Shown in pieces: positions 1-64,000 of a stretch of DNA of 64,000 nucleotides. The DNA lies in contig CASFEZ010000010.1 of NCBI GenBank assembly GCA_949293815.1, positions 36,089 through 100,088 of the forward strand, read 5' to 3'. Numbering within the stretch: the stretch's first letter is position 1; each line of letters opens with the position of its first letter. The translations under genes were made by a program, and so were the position numbers. A model generated the notes under the pieces. That model was not told the origin of the DNA. It saw nothing but the letters and a program-made list of their open reading frames with translations, and did no database searches. The DNA is from an uncultured Eubacteriales bacterium (GTDB lineage: Bacteria > Bacillota > Clostridia > Oscillospirales > Acutalibacteraceae).

Positions 1-119
1 ACAATGTGGTCGAAAAGCAAATGCGCATTGTACAGGAGATTGCCTCACTTTTGGGCGAAACTGCGGCGGAAACCAAGATTGCCCTGACCAAATTAAAGGA
101 GTCGATTGCCGATGAATGA
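1..119 (+). CDS. C-terminal end of an upstream protein, possibly a sensory [FeFe]-hydrogenase (partial)
   Basis: An open frame enters from the left edge (first full codon at base 3) and ends with TGA at 117-119. Only 38 residues are visible, ending in [11 protein letters not shown], a helical charged tail. It overlaps the next gene, whose ATG is at 112, by 8 bases, so the two are translationally coupled. The tail resembles, from memory, the end of the PAS-containing [FeFe]-hydrogenases (HydS, group C) that often precede a SpoIIE phosphatase and a second hydrogenase in clostridia. That assignment rests on context and a short tail and could be wrong. Confidence 0.5.
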
Positions 120-1284
120 TCTTTGCGCCGATATCGGCTATCGCAGCCTTTTGAAGCATGACGAAGAGCTCTGCGGCGACCATGTGGAAATCGTGGAGCA
201 GGGGGACAATTCCCAGGTGATTGTTCTGGCGGACGGGCTGGGCAGCGGCGTCAAGGCGAGCATTCTTTCCACCCTGACATCCAAAATCATCTCCACCATG
301 ATGGCGGCGGAAATCAGCCTTGAGGAGTGCGTTGCCACCATTGCCGCCACCTTGCCGGTCTGCTCGGTGCGGCAGGTCGCCTATTCCACCTTTACGATCA
401 TGCGTATTGTGGAAAACGAGTACGCCGAAATCATTCAATACGACAACCCGCTGGTGATTTTGCTGCGGGACGGTCAGAACTATGAAATGCCCTACACCAT
501 TACCGAAATCGGCGGCAAGAACATCTACCGCTCCACCATTCAGCTGAAAGAAAACGATATTTTCATTATGATGAGCGACGGCTGCATTCACGCGGGGGTC
601 GGGCTTTCGCTGAACTTCGGCTGGGAGCGCAAGGACATTATTCCCTTTATGGAAAGCCTGTACGATGTGGGCTTTACCGCCAAAACCTTAACCACCATCC
701 TGTTGGACGAGTGCTATAAGCTGTACGGCGGCGAGCCGGGGGACGACACCACCGTATGCGTGGTGCGCATCCGTAAACGCGAGCCCATGAACCTGATGAT
801 AGGTCCCCCCGCCAACCGGGACGATGTGAACAAAATGGAATCGCTGTTCTTCTCCAAAGAGGGCAAGCACATCGTCTGCGGCGGCACCACCTCGACCCTG
901 GCGGCGGAATATCTGCGCAAACCGCTGGTACCGGTGCTGGAATTTCCCGACCCGGAAATTCCCCCCATCGCCAAGATTGAAGGGGTGGACTTGGTGACCG
1001 AGGGCGTGATTACCATGAACAAGGTGGTACAGTACGCCAAGGATTATTTGGAGGACAACGAATCCTATAAAGAGTGGAGCTATAAGCGGGACGGCGCGTC
1101 GCAGATTGCCCGCCTGCTGTTTGAAGAGGCCACCGACATCAACTTTTTTGTGGGCAGAGCCATAAACCCCGCCCACCAGAACCCGAATTTGCCCATCAAC
1201 TTCAATATCAAAATGCAGCTGGTCACCGAGCTTACGGACGCGCTGCAAAAAATGGGCAAAAAAGTCAAGGTCAGCTATTTTTAA
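112..1284 (+). CDS. SpoIIE-family (PP2C-type) serine phosphatase of the hydrogenase locus
   Basis: The protein is about 390 residues. The N-terminal 230 residues form a SpoIIE/PP2C domain with metal-binding motifs LADGLGSG (about residue 42), MSDG (about 153) and GDDTTV (about 210). The C-terminal 160 residues are a domain I cannot name, with a GGTTSTLAA stretch, which accompanies this phosphatase family. The start is taken at ATG 112 because AAAGGAG at 95-101 is about 10 bases away; an in-frame TTG at 106 is too close. It overlaps the upstream gene and lies 26 bases before the hydrogenase, so the three are probably co-transcribed. A plausible but inferred role is reversing phosphorylation of a regulator in a redox- or hydrogen-responsive circuit. 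Confidence 0.85.
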
Positions 1285-1310
1285 CCAATATCGCAGAGGA
1301 TAGGGATACG

Positions 1311-2786
1311 ATGAGAAAATTTGATACGAAAGTACAATATCTGAAATACAAGGTATTGCGCGAGGTTGCGCGTCAGGCGTGGAACGACAAGCTGTTGACC
1401 GGTTTTATGGATATTCCGAAAATCATTGTGCCGGGCAAGGAGCCGACCATGCGCTGCTGCGTGTACAAAGAGCGTGCCATTTTGTCCGAACGGGTCAAAA
1501 TTGCCATGGGCGGCGACCATACCAATCCGAATGTAATTGAGGTCATTGACATTGCCTGCGATGAATGCCCCATGGGCGGTTATGAGGTCACCGACGCCTG
1601 CCGCGGGTGTTTGGCGCACCGCTGTGAGGATGTCTGCCGCCGGGGCGCGATTACCTTTGACCACCAGCAAAAGGCGCATATCGACAAAACCAAGTGCGTC
1701 GAGTGCGGCGCCTGCGCCAAGGTTTGCCCCTACAGCGCCATTGCCAACCACAAGCGCCCCTGCGAAAACGCCTGTAAGGTCAAGGCCATCAGCATGACCG
1801 AAACCAAAGCGGCGAGCATCGATCAGGATAAGTGCATTGCCTGCGGCGCCTGCGTTTACCAGTGTCCCTGGGGCGCGATTACCGATAAATCCTTTATTCT
1901 GAATGTGATTGATTTCATCCAGAAAAGCGAGGATAATACCAAATACAAGGTCTACGCCGTAGTTGCCCCGTCCATTTCCAGCCAGTTTACTTACGCCAAG
2001 CTCGGTCAGGTGGTAGCGGGCATCAAAAAGCTCGGCTTTTTCACCGTAGTCGAAGCGGCGCTGGGCGCGGATATGGTCGCCTCCGCCGAAGCGGAGGAGT
2101 TGGCGGAGAAGGGCTTTTTAACCAGCTCCTGCTGCCCGGCCTTTGTGGACTATATCCATAAAAACTTCCCAACCATGGTGCCCCATATCTCCCACAACCT
2201 GTCACCCATGGCGACCATTTCCAAATATCTGAAGGAAAACGACCCGGGCTGCAAGGTTATCTGCATCGGTCCGTGCACCGCGAAAAAAGCGGAGTTCCAA
2301 AAGCCGGAGGTCGCCCCCTGGATTGACAGTGTGATTACCTTTGAGGAATTGCAGGCGCTGTTTGACAGCCGGGATATCGACATTACCTCCCTGCCGGAGG
2401 ATGTATTGGACAACGCCTCCTATTTCGGACGGATTTTCGCCCGCAGCGGCGGTTTGGCGGACGCGGTGGCGCAGGGCTTAAAGGAAAAAGGGCTGGACGA
2501 GAGCTTTGCGCTGAATGCCATCTCCTGCGACGGGATTGAGCAGTGCCGCATGGCGCTTCTCAAGGCGTCCAAAAATGTATTGCCCAATAACTTTATCGAG
2601 GGCATGGCGTGCGTCGGCGGATGTATCGGCGGCGCGGGCTGCCTGACCCACGGGGAAAAGAACAAGGCCGAGGTCGATAAATACGGCAGGGAAGCCTATG
2701 AAAAAACCATCGGCGACGCGCTGAGCATGCTCAAGCTCACCGGCGGCTTTGTTCCAAACGCACAAAAAGCCGAAGAAAACGCCTGA
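1311..2786 (+). CDS. [FeFe] hydrogenase, group B-like, with two 4Fe-4S ferredoxin motifs
   Basis: This 491-residue cytoplasmic enzyme should interconvert protons and hydrogen using ferredoxin electrons. Two ferredoxin-type cysteine motifs lie near residues 128-140 (CVECGACAKVCP) and 174-186 (CIACGACVYQCP), with further cysteine clusters upstream (CDECPMGG, CRGC). The three H-cluster signatures are all present: L1 TSSCCPAF (about 271), L2 IGPCTAKKAE (about 319) and L3 EGMACVGGCIGG (about 430). The second cysteine of L1, used for proton transfer, is kept, so this is not the degenerate L1 of most sensory forms. The L3 form ACVGGC and the single-subunit size fit group B, common in gut clostridia. 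The gene follows the phosphatase by 26 bases and ends before a strong hairpin at 2846-2891. Confidence 0.93.
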   Translation: MRKFDTKVQYLKYKVLREVARQAWNDKLLTGFMDIPKIIVPGKEPTMRCCVYKERAILSERVKIAMGGDHTNPNVIEVIDIACDECPMGGYEVTDACRGCLAHRCEDVCRRGAITFDHQQKAHIDKTKCVECGACAKVCPYSAIANHKRPCENACKVKAISMTETKAASIDQDKCIACGACVYQCPWGAITDKSFILNVIDFIQKSEDNTKYKVYAVVAPSISSQFTYAKLGQVVAGIKKLGFFTVVEAALGADMVASAEAEELAEKGFLTSSCCPAFVDYIHKNFPTMVPHISHNLSPMATISKYLKENDPGCKVICIGPCTAKKAEFQKPEVAPWIDSVITFEELQALFDSRDIDITSLPEDVLDNASYFGRIFARSGGLADAVAQGLKEKGLDESFALNAISCDGIEQCRMALLKASKNVLPNNFIEGMACVGGCIGGAGCLTHGEKNKAEVDKYGREAYEKTIGDALSMLKLTGGFVPNAQKAEENA

Positions 2787-2845
2787 CCTCGCGCTGTGGC
2801 GCGGCAGGCGGTATGCCGAAAAAAACGGTATCGATAAAAAACAAA

Positions 2846-2891
2846 ACCCACCAAAACGAGCAGAGGTCCTCTGGCGTTTTGGTGGATTTTT
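2846..2891. terminator. Bidirectional intrinsic terminator
   Basis: An 11 bp perfect stem (2848-2858 with 2875-2885) encloses a second small stem CAGAG/CTCTG with a 3-base loop. It is followed on the + strand by ATTTTT and preceded by an A-rich run that becomes a U tract on the - strand. It sits between the convergent hydrogenase and GPH symporter genes and can stop both transcripts. Confidence 0.88.
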
Positions 2892-2908
2892 ATGTTCTTA
2901 ATCTGATT

Positions 2909-4378
2909 TTATCCTTCGCTGTCCGCCGTTTGTTCGGCTTCTGCCCGGCGCTGCTGCAAATCGGCTTCCACCTGCTCCTTCAGCTGCCGGGGATAGTGAA
3001 TGAACAGAAGCGGAATCAAATTCAGCAAGCTGCCCACAATCGGTCCCAGAATAAACAGCGGCCACACCCATTTATCAAACAAAGGCGACAGCGGCAGACC
3101 CATATCGTAGTCCTGCGCGCTGTAGTCCAGCAGCATAAACAGCACCGTGGAAACGCCGGTGTTGATCGCGCCGACAATTTTGCTGCAAAAGGTTTGGGCG
3201 GCAAAGGTAATCGCCTCGGCGCGGCGGCCGGTTTTCCACTCCATATAGTCGATGGAATCGCCGAACAGCGCGGTCATGGCAATACCGGTCATGCCGGCGG
3301 GAATGCTTTGTATCGCCATTAAAAGGGTAACAATGATAATTTTATTGCCCTCGTACCCGACCAAAAAACATAAAATGCGCATGACAATCCCCGCCACGCA
3401 GGACAAAATCAAAATATTTTTCATACCGCCGACTTTTTTGGCAAAGCGCGGCGCAATCAGCATGGAAAGCGCACCGGGCAGCCCGGAGAAAATGCCGAAC
3501 AAAAACGACATGGTGGTACCGTCCAGGTGCATGCCGAACAAATCCAGCTCCACTTTATACTTAAAGAAATAGATTTGCGGTATCCCCAAAGACAGACCGC
3601 TTAAAATGCTGCCCAGCAAAATGAGCATGACCATTTTATTCTTAAACAAATCGCCCAAATTGTCCTTGAGCGAAACGCTGTCCTTCTGCGACAGGGAGCG
3701 GACGCGCTCTTTGGCAAAGGAGGAACAAACGGAAAGCAGCATGCCGCCCAGTCCCAGCACCAGACCAAGAATAACAAACAGCACGCTTTCCGACATGCCA
3801 ATCCGGTTGGCAATGGAGATAAACACCGAAATCAATCCCGGCAGCCAGGAACCGACCATCGCGCCGATGCGCCCCCACTGCGCCAGCCGTCCCCGTTCCT
3901 CGGAATGGGGCGACATAACCGCCGTCATGCCCCACATGGAAATATCCTGCACGGTAAAGCTCATGTCATATAAAAGGTATATCACGGCAATCGCCGCCGC
4001 CTGCAGCAGGGCATAATTTTCCAAAAAGGAAGGCTTAATAAACATCAGCAGCGCGCAGATACCCGCCACAATCGGGGAAATGCGCAGCCACGGACGCAGC
4101 TTTTCGCCGTTTTTGAACCGGTGACGGTCAATCAGCACCCCCATCAGCGGGTCGTTGACCGCGTCCCAAATCCGGGCGGCTGTCAGCACAATGGCAATTA
4201 CGCGCATATCGTAATACGCAACATCGGTGCAAAAATAATAGTACCAGCCAACCATGCCGCAGGATATGTTCTGCCCGGCCACGCCCAGCGCGTACCACAG
4301 CCCCTCGCGGCGGGGAACACAGCCGCCATCCTTTAAAACCGGCGTGCGTAAAAAGGTCTGCACCTGTTTTTTATTCAT
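2909..4378 (-). CDS. GPH-family sugar:cation symporter (MFS superfamily)
   Basis: This 489-residue membrane protein has about 12 hydrophobic segments. The N-terminal part reads ARIWDAVNDPLMGVLIDRH, the MelB-like signature of glycoside-pentoside-hexuronide symporters, with EKLRPWL after it. A late GDSIDYMEWKTGRRAEA segment is also typical of the family. It should import a sugar or glycoside with Na+ or H+; the substrate cannot be read from sequence. It is divergent from the metallophosphoesterase and GH29 fucosidase genes, which suggests, as inference, a small glycan-use locus. A good promoter lies 55 bases upstream. A second GPH paralogue is at 30725-32236. Confidence 0.9.
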   Translation of the reverse strand: MNKKQVQTFLRTPVLKDGGCVPRREGLWYALGVAGQNISCGMVGWYYYFCTDVAYYDMRVIAIVLTAARIWDAVNDPLMGVLIDRHRFKNGEKLRPWLRISPIVAGICALLMFIKPSFLENYALLQAAAIAVIYLLYDMSFTVQDISMWGMTAVMSPHSEERGRLAQWGRIGAMVGSWLPGLISVFISIANRIGMSESVLFVILGLVLGLGGMLLSVCSSFAKERVRSLSQKDSVSLKDNLGDLFKNKMVMLILLGSILSGLSLGIPQIYFFKYKVELDLFGMHLDGTTMSFLFGIFSGLPGALSMLIAPRFAKKVGGMKNILILSCVAGIVMRILCFLVGYEGNKIIIVTLLMAIQSIPAGMTGIAMTALFGDSIDYMEWKTGRRAEAITFAAQTFCSKIVGAINTGVSTVLFMLLDYSAQDYDMGLPLSPLFDKWVWPLFILGPIVGSLLNLIPLLFIHYPRQLKEQVEADLQQRRAEAEQTADSEG

Positions 4379-4432
4379 AGAAATCTTCCCTGTTTCCGAA
4401 AATTACTGTCAAATAACAACACAAACAGTTTT

Positions 4433-4461
4433 AGTATACAGATTTTATATGCCGTTGTCAC
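4433..4461 (-). promoter_or_regulatory. Sigma-A promoter of the GPH symporter
   Basis: Read on the - strand: -35 GTGACA (4456-4461), 17-base spacer, -10 TATACT (4433-4438), five of six consensus bases in each box. The box lies about 55 bases before the symporter start. Confidence 0.75.
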
Positions 4462-4913
4462 TATTCATTCTCAATAAAAATAAATCCATTTTTTATATAT
4501 AATTAACAAGTGTTTATTTGTACAATTGGCAGACACGGCAGCATCTATCTATCTTTCTTTTCCTTTTACCGGGCGGTCATGCCGGCAAACACCAGGCGTA
4601 TATGGCGCAGAAAAAACCGTACAGCGCCGGTTTTGAAAAAATCCTTTTTCACCGCCACACGCCAACAGCCCAAGCTGCTTTCTGCTTTCCCTCCCGCCGG
4701 TCGAACGCCGCAGCCTGTGCCACAACGGGTGTTTCCCGCCGCCCAGACACCCGTACTGCCACACAGTTTGCCACGATACCTGAAATGTGGCAAAATCTTA
4801 GAAAAGATGGCATGTTCACAAAAAATTAGTGATTTGCTTCTGTTTCCGCCACAAATTGACCGGTTTTACGCGATTTATCCAAAAAAATTCACATTTATTT
4901 ATATATAATGCTA
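4462..4913. other. Gene-free divergent region with a GC-rich, unexplained block
   Basis: An AT-rich edge is followed by a GC-rich block (about 4560-4780) and then AT-rich DNA again. Two overlapping open frames on + (4510-4908, 4518-4829) and two on - lack ribosome binding sites and any recognisable motif. An 8 bp inverted repeat, TTTGCCAC (4767-4774) and GTGGCAAA (4787-4794), may be an operator for the divergent genes. The block could be a decayed gene; nothing in it was recognised. Confidence 0.4.
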
Positions 4914-4942
4914 TTGCAGATAATAAGAAAATATGTTACACT
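4914..4942 (+). promoter_or_regulatory. Probable sigma-A promoter of the metallophosphoesterase
   Basis: TTGCAG (4914-4919), 17-base spacer, TACACT (4937-4942), about 40 bases before the start codon. Each box has three or four consensus matches, so this is a moderate call. Confidence 0.5.
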
Positions 4943-4982
4943 ATCAAAGTAAATTGTATGGTTATGCTTTGTGAGGGATCCT

Positions 4983-6410
4983 ATGAACAGAATGAAACTC
5001 GCCTTAATGGCGGATATGCACTATTATTCGCCCTCCCTGGGTACCGAGGGTTCCGCGTATGAAAAACGCAGCGCTACCGACCAGAAATGCCTGGCGGAAA
5101 GCGGCGCGATTGTGGACGCTGCCTTTCATCTGGTTGGCGCGGGAGACTGCGACGCGGTGCTGCTGGCGGGCGATCTGTCCAACGATGGGGAAAAGGTCAG
5201 CCATCAGGAAATGATGGAAAAGATCAGGAAGCTTTCCGAGCAAAAACCGGTTTTTGTGGTTTACGCTACCCATGACTGGTGCTGTTCCGAGGATGCCGCC
5301 CGCTATGTAGAGGATCAGGTCATTACCGGCGATGTGCCCACCATGACCCCGGCGGAATTACGGGAATTTTACTACGACTACGGGGTAAAGGGCTGCATTT
5401 CGGAATTTGTGCATCCCAACGGTTCTTCCTCTTACTGCGCCAAAATCAAAGACGGCTTCCGGCTTTTGGGGCTGAACGATGACCGCAACGGCAAGGGCAA
5501 GGCGGGCTATACCCCCGAGCACCTGGCGTGGATTTTGCAGCAGATAAAAGACGCGAAAGAGGCGGGCGATGAAATCATCGCCATGCAGCACCACCTGCTG
5601 TTCCCCTGCCTGTCCAAGCTGGTCAACGGCGGTATGCTGATTGGCGATTGGGAGGAAATGACCAACATCCTCGCCGACGCGGGGCTCGAGTATATCTTTG
5701 TGGGACATTCGCATATGCAGCGCAATGCCAAATACACCACCAAAAACGGCAATACCATTTACCAGATTAACCTGGGCTCCATCACCGGTCACCCGGCGCC
5801 CTATACCTATTTTACCTTAGATAAACAGCGCGCCCAGCTGGATGTGATGACCTTAAAAAGTTTTACATATAACGGGCAGATTTTGGGGGCAGACTATATT
5901 CGCGACCATACCCTCGGGGTGCTGAAAAATTTAGTAGACAACGCTGACAAAGGGCGCGAAGCCCTGACCGAGCAGCTCAAGGGCTACGGCATTGACTTCT
6001 CCGGCGTGAAAGTTCCCTATGGCATTATTCGCACCGCCGCCAGACACCTGAAAAACGATTCGGTCAAAAAAGCGGCGTCGATTGTCAACTTTTTCACCTT
6101 CGGCAAGGGGATTGACAAAAAAGCCGCCGCCGAGCTGAAAGACGAGAAACTCATCACCTATATTTACGAAATTTTCCTCTCGGTATTTGACGGCACCATG
6201 CACCCCCATGCGCCCTCTACGGCGGTCTACCGGGTGGTGGCGGATGTGGCCAGCCTGCCCAAACGGGTCTGTGCGGTGCTGCCCATCAAGGCGCTGAAAA
6301 AAGAGAGTGTGCAGAATACCTTAAACGATATTGAACATACCTTAAAAGAGCTGGTTTACCCCTCTGAATTTAACAACTATCATACCGTGATTGATCGTAA
6401 GGCAAAATAA
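4983..6410 (+). CDS. Calcineurin-like metallophosphoesterase with an altered GNHD motif
   Basis: This cytosolic protein is about 475 residues, with no signal peptide. The dimetal phosphoesterase motifs are D11-M-H13, GDLSNDG (D64), a conserved pair H203-H204 and GHSH (242-244). The third motif, normally GNHD, reads ATHD (residues 95-98), so the metal-bridging asparagine is threonine at position 96. The C-terminal 200 residues are a helical extension I do not recognise. The start is ATG 4983, with GAGG 7 bases upstream; the longer GTG start at 4971 overlaps that site. It is followed after 69 bases by the GH29 fucosidase. A phosphodiester or phosphomonoester substrate is likely but unknown. Confidence 0.82.
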   Translation: MNRMKLALMADMHYYSPSLGTEGSAYEKRSATDQKCLAESGAIVDAAFHLVGAGDCDAVLLAGDLSNDGEKVSHQEMMEKIRKLSEQKPVFVVYATHDWCCSEDAARYVEDQVITGDVPTMTPAELREFYYDYGVKGCISEFVHPNGSSSYCAKIKDGFRLLGLNDDRNGKGKAGYTPEHLAWILQQIKDAKEAGDEIIAMQHHLLFPCLSKLVNGGMLIGDWEEMTNILADAGLEYIFVGHSHMQRNAKYTTKNGNTIYQINLGSITGHPAPYTYFTLDKQRAQLDVMTLKSFTYNGQILGADYIRDHTLGVLKNLVDNADKGREALTEQLKGYGIDFSGVKVPYGIIRTAARHLKNDSVKKAASIVNFFTFGKGIDKKAAAELKDEKLITYIYEIFLSVFDGTMHPHAPSTAVYRVVADVASLPKRVCAVLPIKALKKESVQNTLNDIEHTLKELVYPSEFNNYHTVIDRKAK

Positions 6411-6479
6411 TTGCCTTTTCGATAGATTTATTTGCCCCCGGATGGGAAGAGAACCTTTTTTATGGTTAGGAGGCATTTT

Positions 6480-7811
6480 ATGTCCAGCTATGTCACACGA
6501 AAAACCCCCGGCAATACCGAATGGTTCCGGCACGACCGGTTCGGTATGTTTATCCACTTTGGGCTGTACGCCCTGCCCGCCCGGCACGAGTGGATTAAAA
6601 CCAATGAATTTATTTCAGAAGAAAAGTACAATGTGTACTTTGAAAACTTCCATCCCGATTTGTTTGATGCAAACGAATGGGCGCGCCAGGCCAAGGAAGC
6701 GGGCATGAAATACGCGGTTCTGACCACCAAGCACCACGAGGGCTTCTGCCTGTTTGATTCCCAATACACCGACTACAAAAGCACCAACACCCCCTTTGGG
6801 CGGGATTTGGTGCGCGAATATGTGGACGCGTTCCGTGCCGCAGGGCTGAAGATTGGCTTTTACTATTCGCTGATTGACTGGCACCATCCGTCTTTCCCCA
6901 TTGATAAATTACATCCCCGCCGCCGGGACGCCAATGCCGCCGAGCTGGACAAGGGGCGGGATATGCGCGTTTACGCCGAATATATGCGTAATCAGGTGCG
7001 GGAGCTTTTGACCAATTACGGGAAAATCGATATCCTGTGGTTTGATTTCTCCTATCCCACCGCCGGCGCAAACGAGGATGTGCAGCCCTGGATGCAGTAC
7101 GGCGGCTGTAAGGGCAAAGAGCAATGGGAATCGGAAAAGCTGATTGCCCTAGCGCGGGAATTGCAGCCGGGCATTATCATAGACAACCGGGCGGATATCG
7201 AGCAGGATTTGTGGACGCCCGAGCAGGTGCAGCCCACCCGCTGGCTCACCCACGAAAAAACCGGCGAGCTTGTCACCTGGGAAGCCTGCCAGACCTTTTC
7301 CGGCTCCTGGGGCTATTACCGGGACGAAATGACCTGGAAATCGCCGAAAATGCTGGTGGATATGCTGATTAACACCGTCTCTTTAGGCGGCAACCTTTTA
7401 ATGAATGTGGGACCGACGGCGCGGGGCTATTTCGACAAGCGCGCCCAAAACGCGCTGGCGGCCTACGGGGAATGGATGAAATACAACAGCGATTCCATTT
7501 ACGGCTGCACCATGGCCGAGCCGGAGTTCCGGGCGCCCGTCGGCACCCGCCTGACCCAGAGCGAAGACGGAAAACACCTGTACATTCACTTACAGGTCTA
7601 TCCGTTTGCGTTTTTGGAAATGCCGAACCTGGCAGGCAAAATCAAATACGCCCGCTTTTTGCATGACCACAGTGAAATTTTATACACCGAGGGCGGCACC
7701 GATAATTGGTGCACCGAGGGACAGAATTTAACAAAAGATGTGGTGGTGTTCCGGCTGCCGCATGTAAAACCGGATATCCTAACGCCGGTGATTGATGTGC
7801 TGCTAAAGTAA
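6480..7811 (+). CDS. Alpha-L-fucosidase, GH29 family, cytoplasmic
   Basis: This 443-residue enzyme should hydrolyse alpha-L-fucosides with retention. The family signatures are WFRHDRFGMFIHFGLY near the N-terminus, YAVLTTKHHEGFCLFDS (about 78), and WFDFSYP with probable nucleophile Asp189. SLGGNLLMNVGPTARG (about 300) matches the conserved GH29 barrel end. There is no signal peptide, so the substrate must be imported, consistent with the divergent GPH symporter nearby. The start is ATG 6480, six bases after TAGGAGG; an upstream in-frame start at 6432 has no such site. Mucin or milk-glycan fucose use is an inference. Confidence 0.92.
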   Translation: MSSYVTRKTPGNTEWFRHDRFGMFIHFGLYALPARHEWIKTNEFISEEKYNVYFENFHPDLFDANEWARQAKEAGMKYAVLTTKHHEGFCLFDSQYTDYKSTNTPFGRDLVREYVDAFRAAGLKIGFYYSLIDWHHPSFPIDKLHPRRRDANAAELDKGRDMRVYAEYMRNQVRELLTNYGKIDILWFDFSYPTAGANEDVQPWMQYGGCKGKEQWESEKLIALARELQPGIIIDNRADIEQDLWTPEQVQPTRWLTHEKTGELVTWEACQTFSGSWGYYRDEMTWKSPKMLVDMLINTVSLGGNLLMNVGPTARGYFDKRAQNALAAYGEWMKYNSDSIYGCTMAEPEFRAPVGTRLTQSEDGKHLYIHLQVYPFAFLEMPNLAGKIKYARFLHDHSEILYTEGGTDNWCTEGQNLTKDVVVFRLPHVKPDILTPVIDVLLK

Positions 7812-7839
7812 TGTGTGTTTCTTGCCAAAAGGAAAAAGG

Positions 7840-7870
7840 TCGTTGAGAGAAAACGATTCCTTTGTTTTTT
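7840..7870 (+). terminator. Weak terminator-like hairpin after the fucosidase
   Basis: A 5 bp stem TCGTT/AACGA (7840-7844, 7852-7856) with a 7-base loop is followed by a T-rich run ending in TTTTTT at 7870. The stem is short, so the call is tentative. Confidence 0.35.
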
Positions 7871-8082
7871 GCTGAAATAATTATTTTATGCAAGTTATAT
7901 TTTTCTAAACGACCTGCTTCCGTTCCGAATCACCTGTGATTGAAAAAAACCTGTAACTGCTTGTATTTTGCTAAACCATCACAAAAAACAGTTTTCGATT
8001 TTATATAGAATCGTGGGTGCTTTTTCAACTGTTATTTATTTATTTTTGCAATAAGAACAGAGTTATCACGGGTTTTCACACA
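7871..8082. other. AT-rich intergenic DNA
   Basis: No open frame with a ribosome binding site is present. The only structure seen is an 8 bp inverted repeat, AGGTCGTT (7837-7844, just upstream) with AACGACCT (7918-7925), too widely spaced to read a function from. Confidence 0.4.
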
Positions 8083-8111
8083 TTCTTTAACATATATTTT
8101 TAAAATATAAT
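8083..8111 (+). promoter_or_regulatory. Promoter of the small RHH gene
   Basis: A perfect -10 TATAAT (8106-8111) lies 17 bases after a weak -35 TTCTTT (8083-8088), in strongly AT-rich DNA about 30 bases before the start codon. Confidence 0.5.
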
Positions 8112-8141
8112 CAGTATGATTAAAAACGAGGTGTTTACCAG

Positions 8142-8351
8142 ATGGACGAAAAACTGATTATTACCAAGAAATCCGCTGTTAAAGGAGAGGACGGGTACAA
8201 GACCTTTTCTATCCGGATTAAGGACGCTACCGCAATTAAGCTGGATCGGCTGAGCGAAAAAACCTATCGTTCCCGGAATGAACTGATCAATATCCTTCTC
8301 GACTGGGCGCTGGAGCGTTCGCAGATTCAGGAGCCGGACAAGAGCCTTTGA
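8142..8351 (+). CDS. Small ribbon-helix-helix (CopG-like) DNA-binding protein
   Basis: This 69-residue protein has the pattern of a ribbon-helix-helix repressor: a beta strand KTFSIRIKDATAIKLDRLSE, then the turn YRSRNELINILLDWAL. Such proteins bind DNA as dimers through the strand. A GAGGTG site lies about 9-14 bases before the ATG. It has its own promoter and is followed by two tandem hairpins before the deacetylase gene. No partner toxin gene is next to it, so an antitoxin role is not supported; its target is unknown. Confidence 0.72.
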   Translation: MDEKLIITKKSAVKGEDGYKTFSIRIKDATAIKLDRLSEKTYRSRNELINILLDWALERSQIQEPDKSL

Positions 8352-8406
8352 TTCTGCGCGCAGGCGCCGGACCTTAAAACAGCAGCCATTGTTTAACAGT
8401 GGCAGG

Positions 8407-8448
8407 AAAAACAGACGAAATGGGATTTCCTGTTTCGTCTGTTTTTTT
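8407..8448 (+). terminator. Strong intrinsic terminator with a competing upstream hairpin
   Basis: A 14 bp perfect stem (8407-8420 with 8433-8446), a 12-base loop and a seven-T run (8442-8448). A second stem, CAGGAAA (8403-8409) with TTTCCTG (8426-8432), would use bases of the terminator arm and loop and exclude it, as in an attenuator. Confidence 0.88.
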
Positions 8449-8469
8449 GCAAAAAATCGCCTTTACAGG

Positions 8470-8526
8470 AAAACCGCTGCTTTCTTTGCCAAAAGGCGCC
8501 AATTGCCGTTTCTTTGGCGGTTTTTT
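8470..8526 (+). terminator. Second hairpin with U tract before the deacetylase
   Basis: AAAACCGC (8470-8477) pairs with GCGGTTTT (8517-8524), with a shorter inner pair GCCAAA/TTTGGC, and is followed by a T run. A TATAAT at 8528-8533 directly after it may be the -10 of the deacetylase promoter, with a poor -35 at 8503-8508. Confidence 0.5.
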
Positions 8527-8586
8527 GTATAATTTTTTTAGCGAGTGAAAAAATAATATCTGTAAACAATATAAAGGAGGAGTTCC

Positions 8587-9540
8587 ATGCAAAAAAGAAC
8601 GCTTTCATGTTTTTTGGCTCTGTCTTTGTCGCTTTTTTTGCCACTGAATGTGCAATCCGTTTACTATAGCGGGGAAGAAGCGAAACAGATTATTGAAAAA
8701 TTTACCACAACTGTTGCCACAAACACATCCGCAGCCGGTATTCTCACCGGTGAAAATACCGGAACCGGCGACACCTATACCGGTTTTGAGCCGCTGCCCA
8801 CGGTAGATTACACCGCTGCCGACCCGGATAATACCGCCGCGCTGCCCCAAACCGTGATTGAGCACAGCTACGGGGTGGCAAAGGATGGCAAGCCCCACAG
8901 CATTTCTGTAGAAAGCCAGAACTTTTTCGACTCCCACAGCTACCGCGCCGTCACTTATGACAACCAATCGACCGAAAAACGGCTGTATCTGACCTTTGAC
9001 TGCGGCTATGAAAACGGCAATACGACAAAAATTTTGGATGTATTAAAAGAAAAGCAGGTGCCCGCCGCCTTTTTCTGCACCCTGTACCAGGTACAGTCCC
9101 AGCCGGAGCTTACGGCGCGGATGATTCAAGAGGGGCATATTGTTGGCAACCATTCCGACACCCACCCGAATTTCTCCACCCTGACCGGTGAGGAAATTGC
9201 CACCCAGCTGGAAAACTTCGACAACTATATGCGCGTGCACTTCGGCTATTGCTCTTCCTTTTTCCGCTACCCGGAGGGCGCCTACAGCGAATATGCTCTG
9301 TCCGAAGTGACCAGCCACGGCTTTACGGTTTGCTTCTGGTCGCTGGCCTATGCGGATTGGGATGAAAACAACCAGAAGGGCGGCGATTACGCCTACGAAA
9401 CCGTCATGAGCCGCCTGCACCCGGGAGCGATTATCCTGCTGCACTCCGTTTCCTCTGACAATGCGGAAGCCATGGGGCGCATCATTGACGACGCCCGGGC
9501 AGAAGGGTATGAATTTTACAGCCTGACTGAGTTGCCTTGA
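8587..9540 (+). CDS. pdaA: PdaA-like polysaccharide deacetylase (NodB domain), exported
   Basis: The 317-residue protein starts with an N-terminal signal segment (about residues 4-22). After a Thr-rich linker comes a NodB deacetylase domain (about 125-315). Motif 1 is TFDCGYENG with Asp138, which matches the PdaA form (TFDNGYENG) rather than the TFDDG of chitin deacetylases. Motif 2 is HSDTH with the metal-binding pair His189 and His193. RYPEGAYSE, WSLAYADWD and a late ILLHSVS histidine complete the site. PdaA removes N-acetyl from muramic acid on the way to the muramic-delta-lactam of the spore cortex, so a sporulation or wall role is likely. AAAGGAGG (8573-8581) fixes the start. Confidence 0.87.
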   Translation: MQKRTLSCFLALSLSLFLPLNVQSVYYSGEEAKQIIEKFTTTVATNTSAAGILTGENTGTGDTYTGFEPLPTVDYTAADPDNTAALPQTVIEHSYGVAKDGKPHSISVESQNFFDSHSYRAVTYDNQSTEKRLYLTFDCGYENGNTTKILDVLKEKQVPAAFFCTLYQVQSQPELTARMIQEGHIVGNHSDTHPNFSTLTGEEIATQLENFDNYMRVHFGYCSSFFRYPEGAYSEYALSEVTSHGFTVCFWSLAYADWDENNQKGGDYAYETVMSRLHPGAIILLHSVSSDNAEAMGRIIDDARAEGYEFYSLTELP

Positions 9541-9542
9541 TG

Positions 9543-9569
9543 TTAAAGCGCCGCTGGGCGGCGCTTTAA
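9543..9569 (+). terminator. GC-rich hairpin terminator behind the deacetylase (REP-like core)
   Basis: A perfect 12 bp stem (9543-9554 with 9558-9569) and a TGG loop, three bases after the stop codon. It contains the GCGCCGC/GCGGCGC core found at seven other places in the window. A U tract is nearly absent. Confidence 0.6.
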
Positions 9570-9864
9570 GAGTGAAGAGTGAAGATGTGGAAGGCTTCGC
9601 CTTGGGCGCCGCTGGCGGCGCTAGTGATTAGTGATTAGTGGTTAGTGGTTAGTGTCGGAAGGCTTCGCCTTAGATTATAGATAGTTTTATCAAAATGGAT
9701 AGGATAGAGGGTTGAAGGGAAGAAAGATATAAACACAAAACTTTCTATCCCTGTAAACCAATCTATAATTTACGCCCGCAGGGCGTCCGAATCTTCACTC
9801 TTCACTCTTCGCTCTTCACTCTTCACTCTTCACTCTTCGCTCTTCACTCTTCACTCTTCACTCT
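9569..9864 (+). repeat. Dispersed repeat, copy A (+ orientation)
   Basis: This is one of four related elements. In order it has: AGAGTGA-type heptamers (9569-9586), an AAGGC-TTC-GCCTT mini hairpin, the GC hairpin at 9606-9621, a run of AGTGATT/AGTGGTT repeats, a second AAGGCTTCGCCTT, the conserved core GAGGGTTGAAGGGAAGAAAG, a variable stretch, the hairpin ACGCCC-GCA-GGGCGT, and a long tail of CTTCACT heptamers to 9864. The two heptamer ends are inverted copies of each other, like terminal inverted repeats. With the flanking hairpin it fills most of the 401-base gap between the deacetylase and the amidohydrolase. Confidence 0.85.
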
Positions 9865-9877
9865 CAAAATCGCCCTC

Positions 9878-9906
9878 TTGTTCTGTGGCGAAAACTGCGG
9901 TATACT
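9878..9906 (+). promoter_or_regulatory. Sigma-A promoter of the amidohydrolase
   Basis: TTGTTC (9878-9883), 17-base spacer, TATACT (9901-9906), 35 bases before the start codon and just outside repeat copy A. Confidence 0.65.
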
Positions 9907-9941
9907 AACCATAACAACAAAAAACAAACAGGAGGGATACC

Positions 9942-10757
9942 ATGCGCATTTTTGCGAATCATGCTCATATTATACCGGCGGAATTTCGGGAAAACTGCGG
10001 CATTGACGGGCTGCGGAAGGTGATGGCGGATTGCGGCATTGAAAAGGCGGTTTGCTTTGCGCCGCTGCCGTACCAGATGGTGAACTGCCAAAACCGGGAC
10101 AGCTGCCGGTTTTTATATGAGCAGATGGAGGGCGACCCGGCGCTGGTCGGATTTGGCACGGTGGATTTTGAGCGGGAGGATTTGACCGCGCAAGTGGAAA
10201 AAATGGCAGAATATGGATTTCGCGGTATCAAAATACATCCCGCTGCCCAGGAAATTCATGTTTTCGGCGAGCAGGCACGGCAGGTCTATGCCGCCGCTGA
10301 GCGATTGGGGCTGTTTATCTCCTTTCATACCGGCATCCACTGGCGGCGCATTGCCGAATACCACCCGCTGCTTTTCGATGAGGTCGCGTTTTTCTATCCG
10401 AAGCTGAAATTCAGCATGGAGCACATCGGCGGCTATCACTTTTTCCGGGATGCGCTGGCGGTTTTGTGCAATAATTCCCGCAACGACGCGGGCGGCGCGG
10501 TTTACGCGGGCTGGACGAGCATTTTTATGCCCGCAGACGGCATTCCGGACGAATGGAGCCTTTCGGACTTTGAATTAAAAACCCTGTTGTATCAGGTGGG
10601 AGACGACACCAGCCTGTTCGGGCTGGACTACCCGTACCGCCGGGGCGATACCACAAAAAAAGATATCGAGCGCATTTTACAGATGGACATTCCCGAAGAA
10701 TCCAAAGAAAAAATATTCGGGAAAAATCTTGCGGCGGCGCTGGGGCTGGCGTGGTAA
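9942..10757 (+). CDS. Amidohydrolase family protein (metal-dependent TIM barrel)
   Basis: The protein has 271 residues and no signal peptide. It matches the amidohydrolase-2 type: an N-terminal FANHAHI with an HxH pair, GFRGIKIHPA (about residue 93), LFISFHTGIHW (about 125), MEHIGGYHF (about 166) and FGLDYPYRRGD (about 226) holding the late aspartate. These are the usual metal and catalytic positions. The family includes decarboxylases and C-N or C-C hydrolases, so the reaction cannot be named. AGGAGGG lies before the ATG. It has its own promoter and is followed by the cysteine synthase gene, also with its own promoter. Confidence 0.78.
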   Translation: MRIFANHAHIIPAEFRENCGIDGLRKVMADCGIEKAVCFAPLPYQMVNCQNRDSCRFLYEQMEGDPALVGFGTVDFEREDLTAQVEKMAEYGFRGIKIHPAAQEIHVFGEQARQVYAAAERLGLFISFHTGIHWRRIAEYHPLLFDEVAFFYPKLKFSMEHIGGYHFFRDALAVLCNNSRNDAGGAVYAGWTSIFMPADGIPDEWSLSDFELKTLLYQVGDDTSLFGLDYPYRRGDTTKKDIERILQMDIPEESKEKIFGKNLAAALGLAW

Positions 10758-10797
10758 ACAGGATTGCCGCGCCATATGGGAAAAACCGGTTTTTCTA

Positions 10798-10826
10798 TTG
10801 CACAAACGCCTGTTTTTGTATATACT
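10798..10826 (+). promoter_or_regulatory. Sigma-A promoter of cysK
   Basis: TTGCAC (10798-10803), 17-base spacer, TATACT (10821-10826), five of six and five of six-like boxes, about 45 bases before the start codon. Confidence 0.75.
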
Positions 10827-10871
10827 GTTTTATACGACTGAAAAAGATTCCTGGGTAAGGGGCGAATACAT

Positions 10872-11798
10872 ATGGTATATAATACGGTTCTGGACGCAAT
10901 CGGGCGCACGCCGATGATCCGGCTGCAGCGCATGGGCGACCCGGACGGCGCGGAGATTCTGGTGAAATACGAGGGCTTAAATGTGGGCGGTTCCATTAAG
11001 ACCCGCACCGCTTATAATATGATTTGTGAAGCGGAGAAACAGGGAAAAATCCATCCGGATACCATTATTGTAGAACCGACCAGCGGCAATCAGGGCATTG
11101 GTCTGGCGCTGATAGGCGCGGTGAAGGGCTACCGCACAATTATCATTATGCCCGATTCCGTCAGCCGCGAGCGCAAGCTGCTGGTGGAGCATTACGGCGC
11201 CGAGGTACGGTTAATACATGATGCGGGCAATATCGGCGACTGTATTGCCGAATGTGTAAAAACCGCGCAGGATATGGCGGCGTCCGACCCGCGGATTTTT
11301 ATTCCCCAGCAATTTGAAAACAAAGCCAATCCCATGGTGCACCGCCACCACACGGCGCTGGAGATTATGGAGCAGGTTGCCGGACCCATCGATGGTTTTT
11401 GCTCGGGCATCGGCACCGGCGGAACCATTACCGGCATCGGCGAGGTGCTGAAAGCACAGAACCCGCATATTGTGATTTGGGCGGTAGAGCCGGAGAACGC
11501 CGCGATTTTGGCAGGCGGCACAGTGGGCACCCATTTGCAGATGGGCATCGGCGATGGGCTGATTCCCAAAATTTTGAACACCGATATCTATGAGGACATC
11601 TGCGTCATATCCGATGAGGAGGCCATTCAGACCGCCAAGGATCTGGCGCGGCTGGAGGGTCTGATGTGCGGCATTTCCAGCGGCACCAATGTGGCCGCCG
11701 CCATCCGCCTGGCAAAAAAGCTGGGCAAAGGCAAAACCGTGGTCACCGTACTGCCTGATACGGCGGAGCGGTATTTTACCACGCCGCTGTTTGAATAA
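10872..11798 (+). CDS. cysK: Cysteine synthase (O-acetylserine sulfhydrylase), PLP enzyme
   Basis: This 308-residue fold-type II PLP enzyme makes cysteine from O-acetylserine and sulfide. VGGSIKTRTA holds the PLP lysine (Lys43). PTSGNQGIGLA is the substrate loop, with Gln where most CysK have Thr. GIGTGGTITG is the phosphate-binding loop, and GISSGTNVAAA near the C-terminus holds the serine contacting the PLP nitrogen. The Asn-Gln loop and GGSIKTR are small departures from NPGGSVKDR and TSGNTGIG. The stop codon TAA at 11796-11798 merges into repeat copy B, so the last residues could have been changed by that insertion. The gene is monocistronic with its own promoter. Confidence 0.88.
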   Translation: MVYNTVLDAIGRTPMIRLQRMGDPDGAEILVKYEGLNVGGSIKTRTAYNMICEAEKQGKIHPDTIIVEPTSGNQGIGLALIGAVKGYRTIIIMPDSVSRERKLLVEHYGAEVRLIHDAGNIGDCIAECVKTAQDMAASDPRIFIPQQFENKANPMVHRHHTALEIMEQVAGPIDGFCSGIGTGGTITGIGEVLKAQNPHIVIWAVEPENAAILAGGTVGTHLQMGIGDGLIPKILNTDIYEDICVISDEEAIQTAKDLARLEGLMCGISSGTNVAAAIRLAKKLGKGKTVVTVLPDTAERYFTTPLFE

Positions 11799-12025
11799 GG
11801 CTTCGCCTTGGGCGCCGCTGAGCGGCGCCAGTAATTAGTGGTTAGTGATTAGTGGTTAGTGTCGGAAGGCTTCGCCTTGATTTATAGATGGTTTTGTGTA
11901 ATTAGGAAGATAGAGGATTGAAGGGAAGAAAGATATATACGGTATTTTCTATACCCGCAAACAATCTACTATTCACGCCCGCAGGGCGTCCGAATCTTCA
12001 CTCTTCACTCTCCACTCTTCACTCT
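11797..12025 (+). repeat. Dispersed repeat, copy B (+ orientation), fused to the cysK stop
   Basis: This copy lacks the left heptamer array. It begins at the AAGGCTTCGCC motif, whose first bases form part of the cysK TAA stop. It then carries the GC hairpin (11812-11828), AGTGGTT-type repeats, a second AAGGCTTCGCC motif, the conserved core, the ACGCCC-GCA-GGGCGT hairpin and CTTCACT heptamers to 12025. It fills nearly all of the 302-base gap before the glycosidase. The last 75 bases (12026-12100) hold only the ribosome binding site. Confidence 0.83.
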
Positions 12026-12100
12026 AAAAAACCTACCGTTTCCCCCAAAATAGAATATAACCACCGCAGTCTTTATACCAAAAAAAGAAGGATGTTAAAA

Positions 12101-14863
12101 ATGAAAAACCCCTTTCCCCTCTGGGGTCCTTACGGAAAAAAATATATGGGGCTTTCCCGTATTGTCAAAAATGCTGTCTGCGACGGTGTGCGCTTTGATT
12201 TTTGCACGGTGCCTGCCATTTTCAGCGGGGATATCCGTGTGCCCAACTGTACGCTGCCCTCGGGCTGCCACCCCTGGCGGTGCAGCGCGGACTATTCGCT
12301 TATCACCTATCGCCATGATTTGGAATGGAAAGACCGGGTATACGCCGAGGTTTCCTATGTGCGGTTGACGGACGAGAGCTATCTTGTGCGCACCGAGCTG
12401 GTGAACCATTCGGAATTGATTCAGAATATGCTGGTAAACTATTTTGAATCCATTGAATATCCCGAGCCCGCCTATTGCAGATTGACGCTGCCGGAAAAAC
12501 ACGACATAAAAAAAGCGACAGCTTACGACAGCTACACCTATGCCAATCCCCGCCCCTGGGACGAGCAGAATGCCGACGGCATGAAAAAAGGCGAATTTGC
12601 CGATATCCGCTTTACCGGCGGATTCGGTCTGGGGGATCGGGCGGGCAAATGGCATATGCCCCACCGGTATATCCCGCCCTTTGGCGCCGAGACCGGGGAT
12701 CGGCTGCAATTGACCATTGACTGTAAACACGATTATGCGGATGCGGTGCTGCTGATTCGCTACCGCACCAGTGATATTCATTACGAACAGGGCAAAATGG
12801 TGGGCGTAGCATATATCGATGGCAAAGACCCCGCTGCCTTTATGTTGAACGATACCATTGAACTGGTACTGCCCCCCTGCAAGGAACCGGAGCTTTTTGC
12901 CGTGCCTTTGGGGCAGGTAAAGAAAGGCGCGTTCCCGGTTTCCCTTTGCGCCAAAGGCACCGGCGGGGCGGAATTTGACTTTTTCTGCCTGACGGAAAAG
13001 GGCGATTGCGATGCCGTAAAAACCGAGATGGTACCCTTTTCCTTTACCCCCGAAATCTCCTGCGAGGAAGCAGACGAAGGCGGTACGCTGACCCGCTGCA
13101 CCTATCCGGACACCGAGGGCGTTTATGTGCTGCGCACCTTTAACAAAAACACCCGCTTCCGCAATATCGAAACCGGTGCGCTGGAGGACTGTATGACGGC
13201 GCGGCTGTCCAATTCTGACGAAACCTTTGACGATGTGACCGAGAGCTTTACCGGCGCTTTTTCCAGAAAACACAGCGACGACGGATTTTTCCGCAATACG
13301 ATTGTACATACCCTGTTTGTGCAGCCCGGACAGAATCATATCGAATACGCGGTGCTGTCCAACGGGGACACGACTTATCTTTCCGAGGCGGAATATGAAG
13401 CAATCTATCAAAAGACCCTTACCGAAAACCCGACCCTTGCGTATAACAAGGAGGGCGCGCCTTACCGGCTGAGCACGGAAATTTTGAAATCCACCGTGCT
13501 GACCAACGCGGTTTATCCCATTTACAAACACGGGGAAAATATCATTCACCATACCCCGGGCAAGCGCTGGGACTGTTTATACACCTGGGATTCGGGCTTT
13601 ATCGGTCTCGGGATGCTGGAATGGGCGCCGCCCTTTGCCGCATACAGCCTGGAAACCTATTTGAGCGACGAGGACAACCCGGACTACGCCTTTTTGCACC
13701 ACGGCTCGCCGGTGCCGGTACAGATGTATCTGTATTTGGAAATGCTCAAACGCGCCGGCGACAAAACCGCCCTTTACAAAGACTATCCGCGCCTGAAGCT
13801 GTACTATGACTTTCTGGCGGGTAAAATCCGCGGCTCCACCACCGCCAAATTCAAAAGCGGGCTTACCACCACCTACGATTATTTTTATTCGTCCAGCGGC
13901 ATGGACGACTACCCGGCGCAGGTGGCAATGATGAACCGGAATCTGCGGGATACCGCCGCGCCGGTAATTTCCTCTTCGCAGCTGATTCGCAGCGCGAAAA
14001 TTCTGCGTATGGTCGCTGTGAAAACCGGCAGGGAAGCGGATGCAAAAACCTATACCGAGGATATTGAAAAACTGACCGATGCGCTGAACCGCTATGCCTG
14101 GGACGAGGAAAGCGGTTATTACGGCTATGTGCTGCACGATGCGGCATACAACCCTACCGGCGAGCTTTTGCGCACCGCGGACGGAGAGAACCTGAACAAG
14201 GGGCTGGACGGCATTTATCCGCTGATTGCCGCCGTCTGTGATGAAAAACAGCAGAAAGCTATTCTTTCCCATCTGAAAAACGAAAAGGAAATGCTTTCGC
14301 CCTACGGCATCAGCGCGGTGGACCAGAGCGCGGGATATTACAAGGTCAACGGCTACTGGAACGGCAATATCTGGTTTCCCCACCAGTGGTTTATCTGGAA
14401 AAGCATGCTCGACAGCGGCGAGGGGGATTTCGCCTTTGAAATTGCCCGTCGCGCCCTGAATATATGGAAACGGGAAGTGGATTATTCCTACTACACCTTT
14501 GAAATGGTCAATGTCGTTACCGGCCGGGGCGGCTGGTTCCACAATTTCGGCGGTCTGTCCACCCCAATCGGCATCTGGGCAGACGCCTATTACCGCCCCG
14601 GTACCCTGACCACGGGCTTTGACACCTGGGTGGACAGCGCGGACTTTTCAGACGACAAAAAAGCCCTCACCGCCCGCCTTACCTCCTTTGCGCCGGGAAA
14701 ACCCGCCGTTATCCTCGCGATATTAAACGAAGAAGCGGCGCCGTTATGTGTTTTGATAGACGGCGAACCCGTATCCTTTACAGAGCGGTTCCCCGGAACG
14801 GCGGAAATCTGCTGGACGCCGCCGGACAGGGAAATACACACATTGCGCATCACCTCCAAATAG
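12101..14863 (+). CDS. Large cytoplasmic glycoside hydrolase, (alpha/alpha)6 barrel of GH63/GH37/MGH1 type
   Basis: The 920-residue protein has no signal peptide. The N-terminal half (about 1-440) is beta-rich and not recognised. The C-terminal half looks like an (alpha/alpha)6 barrel. LYTWDSGFIGLGMLEW (about 488) carries a likely catalytic aspartate. GLDGIYPLIAA (about 705), GYWNGNIWFPHQWF (about 750) and GRGGWFHNFGGLSTP (about 808) match the trehalase and GH63-like group and the MGH1-like domain. The exact family and substrate are open; alpha-glucosides or mannosyl compounds are typical. The start is ATG 12101, nine bases after AGAAGG; the longer frame from 11918 would translate repeat copy B and is rejected. 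Confidence 0.75.
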   Translation: MKNPFPLWGPYGKKYMGLSRIVKNAVCDGVRFDFCTVPAIFSGDIRVPNCTLPSGCHPWRCSADYSLITYRHDLEWKDRVYAEVSYVRLTDESYLVRTELVNHSELIQNMLVNYFESIEYPEPAYCRLTLPEKHDIKKATAYDSYTYANPRPWDEQNADGMKKGEFADIRFTGGFGLGDRAGKWHMPHRYIPPFGAETGDRLQLTIDCKHDYADAVLLIRYRTSDIHYEQGKMVGVAYIDGKDPAAFMLNDTIELVLPPCKEPELFAVPLGQVKKGAFPVSLCAKGTGGAEFDFFCLTEKGDCDAVKTEMVPFSFTPEISCEEADEGGTLTRCTYPDTEGVYVLRTFNKNTRFRNIETGALEDCMTARLSNSDETFDDVTESFTGAFSRKHSDDGFFRNTIVHTLFVQPGQNHIEYAVLSNGDTTYLSEAEYEAIYQKTLTENPTLAYNKEGAPYRLSTEILKSTVLTNAVYPIYKHGENIIHHTPGKRWDCLYTWDSGFIGLGMLEWAPPFAAYSLETYLSDEDNPDYAFLHHGSPVPVQMYLYLEMLKRAGDKTALYKDYPRLKLYYDFLAGKIRGSTTAKFKSGLTTTYDYFYSSSGMDDYPAQVAMMNRNLRDTAAPVISSSQLIRSAKILRMVAVKTGREADAKTYTEDIEKLTDALNRYAWDEESGYYGYVLHDAAYNPTGELLRTADGENLNKGLDGIYPLIAAVCDEKQQKAILSHLKNEKEMLSPYGISAVDQSAGYYKVNGYWNGNIWFPHQWFIWKSMLDSGEGDFAFEIARRALNIWKREVDYSYYTFEMVNVVTGRGGWFHNFGGLSTPIGIWADAYYRPGTLTTGFDTWVDSADFSDDKKALTARLTSFAPGKPAVILAILNEEAAPLCVLIDGEPVSFTERFPGTAEICWTPPDREIHTLRITSK

Positions 14864-14870
14864 CTCCTGC

Positions 14871-14912
14871 AACTCCCGGATTTTTCCGAAAGGATAAAAC
14901 CGGGGGTTTTCT
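14871..14912 (+). terminator. Intrinsic terminator of the glycosidase
   Basis: AACTCCCGG (14871-14879) pairs with CCGGGGGTT (14900-14908) with one G-U pair. An inner stem is closed by a GAAA tetraloop, and TTTT-rich DNA follows. Confidence 0.85.
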
Positions 14913-14927
14913 ATTTTATCTCGCCTG

Positions 14928-14975
14928 TATATATAAATATATATAGATTATATATAGATATATAATACATATTTT
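14928..14975. other. Nearly pure A/T tract upstream of dnaA
   Basis: About 48 bases with almost no G or C, made of TATA-type steps, lie between the glycosidase terminator and the dnaA promoter. It could be an unwinding or bending element of the origin, but no DnaA boxes cluster next to it, so the better origin candidate is the dnaA-dnaN gap. Confidence 0.4.
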
Positions 14976-14979
14976 AGTG

Positions 14980-15008
14980 TTGTATTTTTTCTCAAGCTGT
15001 GTTATACT
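14980..15008 (+). promoter_or_regulatory. Sigma-A promoter of dnaA
   Basis: TTGTAT (14980-14985), 17-base spacer, TATACT (15003-15008). The 140-base leader carries a GGCGGC/GCCGCC hairpin (15056-15061 with 15077-15082) and a DnaA-box-like TGTCGATAT (15023-15031, ATATCGACA on the - strand), a possible autoregulation site. Confidence 0.72.
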
Positions 15009-15157
15009 GGTAAAAGCGTATGTGTCGATATTTTTGCCCCTCTATTCGCCTGTATGGCGGCGCTTTCGCGTTTTTTGCCGCCGCTCGATGAAACTATCTT
15101 TTTCAAAAAAATCGCTGAAAAGCGCTTATTTCGTCTAATATGAGAGGATGGTATAAT

Positions 15158-16471
15158 ATGGAATCCTTCAGCGACCTGTTTGAACAGGTACTGCTGCTTT
15201 GCAAAGCCGACGCCGAAATGGCGGATGTAACCTTTAATCTTTTTTTCTCTGACCTGAAGCCTGTCAGCTTCGCAAACGATACCGCCTATTTGGAAACCAC
15301 ATCTGATTTTAAGCTGGATATATTAAAAAGCAAGTACGCCGAGCTGATGAAAGCCAACTTTCAGCGGCTGCTGGGCTTTCCGGTGGAAATTGAAATCACC
15401 GTAAAATCCCCGAAAAAAGAGGAGGAAGAGCAGCCGAAGCCTGCGTTTCAGCCGGAGAACCGGGATAAATATACCTTTGAAAATTTCGTTGTCGGTTCGG
15501 GCAATAAATTTGCCTACGCCGCCTGCCAGCGGGTGGCAAAGGACCCGGGCATGATTTATAACCCCCTGTTTATCTACGGCCGCTCCGGTTTGGGCAAAAC
15601 CCATTTGCTCATGGCGACCCAGCGGGAAATTATACAAAACAACCCAGACGCCAATATCATTTATACCACCAGCGAAAACTTTACCAACGATATGGTCAGC
15701 TTCCTGGCGCAGAAAAATATGGAGGAGTTCCACAACAAATACCGCAGCGTGGATGTGCTGCTGATTGACGATGTACAGTTTTTGCAGAATAAAATGTCCT
15801 TTCAGGAGGAGTTTTTCCACACCTTCAACGCGCTGACACAGCTGAACAAGCAGGTTATTTTAACCTCCGACCGTCCGCCCAAGGAGATTGACACCTTAAC
15901 CGACCGCCTGCGGAACCGGTTTGAAAGCGGTCTTCTGGCGGATATCCAGCCGCCGGATATTGAAACCCGTATGGCCATTGTCACGAAAAAAGCGCAGCAG
16001 TACGGGCTGAATTTATCCCCCCAGATTGTGGAATATATCGCCGAAAAGCTGAAAAACAATATCCGTCAGCTCGAAGGCGCGGTAAAAAAGATTTTTGCCA
16101 TGAACTCCCTGTCCGAAACCGACCCGACCTTTGAAATGGCGGAGGAGGCCATTCGGGATGTACAGACCGACAATATGCCCGTAGGCGTCAAAACCGAAAA
16201 AATCATTGAATACATCGCCGATTTTTACGGGATTACTCCCCAGGATATTACTTCCAACAAAAAGAACGCCAACATCGCCCTGGCCAGACAGGTTACTGTA
16301 TATGTCCTGCGGGAAATTACCGGTCAAACCCTGCAAATGATCGGCGCGGCCATCGGCGGAAAAAACCACTCCACCGTTAACTATTCCATCTCGTTGGTGG
16401 AAAAGAAAATGCGCAATGAACCGGCGTTTAAGAATACGGTATTTGAAATTATCAACAATTTACAGGAATAA
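15158..16471 (+). CDS. dnaA: Chromosomal replication initiator DnaA
   Basis: This 437-residue AAA+ ATPase binds DnaA boxes and opens oriC. Domain I is at about 1-80, with a short charged linker. The ATPase domain carries Walker A GRSGLGKTHL (Lys147), Walker B VLLIDDVQFL, and the box VII stretch NNIRQLEGAVKKI. The C-terminal helix-turn-helix carries the DnaA signature GGKNHSTVNYS. The start is ATG 15158, nine bases after GAGAGGAT; the longer frame from 15140 has no site. The gene heads the dnaA-dnaN-yaaA-recF-remB-gyrB-gyrA cluster. Confidence 0.97.
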   Translation: MESFSDLFEQVLLLCKADAEMADVTFNLFFSDLKPVSFANDTAYLETTSDFKLDILKSKYAELMKANFQRLLGFPVEIEITVKSPKKEEEEQPKPAFQPENRDKYTFENFVVGSGNKFAYAACQRVAKDPGMIYNPLFIYGRSGLGKTHLLMATQREIIQNNPDANIIYTTSENFTNDMVSFLAQKNMEEFHNKYRSVDVLLIDDVQFLQNKMSFQEEFFHTFNALTQLNKQVILTSDRPPKEIDTLTDRLRNRFESGLLADIQPPDIETRMAIVTKKAQQYGLNLSPQIVEYIAEKLKNNIRQLEGAVKKIFAMNSLSETDPTFEMAEEAIRDVQTDNMPVGVKTEKIIEYIADFYGITPQDITSNKKNANIALARQVTVYVLREITGQTLQMIGAAIGGKNHSTVNYSISLVEKKMRNEPAFKNTVFEIINNLQE

Positions 16472-16491
16472 ATATCCGTTTTTGCCCGTTT

Positions 16492-16507
16492 ATACCGTAT
16501 ACGGTAT
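16492..16507. promoter_or_regulatory. 16 bp perfect palindrome at the left edge of the origin
   Basis: ATACCGTATACGGTAT reads the same on both strands. It lies 20 bases after the dnaA stop and 15 bases before the first DnaA box. It could be the site of a dimeric regulator of initiation or of dnaN; no known site matches it. Confidence 0.5.
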
Positions 16508-16521
16508 CGTCAAGTTATCGG

Positions 16522-16658
16522 TTATCAACATCGGCTTTTCGACATTTTTATCATTTTTCCGAAAAGCGAGATTCTTTTCAACACAGCCGGACAAAGTATC
16601 AACATTCCCCGGCGGCGAATTTTTCCAGCCGAGACACCGGCTTTCGGTTTTTTCGACA
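16522..16658 (+). other. oriC: Origin of replication: cluster of five DnaA-box-like sites
   Basis: Five 9-base sites lie on the + strand: TTATCAACA (16522), TTTTCGACA (16536), TTTTCAACA (16575), GTATCAACA (16596) and TTTTCGACA (16650). They differ from TTATCCACA at one to three positions and share the TC-R-ACA ending, so DnaA here may prefer a shifted consensus. All point toward the trinucleotide run at 16673. The dnaA-dnaN gap is the usual place for the basal origin in Firmicutes. Confidence 0.75.
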
Positions 16659-16672
16659 AAGCTGCCGGACCC

Positions 16673-16687
16673 TACTAATACTACTAA
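16673..16687 (+). other. DnaA-trio-like run of the basal unwinding element
   Basis: TAC-TAA-TAC-TAC-TAA, five in-phase trinucleotides, begins 15 bases after the last DnaA box and follows a GC-rich spacer. An AT-rich stretch precedes dnaN. This order (DnaA boxes, GC cluster, trio, AT-rich DNA) is that of the Bacillus subtilis basal unwinding element, where DnaA filaments form on the trios. Confidence 0.7.
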
Positions 16688-16719
16688 ACCATACCAATTC
16701 TTTTAAACGGAGTGAGAGC

Positions 16720-17835
16720 ATGAAAATCATTTGCAACACGGCGGCATTAACCGAAGCGTGTACCAATGTACAGCGGGCGGTTGCCGCAAAGTCCGTGAAT
16801 CCCGCGTTAGAGGGTATTTACCTGAAAACCACCGACCAGGGCGTTGAGCTGAGCGGCTATGATTTGGAAGTGGGTATTACCACCATGCTGGAAGCCGGCG
16901 TTGCGGAAAAGGGCGGCGTGATTGTCAACGCCAAAACCTTTTGCGACATTCTGCGCCATTTGCCGGAAAGCAATGTAAAACTGGAATCCGATGAAAAAAA
17001 CCGCTGCTTTATCCAAAGCGGCGACGCGGAATATACCTTAAACGGCATGGGCGAGGGGGAGTACCCGGAGCTGCCCTATGTGATGGGCGGACAGCCGGTT
17101 ATTTTTCCTCAACTAACATTAAAGGATATGATTCGTCAGGTTATTTTTTCCGTATCCAACGACGACAGCAAAACCGTACATAAAGGCGTAAAATTTGAAA
17201 TTACCTCCGGTTATCTGAAGCTTATAGCGCTGGACGGCTACCGTCTGGCCATTCGGGAAGAGGCCATCGACTATACCGGCGATAACCTTTCCTTTATTGT
17301 ACCTGCCAAAACGCTGAACGAAGTGGTCAAAATCATCGACGACGACAACGGCTATATTTCGGTTCATTTGGATAAAAAACACATTGTATTCGGTTTGAAC
17401 GGCTATCATATTGTATCCCGCATTCTGGAGGGGGATTTTCTGGATTACAGCAGCGCGATTCCCAAGGATTTTGAAACCGAAGTCGTGGTAAAAACCCAGG
17501 ATTTTATCAGCAGTATCGACCGTATGTCACTGCTGATGGTCGAAAAATTCAAAACCCCGCTGCGCTGTGTGTTTGACGACCAATCCATCCGTTTTTCCAG
17601 CACCACCGCCATCGGCAGCGCCAGCGACCGTATTCATGCGAAAATCACCGGTCCGGGTGTGGAAAAGGGCTTTAACAGCCGGTATTTATCGGAGGCGTTC
17701 CGGGTGATTGAGTCCGATGAAGCGCTGATTCGGCTGAATACCGCGCAGGCTTCTCCGGCGTGTATTTACCCGGTGAGCGGCACCGGTTTCTTTTATATGA
17801 TTCTTCCTGTGAGGCTACCAAATGAAAACGGATAA
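16720..17835 (+). CDS. dnaN: DNA polymerase III beta subunit (sliding clamp)
   Basis: The 371-residue protein is the standard length for the ring-shaped processivity clamp. It opens with MKIICNTAALTEACTNVQRAV and closes with a MILPVRL-type C-terminus, the hydrophobic-pocket edge where polymerase and other partners bind. AVRSVNPALEG-like and GYDLEVGI segments near the start are family landmarks. The gene follows the origin by 33 bases, and GGAG lies before the ATG. Its last 14 bases overlap the start of yaaA, indicating coupled translation. Confidence 0.97.
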   Translation: MKIICNTAALTEACTNVQRAVAAKSVNPALEGIYLKTTDQGVELSGYDLEVGITTMLEAGVAEKGGVIVNAKTFCDILRHLPESNVKLESDEKNRCFIQSGDAEYTLNGMGEGEYPELPYVMGGQPVIFPQLTLKDMIRQVIFSVSNDDSKTVHKGVKFEITSGYLKLIALDGYRLAIREEAIDYTGDNLSFIVPAKTLNEVVKIIDDDNGYISVHLDKKHIVFGLNGYHIVSRILEGDFLDYSSAIPKDFETEVVVKTQDFISSIDRMSLLMVEKFKTPLRCVFDDQSIRFSSTTAIGSASDRIHAKITGPGVEKGFNSRYLSEAFRVIESDEALIRLNTAQASPACIYPVSGTGFFYMILPVRLPNENG

Positions 17836-18100
17836 AAAAATCATTCGCCTGGTCGCCAAGGTGGCGGCGGTACCGGAAACGGTATTAGATATCCAAACAG
17901 ATTTTATCCGGCTGGACGCGGCGCTGAAGCTGGCGGGCATTGCCCAGACCGGCGGTCACGCAAAGCTGCTGGTGCAGGACGGCGAAATTTTGATAGACGG
18001 CGAGCCTTGTTTGCAAAGAGGAAAGAAACTGCGGGACGGGGATGCGTTTCGTTTTGAAAACCGCCTGTACCGCATCCGAGCCGCCGGAACCGAGGATTGA
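17822..18100 (+). CDS. yaaA: S4-domain RNA-binding protein YaaA
   Basis: This 92-residue protein sits between dnaN and recF, the standard position of yaaA. The S4 fold is seen as FIRLDAALKLAGIAQTGGHA, GEILIDGEPCLQRGKKL and the final GDAFRF strand. S4 domains bind structured RNA; in Bacillus this protein is linked to ribosome biogenesis. Its first 25 residues are an extra lysine-rich stretch compared with the Bacillus protein. It starts 14 bases inside dnaN with a GTGAGG site, and recF begins 25 bases after its stop. Confidence 0.88.
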   Translation: MKTDKKIIRLVAKVAAVPETVLDIQTDFIRLDAALKLAGIAQTGGHAKLLVQDGEILIDGEPCLQRGKKLRDGDAFRFENRLYRIRAAGTED

Positions 18101-18124
18101 GAACCGGAGGGAATCCGTGGAAGT

Positions 18125-19195
18125 ATGCTGATTCAATCGCTGGAACTGAAAAATTTCAGAAATATCGCGCATCTGTGCTTACAGCCCACCGAGGGCATGA
18201 ATTTAATTTACGGCGAAAATGCCCAGGGCAAAACCAATATTATGGAAGCCATTTGGCTTTTCTCCGGCTGCAAGAGCTTTCGCGGCGCAAAGGATAAGGA
18301 TTTGGTACGGTTCGGCGAAAAAAAAGCGGAATTGGCGCTCTCCTTTGCGGATGACGGCTATGAAAAAACCGCCGCCATTGAAATTGAAAACCGCCGCGCC
18401 GCCTTTTTGGACGGTATGGCGCTGTCCTCGCCGGTCAGGCTGATGGGCATGTTTTCGGCGGTTGTGTTTTCGCCGGTGCATTTATCGCTGATTCAGGACG
18501 GACCGGCGGCCAGAAGAAAGTTTCTGGATACCGCCATTTGTCAGCTTTACCCCGCTTATGCGGCGGATTTGGCGGCGTATCACCGTATTTTGCACCAGAG
18601 AAATGCCCTGTTAAAGGAGATTGGCAAAAACGCCGGTCTTTTGGATACGCTGGATATTTGGGATTCCCGTCTTGCGCAGGCGGCGCAGGCGGTAGCAGAA
18701 AGACGGGAGGCGTACGCCCGGCAGCTCGGCGAAGCGGCAGAGGAGATATACGGCGGTGTTTCCGGCGGCGAAAAGCTGGAAATGCGGTACCGCAGCTCCT
18801 ATGCGGCGAAAGAAAATTTTTATGAGCTGCTGCTGCACAGCAGAAAAAAAGATTTGCTCTTAGGTTCCACCTCCATAGGTCCGCATCGGGATGATTTGCA
18901 GGTGCTTATCAACGGCAAACCCGCGCGGCTGTACGGCTCCCAGGGGCAGCAGCGCAGCGCGGCGCTGGCCATGAAAATGGCGGAAAGCCGGGTGCTGCGG
19001 CAGGTGAGCGGCACAGACCCGGTGCTATTATTGGACGATGTGATGAGCGAGCTGGACGCCAAACGCCAGGCGTATATTTTAAGCAATATACAAACCCGCC
19101 AGGTCTTTATCACCTGCTGCGACCCGGACACGATTCGCCGGGCGAAGGTGGATAGCAGGTTTTTTATACAGGGTGGGGAGATAAGGAAAGAGTAA
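18125..19195 (+). CDS. recF: DNA repair and replication protein RecF
   Basis: The 356-residue SMC-like ATPase helps load RecA at single-strand gaps. Walker A is YGENAQGKTNIMEAI (about residue 31). The ABC signature region is near LYGSQGQQRSAALAMKMAES (about 275), and Walker B is PVLLLDDVMSELD (about 300). The spacing to yaaA is short, so they share an operon. The stop codon is followed only 9 bases later by repeat copy C, which separates recF from remB and gyrB. Confidence 0.95.
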   Translation: MLIQSLELKNFRNIAHLCLQPTEGMNLIYGENAQGKTNIMEAIWLFSGCKSFRGAKDKDLVRFGEKKAELALSFADDGYEKTAAIEIENRRAAFLDGMALSSPVRLMGMFSAVVFSPVHLSLIQDGPAARRKFLDTAICQLYPAYAADLAAYHRILHQRNALLKEIGKNAGLLDTLDIWDSRLAQAAQAVAERREAYARQLGEAAEEIYGGVSGGEKLEMRYRSSYAAKENFYELLLHSRKKDLLLGSTSIGPHRDDLQVLINGKPARLYGSQGQQRSAALAMKMAESRVLRQVSGTDPVLLLDDVMSELDAKRQAYILSNIQTRQVFITCCDPDTIRRAKVDSRFFIQGGEIRKE

Positions 19196-19204
19196 GTCTA
19201 TTTG

Positions 19205-19412
19205 AGAGTGAAGAGTGGAGAGTGAAGATTCGGACGCCCTGCGGGCGTGAATGGTAGATTGTTTGCAAGTATAGAAAATACCGTGCATATATCTTTCTTC
19301 CCTTCAACCCTCTATCTACCCAATTAAACAAAATTATCTATAATTCAAGGCGAAGCCTTCCATATCTTCACTCTTCACTCTCCACTCTTCACTCTGCGCC
19401 GCAAAGCGGCGC
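19205..19412 (-). repeat. Dispersed repeat, copy C (- orientation)
   Basis: Read on the - strand it has the order GC hairpin (19396-19412), heptamers, AAGGCTTCGCCTT motif, conserved core, variable stretch, ACGCCC-GCA-GGGCGT hairpin and heptamers. The AGTGATT repeat block and second GC hairpin seen in A, B and D are missing, so this is the short form. It interrupts the dnaA-gyrA cluster between recF and remB. Confidence 0.85.
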
Positions 19413-19446
19413 CTCAAGTGTAAATTTAGAAGGAAGAAGTGCTAAA

Positions 19447-19716
19447 ATGTACCTCCATCTCGGACAAAACACCGCCGTGCTTTCGCGGGATATTGTGGGT
19501 ATTTTTGATATGGATACTTCCACGGTTGCCAAAAATACCCGGGAATACCTGAAAAAAGCCGAGCAGAAAGGGCAGGTTGTCACCGTTTCGTATGAGCTGC
19601 CGAAATCCTTTGTGGTATTAAGCGAAAAAACAAAAAAAGACAACCGGGTCTATATTACGCAAATATCGACCGTCACCTTACATAAACGGTCTGATTTTCC
19701 CATAACCCAATATTGA
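19447..19716 (+). CDS. remB: Extracellular matrix regulator RemB (DUF370)
   Basis: The 89-residue protein begins MYLHLGQNTAVLSRDIVGIF and contains VSYELPKSFVVLSE and VYITQISTVTLHKR, the full RemB pattern. In Bacillus it acts with RemA in biofilm-matrix control; the family binds DNA. The gene sits between recF and gyrB as in Bacillus (yaaB). GGAAG lies before the ATG. The gyrB start follows 21 bases after its stop, so they are probably co-transcribed. Confidence 0.92.
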   Translation: MYLHLGQNTAVLSRDIVGIFDMDTSTVAKNTREYLKKAEQKGQVVTVSYELPKSFVVLSEKTKKDNRVYITQISTVTLHKRSDFPITQY

Positions 19717-21717
<2,001 letters not shown>

Positions 21718-21729
21718 GGAGGGCTAACC

Positions 21730-24255
21730 ATGGACAACGAAAACACCCCTCAGATCATAGAACAAAACGAAACGGGCGGCACCCTTCTGAATATCGATAT
21801 TGTAAAAGAGATGAAAAAGGCGTATCTGGACTATTCCATGACCGTCATCATCTCCCGCGCCCTGCCCGATGTGCGCGACGGCTTAAAGCCGGTTCACCGC
21901 CGCATTCTGTATACGATGTATGAAAACAACCTGACCCCGGACAAGGCGTACCGCAAATGCGCGGATACCGTCGGTTCGGTTTTGGGTCGGTACCATCCCC
22001 ATGGCGACGCTTCGGTTTATGACGCCATGGTGCGTCTGGCGCAGACCTTTTCCATGCGCTATATTCTGGTGGACGGTCACGGCAACTTCGGTTCGGTAGA
22101 CGGCGACCCCCCCGCCGCGTACCGGTACACCGAATCCCGTATGAGCAAAATGAGCCTGGAAATGCTGACGGATATTGACAAGGATACCGTCGATTTCATG
22201 CCCAACTACGACGACCGCCTGAAAGAGCCCAAGGTTCTGCCCTCTAAATTCCCGAACCTTCTGGTCAACGGCTCCACCGGTATTGCCGTTGGTATGGCGA
22301 CCAATATTCCGCCCCATAATCTGCGGGAAGTCATTGACGGCGTGTGCTGCGTGATTGACAATCCGGACGCCACGCTGGAGGATATTATGGAACATATCAA
22401 AGGACCGGACTTCCCGACCTACGGCATTATCATGGGTCGGGCGGGCATTCGCGCCGCCTATGCCACCGGTCGGGGCAAAATTACCCTGCGCGCCCGCACC
22501 GAGATTGTGGAAGCGCGGAATAACCGGTATCAAATTGTGGTAACGGAAATCCCCTATCAGGTCAACAAGGCGAACCTGATCAAAAGCATTGCCGATTTGG
22601 TAAAAGAGAAAAAAATTGAGGGCATTTCCGATATCAACGACTACTCCAACCGCAACGGAATGCATATCTGCATTGACTTAAAGCGGGACGCCAACCCCCA
22701 GCTGGTCTTGAATCAGCTGTTCTCCTTTTCCCAGCTGCAAATTACCTACGGTATTATTATGCTGGCGATTGTGGACGGCGAGCCGAAAATTCTGACGCTG
22801 CGGGATATTATTGACCATTACATCGACCACCAGTGCAGCGTTATCACCCGCCGCACCCAATTTTACCTGAAAAAAGCCGAAGAACGGGTACATATTCTCG
22901 AAGCGCTTTTGCGGGCGATTGATTTTATTGATGAGATTATTGAGCTGATTAAGGCGTCCGCCAATATTCCGGAAGCCAAGCAGACCCTGATGGAGCGGTA
23001 CGGGTTCGACGAAGTGCAGGCGACCCATATTGTGCAGATGCGCCTGGGGCAATTGACCGGACTGGAACAGGAAAAATTACAGACCGAAATGGACGATTTG
23101 CAGTCGAAAATTTCCGATTACCGCGATATTCTTTCCTCCCATGAACGGGTTCTGGGTATTGTAAAAACCGAAGCGCTTGCCATTCGGGAAAAATACGGCG
23201 ACGACCGCCGCACCGAGATTATGAATGTTTCCGGCGAGGTGGAGGATGAGGCGCTGATTCCCGAGGAAACCTGCGTGTATACCCTGACCTCCATGGGCTA
23301 TATCAAGCGCCAGCCGCTGGAAAATTACAAACAGCAGCGACGGGGCGGCAAGGGCATGAAAGGCATGTCCCGCCGGGAGGAGGATGTGGCGGATACCATG
23401 TTCACCTGTTCTTCCCATGACCATATCATGTTCTTTACCACCAACGGCAAGGCGTACCGGCTGAAGGGCTATGAAATTCCCGAGGGCAGCCGCCAGAGCA
23501 AGGGCATGAATGTGATAAACCTGCTGCCGTTGGAGCCGGAGGAGAAGATTTCTTCCATGCTCCGCGTTCCCAAGGAGGAAAACGGCGAATATCTTTGTAT
23601 GGTAACCAAAAACGGCATTATCAAGCGCACCGAGCTGGCAAACTTCAACCATATCCGTAAAACCGGCATCATTGCCCTGAACCTGGACGAGGGCGACGAG
23701 CTGGCGTGGGTCAAATTGACCGGCGGCAATGATAATCTGATGATTGGCACCAAAAACGGTATGAGCATCTGCTTTAACGAAACCGATGCCCGTGCCGTGG
23801 GCAGAACCGCCCGGGGTGTCAGAGCCATTACCCTGCGGGAGGGCGACCAGGTGACCGGGCTCTGCGTGTTAAACGAAGGCACGCGGGTGCTGACCGTCAG
23901 CGAAACCGGATTCGGCAGATTGAGCGAAAACAGCGATTACCGCATTCAGTCCCGGGGCGGTCTGGGTCTGAAAAACTACCGCACCGATTTGTACGGTCAA
24001 GTGGCGGCGGTGCGCAGCGTCAGCGAGGAAGAGGACATTATTCTGATCTCCTCTGACGGTATCATTATCCGCATCCCCGCCGCGAGCATCAGCATTTCCC
24101 ATCGCCCGTCCAAGGGTGTACGGGTCATGCGCCTGGGCGAGGGGGATAAAGTGGCAACCATCGCCGATGTGCCCCAGGACGAATCCGAGCAGACCGACTC
24201 CCTGCCCGAGGACGACACCGCGGAAGAAGAAGAAATAATCGAAACAGAAGAATAA
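21730..24255 (+). CDS. gyrA: DNA gyrase subunit A
   Basis: The 841-residue breakage-reunion subunit has catalytic Tyr133 in [11 protein letters not shown]. The helix region reads [13 protein letters not shown], so the residue aligned with E. coli Ser83 is Ala94, with Ser95 next. [12 protein letters not shown] is the GyrA box, which marks a true gyrase rather than topoisomerase IV. Six beta-pinwheel blades follow, and the C-terminus is a run of Glu and Asp. GGAGGG lies before the ATG. The gene ends the origin cluster, and a nested palindromic element starts 10 bases after its stop. Confidence 0.96.
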
Positions 24256-24264
24256 GCCTTGTAA

Positions 24265-24409
24265 GGGGCTGTTGCCTTTCGCGCAGACCGAAAAGCAAAA
24301 GAATAAAACATGGACTGTTACACGTAAATGGATGCAGCAAAAAAAGCATTTATGTGCGACAGTCTTCGGGGAGAAGAAAACGCTTTCTGCCTCTAAATGC
24401 AACAGCCCC
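24265..24409. repeat. Nested palindromic element behind gyrA (MITE-like or giant terminator)
   Basis: The 145-base unit begins GGGGCTGTTGC (24265-24275) and ends with the exact complement GCAACAGCCCC (24399-24409). Inside lies a second inverted pair, GACTGT (24313-24318), CAC, TAAATG with CATTTA, GTG, ACAGTC (24359-24364), and a further GCAGA..AAAGC with GCTTTCTGC. It can fold into one long branched hairpin followed by GTTTTATTTT, so it could serve as the gyrA terminator. No clear target-site duplication is visible. Confidence 0.6.
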
Positions 24410-24422
24410 GTTTTATTTTGAT

Positions 24423-24439
24423 GCGCCGCCTTGCGGCGC
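24423..24439. repeat. REP-like GC hairpin abutting the mnmE -35 box
   Basis: GCGCCGC (24423-24429), loop CTT, GCGGCGC (24433-24439). The next base starts the TTGACA box of the mnmE promoter. It is the same 7 bp core as in the dispersed repeats and behind noc. Confidence 0.7.
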
Positions 24440-24468
24440 TTGACAACCCTTTCCCGGCTGACTATAAT
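24440..24468 (+). promoter_or_regulatory. Perfect consensus promoter of mnmE
   Basis: TTGACA (24440-24445), 17-base spacer, TATAAT (24463-24468): all twelve consensus bases match. The start codon follows 23 bases later, so the leader is very short. Confidence 0.92.
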
Positions 24469-24491
24469 AAAATCAGAATCGAGGTGCTTTC

Positions 24492-25853
24492 ATGTCAACC
24501 ATTGCTGCCATTGCCACGCCCGCCGGGGCGGGGGGAATTGGGGTGATTCGTGTTTCCGGACCTCAGGCGATTGCCGTTGCGGACCGGGTCTTTTTTGCAT
24601 ACAGTAAAAAGAAATTGTCCCAAATTCCCGGCTATACCGCTCTTTACGGCAAGGTGCTGGCGGGGGACGAAATGCTGGATGAGGTGGTGGCGCTGCTGTT
24701 CCGCGCCCCCAAAAGCTATACCGGCGAGGACGTGGTGGAGCTGTCCTGCCACGGAGGCAGCTATGTGCTGAGCCGGGTGCTGCGGCTGCTGTTTGCCGAG
24801 GGCTGCGCGCCCGCCGAGCCGGGGGAGTTCACCAAACGCGCTTTTTTAAACGGCAAAATGGATTTGACCCGTGCCGAAGCGGTGATGAAGCTGATTTCTG
24901 CCCGTGGTAATGACGCGTTGCAGGCGGCGGTGCATACCCTGTCCGGAACGCTGAAAGACCAGACGGACGAAATCTGCGACCTGTTGGTGACTGCTTCCGC
25001 CTCGCTGGGGGTGTGGGCGGACTATCCGGAAGAGGATGTGCCGTCGGTACAGGGCGAGGATTTATCCGTATCCCTCACAAGAGCCGAGACGCTGCTTTCG
25101 GCGCTGCTGTCCCGTTTTGACAGCGGACAGGCGGTAACCGAAGGGGTGAATACGGTCATCTGCGGCAAGCCCAATGTGGGCAAATCCGCGCTGATGAATC
25201 TGCTGACCGGTCGGGAGCGTTCCATTGTCACCGAGGTGGCGGGCACCACCCGGGATGTGATTGAAGAGACGGTGCTTCTCGGGAATGTGCTGCTGCGCTT
25301 GTCGGACACGGCGGGCATTCACGAAACCGGCGACACGGTGGAGCGCATCGGCGTATCCCGGGCGCTGGAGAGGCTGACAAACGCCTCGCTCATTTACGCG
25401 GTCTTTGATTCCTCCCGCCCGCTGGACGAGGAGGACCGGGAGCTGTTCGAGCGCTGCCGGGGAAAACGGTGCATTGCCGTATTAAATAAATCCGACCTGC
25501 CGGCAAAAACCACGGCGGGGGAGTTATCGACATTTTTTGAAAACATTGTGGAAATCTCTGCCCAAAACGGCGAGGGGTACGAGGAATTGAAGCAGAAAAC
25601 CGAGGCGCTTCTGGGCACAGACGGCATCGATACCGCCGCGCCCATGCTCATGAACGAGCGGCAGTACCGCTGCTGCGCATCTGCCCTTCAGGATGTTAGG
25701 GAATCGATTGACGCGCTTCATATGGGGCTGACCTTTGACGCGGTGCATATCAGCATTGATTCCGCCATTGACCACCTGCTGGAGCTGACCGGTCAAAAGG
25801 TTTCGGACACGGTGGTGGATAAGATATTTGCGTCGTTTTGCGTGGGAAAATAG
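24492..25853 (+). CDS. mnmE: tRNA modification GTPase MnmE
   Basis: This 453-residue GTPase works with MnmG to place the 5-carboxymethylaminomethyl group on wobble uridine 34. The N-terminal folate-binding domain starts MSTIAAIATPAGAGGIGVIRVSG. The G domain inserted in a helical domain has GKPNVGKSALMN (about 227), DTAGI and NKSDLP. The protein ends in FCVGK, the conserved C-terminal cysteine motif. GAGGTG lies before the ATG. Its partner mnmG is in the window (32347) but separated by six kilobases of unrelated genes. Confidence 0.96.
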   Translation: MSTIAAIATPAGAGGIGVIRVSGPQAIAVADRVFFAYSKKKLSQIPGYTALYGKVLAGDEMLDEVVALLFRAPKSYTGEDVVELSCHGGSYVLSRVLRLLFAEGCAPAEPGEFTKRAFLNGKMDLTRAEAVMKLISARGNDALQAAVHTLSGTLKDQTDEICDLLVTASASLGVWADYPEEDVPSVQGEDLSVSLTRAETLLSALLSRFDSGQAVTEGVNTVICGKPNVGKSALMNLLTGRERSIVTEVAGTTRDVIEETVLLGNVLLRLSDTAGIHETGDTVERIGVSRALERLTNASLIYAVFDSSRPLDEEDRELFERCRGKRCIAVLNKSDLPAKTTAGELSTFFENIVEISAQNGEGYEELKQKTEALLGTDGIDTAAPMLMNERQYRCCASALQDVRESIDALHMGLTFDAVHISIDSAIDHLLELTGQKVSDTVVDKIFASFCVGK

Positions 25854-25860
25854 ATTTTTA

Positions 25861-26130
25861 AGAGTGGAGAGTGAAGAGTGAAGAGTGAAGATTCGGACAC
25901 CCTTCGGGCGTGATTTGTAGATTGTTTGTGGGGATGGAAAGTGTCGTGCCTATATCTTTCTTCCCTTCAACCCTCTATCCTATCCATTTTGATAAAACTA
26001 TCTATAATCTAAGGCGAAGCCTTCCGACACTAACCACTAATCACTAATCACTAGCGCCGCAAGCGGCGCCCAAGGCGAAGCCTTCCACATCTTCAATCTT
26101 CACTCTTCACTCTGCGCCGCAGCGCGGCGC
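25861..26130 (-). repeat. Dispersed repeat, copy D (- orientation)
   Basis: This is the full-length form, with two GC hairpins (26054-26069 and 26114-26130), the AGTGATT repeat block, two AAGGCTTCGCC motifs, the conserved core and heptamer ends. Its core is identical over a long stretch to copy A. It starts 7 bases after the mnmE stop and fills the gap to the dCMP deaminase, whose AAAGGAG site follows the outer hairpin. Confidence 0.85.
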
Positions 26131-26151
26131 ACAACGAAAGGAGTCTTTATC

Positions 26152-26649
26152 ATGGTCAAACGGGAAAAATACATCTCCTGGGATGAGTATTTTATGGGCA
26201 TTGCGCTGCTGTCCGCCAAGCGCAGCAAAGACCCGAATACCCAGGTGGGCGCCTGCATTGTCAATCCGAAAAATAAAATCATGTCCGTGGGCTATAATGG
26301 GCTGCCCATTGGGTGCAGCGACAACGAATATCCCTGGGACAGGGAGGGGGAAGAGCTGAACACCAAGTATCCCTATGTCTGCCACGCGGAGCTGAATGCC
26401 ATTTTGAACAACCGAGGCGGGGATTTGGACGGCTGCCGGATTTATGTGCCCCTGTTCCCCTGCAACGAATGCGCCAAAGCCATTATACAAAGCGGGATTC
26501 GGGAGGTTATTTATATCTCCGATAAATACGACGGTACCCCCTCGGTCGTAGCGTCTAAAAAAATGCTTGCCTCCGCCGGGGTCAAAACCCGCCGGCTGAC
26601 CTTCCCCTTTGAGGAGCTGGTTCTGTCCTATCGGGAAAAAGATGTATAA
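26152..26649 (+). CDS. dCMP deaminase (ComEB-like)
   Basis: The 165-residue zinc enzyme should convert dCMP to dUMP for dTTP synthesis. The deaminase site is HAE (His78, Glu80) with PCNEC (Cys104, Cys107). MGIALLSAKRSKDPNTQVGACIV is the standard N-terminal pattern of dCMP deaminases, and the YNGLPIG loop follows. AAAGGAG lies before the ATG. It sits between repeat copy D and the convergent histidine kinase gene and shares no operon. Confidence 0.9.
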   Translation: MVKREKYISWDEYFMGIALLSAKRSKDPNTQVGACIVNPKNKIMSVGYNGLPIGCSDNEYPWDREGEELNTKYPYVCHAELNAILNNRGGDLDGCRIYVPLFPCNECAKAIIQSGIREVIYISDKYDGTPSVVASKKMLASAGVKTRRLTFPFEELVLSYREKDV

Positions 26650-26718
26650 GGTCCTCTCATAAAAAAATCCGGTACATCACGCCGCCGGTTGGAAACATAT
26701 ATAATATAAACAGAAAGA

Positions 26719-26765
26719 CAGTGCAGCGTTCCGAGCCGGAACATTGCACTGCCTTATTTTTATAT
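26719..26765. terminator. Terminator between the convergent deaminase and kinase genes
   Basis: CAGTGCA (26719-26725) pairs with TGCACTG (26745-26751), then after a 2-base mismatch GTTCCG with CGGAAC, loop AGC. CCTTATTTTTATA follows on the + strand. The - strand side is less U-rich. Confidence 0.8.
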
Positions 26766-26833
26766 ATACAGGTACAGGTGCTTGCGTCTCAATGACCTGC
26801 AAAGAGGGTTTTTATCTATTCGCGGAATGAATC

Positions 26834-29695
26834 TCACATATCCGCCGGGGGGGTTTCCGTCTCGCTGTCGGGGGCGGGCTGTGCGGGGGCTTCTTCCGTG
26901 TTTTCCGGCGGGGTTTCTTCGGTTTCCTCTGTCGGCTGGGACGGCAGAGGATAGGCTTTGGGCAGAATCACCGTGGCTTTGAACAAATCGCCGTCAATTT
27001 CCAGCTGGAAGGTGCCGTTTTGCAATTCGCACAGGCTGCGGGCGATGGAAAGCCCCAGACCGCTGCCATCGCCGCTTCTGGAATCGTCTCCGGTTACAAA
27101 CCGCTGGGTCAGCTCCTCGGCGGGGATATTTAAGGGGTTTTTCGAAATATTTTTCATGGAAAAGACCCCTTTGCCGTTTATTTCGCGCACATCGATATAG
27201 ACCCGCGTGCCGGGCATGGCATATTTTTTTACATTCGAGAACAGGTTGTCGATAATGCGCCAGGTTTGCTGGCTGTCGGCGTAAACAATGGTTTCACCCG
27301 CCGGGTCGTTGATTAAGACTTCCAGCCCCGCTTTTTCCAGCGCGTCGCTGTTTTCGCCGATGGCCTGCAGCGCCAGCTCGTATAAATTGACATGCATCCG
27401 GTTCAGCCGAATATTGCCGGTGGACGCCTTGGATGCTTCGGTCAGGTTTTCAATCAGGCGTTTGAGCTTATCCGCCTTTTCTTCAATGGTAGCAATATAT
27501 CCCATAGCCCGCTCATCGGTAATGTCACATTTTTTCAGCAGGTCTACATAGGTCACCACCGAGGTCAGCGGGGTTTTCAGGTCGTGGGACACATTGGTTA
27601 TCAGCTCCGCTTTCATTTTTTCGTCTTTTACGCTCTTTTCGATAGCGCTGCGGATACCATCGCGGCTGTAGAGCAAATCGGCTGCCAGCTCCTTTAAATG
27701 GCGGGGTATTTTTTCCATAGGGATATTGACCGAATAGTCACCGTTGCGGATTTGTTCGGCGGCGGCGGTAATCAATTCCAGCGCTTTCAAATGGTGCAGA
27801 ATCAGCGCGAGAATGGTAATATTTACCGCCAGAACGGGAATGACCGCAAACAGCGCTATATAGCTGAAGCACAGAACAATGCTGAGCAGCAGGATATATA
27901 CAATGCCGATTATCAGCGTCCATTGATAGATTTTTCGGTAATGCGCCGCAGGCTGTGAAATGTGTTTTCCCCAAAACTTCTGCCACAGGCGGCGGAAGAA
28001 AGCAAAAATGCGATACCAGCAGGAATGGGAAAGCAGGCAGCCGTTGCGGCCGCTGCGAATAAGAGAGGTGATATATTCCAATATCAGAAGCAGGAAAACG
28101 GCAACCAGCAGGGGAATGCACAGCTCCAAAAGCAGCATCATGAACATGGGCGGGCGATAGGCGGATAGGATATTATCTTCCCACCGCGCCAGGAACGCAG
28201 CGATTGCGCCTCCGCCGGAAAGCAGCAGCAGCGCCAGTGAGAGCAGCAGATGCCAGTCGTTGTACAGCTTATCCACAATGGTTTTGCGTTTGGTGCCCAT
28301 GCCGAAAATATACAGCGCATCGAATAAAAACAAAACAATCGAAACAACGGCAAAAGCAATATAAATGGTCTGATGCTTCTGCGCATCCTCAAAAATAGAG
28401 GCGAGATAGGTATAAGTATCGGAGTAGGCGGCATTTTCGTTGTCCACATCGCTGTAATAATACAATTCGCCGCCCAGGTATTTCGCCGTGTAAACAATGG
28501 AACCGTAAGAGCCGAAAAATTCCCGGCGGAAAGAATCGTTCTGTTTTTTGGGATCCTCCGCCGTGTCTGTGATACCACTGGCGGTAATGGACCGGCTCCA
28601 CTCCGATGCGGCGGCACGGGTTCTGACCTCGGACAGGAGGGCATCCATATCCTCGGCGGTATACATCCGCTGCGGCTCCTCGCCGGGGTTGGTTTCGGGA
28701 ATCAAATCATCAATATTGGTAATGTATTCTCCCGTGGGGGTATAATAATAAAAGTATTGAATGCTTTCCGCCGAGGGCAGGGTATAGTAGCTGTCATTTT
28801 CAATATACCAGGAGCTGCTGTATTCGGAAAATTCGGACTCCGCATAGGTATAAACATTGTCGCTGAGTACCGGGGTGCCCACCTTATCCACCAGATAGAT
28901 GCGGATATTATAGTAATAATACAGCCAGGTTTCCGGGTTCTGATACCCGCGCAGCTCTACCGCGTAGCCCGAGGGGTTTTGCACCTGCCCCAAATCATCG
29001 CCCGCGCCCTGTATGGTAAAATCACCGTTCGCGTAGGCGGTTTCGCCGGGAAAAGAGGTAATGCCTGTGGATTCATTATCCGCCGCCAGCCGCGGTTCGG
29101 TTGCTTCCACCGACATATCCGTTGTTTCGGCTTGGAACGCGGCAGGCGTAGTGGTGGGCATAATCATGGTTGTCGGAATGCTGTCTGTGTCTACCTCGGG
29201 CAGCTGCATATCTGAGTCAAGCATTTGGAAAAAAGCGTCCGTGTCCAGCGTTGGGCAAACCATTAAAAACGCCTCGGCATACTCCTCCGGGGTTTCGCAG
29301 TTGACAAACAGATAGGAGGTAAACGCCTCGCTGTCCGTGTCGAGGGGCAAATTGTTTTGCAGCCACAGCATCTGGTCAAGCCGAACCTCCATGACCTGCT
29401 GCTCTTCGGTCAGCTTCGCCCAGGTTTCTTCATATTCGTTTTGATATTCCTGCCGGCTGGTCTGGGCGTTTTTATTAAAATAAAGCACATAGTTATACAG
29501 CCAGCCGGTTTCATCATGGATCAGCTGTTTGAAATACTCGCTTTCGTAAAAGCTGCTGTTTTTATTCAAATCAAAAAGCAGCTCGTTCCGAATGGCGAAA
29601 TAGGCCAGAAAACAGCCGGATAGCGCCGTAATCAGCGCCAGTGCGATGGCCAGCACCCGGAAAGGCAGGTCATAATTTTTCCATTTTGTAACCAA
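26834..29695 (-). CDS. Sensor histidine kinase with large external domain and several membrane spans
   Basis: The protein has 953 residues. One N-terminal span (about 12-34) is followed by about 420 residues predicted outside the cell, rich in Tyr, Ser and Thr and not recognised. Four or five further spans lie at about 455-640, then a HAMP-like linker, the phosphoacceptor motif NVSHDLKTPLTS (His near residue 702), the N box RIIDNLFSNVKKYA and the G box DGSGLGLSIA. The last 35 residues are a Pro/Glu/Thr tail of low complexity. It starts with TTG at 29695, inside the regulator gene (26-base overlap), with AAAGGTGGTG upstream. The signal is unknown. Confidence 0.88.
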   Translation of the reverse strand: MVTKWKNYDLPFRVLAIALALITALSGCFLAYFAIRNELLFDLNKNSSFYESEYFKQLIHDETGWLYNYVLYFNKNAQTSRQEYQNEYEETWAKLTEEQQVMEVRLDQMLWLQNNLPLDTDSEAFTSYLFVNCETPEEYAEAFLMVCPTLDTDAFFQMLDSDMQLPEVDTDSIPTTMIMPTTTPAAFQAETTDMSVEATEPRLAADNESTGITSFPGETAYANGDFTIQGAGDDLGQVQNPSGYAVELRGYQNPETWLYYYYNIRIYLVDKVGTPVLSDNVYTYAESEFSEYSSSWYIENDSYYTLPSAESIQYFYYYTPTGEYITNIDDLIPETNPGEEPQRMYTAEDMDALLSEVRTRAAASEWSRSITASGITDTAEDPKKQNDSFRREFFGSYGSIVYTAKYLGGELYYYSDVDNENAAYSDTYTYLASIFEDAQKHQTIYIAFAVVSIVLFLFDALYIFGMGTKRKTIVDKLYNDWHLLLSLALLLLSGGGAIAAFLARWEDNILSAYRPPMFMMLLLELCIPLLVAVFLLLILEYITSLIRSGRNGCLLSHSCWYRIFAFFRRLWQKFWGKHISQPAAHYRKIYQWTLIIGIVYILLLSIVLCFSYIALFAVIPVLAVNITILALILHHLKALELITAAAEQIRNGDYSVNIPMEKIPRHLKELAADLLYSRDGIRSAIEKSVKDEKMKAELITNVSHDLKTPLTSVVTYVDLLKKCDITDERAMGYIATIEEKADKLKRLIENLTEASKASTGNIRLNRMHVNLYELALQAIGENSDALEKAGLEVLINDPAGETIVYADSQQTWRIIDNLFSNVKKYAMPGTRVYIDVREINGKGVFSMKNISKNPLNIPAEELTQRFVTGDDSRSGDGSGLGLSIARSLCELQNGTFQLEIDGDLFKATVILPKAYPLPSQPTEETEETPPENTEEAPAQPAPDSETETPPADM

Positions 29696-30359
29696 GTCCC
29701 CACACCACCTTTAAGTATTTCGGGTCTTTCGGGTTAATTTCAATTTTTTCCCGAATGCGTCGAATGTGAACGGTCACGGTTTTTTCCACCGAATAGGACG
29801 GCTCGTTCCACACCGCCTCGTAAATTTGACCGGTGGACAGCACCCTGCCCATGTTTTTCATCATATATTCCACAATGCCGTATTCCGTGGCGGTTAGCTT
29901 GATCGGCTCGCCGTCCACGCTGAGCTCCCGGCTGGTTAAATCCAACACCAGCCCGCCGTTGACAATCACACCGTCCTTTTTCTCCATACTCCCAAGCGAG
30001 GTATAGCGGCGGATCTGTGATTTCACCCGCGCCATCAGCTCCAGCGGGTTAAAGGGCTTGGTCACATAATCGTCCGCCCCAAAGCTCAGCCCCTGGATTT
30101 TATCGATATCCTCGCTTTTGGCGGAAAGCAGGATAATGGGAATATTATGTTTTTCCCGTAGCTTCAGCGTAGCGTTCAGCCCGTCTAAATTGGGCATCAT
30201 AATGTCCAAAATAATGCAGTGGATTTCGTTGTTTTCTACAATTTCCAGCGCTTTTTTTCCGTCTTCCGCCCGGAAAACCCGATACTGCTCCAGCTGTAAG
30301 TAAATTTCAATTGAATCCAGAATCGCCTTGTCGTCATCGCAAACCAAAACATTGTACAT
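29670..30359 (-). CDS. OmpR/PhoB-family response regulator
   Basis: The 229-residue protein has a receiver domain with acidic pair Asp9-Asp10, phosphoacceptor Asp52 in LDIMMP and the conserved KPF lysine, then a winged-helix output domain ending in VWGLGYKMEKL. It is the cognate regulator of the overlapping kinase gene. Its promoter lies at 30390-30418, and an 11 bp perfect inverted repeat overlaps the -35 box, a likely operator. The divergent GPH transporter at 30725 may be a target, which is inference from position. Confidence 0.93.
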   Translation of the reverse strand: MYNVLVCDDDKAILDSIEIYLQLEQYRVFRAEDGKKALEIVENNEIHCIILDIMMPNLDGLNATLKLREKHNIPIILLSAKSEDIDKIQGLSFGADDYVTKPFNPLELMARVKSQIRRYTSLGSMEKKDGVIVNGGLVLDLTSRELSVDGEPIKLTATEYGIVEYMMKNMGRVLSTGQIYEAVWNEPSYSVEKTVTVHIRRIREKIEINPKDPKYLKVVWGLGYKMEKL

Positions 30360-30389
30360 CTTTGAGAACCCCCTTTTTCAGATAATTTC

Positions 30390-30418
30390 AGTATAACACA
30401 GAACAGCTTCTTTGGAAA
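30390..30418 (-). promoter_or_regulatory. Promoter of the two-component operon
   Basis: On the - strand: TTTCCA (30413-30418), 17-base spacer, TATACT (30390-30395), about 30 bases before the regulator start. Confidence 0.65.
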
Positions 30419-30459
30419 GCTGATTTGATTGTAAAATATAAAAACAAGAATCAGCTTTC
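30415..30459. promoter_or_regulatory. 11 bp inverted repeat at the regulator promoter (putative operator)
   Basis: GAAAGCTGATT (30415-30425) and AATCAGCTTTC (30449-30459) are exact inverted copies, 23 bases apart. The first arm overlaps the -35 box. A partial third arm, CAGCTTC, lies at about 30404. Either autoregulation or binding of another dimeric protein would explain it. Confidence 0.6.
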
Positions 30460-30652
30460 AAAAAAATTACAAATCATTAAGAATTGGCAACATTTCTGTA
30501 ATCTTGTTTCGGTTGGCAAAAACGGCGCATAGAAAGCGCACACACGCCTGACGCGGGATGGTACATGATATATTTTTTAGAAAAACTGTCCGACCGGTCG
30601 TCATTGTGGCGATTTTTATACAGAATATGTATATTTTGTGCGTGAATATTAT
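30460..30652. other. Divergent intergenic DNA
   Basis: No supported gene. The only feature seen is a 10 bp palindrome, CGACCGGTCG (30591-30600), about 52 bases upstream of the transporter -35 box, of a size a TetR-like regulator could use. A short - strand frame (30477-30659) has no ribosome binding site. Confidence 0.4.
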
Positions 30653-30681
30653 TTGACATTCCGTTTGCGAGGGCTTATAAT
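30653..30681 (+). promoter_or_regulatory. Perfect consensus promoter of the second GPH transporter
   Basis: TTGACA (30653-30658), 17-base spacer, TATAAT (30676-30681); all twelve consensus bases match. Confidence 0.92.
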
Positions 30682-30724
30682 TATAGTTGGCATCTTTTCA
30701 AATTGAATAATGGGAAGTGAATCC

Positions 30725-32236
30725 ATGGCATCATCGCAAACCGCAGCCGTGCATGAACATACCGAGGCGGAAAACGAAGAAATTCTCAAGCAATTAGAAC
30801 AGCAAAACAAGAATTACCTCTCTCCCCGTGATTATGTCGCCTATATCCTTTCTGGCACCGGCGATAAGAACTGGGAAACCTTCAACGGTGCGCAGTCGGA
30901 CTTTTTCTATCGCACCTTTTTGAACGCAAAACCCAATTCGCTGGCTGTATCCAGCGTGATTTCGACGGTTATCGACACCTTTGACAACGCTATTTCCGGT
31001 CTGATGATTGACCGCACCCGTACCCGCTGGGGGCGTGTGCGCCCGTGGCTGATTTTAACACTGCCGCTGTGGGTGGTCGGTTCGCTGGCGCCGTGGCTGC
31101 TGCCGGGGAATTTGTCGCAGCTGACATTGATTATCTTTTTTGCCATTGACTATTACTTAACGTCCATTGCCAACTCGTTTTATACCCCGTCCTATCAGGC
31201 GCTGCTTTTCAACCTGACGCCGAATGTCAAAGAGCGTAATAAATTGATTGCCACCGATACCTATATTGACCTGTTCGGCGTATGGCTGCCATCGCTGTTC
31301 CCGTTCTTTGTGGATTTTATGCCGGTGGATACCCGGCTGATTTATACCGGCGGTGCGGTTGTCTTTATTGCCATGGTAATCGTGTTCCGCATTTTCGGCT
31401 TCTTTACTCTGCGCGAGCGGGTGCCGCTGGCTGCCAAAGAGGATATGCAGAAGGTCAGCGTCTGGAAATCCGTAAAACAGGTCATGTCCTGCCAGCCCAT
31501 GTGGATTTTGCTTATCAAAAACTTTTTGGGCGTCGGCAAGGCGGTCGGCGTGCGTATTCAGAACGACTTCTGGCTGAACTGCTTCGGTCGCGTTTCCTAC
31601 AGCACCATTACCAGCCTGTTTACCGGGCTTCCCTCTTACTTTGTATTGCCCTTTGCGCCCCGCTGGACGGAAAAAATGGGGCTGAAAAATCTGGGCGCGT
31701 TCAGCTACGCATTCTGCGGCGCGACTTATCTTTTGATGTATTTTGTCGGCTATAATCCGACCAGCAGCAACCTGCTCAACCTGGTATGGATGACCATCGG
31801 TCTTACCGTGGCCGGTTCCATGAACAGCGTACAGCGGTATTGCTCCACAGCCATGACCGGCGATGTGTACGACTATATCGAGTGGAAAACCGGAATCCGC
31901 AGCGAGGGTACGGTTTCCGCCGCCATGAACTATGTGAACCTTTTGCTGACCCCGGTTTCCACCTTTATCAGCAGTGGTATTCTCGAAGCGGCGCATATTC
32001 AGTCTGTGTATAAAAACGGCAGCCTGGTGCGCCAGACCAACCCGCAAATGCTCAAAGCGATTTGGGCGGTATTTACCCTTGCGCCGGCGTTCGGCCGGCT
32101 GGCAAAGGGCGCGATTCTCTTCTTCTTTAAGGTACATGGCAAGACCAAAGAGCAAATGATGCGTGAGCTTGCCGAAATTCGAGCCAGCAAAGTGATAGAC
32201 ACCGGCTCCGACACCGGCGAACAGCAAAAGGAATAA
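30725..32236 (+). CDS. GPH-family sugar transporter (MFS superfamily), second paralogue
   Basis: The 503-residue membrane protein has about 12 spans. The N-terminal TVIDTFDNAISGLMIDRTRTRWGRVRPWL segment is the GPH signature, and GDVYDYIEWKTGIRSEGTVSA is the family's late loop. A charged N-terminal tail of about 35 residues precedes it. The start is ATG 30725, preceded by GGGAAGTG; the frame from 30710 has no site. It has its own perfect promoter and terminator, so it is monocistronic. It differs clearly from the symporter at 2909-4378. Substrate unknown. Confidence 0.88.
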   Translation: MASSQTAAVHEHTEAENEEILKQLEQQNKNYLSPRDYVAYILSGTGDKNWETFNGAQSDFFYRTFLNAKPNSLAVSSVISTVIDTFDNAISGLMIDRTRTRWGRVRPWLILTLPLWVVGSLAPWLLPGNLSQLTLIIFFAIDYYLTSIANSFYTPSYQALLFNLTPNVKERNKLIATDTYIDLFGVWLPSLFPFFVDFMPVDTRLIYTGGAVVFIAMVIVFRIFGFFTLRERVPLAAKEDMQKVSVWKSVKQVMSCQPMWILLIKNFLGVGKAVGVRIQNDFWLNCFGRVSYSTITSLFTGLPSYFVLPFAPRWTEKMGLKNLGAFSYAFCGATYLLMYFVGYNPTSSNLLNLVWMTIGLTVAGSMNSVQRYCSTAMTGDVYDYIEWKTGIRSEGTVSAAMNYVNLLLTPVSTFISSGILEAAHIQSVYKNGSLVRQTNPQMLKAIWAVFTLAPAFGRLAKGAILFFFKVHGKTKEQMMRELAEIRASKVIDTGSDTGEQQKE

Positions 32237-32260
32237 CCGGTTAAAAAAAGATTTACTCAG

Positions 32261-32302
32261 GAAAGCGCAAAAGCGTGAAAGGCGCTTTGCGCTTTCTTTT
32301 TT
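32261..32302 (+). terminator. Strong intrinsic terminator of the transporter
   Basis: GAAAGCGCAA (32261-32270) pairs with TTGCGCTTTC (32287-32296), continued by AGCG/CGCT with one bulged base, loop of seven, and six T after the stem. Confidence 0.92.
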
Positions 32303-32346
32303 CGGCGGGGTACCGCTAAATACAGGCAGGTAGGGAAGGATCGGAT

Positions 32347-34245
32347 ATGGAATATTTTGCCGATAGCTATGAAGTGGCAGTGATTGGCGCCGGGCACGCG
32401 GGCATCGAGGCGGCGCTGGCCTCGGCCAGGCTCGGCTGTAAGACCATTTGTTTTACCATCAATTTAGACTGGATTGGCAATATGCCCTGCAATCCCTCCA
32501 TCGGCGGCACCTCCAAAGGGCATTTGGTGCGGGAAATTGACGCGCTGGGGGGCGAGATGGGGATGGCGGCGGACGCTACGCTGATTCAGAGCCGGATGCT
32601 GAATCTGGGCAAAGGTCCTGCGGTGCATTCCCTGCGCGCCCAGATTGACCGGCGCAGGTATTCCGAATATATGAAGCACGCCATGGAAAAACAGGAGAAT
32701 TTGGATTTGAAGCAGGCGGAAATTGTTTCCTGCGAAAAAGAGGAGAGCGGGCTTTGGCGGCTGGTGACCCATTTCGGCGCGGTATTTACTGCCAAAGCGG
32801 TGGTGCTTGCCACAGGAACCTTTCTTGCGGGAAAAATCTTTGTAGGTGATGTTTCGTTTTCCAGCGGTCCGGATGGCATGTTCCCCGCTAACCGGCTTTC
32901 GGAATCGCTGCAAAACTATATGCAGCTGCGGCGGTTCAAAACCGGCACGCCCGCCCGGGTCAACCGGCGCACCGTTCATTTTGAGAACCTGGAGGTGCAG
33001 GAAGGGGACAGGCACATTGTACCCTTTTCGTTCAGCGGAAAAACGGTTCCGCAGAACAAGGCAGTTTGCTATATTACCTATACCAACGATAAAACCAAAG
33101 AGATTATCTTAAACAACCTGTCCCGTTCGCCGTTGTTCGGCGGTGAGATTGTGGGAACCGGTCCGCGGTACTGCCCGAGCATTGAAGATAAAATGGTGCG
33201 CTTTGCCGAAAAGGAGCGCCACCAGATTTTTATTGAACCCTGCGGTCTTCATACGGAGGAGATGTATTTGCAGGGCTTGTCCTCCTCGCTGCCGGAGGAT
33301 GCGCAGCTGGATTTTATCCATTCCATCAAGGGGCTGGAGGACTGCATGGTCATGCGCACCGCCTATGCCATTGAATATGACTGCATCAACCCCCAGCAGC
33401 TGCACGCTTCGCTGGAATTTGTGGATGTGGAAAGCCTGTTCGGCGCGGGGCAGTTCAACGGCTCCAGCGGCTACGAGGAAGCGGCGGCGCAGGGGCTGAT
33501 TGCCGGCATCAACGCCGCCCGCAAAGTACAGGGCAAGCCGCCCTTTATCCTTGACCGCGCCAGCTCCTATATCGGCACGCTGATTGACGATTTGGTCACC
33601 AAGGGCTGCAACGAGCCTTACCGGATGATGACCTCCCGCTCGGAATACCGGCTGCTTTTGCGGCAGGACAACGCGGATTTGCGCCTGACGGAGCAGGGGT
33701 ATCAGATTGGCTTGATTTCCCGGGAGCGGTATGAGGCGCTGCTGGAAAAAAAGCGGCAGATTGCCGAGGAAAAGAAGCGCATTGCCCGTACCGTCATTCC
33801 CTGTACGCCGCAGCTGAATGAGATGTTGGTTTCCCGTGAAACAACGCCGGTAGAAAAGGGTGTGCATTTGGCGGAGCTTTTGAAGCGTCCCCAGCTGGAC
33901 TATGAGGCGCTTACCGCCTTTGATACCACGCGACCGGATTTGCCCGCCGAGATTTTTGAACAGGCGCAGATTGATGTGAAGTATGAAGGCTATATCAAAC
34001 GCCAAACCGCGCAGGTAGCGGAAATGCGCCGTCTGGAAGTGAAAAAAATCCCCGATGCCATTGATTATGCCGGTATTGAGGGACTGCGGCTGGAGGCGCG
34101 GGAGAAGCTGCAAACGGTGCGCCCGCAGAATATCGGGCAGGCTTCCCGTATTTCCGGCGTGAGTCCGGCGGATATTTCCGTGCTGCTGATTTATTTGGCG
34201 AAAATCCATGCCAATGCAGAGGAGGGCGATGCGGATGTTTCTTGA
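32347..34245 (+). CDS. mnmG: tRNA uridine-5-carboxymethylaminomethyl modification enzyme MnmG
   Basis: This 632-residue FAD protein is the partner of MnmE. The FAD site is AVIGAGHAGIEAALAS near the N-terminus. The family signatures GNMPCNPSIGGTSKGHL (about 45) and GPRYCPSIEDKMVRF (about 275) are intact, with a late SEYRLLLRQDNADLRL. GGGAAGGA lies before the ATG. The end of the gene overlaps the start of rsmG by 11 bases, so the two are coupled, as in most Firmicutes. Confidence 0.96.
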   Translation: MEYFADSYEVAVIGAGHAGIEAALASARLGCKTICFTINLDWIGNMPCNPSIGGTSKGHLVREIDALGGEMGMAADATLIQSRMLNLGKGPAVHSLRAQIDRRRYSEYMKHAMEKQENLDLKQAEIVSCEKEESGLWRLVTHFGAVFTAKAVVLATGTFLAGKIFVGDVSFSSGPDGMFPANRLSESLQNYMQLRRFKTGTPARVNRRTVHFENLEVQEGDRHIVPFSFSGKTVPQNKAVCYITYTNDKTKEIILNNLSRSPLFGGEIVGTGPRYCPSIEDKMVRFAEKERHQIFIEPCGLHTEEMYLQGLSSSLPEDAQLDFIHSIKGLEDCMVMRTAYAIEYDCINPQQLHASLEFVDVESLFGAGQFNGSSGYEEAAAQGLIAGINAARKVQGKPPFILDRASSYIGTLIDDLVTKGCNEPYRMMTSRSEYRLLLRQDNADLRLTEQGYQIGLISRERYEALLEKKRQIAEEKKRIARTVIPCTPQLNEMLVSRETTPVEKGVHLAELLKRPQLDYEALTAFDTTRPDLPAEIFEQAQIDVKYEGYIKRQTAQVAEMRRLEVKKIPDAIDYAGIEGLRLEAREKLQTVRPQNIGQASRISGVSPADISVLLIYLAKIHANAEEGDADVS

Positions 34246-34948
34246 TGCCGATGCGCTGCGCCATAGCGCCGAAGTCTTTGGCGTCTTTCTTGACGAGACG
34301 GCGCTGGCGCGGCTGGACACCTATGCCGCTTTTCTGGCGGAATATAACCAAAAGGTCAACCTGACCGCCATTACCGACCCGGCGGGGATTGCCGTAAAGC
34401 ATTTTGAGGACAGCCTGGCGTTGCTGCGCTTTTTGGAACTGCCCCAAGGCTGCCGGATGGCGGATGTGGGCACCGGCGCGGGCTTTCCGGGGGTGGTGCT
34501 GCTGATTGCGCGCCCGGACTTGCAGCTGACGCTGATGGATTCCACCAAAAAGAAGCTGGTGTTTTTACAGCAGCTGCTGCAAAAGCTGGATTTGTCCGCA
34601 GCGGTTCTGCATACCCGCGCCGAAGAGGCCGGGCAGAACCCCTCCTATCGGGAACAGTTTGATGTGGTCACCGCCCGGGCGGTTGCCGAATTGCGGGTGC
34701 TGGCGGAATATTGCCTGCCGCTGGTCAAAACAGGCGGGCAGTTCGCCGCTATGAAAGCGACCTTGATTGCCGACGAGCGCAAAAACGCTGCCCATGCCCT
34801 TTCTGTTCTGGGCGCTAAGGTAGAAGCGCAGCAGGACTACGCGCTGTCCAACGGCGATGGCCGCAGCCTGCTTCTTGTAAAAAAAGTATCGCAGACTTCG
34901 CCAAAATATCCCCGTTCCTCGGCGCTTATTGCAAAAAAGCCCCTTTGA
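34235..34948 (+). CDS. rsmG: 16S rRNA (guanine527-N7)-methyltransferase RsmG
   Basis: The 237-residue SAM-dependent methyltransferase has the usual N-terminal helices with YNQKVNLTAI, the SAM loop MADVGTGAGFPGVVL (about 83), and DVVTARAVAELRVLAEYCLPL (about 145). The start is ATG 34235, eight bases after GAGGAGGG; upstream in-frame ATGs at 34208 and 34229 are too far or too close. It overlaps mnmG and is ended by a very strong hairpin, which separates it from noc. Confidence 0.94.
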   Translation: MFLDADALRHSAEVFGVFLDETALARLDTYAAFLAEYNQKVNLTAITDPAGIAVKHFEDSLALLRFLELPQGCRMADVGTGAGFPGVVLLIARPDLQLTLMDSTKKKLVFLQQLLQKLDLSAAVLHTRAEEAGQNPSYREQFDVVTARAVAELRVLAEYCLPLVKTGGQFAAMKATLIADERKNAAHALSVLGAKVEAQQDYALSNGDGRSLLLVKKVSQTSPKYPRSSALIAKKPL

Positions 34949-34962
34949 TTTGTCGATAATCC

Positions 34963-35010
34963 AAAAGAAAAGTATTTTTCTGTCAATGAAAAATACTTTT
35001 CTTTTTTGTT
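34963..35010 (+). terminator. 18 bp-stem intrinsic terminator after rsmG
   Basis: Bases 34963-34980 pair perfectly with 34988-35005 across a 7-base loop, followed by TTGTTTTTTT. The stem is AT-rich but long. Confidence 0.9.
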
Positions 35011-35046
35011 TTTTTGTGCTATCCTATCACCAAGGAGGCGACGGCG

Positions 35047-35871
35047 ATGTTATTTAGCAAATCGACGAAGCCGGAGCGGGGCGGACAAATTGCCCTGATT
35101 CGCGCGGAACTGATTTTCCCGAACCCGAACCAGCCGCGCACCTCGTATAATTACGATGAATTGCAGTCGCTGGCATGCTCGATTCGGGAAAACGGTCTTC
35201 TACAGCCGCTGACGGTGCGACCCTTTGCGGCGAATACCTATGAGCTGATTTCCGGCGAACGGCGGCTGCGCGCCTGCAAAATGGCAGGCGTTGAAAAAAT
35301 TCCCTGCATCATTACATCGGTTTCCGATGAGCAGTCGGCTATGTTTGCGCTGATTGAAAATGTGCAGCGGTCGGATTTGAATTATTTTGAAGAGGCCGTC
35401 GCTATTCAAAAGCTGCAATGTTTTTACGGGCTTTCCCAGGAGGATATCGCCAAACGACTCGGCAAATCCCAGTCGGCGCTTTCCAATAAGATTCGCCTGC
35501 TGCGGCTGCCGGAGGATATTCGCTCGGACATCCTGACCGCGGGGCTCAGCGAACGCCATGCCCGCGCCCTGCTGCGGCTTCAGAACAATGAGCGCCGCCG
35601 GGAGGCACTGGATGTCATCCTGTCAAAAAATTTGAATGTAGCGGATACAGAAAAAATGATTGACCAGATGATTGCCGTCATACCCACGGTAAAAAAGGAA
35701 CCAATCGGCACCTTCCGTGACCTGACCATCTTTATCAATACCTTAAACCACGCGGTAGACACCATGCGCAAAGCCGGTATCGCCGCCAATTCCGCCAAAA
35801 GCGAAACAGCGGAATACATTGAATATGTGGTGCGCATCCCAAAAATCGATGAAAAGAGCAGGGCGGTGTAA
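35047..35871 (+). CDS. noc: Noc-type nucleoid occlusion protein (ParB family)
   Basis: The 274-residue ParB-fold protein has an N-terminal IFPNPNQPR motif, the CTP-binding SGERRLRACKMAG box, IENVQRSDLNYFEEA, and a helix-turn-helix LSQEDIAKRLGKSQSALSNKIRLLRLP. Its place between rsmG and parA is that of noc. Noc keeps the division septum away from the nucleoid. No ATTTCCCGGGAAAT-type Noc site was noticed in the window. The start is ATG 35047, after AAGGAGGCG. Confidence 0.88.
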   Translation: MLFSKSTKPERGGQIALIRAELIFPNPNQPRTSYNYDELQSLACSIRENGLLQPLTVRPFAANTYELISGERRLRACKMAGVEKIPCIITSVSDEQSAMFALIENVQRSDLNYFEEAVAIQKLQCFYGLSQEDIAKRLGKSQSALSNKIRLLRLPEDIRSDILTAGLSERHARALLRLQNNERRREALDVILSKNLNVADTEKMIDQMIAVIPTVKKEPIGTFRDLTIFINTLNHAVDTMRKAGIAANSAKSETAEYIEYVVRIPKIDEKSRAV

Positions 35872-35872
35872 G

Positions 35873-35889
35873 GCGCCGCCCAGCGGCGC
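35873..35889. repeat. REP-like GC hairpin behind noc
   Basis: GCGCCGC (35873-35879), loop CCA, GCGGCGC (35883-35889), starting one base after the noc stop codon. AAAAATA follows. Same 7 bp core as the other seven copies. Confidence 0.7.
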
Positions 35890-35931
35890 AAAAATATGCT
35901 TTCTTCTTATCTTCCATATCCCATCCACAGG

Positions 35932-35960
35932 AAAGGGGCAGCTTTGTTGCTGCCTCTTTT
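35932..35960 (+). terminator. Intrinsic terminator of noc
   Basis: An 11 bp stem AAAGGGGCAGC/GCTGCCTCTTT (35932-35942, 35949-35959) with one G-U pair, a 6-base loop, and T-rich DNA after it. Confidence 0.75.
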
Positions 35961-36000
35961 CTGCGTTTTTGGGGATTTGCTTCCCGGCAGCGGGGGAGGG

Positions 36001-36016
36001 TGTTTCATGTGAAACA
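36001..36016. promoter_or_regulatory. parS: parS site 1
   Basis: TGTTTCATGTGAAACA matches the bacterial parS consensus with A in place of the central C of CACGTG. ParB loads here and spreads to organise the origin region. Confidence 0.9.
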
Positions 36017-36039
36017 TTTGCCTTTGAAACCGCTGAAAA

Positions 36040-36055
36040 TGTTTCATGTGAAACA
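36040..36055. promoter_or_regulatory. parS: parS site 2
   Basis: An identical copy of parS site 1, 39 bases downstream start to start. Both lie upstream of the parA promoter. Confidence 0.9.
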
Positions 36056-36074
36056 GAGAAAATGCCCCGGACAC

Positions 36075-36103
36075 TTGATTTTATGCCTATAGGTTGGTAT
36101 AAT
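36075..36103 (+). promoter_or_regulatory. Promoter of parAB
   Basis: TTGATT (36075-36080), 17-base spacer, TATAAT (36098-36103). It lies 19 bases after the second parS, so ParB bound at parS could repress it. Confidence 0.78.
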
Positions 36104-36197
36104 GGATACCATCGCCTGTGCTAAGCGGGCAAAAATCGGTTTTTGACCTATTTGTATTGTTGATAGGCGCTTATATAGAATAGAAAGGGGCGCGGGT

Positions 36198-36974
36198 ATG
36201 GCGAAAGTCATTTCCATTGTCAACCAGAAAGGCGGCGTCGGCAAAACCACCACGGCGGTCAATTTAACCGCGGCGCTGGGTTATTTGGGGCAGCGGGTGC
36301 TGCTTGTGGACAGCGACCCGCAGGGCAACTCCACCAGCGGGTATGGCATCAATAAAAGAAAAACGGAAAAAACAACCTATGAGGTGCTGACCGGCGAAGC
36401 TACGGCCGCCGAAGCGATTATACATACCGCTTTCCGCAATGTGGATGTGCTGCCCGCCAATATGAATCTGGCAGGGGCGGAAATCGAAATGATTGATGCG
36501 GCGAACCGGGAGCGTATCTTAAAAAATGCCCTTTTACCGGTTCGCGGGAACTACGACTATATTTTTCTGGACTGTCCGCCCTCACTGGGGCTGATTACCT
36601 TAAACGCCCTCACCGCGTCCGATACCTTTTTGGTGCCGATTCAATGCGAATACTACGCGCTGGAGGGGCTTTCGCAGCTGATGTCCACCGTGCGGCAGAT
36701 CAAGCGCAAGTTCAATCCGCTGCTGGAACTGGAATCGGTGCTGCTTACCATGTATGACGGGCGGCTGAACCTGACGCAGCAGGTAGTGGAGGAAGTCAAA
36801 AAATTCTTTCCCGGCAAGGTGTACGCCTCGGTCATTCCCCGCAATGTGCGCCTGTCCGAAGCGCCGGGGTTCGGACAACCTGTTTTGTACTATGACAGCC
36901 GCTCCAACGGCGCGCTGAGCTACCAGAGATTAGCAGAAGAATTTTTGAAAAAGCAACTGAAAGGGAGTGATTGA
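36198..36974 (+). CDS. parA: Chromosome partitioning ATPase ParA (Soj)
   Basis: The 258-residue Walker-type ATPase has the deviant Walker A KGGVGKTTTAVNL, DSDPQGNSTSG and FLDCPPSLGLITLNA. With ParB it segregates origins and, as Soj, controls DnaA. There is no N-terminal DNA-binding domain, so it is the small chromosomal type. A ribosome binding site GAAAGGGG precedes the ATG. The parB start follows directly after its stop. Confidence 0.96.
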   Translation: MAKVISIVNQKGGVGKTTTAVNLTAALGYLGQRVLLVDSDPQGNSTSGYGINKRKTEKTTYEVLTGEATAAEAIIHTAFRNVDVLPANMNLAGAEIEMIDAANRERILKNALLPVRGNYDYIFLDCPPSLGLITLNALTASDTFLVPIQCEYYALEGLSQLMSTVRQIKRKFNPLLELESVLLTMYDGRLNLTQQVVEEVKKFFPGKVYASVIPRNVRLSEAPGFGQPVLYYDSRSNGALSYQRLAEEFLKKQLKGSD

Positions 36975-36975
36975 T

Positions 36976-37839
36976 TTGGCATCCAGAAAAGGCGGTCTGG
37001 GCAAAGGCTTTGAAGCCCTGTTTGCCGATAATTCCACTGAGGAGCTGTCGTCCGCCTCTGTTTCCACGCTGCCGGTGGGGGAACTGGAACCGAATCACAG
37101 CCAGCCCCGCAAAGCCTTTGATGAACAGGCGCTGTCGGAACTGGCAGAAAGCATTAAAGTTCATGGCGTTTTGCAGCCGCTGCTGGTGCGTCCGTTGTCC
37201 GGCGGCGGATACCAGATTGTAGCGGGGGAGCGGCGCTATCGGGCGGCTCGGATTGCGGGTCTTGCGGAAGTACCGGTTGTTATTAAGGTACTGACGGATG
37301 AAGAAACCGCTCTCATTGCCCTGATTGAGAACTTGCAGCGCGAAGACCTCAGTCCCTTTGAAGAGGCGGAGGGCATGCTTCGCCTGACCGAGGACTATGG
37401 CATGACCCAGGAAGCGGTCGCCCATCAGCTGGGAAAATCCCGTCCGGCAGTGGCGAACGCGCTGCGTCTGTTGGCGGTGCCCGCCGAAATTCGGGAAATG
37501 GTTGAAAAAAAAGAGCTGACCGCCGGACACGCCCGGGCGCTTTTGTCGATAGGCGAAGAAAAACAGATGCTCGCCTGCGCAAAGGAAGTGCGCGAGCGCG
37601 CCCTTTCGGTGCGGGAAACGGAAAAACTGGTGAAAAAATACAGCACCCAACCGAAAACCCGCCCGCCCAAAAAACGCCATACCGAGCCGTTTTATACCGA
37701 AGCGGAGCTGTCCCTCTCGCAAACGCTGGGCAGAGGCGTAGAAATCAAAGAGGGCAAACAGGGCGGCAAGCTGATTGTAGAGTTCTTTGATAAAGAAGAT
37801 TTGCAAAAACTGGCAAAGGCGTTGGGAGAGGGATGCTGA
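36976..37839 (+). CDS. parB: Chromosome partitioning CTPase ParB (Spo0J)
   Basis: The protein has 287 residues. It starts MASRKGGLGKGFEALF, the standard ParB opening, has the CTP-binding GERRYRAARIAG box, ENLQREDLSPFEEAEG, and a helix-turn-helix with GKSRPAVANALRLL. It binds the two parS sites upstream of parA. The start is taken as TTG 36976, six bases after AAGGGAGTGAT; the GTG at 36967 lies within that site. It is the second ParB-fold protein here besides Noc. Confidence 0.95.
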   Translation: MASRKGGLGKGFEALFADNSTEELSSASVSTLPVGELEPNHSQPRKAFDEQALSELAESIKVHGVLQPLLVRPLSGGGYQIVAGERRYRAARIAGLAEVPVVIKVLTDEETALIALIENLQREDLSPFEEAEGMLRLTEDYGMTQEAVAHQLGKSRPAVANALRLLAVPAEIREMVEKKELTAGHARALLSIGEEKQMLACAKEVRERALSVRETEKLVKKYSTQPKTRPPKKRHTEPFYTEAELSLSQTLGRGVEIKEGKQGGKLIVEFFDKEDLQKLAKALGEGC

Positions 37840-37905
37840 GACGCCGCCCAGGGGAATCATTGCAGCCCCTGCATTGTGTAAAATTAAATAATAAGGAGAA
37901 ACAAT

Positions 37906-39192
37906 ATGATTGACATAAAATTTTTACGCGAAAACCCGGATGTGGTGCGGGAGAACATCAAAAAGAAGTTCCAGGACAGCAAGCTGCCGCTGGTGGATGA
38001 GGTAATCGCTCTGGACGCCCAGTCCCGTCAAAATAAACAGGAGGCCGATGCGCTGCGGGCAGAGCGGAACCGGTACAGCAAGCAGATTGGCGCCCTGATG
38101 GCCAAGGGGCAGCGGGACGAGGCGGAGGAAATGAAGCGTCTGGTCACCGAAAAAGCTGATGAACTGGCACAGCGGGAGGAAAAAGAAGCGGAGCTTCAGG
38201 AAAAAATCAAAAACATCATGATGGTGATTCCCAATATCATCGACCCCAGCGTACCGATTGGCAAAGACGACAGCGAAAATGTTGAGGTGCAGCGCTATGG
38301 CGAGCCGGTGGTGCCGGATTTCGAGATTCCGTATCACACCGACATTATGGAACGCTTTCACGGCATTGATTTGGACAGCGCCCGCAAGGTGGCGGGCAAC
38401 GGCTTTTATTATCTGATGGGCGATATTGCCCGTCTGCACTCTGCCGTCATTGCCTATGCCCGTGATTTTATGATTGACCGGGGCTTTACCTACTGTGTGC
38501 CGCCGTTTATGATTCGCAGCGAGGTTGTCACCGGCGTGATGAGCTTTGCGGAAATGGACGCGATGATGTATAAGATAGAGGGCGAAGACCTGTATCTGAT
38601 TGGCACCAGCGAGCATTCCATGATAGGCAAGTTTATCGACACTATTATAGATGAAAAAGCGCTGCCCTACACCCTCACGAGCTACTCTCCCTGCTTCCGC
38701 AAGGAAAAAGGCGCCCACGGCATTGAGGAACGGGGCGTGTACCGGATTCATCAGTTCGAAAAGCAGGAGATGATTGTGGTCTGCAAGCCCGAGGACAGCA
38801 AGATGTGGTTCGATAAGCTCTGGCAGAACACAGTGGATTTGTTCCGTAGCCTGGAAATTCCCGTGCGCACCTTAGAGTGCTGCTCGGGGGATTTGGCAGA
38901 TTTGAAGGTCAAGAGCGTAGATGTAGAGGCGTGGTCGCCCCGCCAAAAGAAGTATTTTGAGGTCGGCAGCTGCTCCAATCTGGGCGATGCCCAGGCACGC
39001 CGCCTGAAAATCCGCGTAAACGGCGAAAAGAGCAAGTATTTCGCCCATACCTTAAACAATACGGTGGTCGCTCCGCCTCGTATGCTGATCGCCTTTTTGG
39101 AGAACCACCTGCAAGCCGACGGCAGTGTAACCGTTCCCGCCGCCCTCCAGCCGTATATGGGTGGAAGGGAAGTTCTTGTGCCCGTAAAATAA
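37906..39192 (+). CDS. serS: Seryl-tRNA synthetase
   Basis: The 428-residue class II synthetase opens MIDIKFLRENPDVVRENI. The first 110 residues are the tRNA-binding helical hairpin. Motif 2 appears as SPCFRKEKGAHG with YRIHQFEK, the serine pocket as GTSEHSMIG, and motif 3 as NNTVVAPPRMLIAFLEN, where many bacteria have NGSGLA. AAGGAG lies before the ATG. Only 66 bases separate it from parB, too short for a T-box leader. Confidence 0.95.
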   Translation: MIDIKFLRENPDVVRENIKKKFQDSKLPLVDEVIALDAQSRQNKQEADALRAERNRYSKQIGALMAKGQRDEAEEMKRLVTEKADELAQREEKEAELQEKIKNIMMVIPNIIDPSVPIGKDDSENVEVQRYGEPVVPDFEIPYHTDIMERFHGIDLDSARKVAGNGFYYLMGDIARLHSAVIAYARDFMIDRGFTYCVPPFMIRSEVVTGVMSFAEMDAMMYKIEGEDLYLIGTSEHSMIGKFIDTIIDEKALPYTLTSYSPCFRKEKGAHGIEERGVYRIHQFEKQEMIVVCKPEDSKMWFDKLWQNTVDLFRSLEIPVRTLECCSGDLADLKVKSVDVEAWSPRQKKYFEVGSCSNLGDAQARRLKIRVNGEKSKYFAHTLNNTVVAPPRMLIAFLENHLQADGSVTVPAALQPYMGGREVLVPVK

Positions 39193-39200
39193 TGGATTTT

Positions 39201-39226
39201 CCCCCTGATGTTCACACATCAGGGGG
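39201..39226 (+). terminator. Hairpin after serS
   Basis: A perfect 11 bp stem (39201-39211 with 39216-39226) and a 4-base loop. No T run follows, so termination may be incomplete. Confidence 0.6.
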
Positions 39227-39241
39227 TTGCTGTATATATAC

Positions 39242-39451
39242 CGTAGGGGCGGGTCTTGTGCCCGCCCGGGGAAGGGGCACAAAATTCTGGTATTCTCTTT
39301 CTAAAGAAGACGCACAAATGGATTTACATAGGACAACCAAATCGGATATTGCATACCGTCCGGTAAAAATGGGTTTCTGCCACGCCAGACCCGCGCCGGT
39401 GTGGGGTGTTCTCTTCCACGCCCCCGGGCGGGCACAAGACCCGCCCCTACG
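39242..39451. mobile_element. MITE-like element with 30 bp perfect terminal inverted repeats
   Basis: The left end (39242-39271) begins CGTAGGGGCGGG and the right end (39422-39451) ends CCCGCCCCTACG; all 30 bases pair. Each end is itself a small hairpin (GGGCGGG with CCCGCCC). The 150-base interior holds no gene. No target-site duplication is obvious. The remaining DNA up to the next promoter (39452-39593) is AT-rich and empty. Confidence 0.82.
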
Positions 39452-39593
39452 AAATGCGTTTTGCCTAAGAATCGAGATGTAAATACTTGAAATATTATTG
39501 AAAATATCTGCAAAGTTTATGAAATGTTTTTGCAGCGACAAACAAAAAATGAAAAATTTGTTTGTTACTCGACTAAAATATTAAATTTGTCGC

Positions 39594-39621
39594 TTGAAAA
39601 ACTTCATACAATCTATATAAT
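39594..39621 (+). promoter_or_regulatory. Promoter of the first giant secreted protein
   Basis: TTGAAA (39594-39599), 16-base spacer, TATAAT (39616-39621), followed by a leader of about 105 bases. Confidence 0.72.
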
Positions 39622-39731
39622 TTATAGTAGGGATATTTTCTGCAAGGGTCAGTCATGCCCTTTTGCAGATGAATACAGAATCCGATATGTTTTGTATGGG
39701 CGCTTCCCGAAACCGATAAGGAGATGTTTTT

Positions 39732-42700
39732 ATGAAACTGTCCAAGAAGATAGGCTGCGTCTTACTCGCGGTTCTTATGCTTGCGACCTCGCTTACGGCG
39801 GGCTTTGCCGCTGTGGCCGCCAGCGCGAGATATGATGAGTTGATTGATGCCATCAAAGAAGGTCAGACGACCATTCGCGCGGACTATGATTTCTACGTAA
39901 AGGATTTGACCAATTATACCGTAGAAAATGTCAGCGATGATTGGAGCGAGGAGGGCAATACGCTCTCTTACCGCCATGTGGTCACCGCCAAAGATAACTA
40001 CGCCGGTGCCATTCAAAAGGCCGCCACCTGGTTTTATGCCGTGGTGGACGATCTGGTGTCCAATGAATACGGCGTGGGAAGCTACAATACCGCCCTTCTC
40101 GCGACAGAAATCAAAACCGCTCTTTACGAGCGCATGACCGGTGCCGACCATATGCTGCGCACCGATTCCACCGGGGATTCGGTTTATGTACCGGTGCAGG
40201 GCGTAACGGTCAATCAGGGTATGACTGAGAACATCGAGATAGATGAGCTCTCCTCTGCCCAGGTGCGCGCTTCGGTATTCCCCAGCAACGCCTCGAACCA
40301 AACGGTGTTCTGGCGGGTGCAATCCGGTACGGATGTGGTCGCCGTTGACCAGAACGGCCGTGTTTACGCTAAGCGTCCCGGCTATGCCACCCTGGAATGC
40401 GTTGCCGTTGATACGCTGGATGTGACAAGTCCCGCTGTTTATAATGAGGACGGCGAAGTGATTCAGGCGCCCTCCATTGACACCGCAAATGTGGAATCTG
40501 CTATATTCATTGTAGAGGTCACCGATGCGAACTTTACAGAGGCGGAGCTGCAAACCATGCTCAGCCAGTTTACCAACGAGGACGGCTCCGCCATTACCCC
40601 GCCGTCGGATTTAACCCAGCTGGAAGAACTGGTTCGGGAAAAGACCATCGAAACCCTGCCCGATTACGGCAGAACCAATGACGATGTTCTGGCTGATTTG
40701 GCAGCGCTGGTTCCTGCGAATCTGGAAGCGGACGAAGCCGAAACCATCCGCAATCTGCTGGATGCGGAAAACCGCTCCGACGCGGACTATGCAACATTGG
40801 CGAGCTTCTGCTATTCCGCCGTGCAGGAAGCGGTACTCTCCGCCCATAATATTGATATTGCCGATTTGGATTTAGAGAACCTCTCCTCCTCCGGCATAGA
40901 CGCCGCCACCGTTACCGCCATCCGCGAAATCATTACCGAGCAGGCGGAGGCCGTCTATGACGAATGCGGTTATACCGATGAATATCATTTCTTCAATATC
41001 GATGCGTTGGTCAATTATTTCCTTGGTTCGTCCAATGTGATTAACGCCGCCAACTGGTACCATACCTTTACCTTTGAGGTAAAAACCGATTTGGAAACCG
41101 CCATGATGGATATTTTCAACGAATATGGCGATATCAGTCAGGTTGGCTCCCGTTATACAATTCCCATCAATACCAATTCTTATACTTGGCACCACAGAAG
41201 GGAATACGATGCCTCCGGTACCGAAGCGCGCTATATTATTGATAATACGTACGAGCATGTTTCATCCCGTGAGACAGACGCTACTGCTTTTGACGAGCTG
41301 GCAGCAGTGTATAATAAATTCAATGGTCTTGCCATTCCGGAGAATATTGCTGATTTCAGCAGCGCTGATGCCGTATCGTTTGTAAACACGAATAATCTCG
41401 ACGGCGTTATGCATGATTTGTGGGCACGTGGCTATTCCTCTGATCTGCTGTCTGCCGCCTTTGGCAAAATGTTTTATTGGATCAATTCCGTCTACAATCT
41501 CTGCCGTCCCAACTACGCGTACGATCAGGCGCAGTCCGGCGGTGTAAATTATCCGGAGCTTTATGCCTATCGTGAAAATGTACGCTCCAACCCGGATGGC
41601 TCCAGCGTGCCCTATGCCATGACCTCCGACCGCATCAATACCATTGTAGACACGATTGATGCGATGCTGCTCGATGAGAACATCGCCGATGTGATTTCCA
41701 CCTTCTTCAACTTCAACGACCCGAAGTATCTGGGCACCGCCGTTTATGGTCAGACCTTTGATACCTTAAAGGAAATGCTGGAGCTGCTGATTCAGAGCAT
41801 GCTCTATACCGGCGATATCCCGACTTTGATTCTGCAGAAGTTGTATCCGCTGCTGACCGGCTTAATTCACAATACGGTTATGCCGTTGCTGGATTCTACG
41901 ACAGTTCCGATTCTGGGAAGCATTACCAGTATTATTGACGGTTTGAACGATGGAGACGACGATTCTGTTGAAGTTACCCTGATTCGTGCCTTAAACTCTG
42001 CCGGTATCTATATTTATCCGTATGAATATGCCGAGAGCTGGACGCAGGATATGATTAACCGCTATCCTGAGGTTTATGCTATCCTGCATCAGGAAAAATT
42101 GCGTCCCGATCCGAATAGCCGAAAGAATGCAGATACACCAAAAGGTTATGATTATACCTGTTCCCGCGAAAATATCGGCTGGGATCAGATTACCGATGAA
42201 GAATGGGAAATCATCAGCCGCGGCTGGGGTGTATCCACCCGTGCGCAGTTTGAAGATGCTCTGGCGGTTTCGCTGAATACGCTGCTGCCCTTGCTGGGAA
42301 CCGTTCTCGGCAATGTTGATATGAATTTGAATGTTATCGGCTTCAGTCTTGATATCAGAAGAATGAACGCCTATGAATATCTGATTGCGCCTCTTTTCGA
42401 TGCGTTGGGCATTCCGGGCATATCTGTTTCTTCGTTTAACAGCGCCTGCGCTGGCACTGATAAATTGCAGATTCTTAAAAATTTGACTACCCCGCTGCTT
42501 GATTGGGTAGAAAACGAAGTATTGGAGCATCCCGTAGAGTCAGTTGCGAATATTCTGGTCAATCTGGCATCTCTGCTCTCCTATACCGGCGTTGGGGATA
42601 ATGACCGAGGTCCCGGTGGTTACTCTAACTTTGTGCAGTACGCGCTGAACCAGCTTGGTCCGGAAAACGGGGTCTGCTTGGGATTGAATTTCTACTTTGC

Positions 42701-45401
42701 ACTGAAATATGAGATTAACATTTTTGACGGCAACGGTCTGTATGATTTGATTGCCGATATGCTCCCCGAGGGCATGGATCTTGGAAGTCTGAATGGTATT
42801 TTGTCCGGTTTGGATCTCTTTAATGCGCCGATTGTGGTAAGATACAACGAGTTCGGCGAGCCGGTGTTCCAGCAGACCACCTATGACGACAACGGCAATA
42901 TTCTGTCGGTTACCGAAACCACCGACGAAGCGCTGGCCGATACCCAGGCCTTGAGCCTGCCCGCCATTCAGGAGGGCAAACTGAAAGAGACCGGTCAAGT
43001 CGTATCCCGCTATACTTCACCGATTAACGGTTATACCTATTCCAATGTCCACTACAACAATGTCGAGCCCGGGCAGATTCTGCTCTACCTGTTCCGCTAT
43101 ATCTTCTACGGCATTATGAGCACGCCGTATACTGGCGACAATGCGGCCTGGGAGACCCAGCCCAGCTTGTTGGATGCGTTCCTGCCCCCCTGGCAGCGCA
43201 ATTCCGAGTTGATTGCGGGCGTGGATCTGACCATTGACGGCATTATCAACAATATTATCTATAACCCCGAAGAAGCCCTTTGCGCGCTGATGGAGCTGCT
43301 TGCGCCCAACGAAACCGGCTCTATGACCAGCTTTATGCAGGCGCTGCAAAATGGCTCCGACCCGGATTCGGTCAATGTCTATGAGCAGGAATACCCTGAT
43401 TACCAGCAGGAGATTCTGTTGGCGCGGGATGCTGAGGGCAACCTGATTCACCAGTCCTTTGGTGCGCGTGTCAACTATACCAAATACTGGACCCGCAGCA
43501 ATGCCGAGGATACGGTAGAGAATCTCGAGGAAATCGTTGCCAATGTTTTGTCTATGCTGGGCATGGGCACCATTGAAGAACTGCTGACCGATTTAATCAA
43601 TGACAATCTCTTTACAAACGAGATTCTCAGCACGCTTGCCAACGCGATTTATACCTCGCTGCAATCCTTGCAAACGTCTGTGGATTTGCAGACCATTCTG
43701 GACGCCGCCTTTGATGTCAATTACGATGTCAATACCCTGTACAATACGCTGGCGTACAATATGTATCTGAAATACGGATTCACCGAGCTTGGCAATGCGC
43801 CGCAGATTCTGTTGACCATGTACAACGCCATCCGCAGCGGCGGCATGGAGGGCGTAGAATGGAGCCGCGACCTGTTCTATCAGGAGGTTGCGCTGGTCGA
43901 TGAAAACGGCGACCCGATTATGGAAACCGTCTTTGTTACCGATGAGGACGGCAACAAGATTCAGATGGTCGATATCAATGGTGATGCCGTTTATGATGCG
44001 GAGGGCAATCCGGTTTATTTAACCAGAGAGCAGCAGGTTGTTGAAGAACGCGCTGTTGACTGGGGCTTAGACGGATATACCGATGCGCAGGGGTACTACC
44101 ATGATGCGCTGGTTGGTCAGACCTCCGCGGACGGAACGCATATCATCACCCGCGAAGATTTGTTCTTCGACTCCCTGACCGCGCTGCTTTCGCCTCTGGC
44201 GCTGATTTTCCAGCGGCTGTTTATGGGCGATAACCTGTCTGTCTTTACCGGTACAGAATATCCGAACGGTCTGTTGACCATTCCGATGTACCAGATTTAC
44301 TACTATGCCATTATTCCGCTCTTTGAAGCGCTGGGTATGCCCGATATCGTATCCTTCGAGCAGGCTGCGCAAGACCTGAGCAACCGCCAGTTGATTACCA
44401 CCGACGGCACCAATCTTGCGGCACCTGCCGGGTCGGTAACCGGTGCAACAATAGGCGATGTACAGTTCTTTGCGGATGTGGTTTCTCCGGTGCGCGGCTT
44501 GCTGAGCAAGGCGCTGGCAGACCCGATTTCTACGGTTCTCGACCTTGTGCCGAACCTGCTGTTCTATGTATCGGTGGGCGCGCTGAATGATACGCTGAAT
44601 AATATTCTCCACTTTGCCTATGTGCTTCTGGATATTCTGGAGCCCATTGTGGATGTGGTGCCCATTGTCAATAATCTGCTGGCAGGTCTTGAAATCGCCG
44701 GCATTCAGCTCAACCTGACGCTGCCGCTGGAGATTGACTTTAATACCTTAATTAATCAGCTGATTGGTTCTTTCACCGAAGGTACGCTGCTCGAAGGTCC
44801 CCTTCAGGGCTCCGGCGGTATTGAAGTGACGGATGGGCTGTATATCAAGATTCCGCCCATTGATTTGTCCATGCTCTGTGTGGGAACCATCAACCCGTTC
44901 CAGTCTGTTTCCAACAATGAAATTGTTAAAATCGGCACCGGCGATGGCGCCGACCTGATTACCGTTGTTTTGCAGCTGGTGATGGAAGTCCTGTTCATGT
45001 ACGACAACTGGGAGAATGTCTCCCTGTGGCTGGCAGATATGGGGCTGATGGATGACTTCGATACCGAAACCATCTATACCATCTTCACCGATTTGAATAA
45101 AATGGCCAATGAAGAGGAAATGCCCGATAAGGCCATGAACCTTATCTATCTGCTGCTGAAGTATGTTGCGCCTATTTCCGGCGAACTGGCAGACCGGCTG
45201 GGCATTATGGATATGACCATTACCGAGTTCTTTGACCAATTGCAGGCCAGCGACAATCCAATGACGCTGATAAAAGAGCTGCTGACTGCAAAGCCCAGCG
45301 ATAATCACCAGGTAACTACGGCCATGAGCTTCTTAGAGCGACTCGTGCTGTTCTTCCAGCGTATCTTTGCCGCAATCCGGCGGTTGTTTGGGCTGGAATA
45401 A
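39732..45401 (+). CDS. Giant secreted protein with one Big2-like domain and duplicated Leu-rich helical modules
   Basis: The protein has 1889 residues with a signal peptide (about 1-31, AAVAASA cleavage region). A Big2-like Ig fold lies at about 155-265 (VTVNQGMTENIEI to VYAKRPGYATLECVAVD). The rest is largely helical and Leu-rich. Two stretches resemble each other: about 880-950 (APLFDALGIP, then PVESVANILVNLASLLSYTGVG) and about 1520-1610 (IPLFEALGMP, then DPISTVLDLVPNLLFYVSVG). There is no LPXTG motif. The C-terminus is an aromatic amphipathic tail, FLERLVLFFQRIFAAIRR, very like that of the next giant protein. AAGGAGATG precedes the ATG. Function unknown; a surface or lipid-binding role is a guess. 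Confidence 0.8.
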   Translation: MKLSKKIGCVLLAVLMLATSLTAGFAAVAASARYDELIDAIKEGQTTIRADYDFYVKDLTNYTVENVSDDWSEEGNTLSYRHVVTAKDNYAGAIQKAATWFYAVVDDLVSNEYGVGSYNTALLATEIKTALYERMTGADHMLRTDSTGDSVYVPVQGVTVNQGMTENIEIDELSSAQVRASVFPSNASNQTVFWRVQSGTDVVAVDQNGRVYAKRPGYATLECVAVDTLDVTSPAVYNEDGEVIQAPSIDTANVESAIFIVEVTDANFTEAELQTMLSQFTNEDGSAITPPSDLTQLEELVREKTIETLPDYGRTNDDVLADLAALVPANLEADEAETIRNLLDAENRSDADYATLASFCYSAVQEAVLSAHNIDIADLDLENLSSSGIDAATVTAIREIITEQAEAVYDECGYTDEYHFFNIDALVNYFLGSSNVINAANWYHTFTFEVKTDLETAMMDIFNEYGDISQVGSRYTIPINTNSYTWHHRREYDASGTEARYIIDNTYEHVSSRETDATAFDELAAVYNKFNGLAIPENIADFSSADAVSFVNTNNLDGVMHDLWARGYSSDLLSAAFGKMFYWINSVYNLCRPNYAYDQAQSGGVNYPELYAYRENVRSNPDGSSVPYAMTSDRINTIVDTIDAMLLDENIADVISTFFNFNDPKYLGTAVYGQTFDTLKEMLELLIQSMLYTGDIPTLILQKLYPLLTGLIHNTVMPLLDSTTVPILGSITSIIDGLNDGDDDSVEVTLIRALNSAGIYIYPYEYAESWTQDMINRYPEVYAILHQEKLRPDPNSRKNADTPKGYDYTCSRENIGWDQITDEEWEIISRGWGVSTRAQFEDALAVSLNTLLPLLGTVLGNVDMNLNVIGFSLDIRRMNAYEYLIAPLFDALGIPGISVSSFNSACAGTDKLQILKNLTTPLLDWVENEVLEHPVESVANILVNLASLLSYTGVGDNDRGPGGYSNFVQYALNQLGPENGVCLGLNFYFALKYEINIFDGNGLYDLIADMLPEGMDLGSLNGILSGLDLFNAPIVVRYNEFGEPVFQQTTYDDNGNILSVTETTDEALADTQALSLPAIQEGKLKETGQVVSRYTSPINGYTYSNVHYNNVEPGQILLYLFRYIFYGIMSTPYTGDNAAWETQPSLLDAFLPPWQRNSELIAGVDLTIDGIINNIIYNPEEALCALMELLAPNETGSMTSFMQALQNGSDPDSVNVYEQEYPDYQQEILLARDAEGNLIHQSFGARVNYTKYWTRSNAEDTVENLEEIVANVLSMLGMGTIEELLTDLINDNLFTNEILSTLANAIYTSLQSLQTSVDLQTILDAAFDVNYDVNTLYNTLAYNMYLKYGFTELGNAPQILLTMYNAIRSGGMEGVEWSRDLFYQEVALVDENGDPIMETVFVTDEDGNKIQMVDINGDAVYDAEGNPVYLTREQQVVEERAVDWGLDGYTDAQGYYHDALVGQTSADGTHIITREDLFFDSLTALLSPLALIFQRLFMGDNLSVFTGTEYPNGLLTIPMYQIYYYAIIPLFEALGMPDIVSFEQAAQDLSNRQLITTDGTNLAAPAGSVTGATIGDVQFFADVVSPVRGLLSKALADPISTVLDLVPNLLFYVSVGALNDTLNNILHFAYVLLDILEPIVDVVPIVNNLLAGLEIAGIQLNLTLPLEIDFNTLINQLIGSFTEGTLLEGPLQGSGGIEVTDGLYIKIPPIDLSMLCVGTINPFQSVSNNEIVKIGTGDGADLITVVLQLVMEVLFMYDNWENVSLWLADMGLMDDFDTETIYTIFTDLNKMANEEEMPDKAMNLIYLLLKYVAPISGELADRLGIMDMTITEFFDQLQASDNPMTLIKELLTAKPSDNHQVTTAMSFLERLVLFFQRIFAAIRRLFGLE

Positions 45402-45423
45402 AGCTCTGTCGAACTACTTTCTT

Positions 45424-45459
45424 CCGCGCCGACGCTTTCGCGTCGGCGCGGAATTGTTT
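45424..45459 (+). terminator. Intrinsic terminator of the first giant gene
   Basis: A perfect 12 bp GC-rich stem (45424-45435 with 45440-45451), loop TTTC, then AATTGTTTT. Confidence 0.85.
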
Positions 45460-45585
45460 TCAGTACAAAAACCATTTGCCAAGATCATACATATGTAAAA
45501 ACGGTATTTGCCCCGACCCTACGGCGTAAATACAAATATCATTCACAAAACCCTCACAAAAACCGGTAAAGTCCACAAAAAATGA

Positions 45586-45614
45586 TTGACATCGTGCAAA
45601 AACACTGGTATACT
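45586..45614 (+). promoter_or_regulatory. Promoter of the second giant secreted protein
   Basis: TTGACA (45586-45591), 17-base spacer, TATACT (45609-45614). The DNA between the terminator and this box is empty. The 110-base leader (45615-45723) has an ATGCG..CGCAT inverted pair around a T run but no recognised riboswitch. Confidence 0.88.
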
Positions 45615-45723
45615 GGTACTGTATCATAGTATCACCATGCGTAATTTTGCGTCTTTTTTTCGCATCTTGGGTATGGGGGTATCTTTTGGAAACAAGAGCA
45701 CAAATCCCAAAGGAGGAATATTT

Positions 45724-48700
45724 GTGAAAGTAACCAGGAAGTCCGCAAGGGCTTTACAGGCTCTTGTCATTTTTGTGGCAATCGCTCTGGTCGCTACTGC
45801 CATCCCGGCTGTGGTTTATTCCAATCTGCCGGTTGCAGAGGCGGCGGCAGCTTCAGTTTCCACTGAAGCCGATTTGCGCGCAAGATTGGCAGACGCCGAC
45901 ACCACAGAAATTACCCTGACGGCGGATATCAACCTGACCGGCTATGGCGCGACCTATCATAACGCGCCTCGCTTTACCGTGCCTGCCGGCAAAACTGTTG
46001 AACTGAATTTGAACGGTCACTCGATTTTGTGGCAGGAAATTCACAGCGGCGTCGGCACCGGCGGTGGAAGGGGTATTTTGGCCTCCGGCAATAACGATAT
46101 CAGCAATTCCGGCGGCTATAAATATATTTTGATTGATAACGCCGGTACGCTGAATATTACCGGAAGCGGCACCCTTGGCATCGATTTCCAGGTGACCGGT
46201 ATTACCAATGATAGAAACGGATCTTATAATAGTTCTAAGTATATGCACTATGCCGGTGTTTTAACGGTTATCCGCAACTCCGGCACGCTGACCATTGGCA
46301 GCAATGTCAATATCAATGCCAACCTGGTATATGAGGTCGACTCTACCAACCGTTCGGGCGGTGACATCTATGTGACCTTGAATGGCGTGTACCAGACCGC
46401 CGGTGTGGTCAATGCTTCCGGTAATTTTACCATCAATATCCGTACCAGACCGAACTATTGTGATACACTGGGCTACCGTTCCCCCGGCGCCGGCTTCTCC
46501 TTTGCCTATGGCATTTATGCGCTGGGCGGTGTTGTCAACTACAACGGCGCAAGCGGCAAGGCGATTGATATCGATGTCTATACCTGCCTGATGGCTTCCG
46601 GCGGCGCGGCTACCGCTTATGAGAACTGCTGCCTGCAGCTGGCGGCTGTCGGTATCTTTACCAGCAGCCCGGACAGCCAGATTATTGGCGCTAATATTGA
46701 TTGCCATATCGAGTATGGTGACGACTATACCGATAATCTTTCCAGCACCAATCCGATTGGAAAGAGCGTCAACAATGCAACAGCTGTTGGTGTACAGTAT
46801 TCCTGCTCCGAGCCGCCCGTTGTCGGTTCCGGCACCAATATCACCACCTCCACGCAGGTTCTGGCGAATACCCAGGGCGATGGCTCTATCACAAAGACAA
46901 CAAAGCCCGTCAACCAGACAGCGGAAGACCCCATGAACTTTATGGATCTGAACGGTAAGACCATGCCCAGCTATTGGGGAATAGATGATAACAGTTCTGC
47001 ACCGAATATGCAGACCGACCAGTCGGAAACCACAACCAACAATCAGTATAAGGATGAGTCCGGTAATATCTGGACACCGTCGGAGACAGATTCTGCTTTG
47101 ACCGGCGGTATTCCCCCTGCGCAAACCAACACCTATCACAAAATCATGGTGGCGTATCGTTTTTACGATACCGCGCATCAGCTGACGAATTATTATATTG
47201 CATCCGGTGATACGGATATGTCTACTGCCATTACGCTGCAAAATGTGAACAATGGCAGGGTCACCCTTGCAAACAATACCAGCTTTGCCTATACCGGCGG
47301 CGGTGCGCCGAAAAATGAGTATTTCTATAACCTTTCCGCTATCACCTATAACCAGGTAACCAACAGCGGTGTTGCTACAGACTGGTACACCACCACAGGC
47401 GGCGGTATGACCATTGCCCGCAATATTGATGGTGAAATCCAGACGGTAAACCCGACTGTCAATGTTTCTGCCGGTCAGACAACATTGATTTTCGTGGATT
47501 ACGAAGCCATTCCCACCGATACGCTGCGCGTGAATCTGAATAACGCCAGTGCGTTGGATATGCCGGTAACCGAGGTTGAGGTGGAATATACCGGCACAAA
47601 CCTGGCGTTTGGCAGTGACATTCTGGTGCATGTTTATAAGTGCAACAGTGCCGATGACGATCCGACCGCAATGTATCCCTATTCTAATGATATTGAGGTT
47701 ACCGATCGTTTTGCCAATATCGGCAGTGGTACCACCAGCGCCTCCTTTGAGGTATATAATGCCAATGGGCAGCTTGTGCAGACCGATACGCTGCCTTCTC
47801 AGCCCGGTACTTATACCGTTAAGCTGATTCTCGGCGGCGAAACAACCTATAACAGCAATCCGGCAAGCGCGATGAACTTCGGCGCGACAACTTTCGACTT
47901 TACGCTGATTATTCGTCCGCGCAATGTTACCATCGAACAGATTGGTATACCCGAGCTGACCTATGGACAGCGCCTCAGCGCATTGAGAAGCACTGATTTG
48001 GCCCAGTATTTTAAAATTGACACCGGTGTTCCCGGGTTAACAGCGTCCGGTACCTTTGAGTGGGTTACTCCCGATGTGATGCCTGAAGTCGGTGAGCGCA
48101 CCTATCAGCTCAGATGGACGAACAGCCAGGGACTGTTCGAGACGGTTGTAATTGATTCCGTCCGCGTGAAAGTCAACGGTGCGCCGCTGACCGTAACTGC
48201 GAAACCCAAGACCGTGGTATACGGTGAAGAGCTGACCTTGACGGCAGATGACTTTATCTTCAGCGGTCTGGCCGATGTTCCCGGCGAGGCGGAAGCAGTC
48301 TTTGAGCTGATTAAAAATTCCGTGTTGGTTGACGGTGCGACTTATGTTCCCGGTCAATTCAATGCGGGCACCCACAGCTATGCGCTCAGCACCTCGGCTG
48401 CCGGTAGTTATACAATTACCAATATTGCCGGTGAGCTGACAATAAGCCGCGCGTCCCTTACCCTGACCGCTCCTGCTGTTACCAAGGAATATGACGGCAC
48501 GAATACGGTTGACATTCCCTTTGACGCCAGCTGCGTCATTGCCGGTCTGTACGATGTTTACGGCGCTGACGGCGTCTTTGTCAACACCTACACCGGCGCA
48601 ACCCTTGCCAACGGCGGCGCGGTAGGCAGCACCACCGCATCGGTTCAGATTTCCCGCTTTACCCTCGGCGGTGCAAAGGCAAACAACTATACCGTTGGTG

Positions 48701-51700
48701 CTGTTACCAATGCAACCAGCATTCCTGTTAATGTAACAAAGGCAAATCCGCTTGTGGATGCCCTGGTGCTGGAGAATGCTTCGATTACCTATGACCCCAC
48801 CAAGACCCTTTCTCAGTTCGAGACCTTAACGCCTGACACGGAGAATGGTGTTATCAAAGTCGTTGCTGCCGGCGACCGTCTGGCGGACGGCAGAGCTGCT
48901 ACTCCCGGTAAGTGGGTATGGAAAAACGACATAAAGCCCACTGTTAACCAGAGTGAGTATGTTGCTCAGTTCGTACCGGACGATAGCAACTACGGCAATG
49001 TGGAACAGACCGTTACCGTGCGTGTATCTCCTCTGACCATTACCGTTGGTGTTACCATGACGGATGTTTTCTATGGCGATGACCAGCCCGCGGGCAGCTA
49101 TGTATTCAGCGGCTTCCCCGATGGCTCTCCGGAGCGCATCAATTTCTCCGGCGGTCAGTTGAATGCGGTCGGCTTCTCGCTTTCAGGCAATGTGTATTAT
49201 GCTTGTGCCTATGATCCGACTTCCACCGATAATAAAGATGCGGGCACCTATCCCATCACGCTTACCAGCACCCTGACGGCTGATAACTATCGTTTTGTTG
49301 CCGACACGAGCTGCACCCTGACAGTTAAGCCCAAGGATCTGATTATTACACCCGCTACGAAAAACATCACTTACGGTACCTCCCTTCAGCAGAGCGATTT
49401 CAGCCTGACCATTACCGGCTTTGTCAGCGGTGATGAGACGCTGCAAGCAGAGCTGAACCCGGTATATGCGTATGATGTTTCTGCTACCACACCCGTTGGT
49501 GAATATCCGCTGACGGTCAGCTTTGCAAACGAGCTGCCAAACTATAACTTTGAAATTAATGAAGGCAAAATTGTCGTCAGCAAAGCGGTTGTTACCGTAC
49601 AGGCAGATGACATTGAAGTTCGTTACGGCAGTACCCCGAACTATACGTATACCTATAACGGCTTCAAGGGCACCGATGGCAATAACGTTGCCGATATCGT
49701 TACCGGCGCGCCCGTCCTGTCGTCGAACTATTCCATTTCCAGTGCGGCAGGCGAGACCTTCGCCATCGCGGTGAATGTCAATAATATGTCTGCCCGGAAC
49801 TATGCCTTTGTCGCCTCTGACCGTATCGCGATGCTGACCGTTCTGCCCGGCCGCGTAACCATTACAGGCAACCCGACCTATACCGTTGAAAACGGCAGAA
49901 CCCTTGCGGATGCCGTCATCGCCACCGAGGGCACCGCAGAGGATGCCCAGGGTAACCCCGTGGCAGGTACTTTCCGTATTGACAACCGCGATGCCATTCT
50001 GGAATATACGGGCAACTATACCGATGCGAATGTTGTCAATGTAACCTTCTATCCCAACGACCCGAACTACGAAACCGTTTCCACCACGGCGGAGGTTGAG
50101 GTTCAGCCTCGCGCAATCAGCGGTCAGCCCACCATTGAGGGTACGCTGATGGCGGGTAAAACCGTTACCGTAAATCTCGACTCCCTAGATCCCTCGGATA
50201 TGAGCTATTATGATGAAAGACGGGTTGTATGGTCTGTTGGTGGTGTCGAAACCACCGGCGGCTGGAGTCTGACGTTAGATAACGACGATGTGGGCGAAAC
50301 CGTCACCGTTACCGTTTATCCCTATGAGAACAGCGGCTTCAGCGGCAGCGCCACCTTTACTACCTCCATTCGTGTGTCTGCGTCCCTGCCGATTCCCGGC
50401 GTGGATCAGCTGATTATTTCGCAGGAAACGATTGAAGCAACCTACGATAAGCAGGCGCATCGTTTCGTTGTCAATAAAGCGGATCAAAGCATTGGCGATG
50501 TAACCGTTCGCTACAACGGCTCCACCAACGCGCCCACCGCGGCTGGTACCTATGTTATTACGGTTGATATCGGTTCTTCCGCCCTCTGGGCGCCGGTCTC
50601 CGGTCTGCGTGTCGGTACGCTGACCATTAACCCCAGACCGATTACCGTGGTATTTACCGCTGCCGATAAGACCTATGACGGCAAAACCAACGCCACCATC
50701 TCCGACTTTGACGCTTCCCAGGGCATCATTTCCGGCGATAATGTCTCTGTCAACCGCAGTGTGGCCAGCTTCGAATTTGTGGACGCCAACGCGGGCGACG
50801 GCATTGAAGTTGTCATGCGCTATGCTTACCTTGAGGGTACGGCGAGAGACAACTATGTTATCAGTCAGGATGCAGTTTACGCCAATATTTATCCGAAAGA
50901 AATCTCTGCGGTTGCCTATGCCACTGCACAGGACTACAATGAGAATAGCTACACCGTTAATGAAATTACTTTCGGCAGTCCCACCGGTGTTCTGGCAGCG
51001 GATAGAAACGGTATTACGCTGAACGCTACCACCGGAACCATGGGCAATAATGCCGCCGGTTCTCAGGATGTTACCTATATCGAGTACAACGGTGTTTTGA
51101 CCGGCAGCAAAGCGGGTAACTATGTGTTTACCGCCTCAAATGAAAGCACATTGAAAGTAACCATTCGCCAGATCACAGACCCGAACCTTGAGTATCCGGG
51201 GCAGATCGAGATTTCCTACAATTCCCTGCAGCGTCTGGACGATTTGTCCGGCGAGCTGCCCTATGGCTGGAGCTGGAATGACCCGACCATTGTGCCCACG
51301 GTTCGTGTCAAAATGTATGATGCAACTTATACACCCTCCAATCCGAGCTATAAGACCGAAACCTACCAGGTTGTCATCAATGTATCGCCTGTAGATGTTA
51401 CGGTTATTCCCGATTCTCATTCTATTGAGTACGGCTCCGCCGTGCCGAACCTGACCTATACGGTCGAGGGCTTCACCGGCGATGACGATGTAACCGATTG
51501 CTCCGGTATGATTATTATCCAAACGAATTATCAGCAGGGCAACGATATCACCGGCGCGGTTCCCTACCGTGTCTGGGTCAGCAGTTCCACTATTTCCAAC
51601 CCGAACTACAACTTTAACCTGCGGACAGAAGGTCAAATTGAAGTGACCAGACGTGCCTATACGGTAACGCCTTCGGCAGAAGATGTGGTTTATGACCCCA

Positions 51701-52527
51701 ATAACTACGATGTGCCTGTTACCTTTACCGGCAGCGGTGCTTATGTTGATCCGAATGCGGGCGAAGACGATGTTTACCTGAGCTATACCGAAACTATCGG
51801 TACTCTGAGCAACAACGATGCCGGTTCCCGTACTGTAACCTATACGCTGCCTACCCTGCAAGGTGCAAAGGCCGGCAACTATGAGCTTCGCGTCAGCGGT
51901 GCTGCGGTTCGTATCAATGTTTTGAAAGCGGATCCCATCGTCGTTTGGCCGACCTCAGCGGAAGTTGTCTATGGTCAGCGCTTCGATACAGCTGTGTTTG
52001 AAGGCGGCAGCGGCGAAGGAACATTTATGTTTGTCGATTCCTCCAGAGTTGCTTCCAGTCTCGACAGCGCTTACTATGAAGTCCGCTTCACACCGACCAA
52101 TTCCAACAACTATAACAGCCTGACCAACACAGTTCTGCTGCGCGTTACCCACGCAGATCTGAATATGTCCGTATCCATCAGCGGTACGCTCTATGAAGGT
52201 CAAACGCTGACCGCCGCGATCTCCGGTGTGCCGCAGGATGCATTGCAATACCTGCATTATGCATGGTATCGCGTTGCGGAAAACGGTACAGCTGTTCTGG
52301 TTAGCGACGCTTCAACCTATGAACTGGGCGCAAGCGACATCGGCTACTACATCCGATTGGAAGTTTCCGCCGACCCGACCGCTCCGTACTCCGGCGAAGC
52401 CTCTTTCACCACGGTACGCACCATTGAAGAAGAGCAGCTCACCTTCTGGCAGCGCCTGATGAAATGGTGGTACGCTATCCTTGCGGCTATCCAGAGCCTG
52501 TTTGATATCTCCATCTCCATCGGCTGA
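45724..52527 (+). CDS. Giant secreted protein: beta-helix-like N-terminus and tandem MBG/YDG repeats
   Basis: The protein is about 2267 residues. A signal segment (about 11-35) is followed by a beta-solenoid-like region (about 45-330, many INLTGYG and LNITGSGTLG rungs). At least ten MBG/YDG-type units follow from about 830 to 2150, marked by YGEELTLTADDF (833), YDGTNTVDIPF (922), YGTSLQQSDFSL (1216), YDGKTNATISDF (1650), YGSAVPNLTYTV (1902) and YGQRFDTAVFEG (2082). A last Ig-like unit leads to the tail LTFWQRLMKWWYAILAAIQS. There is no LPXTG. The start is GTG 45724 after AAAGGAGG; the longer frame from 45586 would start in the -35 box. Likely an adhesin or surface-layer component. Confidence 0.85.
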   Translation: MKVTRKSARALQALVIFVAIALVATAIPAVVYSNLPVAEAAAASVSTEADLRARLADADTTEITLTADINLTGYGATYHNAPRFTVPAGKTVELNLNGHSILWQEIHSGVGTGGGRGILASGNNDISNSGGYKYILIDNAGTLNITGSGTLGIDFQVTGITNDRNGSYNSSKYMHYAGVLTVIRNSGTLTIGSNVNINANLVYEVDSTNRSGGDIYVTLNGVYQTAGVVNASGNFTINIRTRPNYCDTLGYRSPGAGFSFAYGIYALGGVVNYNGASGKAIDIDVYTCLMASGGAATAYENCCLQLAAVGIFTSSPDSQIIGANIDCHIEYGDDYTDNLSSTNPIGKSVNNATAVGVQYSCSEPPVVGSGTNITTSTQVLANTQGDGSITKTTKPVNQTAEDPMNFMDLNGKTMPSYWGIDDNSSAPNMQTDQSETTTNNQYKDESGNIWTPSETDSALTGGIPPAQTNTYHKIMVAYRFYDTAHQLTNYYIASGDTDMSTAITLQNVNNGRVTLANNTSFAYTGGGAPKNEYFYNLSAITYNQVTNSGVATDWYTTTGGGMTIARNIDGEIQTVNPTVNVSAGQTTLIFVDYEAIPTDTLRVNLNNASALDMPVTEVEVEYTGTNLAFGSDILVHVYKCNSADDDPTAMYPYSNDIEVTDRFANIGSGTTSASFEVYNANGQLVQTDTLPSQPGTYTVKLILGGETTYNSNPASAMNFGATTFDFTLIIRPRNVTIEQIGIPELTYGQRLSALRSTDLAQYFKIDTGVPGLTASGTFEWVTPDVMPEVGERTYQLRWTNSQGLFETVVIDSVRVKVNGAPLTVTAKPKTVVYGEELTLTADDFIFSGLADVPGEAEAVFELIKNSVLVDGATYVPGQFNAGTHSYALSTSAAGSYTITNIAGELTISRASLTLTAPAVTKEYDGTNTVDIPFDASCVIAGLYDVYGADGVFVNTYTGATLANGGAVGSTTASVQISRFTLGGAKANNYTVGAVTNATSIPVNVTKANPLVDALVLENASITYDPTKTLSQFETLTPDTENGVIKVVAAGDRLADGRAATPGKWVWKNDIKPTVNQSEYVAQFVPDDSNYGNVEQTVTVRVSPLTITVGVTMTDVFYGDDQPAGSYVFSGFPDGSPERINFSGGQLNAVGFSLSGNVYYACAYDPTSTDNKDAGTYPITLTSTLTADNYRFVADTSCTLTVKPKDLIITPATKNITYGTSLQQSDFSLTITGFVSGDETLQAELNPVYAYDVSATTPVGEYPLTVSFANELPNYNFEINEGKIVVSKAVVTVQADDIEVRYGSTPNYTYTYNGFKGTDGNNVADIVTGAPVLSSNYSISSAAGETFAIAVNVNNMSARNYAFVASDRIAMLTVLPGRVTITGNPTYTVENGRTLADAVIATEGTAEDAQGNPVAGTFRIDNRDAILEYTGNYTDANVVNVTFYPNDPNYETVSTTAEVEVQPRAISGQPTIEGTLMAGKTVTVNLDSLDPSDMSYYDERRVVWSVGGVETTGGWSLTLDNDDVGETVTVTVYPYENSGFSGSATFTTSIRVSASLPIPGVDQLIISQETIEATYDKQAHRFVVNKADQSIGDVTVRYNGSTNAPTAAGTYVITVDIGSSALWAPVSGLRVGTLTINPRPITVVFTAADKTYDGKTNATISDFDASQGIISGDNVSVNRSVASFEFVDANAGDGIEVVMRYAYLEGTARDNYVISQDAVYANIYPKEISAVAYATAQDYNENSYTVNEITFGSPTGVLAADRNGITLNATTGTMGNNAAGSQDVTYIEYNGVLTGSKAGNYVFTASNESTLKVTIRQITDPNLEYPGQIEISYNSLQRLDDLSGELPYGWSWNDPTIVPTVRVKMYDATYTPSNPSYKTETYQVVINVSPVDVTVIPDSHSIEYGSAVPNLTYTVEGFTGDDDVTDCSGMIIIQTNYQQGNDITGAVPYRVWVSSSTISNPNYNFNLRTEGQIEVTRRAYTVTPSAEDVVYDPNNYDVPVTFTGSGAYVDPNAGEDDVYLSYTETIGTLSNNDAGSRTVTYTLPTLQGAKAGNYELRVSGAAVRINVLKADPIVVWPTSAEVVYGQRFDTAVFEGGSGEGTFMFVDSSRVASSLDSAYYEVRFTPTNSNNYNSLTNTVLLRVTHADLNMSVSISGTLYEGQTLTAAISGVPQDALQYLHYAWYRVAENGTAVLVSDASTYELGASDIGYYIRLEVSADPTAPYSGEASFTTVRTIEEEQLTFWQRLMKWWYAILAAIQSLFDISISIG

Positions 52528-52545
52528 GCCGCATGAACTTAACCC

Positions 52546-52581
52546 AAAAGACCGGACGGTAAAACCGTCCGGTCTTTTTTT
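52546..52581 (+). terminator. Intrinsic terminator of the second giant gene
   Basis: A perfect 14 bp stem (52546-52559 with 52565-52578), loop TAAAA, and a seven-base T run ending at 52581. Confidence 0.93.
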
Positions 52582-52714
52582 GCATAAACAAACATTCGCA
52601 AAATGTCAGCAGAAAAAACTGATTCTTCCGATACCGGCAGAACCGGTTTTTTTATTTACAGGAATCACCATGTCCGTCGCATAGCATACGCCGGATGGGA
52701 AATAATATGCAGCG

Positions 52715-53230
52715 GTGAGGCGTGTGAAATTGGGACTGAAAATTTCGGGAATGCTCATTGTCGGTCTGGTCGTAGCTGCTGTTATATATCCGATAATACA
52801 TGAGCTGGGGCATTTACTGACAGCAGAAATGATGGGCGCAGAAAGCATTGACATACATTGGGGCGAACAATCGCACTATATATGTTCTTTGCCATCCTGT
52901 AAAATGCAAACCGTACCTGTGATTTGTCTGGGCGGATATGCTTTACCCACCGCACTTGCGGCGCTGCCGGTGCATAAAGGGTTTTTTATGTGGTATGCAA
53001 ATTTTATGATGAAAATTGTATGTATATGGGCTGCGATATTGTCAATCCTTACCGTGATGCAGACAACAATCGGTTCTGTGAATACAAACAATGACATTTC
53101 CCTGATTCTGCAAATCGAACCGGCGCAGCAAGCATGGTTATTTCTGTTTTTTGCAGCAGTGATTATCCTGTTAATCAGTCAACTGCTTCAGACGCATCCG
53201 CTTGCAAAGATATGCGATTATTTGATGTAG
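52715..53230 (+). CDS. Mini M50-like membrane metalloprotease
   Basis: The protein is up to 171 residues with about four membrane spans. The first span ends in YPIIHELGHLL, an HExxH zinc site (His29, Glu30, His33) embedded in the membrane edge as in site-2 type (M50) proteases. A short loop holds two cysteines (CSLPSC), and GGYALPTALAALP begins the next helix. The third zinc ligand could not be assigned. Start choice is uncertain: GTG 52715, GTG 52724 and TTG 52730 are all in frame near one GTGAGG site. It stands alone between the second giant gene and the FHA operon, with AT-rich codon use. Confidence 0.65.
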   Translation: MRRVKLGLKISGMLIVGLVVAAVIYPIIHELGHLLTAEMMGAESIDIHWGEQSHYICSLPSCKMQTVPVICLGGYALPTALAALPVHKGFFMWYANFMMKIVCIWAAILSILTVMQTTIGSVNTNNDISLILQIEPAQQAWLFLFFAAVIILLISQLLQTHPLAKICDYLM

Positions 53231-53507
53231 AAATTTGTATAAAAGACTGCGACATATTAAAACAAAACAGAAAAAATTGCGCATTTACAGCGAAAGACTA
53301 ATTATGCTTGTGAAAATATATATCGAAACTATCAATGCAGCAAGCAAACAAAATATGAATATAAATATATATGTCCAGTTAATATCTTTCAATTTTGCAA
53401 AAAACAGCATAAATTATTGTATTAGACAGGACAAGACATATATACGGTGATAAAATGTTGGTATTTCGGTGGTATGACAAAATTTGAAAAAAAATGACAC
53501 ATACATA
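53231..53507. other. AT-rich intergenic DNA
   Basis: A 71-codon frame at 53235-53450 is Lys/Ile/Asn-rich, has no ribosome binding site and no motif; it is treated as chance. No repeat or hairpin with a T run was seen. Confidence 0.45.
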
Positions 53508-53536
53508 TTGACAAACTGTTAAGGATTCGATATACT
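53508..53536 (+). promoter_or_regulatory. Promoter of the FHA-phosphatase-kinase operon
   Basis: TTGACA (53508-53513), 17-base spacer, TATACT (53531-53536). The leader of about 110 bases contains a small GATG-AAA-CATC hairpin and no recognised riboswitch. Confidence 0.88.
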
Positions 53537-53650
53537 GATAATATTAAATGTGGGACAATATGACCTGAGGGTAAGATAATTATACCTGATGAAACATCAT
53601 GGTGTATTTCGGGATAAAACAGTCAGCACCTGAGCATAGGAGGCATAGAA

Positions 53651-55159
53651 TTGAATAAAATCATACTCGATGAAAACAAAATGTTTATTTATATGCCCGA
53701 TAAAGTTCAGATAGATATCGATAGATTAAATGATTTAGCTTCGCATAAATATAAAGAACTATGTCATTGCTGTTATATTAAAGTAGGCAGCAAACACCAA
53801 TTCACCTATGATATTCACAGAATGCACAGCGTTAAACAAATAGCGGAAAACAATCCGATGTTTTCTATTGTGAACCTGGTTGCCGATCTGGCAGGGCAAA
53901 TGCGACGAGCCGATGCGCGGGGACTTCAACTGTTTAACTTCTGTTGGGATCCCAAATACATTTTTTTTGACGGCTATCAATATCAATATATTTATTTACC
54001 GGTTGTGCGCCAGAAGACCTGTAGCGTGAAAAAAATCTTCACTCATATCATAAAAAGCCTCGCAAAAAAAGATCCGCGCTGCCGCATATTGCTTCGGCAG
54101 CTCAAACAGGTTTCGCACGACAATGATGTGCTTCTTCTGATTGAAAGTATTGCAGCCGGTGAAACCGCGATGCCGTCGGGGGAGTTCGATATTTCTCTGT
54201 CCGAGCGTGAGACCTCGTTGTTATCAGATCCGGGCGACTATCAGCCGGCGCCCGCAGACGCGGTCAGGATGACCGACACATATGCGCAGAATGCGGCGCC
54301 TGTTAACGAAACAGTGCTGCTTTTTCGCCAAACAGATGAACGAGGTCAGGAAATAAACGAAACAGCCCTGTTTCCCGACCGCAGGGAGGGTGAGCAGCCT
54401 TTGTCCGGAGAGGACTTTTCCTGCCGAGAGGATGTCGATGGGGAAAACCTGTCGGAGTGTGAAACATCGCTGCTCACACCGCCGGAAGAGCAAGCAGTAT
54501 TCTTTGCTGCGCGGGAAGAAGGAGAAAAAGGGGAAGAGCCTCTGCCGTCAAAAAATGCACAGCAGTCCCCGTCGGCGCCTCCGGTGTCAATGGCGGAGGA
54601 TAATTCTGCCGAAAGAACAGCTGCGGCAAATGAGCGTATCATGTCCGTTCCCGATATCGGCAGCGACCGAAGTGCGTCCCCGCCGCCACTGGCGCATCAA
54701 AACAACATGACCGTCGATGATGAAGCGCCGAACCTGTCCAATCCCGGAACGACAGAACTCCATTCTGACGGTCTTGCCGAGTGCGAAACAACATTGCTGA
54801 CGGAAGATGTTGATTTTGAGGCTTTACGCAAGCACACAACATCTGACCATGAGCCGGGCGTTTGGTTGATTTTGAAAAACAATTTAACCGGTCAGCGGAT
54901 CCGTGTGGAAAAATCTGTTTTTAAAATAGGCAAACAGGCCGGATTTGTTGATTATGTATCCACCAACGCCAGCGTCAGCCGCTTGCACGCAACGATTGTT
55001 TGTGAGGATGAACACTACTATGTTGTCGATGAGGCCTCTACCAACGGCACCATGATCGAGGGCGTGCGCATTCGGCCGCACGAAAAAATTGAATTAAAAG
55101 ACGGTATGCTCATCGCATTCGGAAACGAAAGTTTCATCATCAGAATAGGGAAAGGGTAA
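53651..55159 (+). CDS. FHA-domain protein with DUF6382-like N-terminus and repeated E-T-x-L-L/F motifs
   Basis: The protein has 502 residues, with no signal peptide and no clear membrane span. The N-terminal 170 residues resemble DUF6382 as found in front of clostridial FHA domains (YDIHRMHSVKQI, then FFDGYQYQYIYLP). The 230-residue linker is acidic and Pro/Ser-rich. It holds five E-T-x-L-L/F motifs with threonines at about 188, 221, 238, 272 and 380. The C-terminal FHA domain (about 400-500) has FKIGKQ, SVSRLHATI and STNGTMIEG, the pThr-binding loops. The start is TTG 53651, after AGGAGG. It heads an operon with the phosphatase (7 bases) and kinase. Linker phosphorylation read by its own FHA domain is inference. 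Confidence 0.85.
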   Translation: MNKIILDENKMFIYMPDKVQIDIDRLNDLASHKYKELCHCCYIKVGSKHQFTYDIHRMHSVKQIAENNPMFSIVNLVADLAGQMRRADARGLQLFNFCWDPKYIFFDGYQYQYIYLPVVRQKTCSVKKIFTHIIKSLAKKDPRCRILLRQLKQVSHDNDVLLLIESIAAGETAMPSGEFDISLSERETSLLSDPGDYQPAPADAVRMTDTYAQNAAPVNETVLLFRQTDERGQEINETALFPDRREGEQPLSGEDFSCREDVDGENLSECETSLLTPPEEQAVFFAAREEGEKGEEPLPSKNAQQSPSAPPVSMAEDNSAERTAAANERIMSVPDIGSDRSASPPPLAHQNNMTVDDEAPNLSNPGTTELHSDGLAECETTLLTEDVDFEALRKHTTSDHEPGVWLILKNNLTGQRIRVEKSVFKIGKQAGFVDYVSTNASVSRLHATIVCEDEHYYVVDEASTNGTMIEGVRIRPHEKIELKDGMLIAFGNESFIIRIGKG

Positions 55160-55166
55160 TGGCCAT

Positions 55167-55940
55167 ATGCAATTTTTGTCATCTACACACACCGATGTCG
55201 GCATCGCTAAAAAAATCAACCAGGATGCTTTTTGTTTAAAAATTGCAAAAACGCCGAAATATCACATTGCCATGGCAGTGTTGTGCGATGGTATGGGTGG
55301 ATTAAAATGTGGCGAGTTGGCCAGTGCGTTTGTTGTCAATGCGTTTTCAAACTGGTTTGAAGATGAGCTTCCTGCAATGGCACTGCAGGAGATTGATTTG
55401 TCAAAAATCATGCAGCAATGGCGCACCCTGGCATTGGAGCAGGGGCAGAAAATCATGAAATACGGTGCGGCGCACAATATTTCACTGGGCACAACGCTCA
55501 GCGCACTTTTGATTGTCAATTCAGAATATGTTTTAATCCAGGTAGGCGATAGCCGTATTTACAAAAACAGCGGCGGTGCCTTTGAACAGCTGACGCGGGA
55601 TCACACGCTGGTTGCCCACGAGGTGGAGCTGCATCATTTGACGCAGGAGCAGGCACGTACGGATAGCCGCCGTAATGTTTTGCTGCAATGTATCGGCGCT
55701 TCCAAAACCATTGTTCCGGATGTTGAGCGCGGCTATGTAAACGAAAACGATGTGTTCCTGCTTTGCAGCGACGGGTTTCGACATGAAATTACCGAAAACG
55801 AAATGCTCGGTGTGCTGTCCTCTCCATTGCTGACCAGTGAAAAGGTGATGAAAAAGAGCTTGGTTGATCTTGTGGAGCTGAATAAGGCGCGCAAGGAAAA
55901 AGATAATATTACCGCAATACTTATCAAAGCGATTCGATAA
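55167..55940 (+). CDS. PP2C-family Ser/Thr protein phosphatase
   Basis: The 257-residue protein has the bacterial PrpC/Stp pattern: TDVGIAKKINQDAF, VLCDGMGG (metal aspartate), SLGTTLSALLI, QVGDSRIY, LLCSDGFRHEI and KDNITAILI. The opening motif has Lys-Ile where DxGxxRxxNQD normally keeps Arg. It is cytoplasmic. The gene lies between the FHA protein and the kinase, the usual trio, and should reverse the kinase's threonine phosphorylation. The kinase start follows 15 bases after its stop. Confidence 0.92.
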   Translation: MQFLSSTHTDVGIAKKINQDAFCLKIAKTPKYHIAMAVLCDGMGGLKCGELASAFVVNAFSNWFEDELPAMALQEIDLSKIMQQWRTLALEQGQKIMKYGAAHNISLGTTLSALLIVNSEYVLIQVGDSRIYKNSGGAFEQLTRDHTLVAHEVELHHLTQEQARTDSRRNVLLQCIGASKTIVPDVERGYVNENDVFLLCSDGFRHEITENEMLGVLSSPLLTSEKVMKKSLVDLVELNKARKEKDNITAILIKAIR

Positions 55941-55955
55941 AAGGAGGAATTCGCC

Positions 55956-57806
55956 ATGGCCCGTAGAGGCGAGGTTATTGATGGAAAATATGAAATCCTC
56001 CGCGAAATCGGACGCGGCGGTATGTCCGTTGTTTATCTGGCGATGGATAAGCGGTTAAATAAACAGTGGGCAATCAAAGAATTCCGCAAGGACAAAGACG
56101 ATGTCAGCAAGCAGATTGCCTTAAAGGCATTGATGGACGAAGCTGCCCTGATGAAAAAGCTGGATCATCCGACTCTGCCGCGTATTGTCGATATTATTGA
56201 TGTACATGATACGGTCTATATTGTTATGGACTATATCGAAGGCGAATCCCTGAACAAAGTTCTCGCCGAATACGGTGCGCAGCCGCAGGAGGCTGTTATT
56301 GAATGGGCAAAACAGCTGTGCGATGTTTTGGACTATCTGCACACGCAAAACCCCCCGATTATCTACCGGGATATGAAGCCGGCCAATATTATGTTAAAGC
56401 CGGATGGTACCATTCGCCTAATCGACTTTGGTATCGCCCGTGAATATAAGGAGGGAAAAGAAGGCGATACAGAGGCCATCGGCACCAGGGGGTATGCAGC
56501 GCCCGAGCAATTCGGCGGCCACGGTCAAACCGATGCGCGCACCGATATATACAGCCTGGGCGTAACGCTGTATCACCTGGTAACCGGCAAAAACCCGGCG
56601 GAGCCCCCCTATGAAATTTATCCGATTCGCCATTGGAACCCGTCGCTTTCAAGCGGTCTGGAATGGCTGATTTCCAAATGTACCCAGCTGAACCCGAACG
56701 ACCGCTACCAGTCCTGCGCTGAGGTTGCTTATGTGCTTGATAACTTAGAAAAATTCGAGGTTACTTATAAGAAAAAGCAAAAAAGCCGTGTCAACCTCTT
56801 TATTGTAACTGCTGTTTTAGCGTTGGTATTCGCGGTGTCCTCTGTCAGCAGTTTCTTGGGCGACCGCGCCTTGCAAAGAAGCAATTATGACGCCAATCTT
56901 TCCCTGGATACCTACCAGGGATATCAAACCGCCATCGCCTCGGACGACAGCACGGCAACGGCATATCTGCTGCTGGTGCAAAAAATGCGTGACGATGTCA
57001 TGACCATCGGCACCGCCGCTTACCAGGAAGAAACCATGAACACCCAGTTAGAGGAGGAAATGTCCGTTAACTATATTCAATCCGTTTTTTCCAATGAACA
57101 TTTGGCGAGCCTGCGGGAAAACGATGTGAATGCCTATGTACAGGTCAACTACGAAATTGGTCGCCTGTTGTGGAACACATTCAAAGGCAGCACCGGCACC
57201 GACCAGGAGCCTGCCACCCAGGCCAGACCCTATTTTGAACGGGTTATAGAAACAGTGGGCACGGCGGACCCGAGTCAGTTCGGTTTAACAGATCAAAAAT
57301 ACAATCTGGCCAGGTCCTACTATCTGGTAACCTATTTCCAATACAAGCTCCATCAGATGAGCCTGAATAAAAACAGCGGTACCGATGACGGTGCTTTTAC
57401 CCCGGAGGATGCGGCCATTGTTGCCGGTATTTATACCGACGGCGCCAACAACACCATCGACAATATCTATTATTCCTATTGGCGTACCTGTAAGGAGCAT
57501 TTGCAGCTTTTGGCGTCGGATGATTTGGATATGTCCACCGCGGCAAAGCTGGAGTCGCTGAGCCGCCTGGCGTATATTCTTTTGTCAACCTATCCCCAGT
57601 TCCGTACGCAGACAGCCAATAAAGAAGAAACCGTGGATGTCGCCGAATGGCAGGATATGATTGATGCTTTTTCCCGGGCCCTTGCGCATGTGCAGGCGGT
57701 TGAAAACGATGAAATCACCCGTTTGAACGAAATTAAAACGACACTGAATCAAACCATCACAGAGGTTAACGCCGCATATAACAGTCAACTGGAGGCCATT
57801 GCGTAA
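55956..57806 (+). CDS. Transmembrane Ser/Thr protein kinase with unusual external domain
   Basis: The 616-residue protein has a Hanks-type kinase domain at about 10-265. The glycine loop is IGRGGMSVVY, the lysine is Lys41 (AIKEF), the catalytic loop YRDMKPAN (Asp139) has Tyr for the usual His, and the metal Asp157 is in IDFGIAR. APEQFGGHGQTDARTDIYSLG closes the activation segment. One span lies at about 281-303. The external 310 residues are helical, possibly TPR-like, and carry no PASTA repeats. AAAGGAGG precedes the ATG. Its TAATG overlap with the next gene shows tight coupling. Likely substrates are the FHA protein and operon neighbours. Confidence 0.92.
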   Translation: MARRGEVIDGKYEILREIGRGGMSVVYLAMDKRLNKQWAIKEFRKDKDDVSKQIALKALMDEAALMKKLDHPTLPRIVDIIDVHDTVYIVMDYIEGESLNKVLAEYGAQPQEAVIEWAKQLCDVLDYLHTQNPPIIYRDMKPANIMLKPDGTIRLIDFGIAREYKEGKEGDTEAIGTRGYAAPEQFGGHGQTDARTDIYSLGVTLYHLVTGKNPAEPPYEIYPIRHWNPSLSSGLEWLISKCTQLNPNDRYQSCAEVAYVLDNLEKFEVTYKKKQKSRVNLFIVTAVLALVFAVSSVSSFLGDRALQRSNYDANLSLDTYQGYQTAIASDDSTATAYLLLVQKMRDDVMTIGTAAYQEETMNTQLEEEMSVNYIQSVFSNEHLASLRENDVNAYVQVNYEIGRLLWNTFKGSTGTDQEPATQARPYFERVIETVGTADPSQFGLTDQKYNLARSYYLVTYFQYKLHQMSLNKNSGTDDGAFTPEDAAIVAGIYTDGANNTIDNIYYSYWRTCKEHLQLLASDDLDMSTAAKLESLSRLAYILLSTYPQFRTQTANKEETVDVAEWQDMIDAFSRALAHVQAVENDEITRLNEIKTTLNQTITEVNAAYNSQLEAIA

Positions 57807-58210
57807 TGAATAGTGTTTTCTTTATTATCGGAATCATCTGCGCTGTCTTTGCTGTTTGTTTCTTTGCGGCCGCCGTTGCCATGTTCTTCGGATTCAAAAT
57901 TCCGACACTGGTAAAGGATATGCGCGGTACATTGGAACAAAAGCAGATTGAAGAAATCCGCAGCAAGAACAGCAGCGCCATTCGCCAGCGAAGAAAAGTG
58001 AATGTTTTCGAAGAACTGGAGCGCAATGCCAAGGTAAAGCGCGGCACCACGCAAAGTTTGGGGTTGAACCCATCAACCTATACCCGCCGAAAAAATAACC
58101 CGTCCCCGGAGAGCGGTACATCGGTTTTGAATCGGTCTAACAAAAATATCAATCCAAATTTTGTTATAGAGAAGAACATTGTTGTGGTTAGTACAAACGA
58201 GGTGATATAA
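57806..58210 (+). CDS. Small membrane protein of the kinase operon, function unknown
   Basis: The protein has 134 residues. One N-terminal span (about 4-28, Ala/Phe/Val-rich) is followed by a basic, polar cytoplasmic or external tail with charged helix DMRGTLEQKQIEEIRSK and Thr/Ser-rich RGTTQSLGLNPSTYTRRK. Its ATG overlaps the kinase stop (TAATG), and the next gene starts 4 bases after its own stop. I do not recognise a family. The Thr/Ser stretch makes it a plausible kinase substrate, but that is speculation. Confidence 0.75.
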   Translation: MNSVFFIIGIICAVFAVCFFAAAVAMFFGFKIPTLVKDMRGTLEQKQIEEIRSKNSSAIRQRRKVNVFEELERNAKVKRGTTQSLGLNPSTYTRRKNNPSPESGTSVLNRSNKNINPNFVIEKNIVVVSTNEVI

Positions 58211-58213
58211 AGA

Positions 58214-58738
58214 ATGAAAGTCAACAAAAAAAGAGCCTTACTTTGGGGATATGTGGCAAGCTCGTTGGTGCTATCGGCAAGCTTTCTGCTGATGCCGCTG
58301 GATTTGATTACCTCCAGCGTGCGCAGAAGCAGCCTGGTCGCAGGCATTCTTTTTTGGGTTAGCCTTGCCGCCACCCTGATAACTGCCGGTTGGCTGGCAA
58401 GAATTTACAGAAGGTGGCGCTCAAAACTGCCGGACGCGGTTTCCTCAGGTCTGCCCAAATTGCCCGGTATTATCCGGTTTTTTCGAAACCCATTGGCGCT
58501 TGCAGCGGACATTGTGATGCTGATAAGCCTGATTGGCTTGATTGCTTCGCTGATAGCAACCGATGCTTCCGGGTACATATGTTACATTTTTATAGCCTTG
58601 TTTGTATTTTCGTTTTGCATGCATTGTATGCTGAACGGTAAAATATATTATTCACTAACGCATCGCAACACGCCGGCAAAGAGCAATGCTGCTGCGGTGG
58701 CGGAAGATCTAAGTAAAGGAGCAGAAAAGCATGAGTAA
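58214..58738 (+). CDS. Four-span membrane protein of the kinase operon, function unknown
   Basis: The protein has 174 residues with hydrophobic segments at about 9-27, 42-62, 91-112 and 119-140, and basic loops (ARIYRRWRSK) between them. No family was recognised. The start lies 4 bases after the previous stop, and the last 8 bases overlap the next gene, whose AAAGGAG site lies inside this gene. It is therefore translated as part of the chain kinase, small membrane protein, this protein, giant Ig-like protein. Confidence 0.75.
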   Translation: MKVNKKRALLWGYVASSLVLSASFLLMPLDLITSSVRRSSLVAGILFWVSLAATLITAGWLARIYRRWRSKLPDAVSSGLPKLPGIIRFFRNPLALAADIVMLISLIGLIASLIATDASGYICYIFIALFVFSFCMHCMLNGKIYYSLTHRNTPAKSNAAAVAEDLSKGAEKHE

Positions 58739-61700
58739 AACGAAGTTTCGCTTGACCGACAGAGTCCTTGCTGTCATCATGGCAATTATGATGACGGTAA
58801 GCATGCTGCCGACTTCAGTCATTGCCTCCGCAACCGGCGGCAGCGACACGGAAGAACGCTTTACCCTTTATGTGGTCGATTCGGCGAATCAGCCCATTGA
58901 GGGTGCACAAGTTAACTATTCCGTTCAGGGCAAAGATGTTGAACCAATTACCGGCAGTGAGACATCTGGTGCTGACGGCACGGTTGCGCTGGATGTACTT
59001 GTAAGCGAGGTGGCAAACGGCACTTACACCACATTAAGCGCAACGGTAAGCAAGGACGGATACGAAATACGGGAGGTAACAGAGCAATCCATTGCCAATA
59101 CAACTTCCTATGAAGTAGAGCTGCTTGAGAATAAGCTGACCGGAGTTGAGGTTACGCCGACCAATGTGGTATATGACGGCAATCCGCATCCGGCTGCCGT
59201 GGTTAGCGGTACACTTCCGACGGATGTGGTGACCTATCGGCTGGGTGAGGCAGCCGCTACTACGGATATGCCTCAAATCACGGAGGCTGGGGAATACACA
59301 TTGACCGTCACAGTGCAAAGGGATGGGTATCAAACTTACACAAACACCGTCTATCCCGAAATCATTCCTGCAAAGATTGCACTGACTGTTACTCCTTATA
59401 GTGAAGAATATGATGGCGCAGAGCACCCGGCAGTAGCGGTCGAGGGCATTCTTGCAGGTGATACCGTAACCTATCAGTTGGGCGACAACGAACCGTCCAA
59501 TGAGATTCCCATGCTCCAAAATGTGGGTAAGTATACGGTCAAAATAGAGGTAACCCGCGCCAACCACGAAAAATATAGTGCCTCCTTTACCGCCGAGATC
59601 ACCGCAGCGAATATTGAGGGCATTTCGGTTCAGGCCGATGGCTGGACATATGACGGCGAAGCGCACCAAGCGGTTTCCGTTGTCGGTGCCCAAGATGGCG
59701 ATATCGTTGAGTATAACCTGAACAATCAAGGATGGACGACAAGCGTGCCGTCGCTGACGGATGCTGGTACATACAATATCGATGTTAGAATCACAAGAGA
59801 GAACTATGCTGATTTAACCATTCATGCAACGGTTTCCGTAGCAAAAGCCGAACAGGAACTGGCTTTTGCCGATGAGAACTATGGTGTCAACGGAGATGCG
59901 GTGATCAATGATCTTACCATATCTGCTCTCCACAATGAAACCACGCCTGTTACCTATGACTTTTCTGCTATAGATACAAATAAGCTGGCAGACGGTGAAA
60001 TCACCTATTCTGTATTGCTGTCTGAAGAGGATGCCGGAATTGCCGCAATCGATGAAGCGACCGGTTTATTGACAGTTACCGACCCTGGTCGTATTCTCAT
60101 TCGGGCGACGCTTTCCAGTAAGAATCCCAACTACAACCCTTGTGAAATCTCATACGAGCTGCGGATTGTTGCCAAAGCGGATGAGCAGGGGGATTTCCTG
60201 ACCTTTGAATCGCCGACAGCAGAGTATGTTTTGGGCGCAAAGGATGGTCAGGTTTCTGCTTCTGTGGCTACGAAAGTATATGCCGATGCTGACGACGGCG
60301 TTGTTACCTACAGTATCGATAAAACCGATATCGGCATTGTTTGTGATGCCAATACCGGTGCGTTGACCGTCAACGATTATGAAGCGCTGGCAGCGGCGAT
60401 TCAGGCTGCCGCAGCCAATGAAGAGGAAGCGGCAAGAGAATTGACCGTTACCATAACGGCGGAAAAAGCCGCCGGAACAAAATACGGGGCGGACCAAGCT
60501 TCTTATGAATTGACAATCGACTTTGCTGCTGCTCCGCAGAATCCGTATACACTGACACCGGATGCCCCCAACGGCGAAAACGGCTGGTACAAAAACACGG
60601 TTACTGTCACACCGGCTGAGGGCTATCAGGCTGCCAAAACGCTGCCCGAAAAACTGACCGCCGCTGCGTTTTCGGATACGCTGACCTTCAGCGAAGCGGA
60701 CTTAACCGCGGACAACGGCTATGAGCTCTATCTGCGCAATGAAACCACCGGCGAGATTACCGATGCCGTTGCGGTCGATATGCAAATCGATACCGCCGCC
60801 CCCTATAGCATTACAATCGAACATTCAAAATCTCTGTTTGAGAAAGTCCTTGAGGGCGTGACTTTTGGTTTCTATCAGCCCGATGTTACCTTAACCTTTA
60901 CGGCTACTGATGATATTTCCGGAGTCGCACAGTTTGATTGGGCATTAATGAACGGCGATTCCGCTCTCGAAAGCGGCACGGTTGCTGCTACAGCCCAGGA
61001 GGACGGCACCTATACTGCCGAAGTAAAAATTGCAGAAAAAGAACAGCAGCTTCTGGAAGGCATTGTCAGTGTAACGGCAAAGGATATCGCCGGGAATACT
61101 GCCAAAAAAGAGGGCGACTTTACAGTTGTTCTGGATAGATTAGCGCCGAATTTTGTGGCTGAGTATACGGAGCCGAGCAATACCCAGCAGACAGAGGGTG
61201 GAGAGGTTCTCTATTATCAGGATGTTATGGGTGATGGCGTTACCTTTGAAGCGCAAATTACCGAACGTTTCTTTGAGGCATCGCAGGTAACGGTTTCCAT
61301 GACGCATAACGGTCGGCTGGTACAGGCGACGCCTGAGTGGACGGTGAGTGCAGAATCGCCGGATTTACATATTGGCACGCTGCGCATGACAGAGGAAGGC
61401 AGCTACGAAATTTCAATTTCCTATAAAGATGAAAGCGGCAATGCGATGACAGACAGCGAAGGGAACACCACCTTTACATATCAATTTGTCATCGACAGAA
61501 CCGATCCGGCTTTGACGGCGGCATATTCCGAGTCGTCTCAGCGTCTGACGGTGACCGTAGACGAAACCAATTTTACGCCGGCATCCTTTATTGTCGTGCC
61601 GACGGGTGACAATCTTGCGACCGATATTGCTGGCAATGCAGTGGAAAATGCCCTGGATTTGCAGACCTATCTGCGGGAAGAAGACTGGATGGTTGTTAAT

Positions 61701-64000
61701 GGTGTACACACCATCACCGTTCCGTTTTCTGAAGAATACGACGGCAAGTATGATTTTACGATAAAATACTCTGACCTTTCCGGTCGTGAGACGACCTCTG
61801 CCGCACAGAACTTTGCTGCGGACCATGCGGCACCCTATGATGTAAGCATTTCCTATGCCGAGCCGTTGAACTCTAAAGTTCTGGATGCCATTACATTTGG
61901 TTATTATCAGCAAGAGGTAGCAATCACCTTTACTGCCCACGATGTGGTAACCGGTGTGGAATCCTTTGTCTGGTCCTATATGCCGGAGGACGGGAAAGGC
62001 AATATTACCGACCTGACCCCCTATCAGGCGCAGGTGGTCGCGGCCATTCAGGATGTAAACGACCCCACCCTGTTTACGGCGACTGTTACCCTGCCGATTG
62101 AGGATTATAACGAGGATCAGCTGCACGGCAGCTTCTCCTGCTATGCGGTGGATAACGGGGGCAATAAATCGGCAGAATATACCGATGAAAATAATGTCAT
62201 TGTCCGCGATACCATAGCGCCGGAGCTGGAGGTGGTCTATTCGCCGGATCAGCGTGTTGATAAAAATACCTATGTCGATATCCCGGCGGATGCCGACGAT
62301 ACCGACGATATGATCCTGCTCCACAAGGACAGCGCTGTTATCGGTTTGACCATAACGGAAGAAAATTTTGACAGCACGGAGGTCAAGGTGACCGTCAGCA
62401 AGGACGGCACTCTGATGGAGGACCAGCCCGCCGTTGACTGGAACGGAAATGCCGGCACCCTGACCCTTGAAGAGGAAGGCAGTTACCAGTTTACGGTTGC
62501 ATACACCGATTCTTCCGAAAATCCGATGGATACGTACACGTCACCGGAGCTGCGGGTGGATAAAACCGACCCGGTTATCACCGTTACCTGGGACAAAGAG
62601 AACGATGCCGCGGCAGCGAATGCCGATTGCTACCAGTCCCGCACCATGACGGTGACCGTTGAAGAGAAAAATTTCCGCGCATCTGATTTTAAAGTAACCG
62701 CGCAGCTGCTGGATGTTACCGGTGCCCCGGTGGCAAATGCTGGTGATTTGCTTACGGCAATACAGGCGCATTTTGCAGAAAGCAGCAATTGGAACAGAGA
62801 GGACAATCGGTATACTGCAAGTTATGAACTGCCGGAAGCGGTGATCTCCGATTTGCAGTTGGCCTGTTCTGACATGCTGGATTGGCATAGTGAACAATTG
62901 ATAGAAACCTTTACGGTTGATCATACCGGTTCGGAGATTCTGGATATAACATACAGCGAGCCGAAAACAACCGAGGAGATTGCAGAGGCCCTTACGCTTG
63001 GCTTCTATCAGGCAAAAGCAATTGTGACTGTACGCGCAACGGATGCAATTTCCGGCGTAAATACAATTGAATGGAGCTATGCCCGCCAAGAAGGGGCAAG
63101 CGCCACTAACGAAGAATCGCTTTCCGGCACCGCTGTTGCCGTTCCTGAATCTGAGGGATCCTCGATCTATGTTGCTGAAATCTCACTTCCCGAAGAGGAG
63201 GCGCAACAGCTTAGAGGCTCACTGACGGTACGTGCAAAGGATCGCGCTGCCAATTCCGGTGCTCCGTATACAGACGGCAGCAAGATCATCGTTGTGGATA
63301 CCATTGCGCCGGAACTGGAGGTATCCTATTCAGAAGCCTTTTTGACAGACAAAGACGGCGCTGCGCTGCAAACGGTTCCCGAGGATGGCGAATATGTCCT
63401 GAACTATGCAACAGATTTCATCGCTACGCTGAATGTGAACGAAGCCAACTTCTATACAGATGACATTACCGTTTCGGTCACCAAGAACGGTGAGCCGATG
63501 GCCGATAGTCCCGTAATTAAGTGGGCTGACAGCAATACCGATGAGCATCAGGGCACCTTTACCATTTCGGGTGCAGGCATATATTATATTACCATTGAAG
63601 CTGAAGACCATTCGGGCAACACCGCAAGCTATACATCCCCGGAAATTCGTATAGATATGACGCCGCCGGAAATCAATGTTGTCTTTGCCGAGGATGAAAC
63701 AGCGTACAACGATTATTATTATAATTTAACCCGCAAGGCAACCGTGTCTATTACCGAAGAACACTTCGATCCCGAAAAAGTTACGATTGATGTCACGGCT
63801 AAGGATATTGCAGGCGATGCGGTTGATATGGAGCAGACCATTGAAGATGCACTCAACGAGCAGCTGCACGCGGCGGAAAAATGGAGCAGTGAGGGTGATG
63901 TACACAGCATCGAGCTTGCCTTCTCCACAGATGCGCGGTACGCTTTCACCGTATACTGCAGTGATATTGTCAATAATAATGCGGAACCGTGGAATTCCGA
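58731..64000 (+). CDS. Giant secreted Ig-like repeat protein (partial, runs off the window)
   Basis: The frame is open for 1756 codons from ATG 58731 to the window end. A signal segment (about 10-34) precedes a CnaB-like domain (about 45-135). Three YDG units of about 80 residues follow (YDGNPHP about 147, YDGAEHP about 226, YDGEAHQ about 306). A long array then repeats with a period of about 345-365 residues, marked by TFGFYQ (about 711), TFGYYQ (about 1055) and TLGFYQ (about 1422). Each period holds several Ig-like folds opening with D-T-x-A-P or D-x-T-D-P. AAAGGAG lies 10 bases before the ATG, and the start overlaps the upstream gene by 8 bases. Probably a surface adhesin under control of the kinase operon; the anchor lies beyond the window. 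Confidence 0.88.
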   Translation, partial: MSKTKFRLTDRVLAVIMAIMMTVSMLPTSVIASATGGSDTEERFTLYVVDSANQPIEGAQVNYSVQGKDVEPITGSETSGADGTVALDVLVSEVANGTYTTLSATVSKDGYEIREVTEQSIANTTSYEVELLENKLTGVEVTPTNVVYDGNPHPAAVVSGTLPTDVVTYRLGEAAATTDMPQITEAGEYTLTVTVQRDGYQTYTNTVYPEIIPAKIALTVTPYSEEYDGAEHPAVAVEGILAGDTVTYQLGDNEPSNEIPMLQNVGKYTVKIEVTRANHEKYSASFTAEITAANIEGISVQADGWTYDGEAHQAVSVVGAQDGDIVEYNLNNQGWTTSVPSLTDAGTYNIDVRITRENYADLTIHATVSVAKAEQELAFADENYGVNGDAVINDLTISALHNETTPVTYDFSAIDTNKLADGEITYSVLLSEEDAGIAAIDEATGLLTVTDPGRILIRATLSSKNPNYNPCEISYELRIVAKADEQGDFLTFESPTAEYVLGAKDGQVSASVATKVYADADDGVVTYSIDKTDIGIVCDANTGALTVNDYEALAAAIQAAAANEEEAARELTVTITAEKAAGTKYGADQASYELTIDFAAAPQNPYTLTPDAPNGENGWYKNTVTVTPAEGYQAAKTLPEKLTAAAFSDTLTFSEADLTADNGYELYLRNETTGEITDAVAVDMQIDTAAPYSITIEHSKSLFEKVLEGVTFGFYQPDVTLTFTATDDISGVAQFDWALMNGDSALESGTVAATAQEDGTYTAEVKIAEKEQQLLEGIVSVTAKDIAGNTAKKEGDFTVVLDRLAPNFVAEYTEPSNTQQTEGGEVLYYQDVMGDGVTFEAQITERFFEASQVTVSMTHNGRLVQATPEWTVSAESPDLHIGTLRMTEEGSYEISISYKDESGNAMTDSEGNTTFTYQFVIDRTDPALTAAYSESSQRLTVTVDETNFTPASFIVVPTGDNLATDIAGNAVENALDLQTYLREEDWMVVNGVHTITVPFSEEYDGKYDFTIKYSDLSGRETTSAAQNFAADHAAPYDVSISYAEPLNSKVLDAITFGYYQQEVAITFTAHDVVTGVESFVWSYMPEDGKGNITDLTPYQAQVVAAIQDVNDPTLFTATVTLPIEDYNEDQLHGSFSCYAVDNGGNKSAEYTDENNVIVRDTIAPELEVVYSPDQRVDKNTYVDIPADADDTDDMILLHKDSAVIGLTITEENFDSTEVKVTVSKDGTLMEDQPAVDWNGNAGTLTLEEEGSYQFTVAYTDSSENPMDTYTSPELRVDKTDPVITVTWDKENDAAAANADCYQSRTMTVTVEEKNFRASDFKVTAQLLDVTGAPVANAGDLLTAIQAHFAESSNWNREDNRYTASYELPEAVISDLQLACSDMLDWHSEQLIETFTVDHTGSEILDITYSEPKTTEEIAEALTLGFYQAKAIVTVRATDAISGVNTIEWSYARQEGASATNEESLSGTAVAVPESEGSSIYVAEISLPEEEAQQLRGSLTVRAKDRAANSGAPYTDGSKIIVVDTIAPELEVSYSEAFLTDKDGAALQTVPEDGEYVLNYATDFIATLNVNEANFYTDDITVSVTKNGEPMADSPVIKWADSNTDEHQGTFTISGAGIYYITIEAEDHSGNTASYTSPEIRIDMTPPEINVVFAEDETAYNDYYYNLTRKATVSITEEHFDPEKVTIDVTAKDIAGDAVDMEQTIEDALNEQLHAAEKWSSEGDVHSIELAFSTDARYAFTVYCSDIVNNNAEPWNS

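Follow-up and report, generated by a model that had tools for sequence, protein, structure and literature searches.

A short threonine motif of the E-T-x-[LV]-L type is, by sequence, present in two proteins of one bacterial gene cluster: the linker of J, which has DUF6382 and FHA domains, and the cytoplasmic tail of K, a single-pass membrane protein. This sharing is a new finding, and the presence of the motif in J and K of relatives points to a kinase-set switch governing some surface or secretion machine. We think that the locus probably, though by no means certainly, encodes such a switch acting in cis and in trans, in which the FHA domain binds either the linker of J itself or the K tail. 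In relatives, the switch would probably act on type VII secretion.

The gene cluster and the J linker

The window, a 64,000-nucleotide stretch of contig CASFEZ010000010.1 from an uncultured Eubacteriales bacterium, holds the kinase, PP2C, J, K, H, and I genes in one cluster, and its end is the contig end (Table 1). J has an N-terminal DUF6382 domain and a C-terminal FHA domain, both above the Pfam cut-offs, which is the definition of a DUF6382–FHA (TseJ-type) protein; the names K, H, and I are those of Garrett et al. and were assigned by position and anatomy. The initial annotation, which covered 53,651 to 57,806, had the kinase and PP2C genes following J at once. Both genes do lie directly 3′ of J, but the PP2C gene precedes the kinase gene, and the cassette runs on past 57,806, the next gene being that of the membrane protein K, which is part of the finding. 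The H-like protein matched no Pfam or NCBIfam family.

Table 1. Features of the cluster, in window coordinates
Feature	Position	Strand	Evidence
J protein (502 aa, TTG start): DUF6382, predicted disordered linker with five E-T-x-L-[LF], FHA	53651..55159	+	ORF, Pfam, AlphaFold, Foldseek
DUF6382 domain, J residues 1-170	53651..54160	+	Pfam 29-157; mean pLDDT 94; Foldseek 8cba, 4ano, 6z0f
J motif 1, ETSLL (T188)	54209..54223	+	Motif scan
J motif 2, ETVLL (T221)	54308..54322	+	Motif scan
J motif 3, ETALF (T238)	54359..54373	+	Motif scan
J motif 4, ETSLL (T272)	54461..54475	+	Motif scan
J motif 5, ETTLL (T380), conserved FHA-proximal site	54785..54799	+	Motif scan, two alignments
FHA domain, J residues 402-500; pocket K (GK), S (SRLH), N (NGT)	54854..55150	+	Pfam 425-491, AlphaFold/structure matches
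PP2C-type phosphatase (F)	55167..55940	+	PP2C_2 PF13672 E 2.5e-16; NF033484 170 bits (below cut-off 230)
Ser/Thr kinase (D): domain 12-252, RDMKPAN, DFG; hydrophobic segment ~279-301; C-terminal part beyond	55956..57806	+	PF00069 E 1.5e-54, sequence
K protein: N-terminal hydrophobic (membrane) segment, tail with SGTSVLN (T105), C-terminal STNEVI (T130)	57806..58210	+	HMM built here, motif scan
H-like small membrane protein; in the place of ~150-170 aa proteins of relatives	58214..58738	+	Position, hydrophobicity
I-like large protein, weak Ig-like and OmpL47-type matches; truncated by contig end	58731..63998	+	Profile matches

The five repeats that had been placed in the J linker (ETSLL, ETVLL, ETALF, ETSLL, and ETTLL) stand exactly at T188, T221, T238, T272, and T380, and all have Leu or Phe at +3. 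In 200,000 composition-preserving shuffles of the linker (residues 161–410), the strict motif reached at most two copies (mean 0.025) and never five, and the looser E-T-x-[LIVMF]-[LIVMF] reached at most four (mean 0.10); these numbers overstate the surprise because the pattern was picked after the sequence was seen. The five copies use differing codons for the same residues and are therefore not a recent exact duplication. AlphaFold predicts the linker to be disordered over residues 176–400, and the motifs are unordered in this model, which contains no phosphate. For the four distal sites we looked for close orthologs: DUF6382 was not detected in six congeners, a protein search of the genus returned, apart from J itself, matches to the FHA region only, and a single-protein scan of genome contigs, which possibly did not take in the window's own genome, found no close ortholog. 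The best identity to the window J in the tree set was 29%, and a FastTree tree places it on a long branch without supported neighbors.

Position and threonine specificity of the motif in relatives

Relatives of J came from 141 loci (140 plus that of the window), 14 of which had no ORF with both domains; five of the resulting 128 proteins had linkers shorter than 60 aa and were dropped, leaving 123. A second set held 64 proteins, 60 of them with long linkers and 56 after removal of four in common with the first sets. Five weak matches and two further matches were left out of the protein sets, and neighboring genes were found with HMMs built in this analysis. A T-x-hydrophobic-hydrophobic motif shortly before the FHA domain was seen in 88 of the 123 proteins, versus ~16 expected, and 67 of these FHA-proximal motifs lay at −25 to −21 from the domain. 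The second set gave 43 of 60 (9.5 expected), or 41 of 56 (9.1 expected) without the four shared proteins. Ser replacing Thr was not enriched (15/123 versus 17.2 expected; 5/56 versus 6.2), some charged residues at the Thr place showed small excesses, and FHA proteins without DUF6382 (n = 22) had no motif excess (4 versus 2.5 expected). Motif position and threonine specificity were upheld in both sets of relatives.

The initial annotation had called the rest of the linker not conserved and had suggested aligning orthologs to compare conservation of the motif sites with that of the other linker residues. When the window J was aligned with 16 relatives that have the cassette, only two linker columns were invariant, those of T380 and L383, which bears out the lack of conservation elsewhere and favors the FHA-proximal T380; of the 18 loci encoding a K protein, all but L245 were in this 17-row alignment. 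The two columns were not invariant in a wider alignment of 34, where Thr was present in 29 of 34 (three gaps) and Leu in 26 of 34.

J linkers vary in length and carry from 0 to 10 copies of the motif. Arrays of at least three occur in 15 further proteins among 208 non-redundant ones and speak indirectly for the four distal sites of the window J; in one relative, L293, the array repeats regularly every 9 residues. The Glu usually stands at −1 of the motif Thr, and −3 has no clear preference. The last J-linker repeat is not distinct from the others (Thr at +1 in 40/85 versus 47/135; within-protein permutation, 969/5000). Among J proteins of the first two sets without a kinase or PP2C gene within 3 kb, 63 of 104 still have the motif, so a neighboring kinase is not required. 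The kinases of the same loci show a mild, unexplained motif excess (20 versus 9.2 expected; maximum of 16 in 100 shuffles), and their PP2C, H, and I proteins show none.

The same motif in the tail of K

All 40 K proteins that we found are encoded directly after a kinase (18/18 and 22/22). The motif is present in 38 of 39 non-redundant K tails, with 169 sites versus 12.8 expected; the Ser variant occurs 7 times versus 10.4 expected. The window K has a TseK-like anatomy, a single N-terminal helix (called by hydrophobicity) and a cytoplasmic tail, directly 3′ of the kinase, and scores 92.5 bits with the HMM built here, of which it was itself a seed. Its tail has one motif site only. The last K-tail repeat is distinct, with Thr at +1 in 16/34 versus 19/131 in the others (within-protein permutation, 0/5000). 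Copy numbers run from J10/K1 in L293 and J5/K1 in the window to J2/K10 in L301, and over 34 pairs they show a borderline negative correlation (Spearman −0.34, p 0.05, kinship ignored); the motif pattern used for this correlation counts four of the window J's five sites. Since K also bears the motif, a membrane anchor bound in trans would be at least as likely as the cis or homopolymer binding of the initial annotation.

The FHA pocket and the DUF6382 fold

The canonical phosphopeptide pocket of FHA domains is made of Arg, Ser, and Asn. The pocket of the window FHA domain is of the K-S-N type, with Lys at what we take to be the place of the pThr-binding Arg, and 67 of the 208 proteins have Gly where the pocket Ser would presumably be. 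The initial annotation had the FHA domain reading the linker threonines, and the motif does co-occur with an intact pocket, being present in 127 of 180 intact versus 6 of 28 broken proteins (Fisher p 1e-6, kinship ignored); 53 of the 180 pocket-intact proteins have no motif. With pairs made independent on a poorly resolved tree, which left five supported ones, the association of motif and pocket was not confirmed. The best structure matches of the FHA model include GarA with PknB and the DgcB FHA domain (6hc1) with its own phosphopeptide. A hydrophobic residue at +3 had been cited as a frequent FHA preference, and the hydrophobic +2/+3 of our motif agrees with the self-read peptides of OdhI, GarA, and DgcB; as given in the available accounts, these have hydrophobic +2/+3, Glu at −2 (where J has it mostly at −1), and hydrophobic −3.

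Foldseek matched the DUF6382 model (mean pLDDT 94) to 8cba (TraF; E 1.1e-5), 4ano (EssB; E 1.7e-3, TMq 0.65), and 6z0f (YukC; E 3.2e-3, TMq 0.66), and identities to the structure matches are 8–14%. Because active kinases, e.g., ASK1, also match, at E 1.8e-3 and weaker, we call the modeled fold firmly kinase-like and take an EssB-like pseudokinase (TraF/EssB) as its predicted nearest named kind. The likeness to EssB/YukC of T7SSb lies in the match to EssB cytoplasmic fragments; the difference is that DUF6382 here is part of a protein that also has an FHA domain and a linker bearing the motif and that shows no clear membrane helix. For Bacillus subtilis, the available text describes binding between the pseudokinase domain of YukC and the ATPase's FHA region.

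Type VII secretion context

Type VII secretion genes (EssC, YukD, or WXG100) lie near the cassette in some relatives. In the window's assembly (96% complete), the one match to the EssC-type ATPase model TIGR03928 scored 124 bits (cut-off 778), and WXG100 (PF06013) had 0 matches. With neither EssC nor WXG100 detected in this assembly at the thresholds used, we rejected full T7SSe membership for the window locus, whose contig ends just downstream; we kept the view that it is the same signaling cassette. The T7SSe/T7SSj systems of Garrett et al. 2024, as described in the text available, are alike in their DUF6382–FHA, PP2C, membrane kinase, single-TM, small membrane, and large Ig-type proteins. 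That text raises kinase/phosphatase control of the newly named T7SS subtypes as a possibility and describes TseK as a cytoplasmic stretch that is short and unstructured, and it makes no mention of a repeated Thr motif or of an EssB-like DUF6382 fold.

A proposed kinase-set switch and its alternatives

From the sequence anatomy, conservation, Thr specificity, J/K sharing, and predicted folds, we infer that the motifs are phosphorylated, by which kinase, that the FHA domain binds them, and that this switches an output. The kinase would phosphorylate the Thr of E-T-x-[LV]-L-type motifs in the J linker and the K cytoplasmic tail, and the PP2C would take the phosphates off both proteins. The J FHA domain would bind pThr with Leu at +3, and J probably reads its own five motifs once the neighboring kinase phosphorylates them. 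With the FHA domain on its own linker, above all on T380 at its OdhI-like distance, J would be closed; binding of the FHA domain to the K tail would instead keep J, together with the EssB-like pseudokinase domain, at the membrane. Several sites per partner would raise the local concentration, and the number of phosphates would set the balance. The tunable multi-site switch of the initial annotation is supported in part, by the conservation of T380, by motif position and threonine specificity, and by the co-occurrence with an intact FHA pocket; phosphorylation, binding, tunability, and polymers are its predictions.

More tentatively, J and K may together form a multivalent phospho-scaffold, with up to 10 pThr motifs divided between an FHA/pseudokinase reader and a membrane anchor and the copy number free to shift between partners. 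Kinase activity would then cluster the secretion or surface machine at the membrane by bistable, copy-number-tuned crosslinking. We regard this as possible but doubtful; if true, it would be a bacterial counterpart of phosphorylation-driven condensates.

We consider it unlikely that the motif serves assembly in trans only, with the phosphorylated J linker and K tail read by the FHA domain of an EssC-type ATPase or by a second DUF6382–FHA protein, and the J FHA domain reading something else, such as the kinase activation loop. One relative does have a downstream EssC with a sub-threshold FHA match, two have a downstream second DUF6382–FHA protein without the motif, and the available text of Garrett et al. 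reports that the FHA domains of TseC have conserved pThr residues. However, the fixed-distance peak before J's own FHA domain points to that domain as the reader, the motif is rare where J's own pocket is broken, and EssC was not found in the window genome.

It is quite improbable that the motif works unphosphorylated, by strand packing on the FHA or DUF6382 domain or as a kinase docking site: linkers and tails alike show a strong preference for Thr without enrichment of Ser, and the model has no ordered strand at the motifs. Nevertheless, packing without phosphate is possible for a short hydrophobic motif whose place is fixed, the DgcB FHA domain is described in the available account as also binding the unphosphorylated tail, and the kinase-like fold predicted for DUF6382 could hold a peptide. 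Neutral low-complexity expansion of a disordered linker is hardly credible, since, although the model leaves the linkers disordered, their length varies, and the L293 array keeps a 9-residue period, a strong Thr-specific excess over composition-matched shuffles is found in two proteins of one cluster, PP2C, H, and I have none, and the window copies differ in codons.

Comparison with known systems

OdhI and GarA resemble J in having a Thr motif N-terminal to the FHA domain; as far as the accounts available go, Ser/Thr kinases phosphorylate it, the protein's own FHA domain reads it in cis, and a phosphatase reverses this. By the same accounts, OdhI has 143 residues, with the FHA domain at 43–143 and phosphorylation at T14/T15, which puts T15 28 residues ahead of that domain, near the −21 to −25 peak of the J relatives. 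OdhI differs in having one motif region and no DUF6382 and in regulating metabolism, and the window J scores 18.7 bits against the NCBIfam OdhI model NF041660 (cut-off 200). To our knowledge, OdhI has no membrane partner bearing the same motif. Bdellovibrio DgcB, whose FHA domain is described in the available text as reading its own phosphorylated N-terminal tail, differs in its single site and GGDEF output.

Type VI secretion (PpkA, PppA, and Fha1/TssL) is alike in that a kinase, a phosphatase, and an FHA protein govern a secretion machine. In the portions available of the type VI reports, Agrobacterium Fha reads the membrane protein TssL, which is phosphorylated at T14, Pseudomonas Fha1 is itself phosphorylated, and Lin et al. 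state that no single organism had been found with both the Fha and the TssL phosphorylation, whereas here both J and K bear the motif, often in arrays. That system has another FHA protein and another machine. Searches of the open-license literature on DUF6382, OdhI/GarA-type switches, T6SS Fha, T7SSe, and multisite FHA binding turned up no paper naming the motif shared by J and K.

The motif common to J and K names likely phosphosites and a likely partner, which makes the proposed switch testable with a handful of peptides. If DUF6382 is an EssB-like pseudokinase, it would suggest how systems lacking EssB could reach the ATPase. Should the arrays be multivalent switches, their natural variation to 10 copies would be a ready series for the effects of site number on the response.

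Threonine motifs in the linker of J

In J, a linker joins a DUF6382 domain to an FHA domain, and the initial annotation had proposed that phosphothreonine motifs in the linker are bound by the FHA domain. The five E-T-x-L-[LF] motifs were indeed present, at T188, T221, T238, T272, and T380, with Leu or Phe at +3 in each; the copies repeat the same residues in differing codons, and no more than two strict motifs arose in any of 200,000 shuffles of this linker. AlphaFold predicted the DUF6382 and FHA domains with confidence and left the linker (residues 176–400) disordered. Preceding J are two giant proteins and a hydrophobic protein whose HELGH motif we take to resemble a zinc peptidase motif; no Pfam family matched the latter.

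Coordinates of the genes and features discussed (window positions unless another sequence is named)
Feature	Position	Remarks
Giant protein	39732-45401	upstream; 1889 aa, Big_2 domain
Giant protein	45586-52527	upstream; 2313 aa, MBG and YDG domains
Hydrophobic protein	52715-53230	171 aa, HELGH motif
J	53651-55159	DUF6382, linker, FHA
PP2C	55167-55940	after J
Ser/Thr kinase	55956-57806	after PP2C
K	57806-58210	after kinase
T130 codon of K	58193-58195	in STNEVI
Separate FHA cluster	G000:C1:7761-21893	window's own genome (L229, L230)
J of L237	5980-7506	in L237

Arrays of this kind also occurred in relatives. Among 208 non-redundant J linkers, T-x-[VIL]-[LI] sites numbered zero in 61, one in 62, two in 56, and at least three in 29, and when the residue before Thr was restricted, at least three sites remained in 16 of the 208, window J included. 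The largest arrays were those of loci L293 (10 copies with a 9-residue period) and L290 (eight); within the window's family, arrays of three or four motifs occur in L249, L250, L255, L266, and L063, and L247 has three that are dispersed. The window array is therefore among the larger ones and not unique.

A conserved motif just before the FHA domain

Our first set comprised DUF6382 proteins from genomes of the window's family and class, read from fetched stretches; its 141 loci gave 128 proteins with both domains, 123 of them with linkers of 60 aa or more. T-x-[VILMF]-[VILMF] lay at −45 to −8 of the FHA start in 88 of these 123, where 16 were expected and 500 shuffles reached at most 26, and 67 of these motifs fell at −25 to −21. 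Ser in place of Thr showed no excess (15 versus 17.2 expected). Some charged residues in that place were slightly in excess (E 34 versus 22, R 23 versus 9.6, D 23 versus 14.4), probably in part because such residues stand just before Thr. The remaining linker had a slight excess (89 versus 68 expected, 89 being also the top of 500 shuffles) and none when E or D preceded Thr (9 versus 8.2).

The second set, 80 loci from named genomes, was found by an alignment query derived from the first sets, so it is a separate sample but not an independent design. The motif was present in 43 of its 60 long-linker DUF6382-FHA proteins (9.5 expected, never above 19 across 300 shuffles; with Ser instead of Thr, 5 versus 7.1). 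Removing four proteins identical to first-set ones left 56, of which 41 had the motif (9.1 expected, maximum 20 in 500 shuffles; Ser, 5 versus 6.2), and FHA proteins lacking DUF6382 at the second-set loci had no excess (4 of 22 versus 2.5 expected). When window J was aligned with 16 cassette relatives, T380 and L383 were the only invariant linker columns; in a wider alignment, 29 of 34 rows had Thr in the T380 column. Several J proteins with no kinase or PP2C nearby (e.g., L086, L092, and L101) carry D-[RK]-T-V-[IL]-L ∼23 residues before the FHA domain.

The motif recurs in the membrane protein K

The gene after the window kinase encodes K, predicted from a hydrophobic segment at its N terminus to cross the membrane once. 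A model built from the N-terminal 85 residues matched 18 proteins in the first sets and 22 proteins of <350 aa in the second, every one encoded directly after a kinase (18/18 and 22/22). T-x-[VIL]-[LI] occurred in 38 of 39 non-redundant K tails, the L308 tail having no such site. The 169 sites compare with 12.8 expected and a maximum of 24 across 500 shuffles; with Ser substituted for Thr, the count was 7 (10.4 expected). In the second set alone, none of whose tails recur in the first, 21 of the 22 carried the motif, for a total of 114 sites (7.9 expected). At the same loci, the PP2C, H-like (small membrane), and I-like (large Ig-type) proteins had no motif excess, and the kinases had a mild one (20 versus 9.2, maximum 16 in 100 shuffles).

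The window K tail has a single site, SGTSVLN at T105, and ends in STNEVI. This is an instance of a second Thr motif, usually of the form [HS]T[DN]E[VI]I (e.g., HTDEVI), which a loose pattern accepting Ser as well placed at the end of 35 of the 39 tails. Across all multi-site K tails, Thr stood at +1 in 16 of 34 last repeats and 19 of 131 other repeats. In the tails of L061, L300, L301, L302, L309, and L315, the final repeat is T-T-V-L, while T-[EDQ]-V-L prevails in the repeats before it, as if these tails held two classes of site.

Arrays tended toward one partner, with J/K copies of 10/1 in L293, 8/3 in L290, 2/10 in L301, and 2/9 in L309; over 34 paired loci the Spearman correlation was −0.34 (p 0.05, kinship ignored). 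L237 has K-[KM]-T-T-V-L, whereas the motifs of other loci have acidic residues there, both in J and in a small ORF after the kinase that did not match the K model, and its J pocket has Ala in the Arg/Lys place.

The FHA domain as candidate reader

An Arg/Lys, Ser/Gly, Asn pocket was found in 180 of the 208 J proteins, and the motif accompanied it in 127 of these, compared with 6 of the 28 J proteins without such a pocket (Fisher 1e-6, kinship ignored, independent pairs on the tree being too few). The pocket pairs were Lys+Ser (92), Arg+Gly (67), and Arg+Ser (23), with no Lys+Gly among the 208; window J has Lys in place of the canonical Arg, which calls for caution about its binding of phosphothreonine. 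Where a basic residue precedes Thr, the pocket is usually Arg-Gly (16 of 22).

Foldseek matches to the window FHA domain included, among the best, 3poa (from a phosphothreonine-interaction study), 6i2p (GarA with PknB), 3oun (FhaA), and 6hc1 (DgcB FHA bound to its own phosphopeptide). In OdhI, phosphorylated T14/T15 is bound by the protein's own FHA domain, residues 43–143 (in the relevant part of PMC2784874). The self-read peptides of OdhI, GarA, and DgcB have in common hydrophobic −3, +2, and +3 residues, Glu at −2, and Ser at +1, as excerpted from PMC6733907; against these two accounts the J motif fits at +2 and +3 and in spacing, but differs in having Glu mostly at −1 and no clear preference at −3.

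The separate FHA cluster in the window genome encodes VWA-FHA, kinase-FHA, DUF4234-FHA, and DUF5684-FHA proteins, along with an M4 peptidase that also bears VWA and FHA domains. In two of the cluster's FHA proteins, T-x-h-h (Thr, any residue, two hydrophobics) precedes the FHA domain, by 26 and 38 residues.

Most likely, the kinase and PP2C set a choice of J's FHA domain between linker and K tail: the kinase would phosphorylate the Thr motifs of both J and K, PP2C would remove the phosphates, and the FHA domain would pick its own linker or the K tail. What our analysis provides is sequence conservation and a predicted fold, which lend partial support to the switch proposed initially and extend it to K; phosphorylation, binding, and output we infer. 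Our search of the open-licence literature found no report of a motif common to J and K.

Type VII secretion context and the DUF6382 fold

One relative, covered by the stretches L063 and L064 of a single genome, has in sequence J, PP2C, the kinase, K, H, and I (large, cut at the stretch end), then another DUF6382-FHA protein, a protein of 344 aa, YukD, and EssC (1168 bits, cut-off 778). In L250 the gene order agrees as far as the other DUF6382-FHA protein, which is followed by the start of a putative EssC-like ORF, and L301 and L315 encode WXG100 proteins upstream of J. This gene content resembles the T7SSe components as listed in the portion of Garrett et al. (PMC11217815) consulted. The window carries J through I before the contig stops; a search of the organism's assembly (96% complete) detected neither EssC nor WXG100 at the thresholds used, so the locus has the signalling cassette of these relatives, and the machine is either missing or unassembled.

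Modelled on its own (pLDDT 94), the DUF6382 domain matched TraF of pIP501 (E 1.1e-5) and the cytoplasmic pseudokinase domains of EssB/YukC (E 1.7e-3 and 3.2e-3). Since ordinary kinases matched at E-values similar to EssB/YukC, the safe wording is that DUF6382 is predicted to be kinase-like, closest to TraF and EssB. In Bacillus subtilis, the YukC pseudokinase domain binds the FHA region of the ATPase, apparently without phosphorylation, according to the pertinent section of PMC9600267. Given this binding and the predicted EssB/YukC-like fold, J may act as a soluble adaptor resembling EssB, its tether controlled by phosphorylation.
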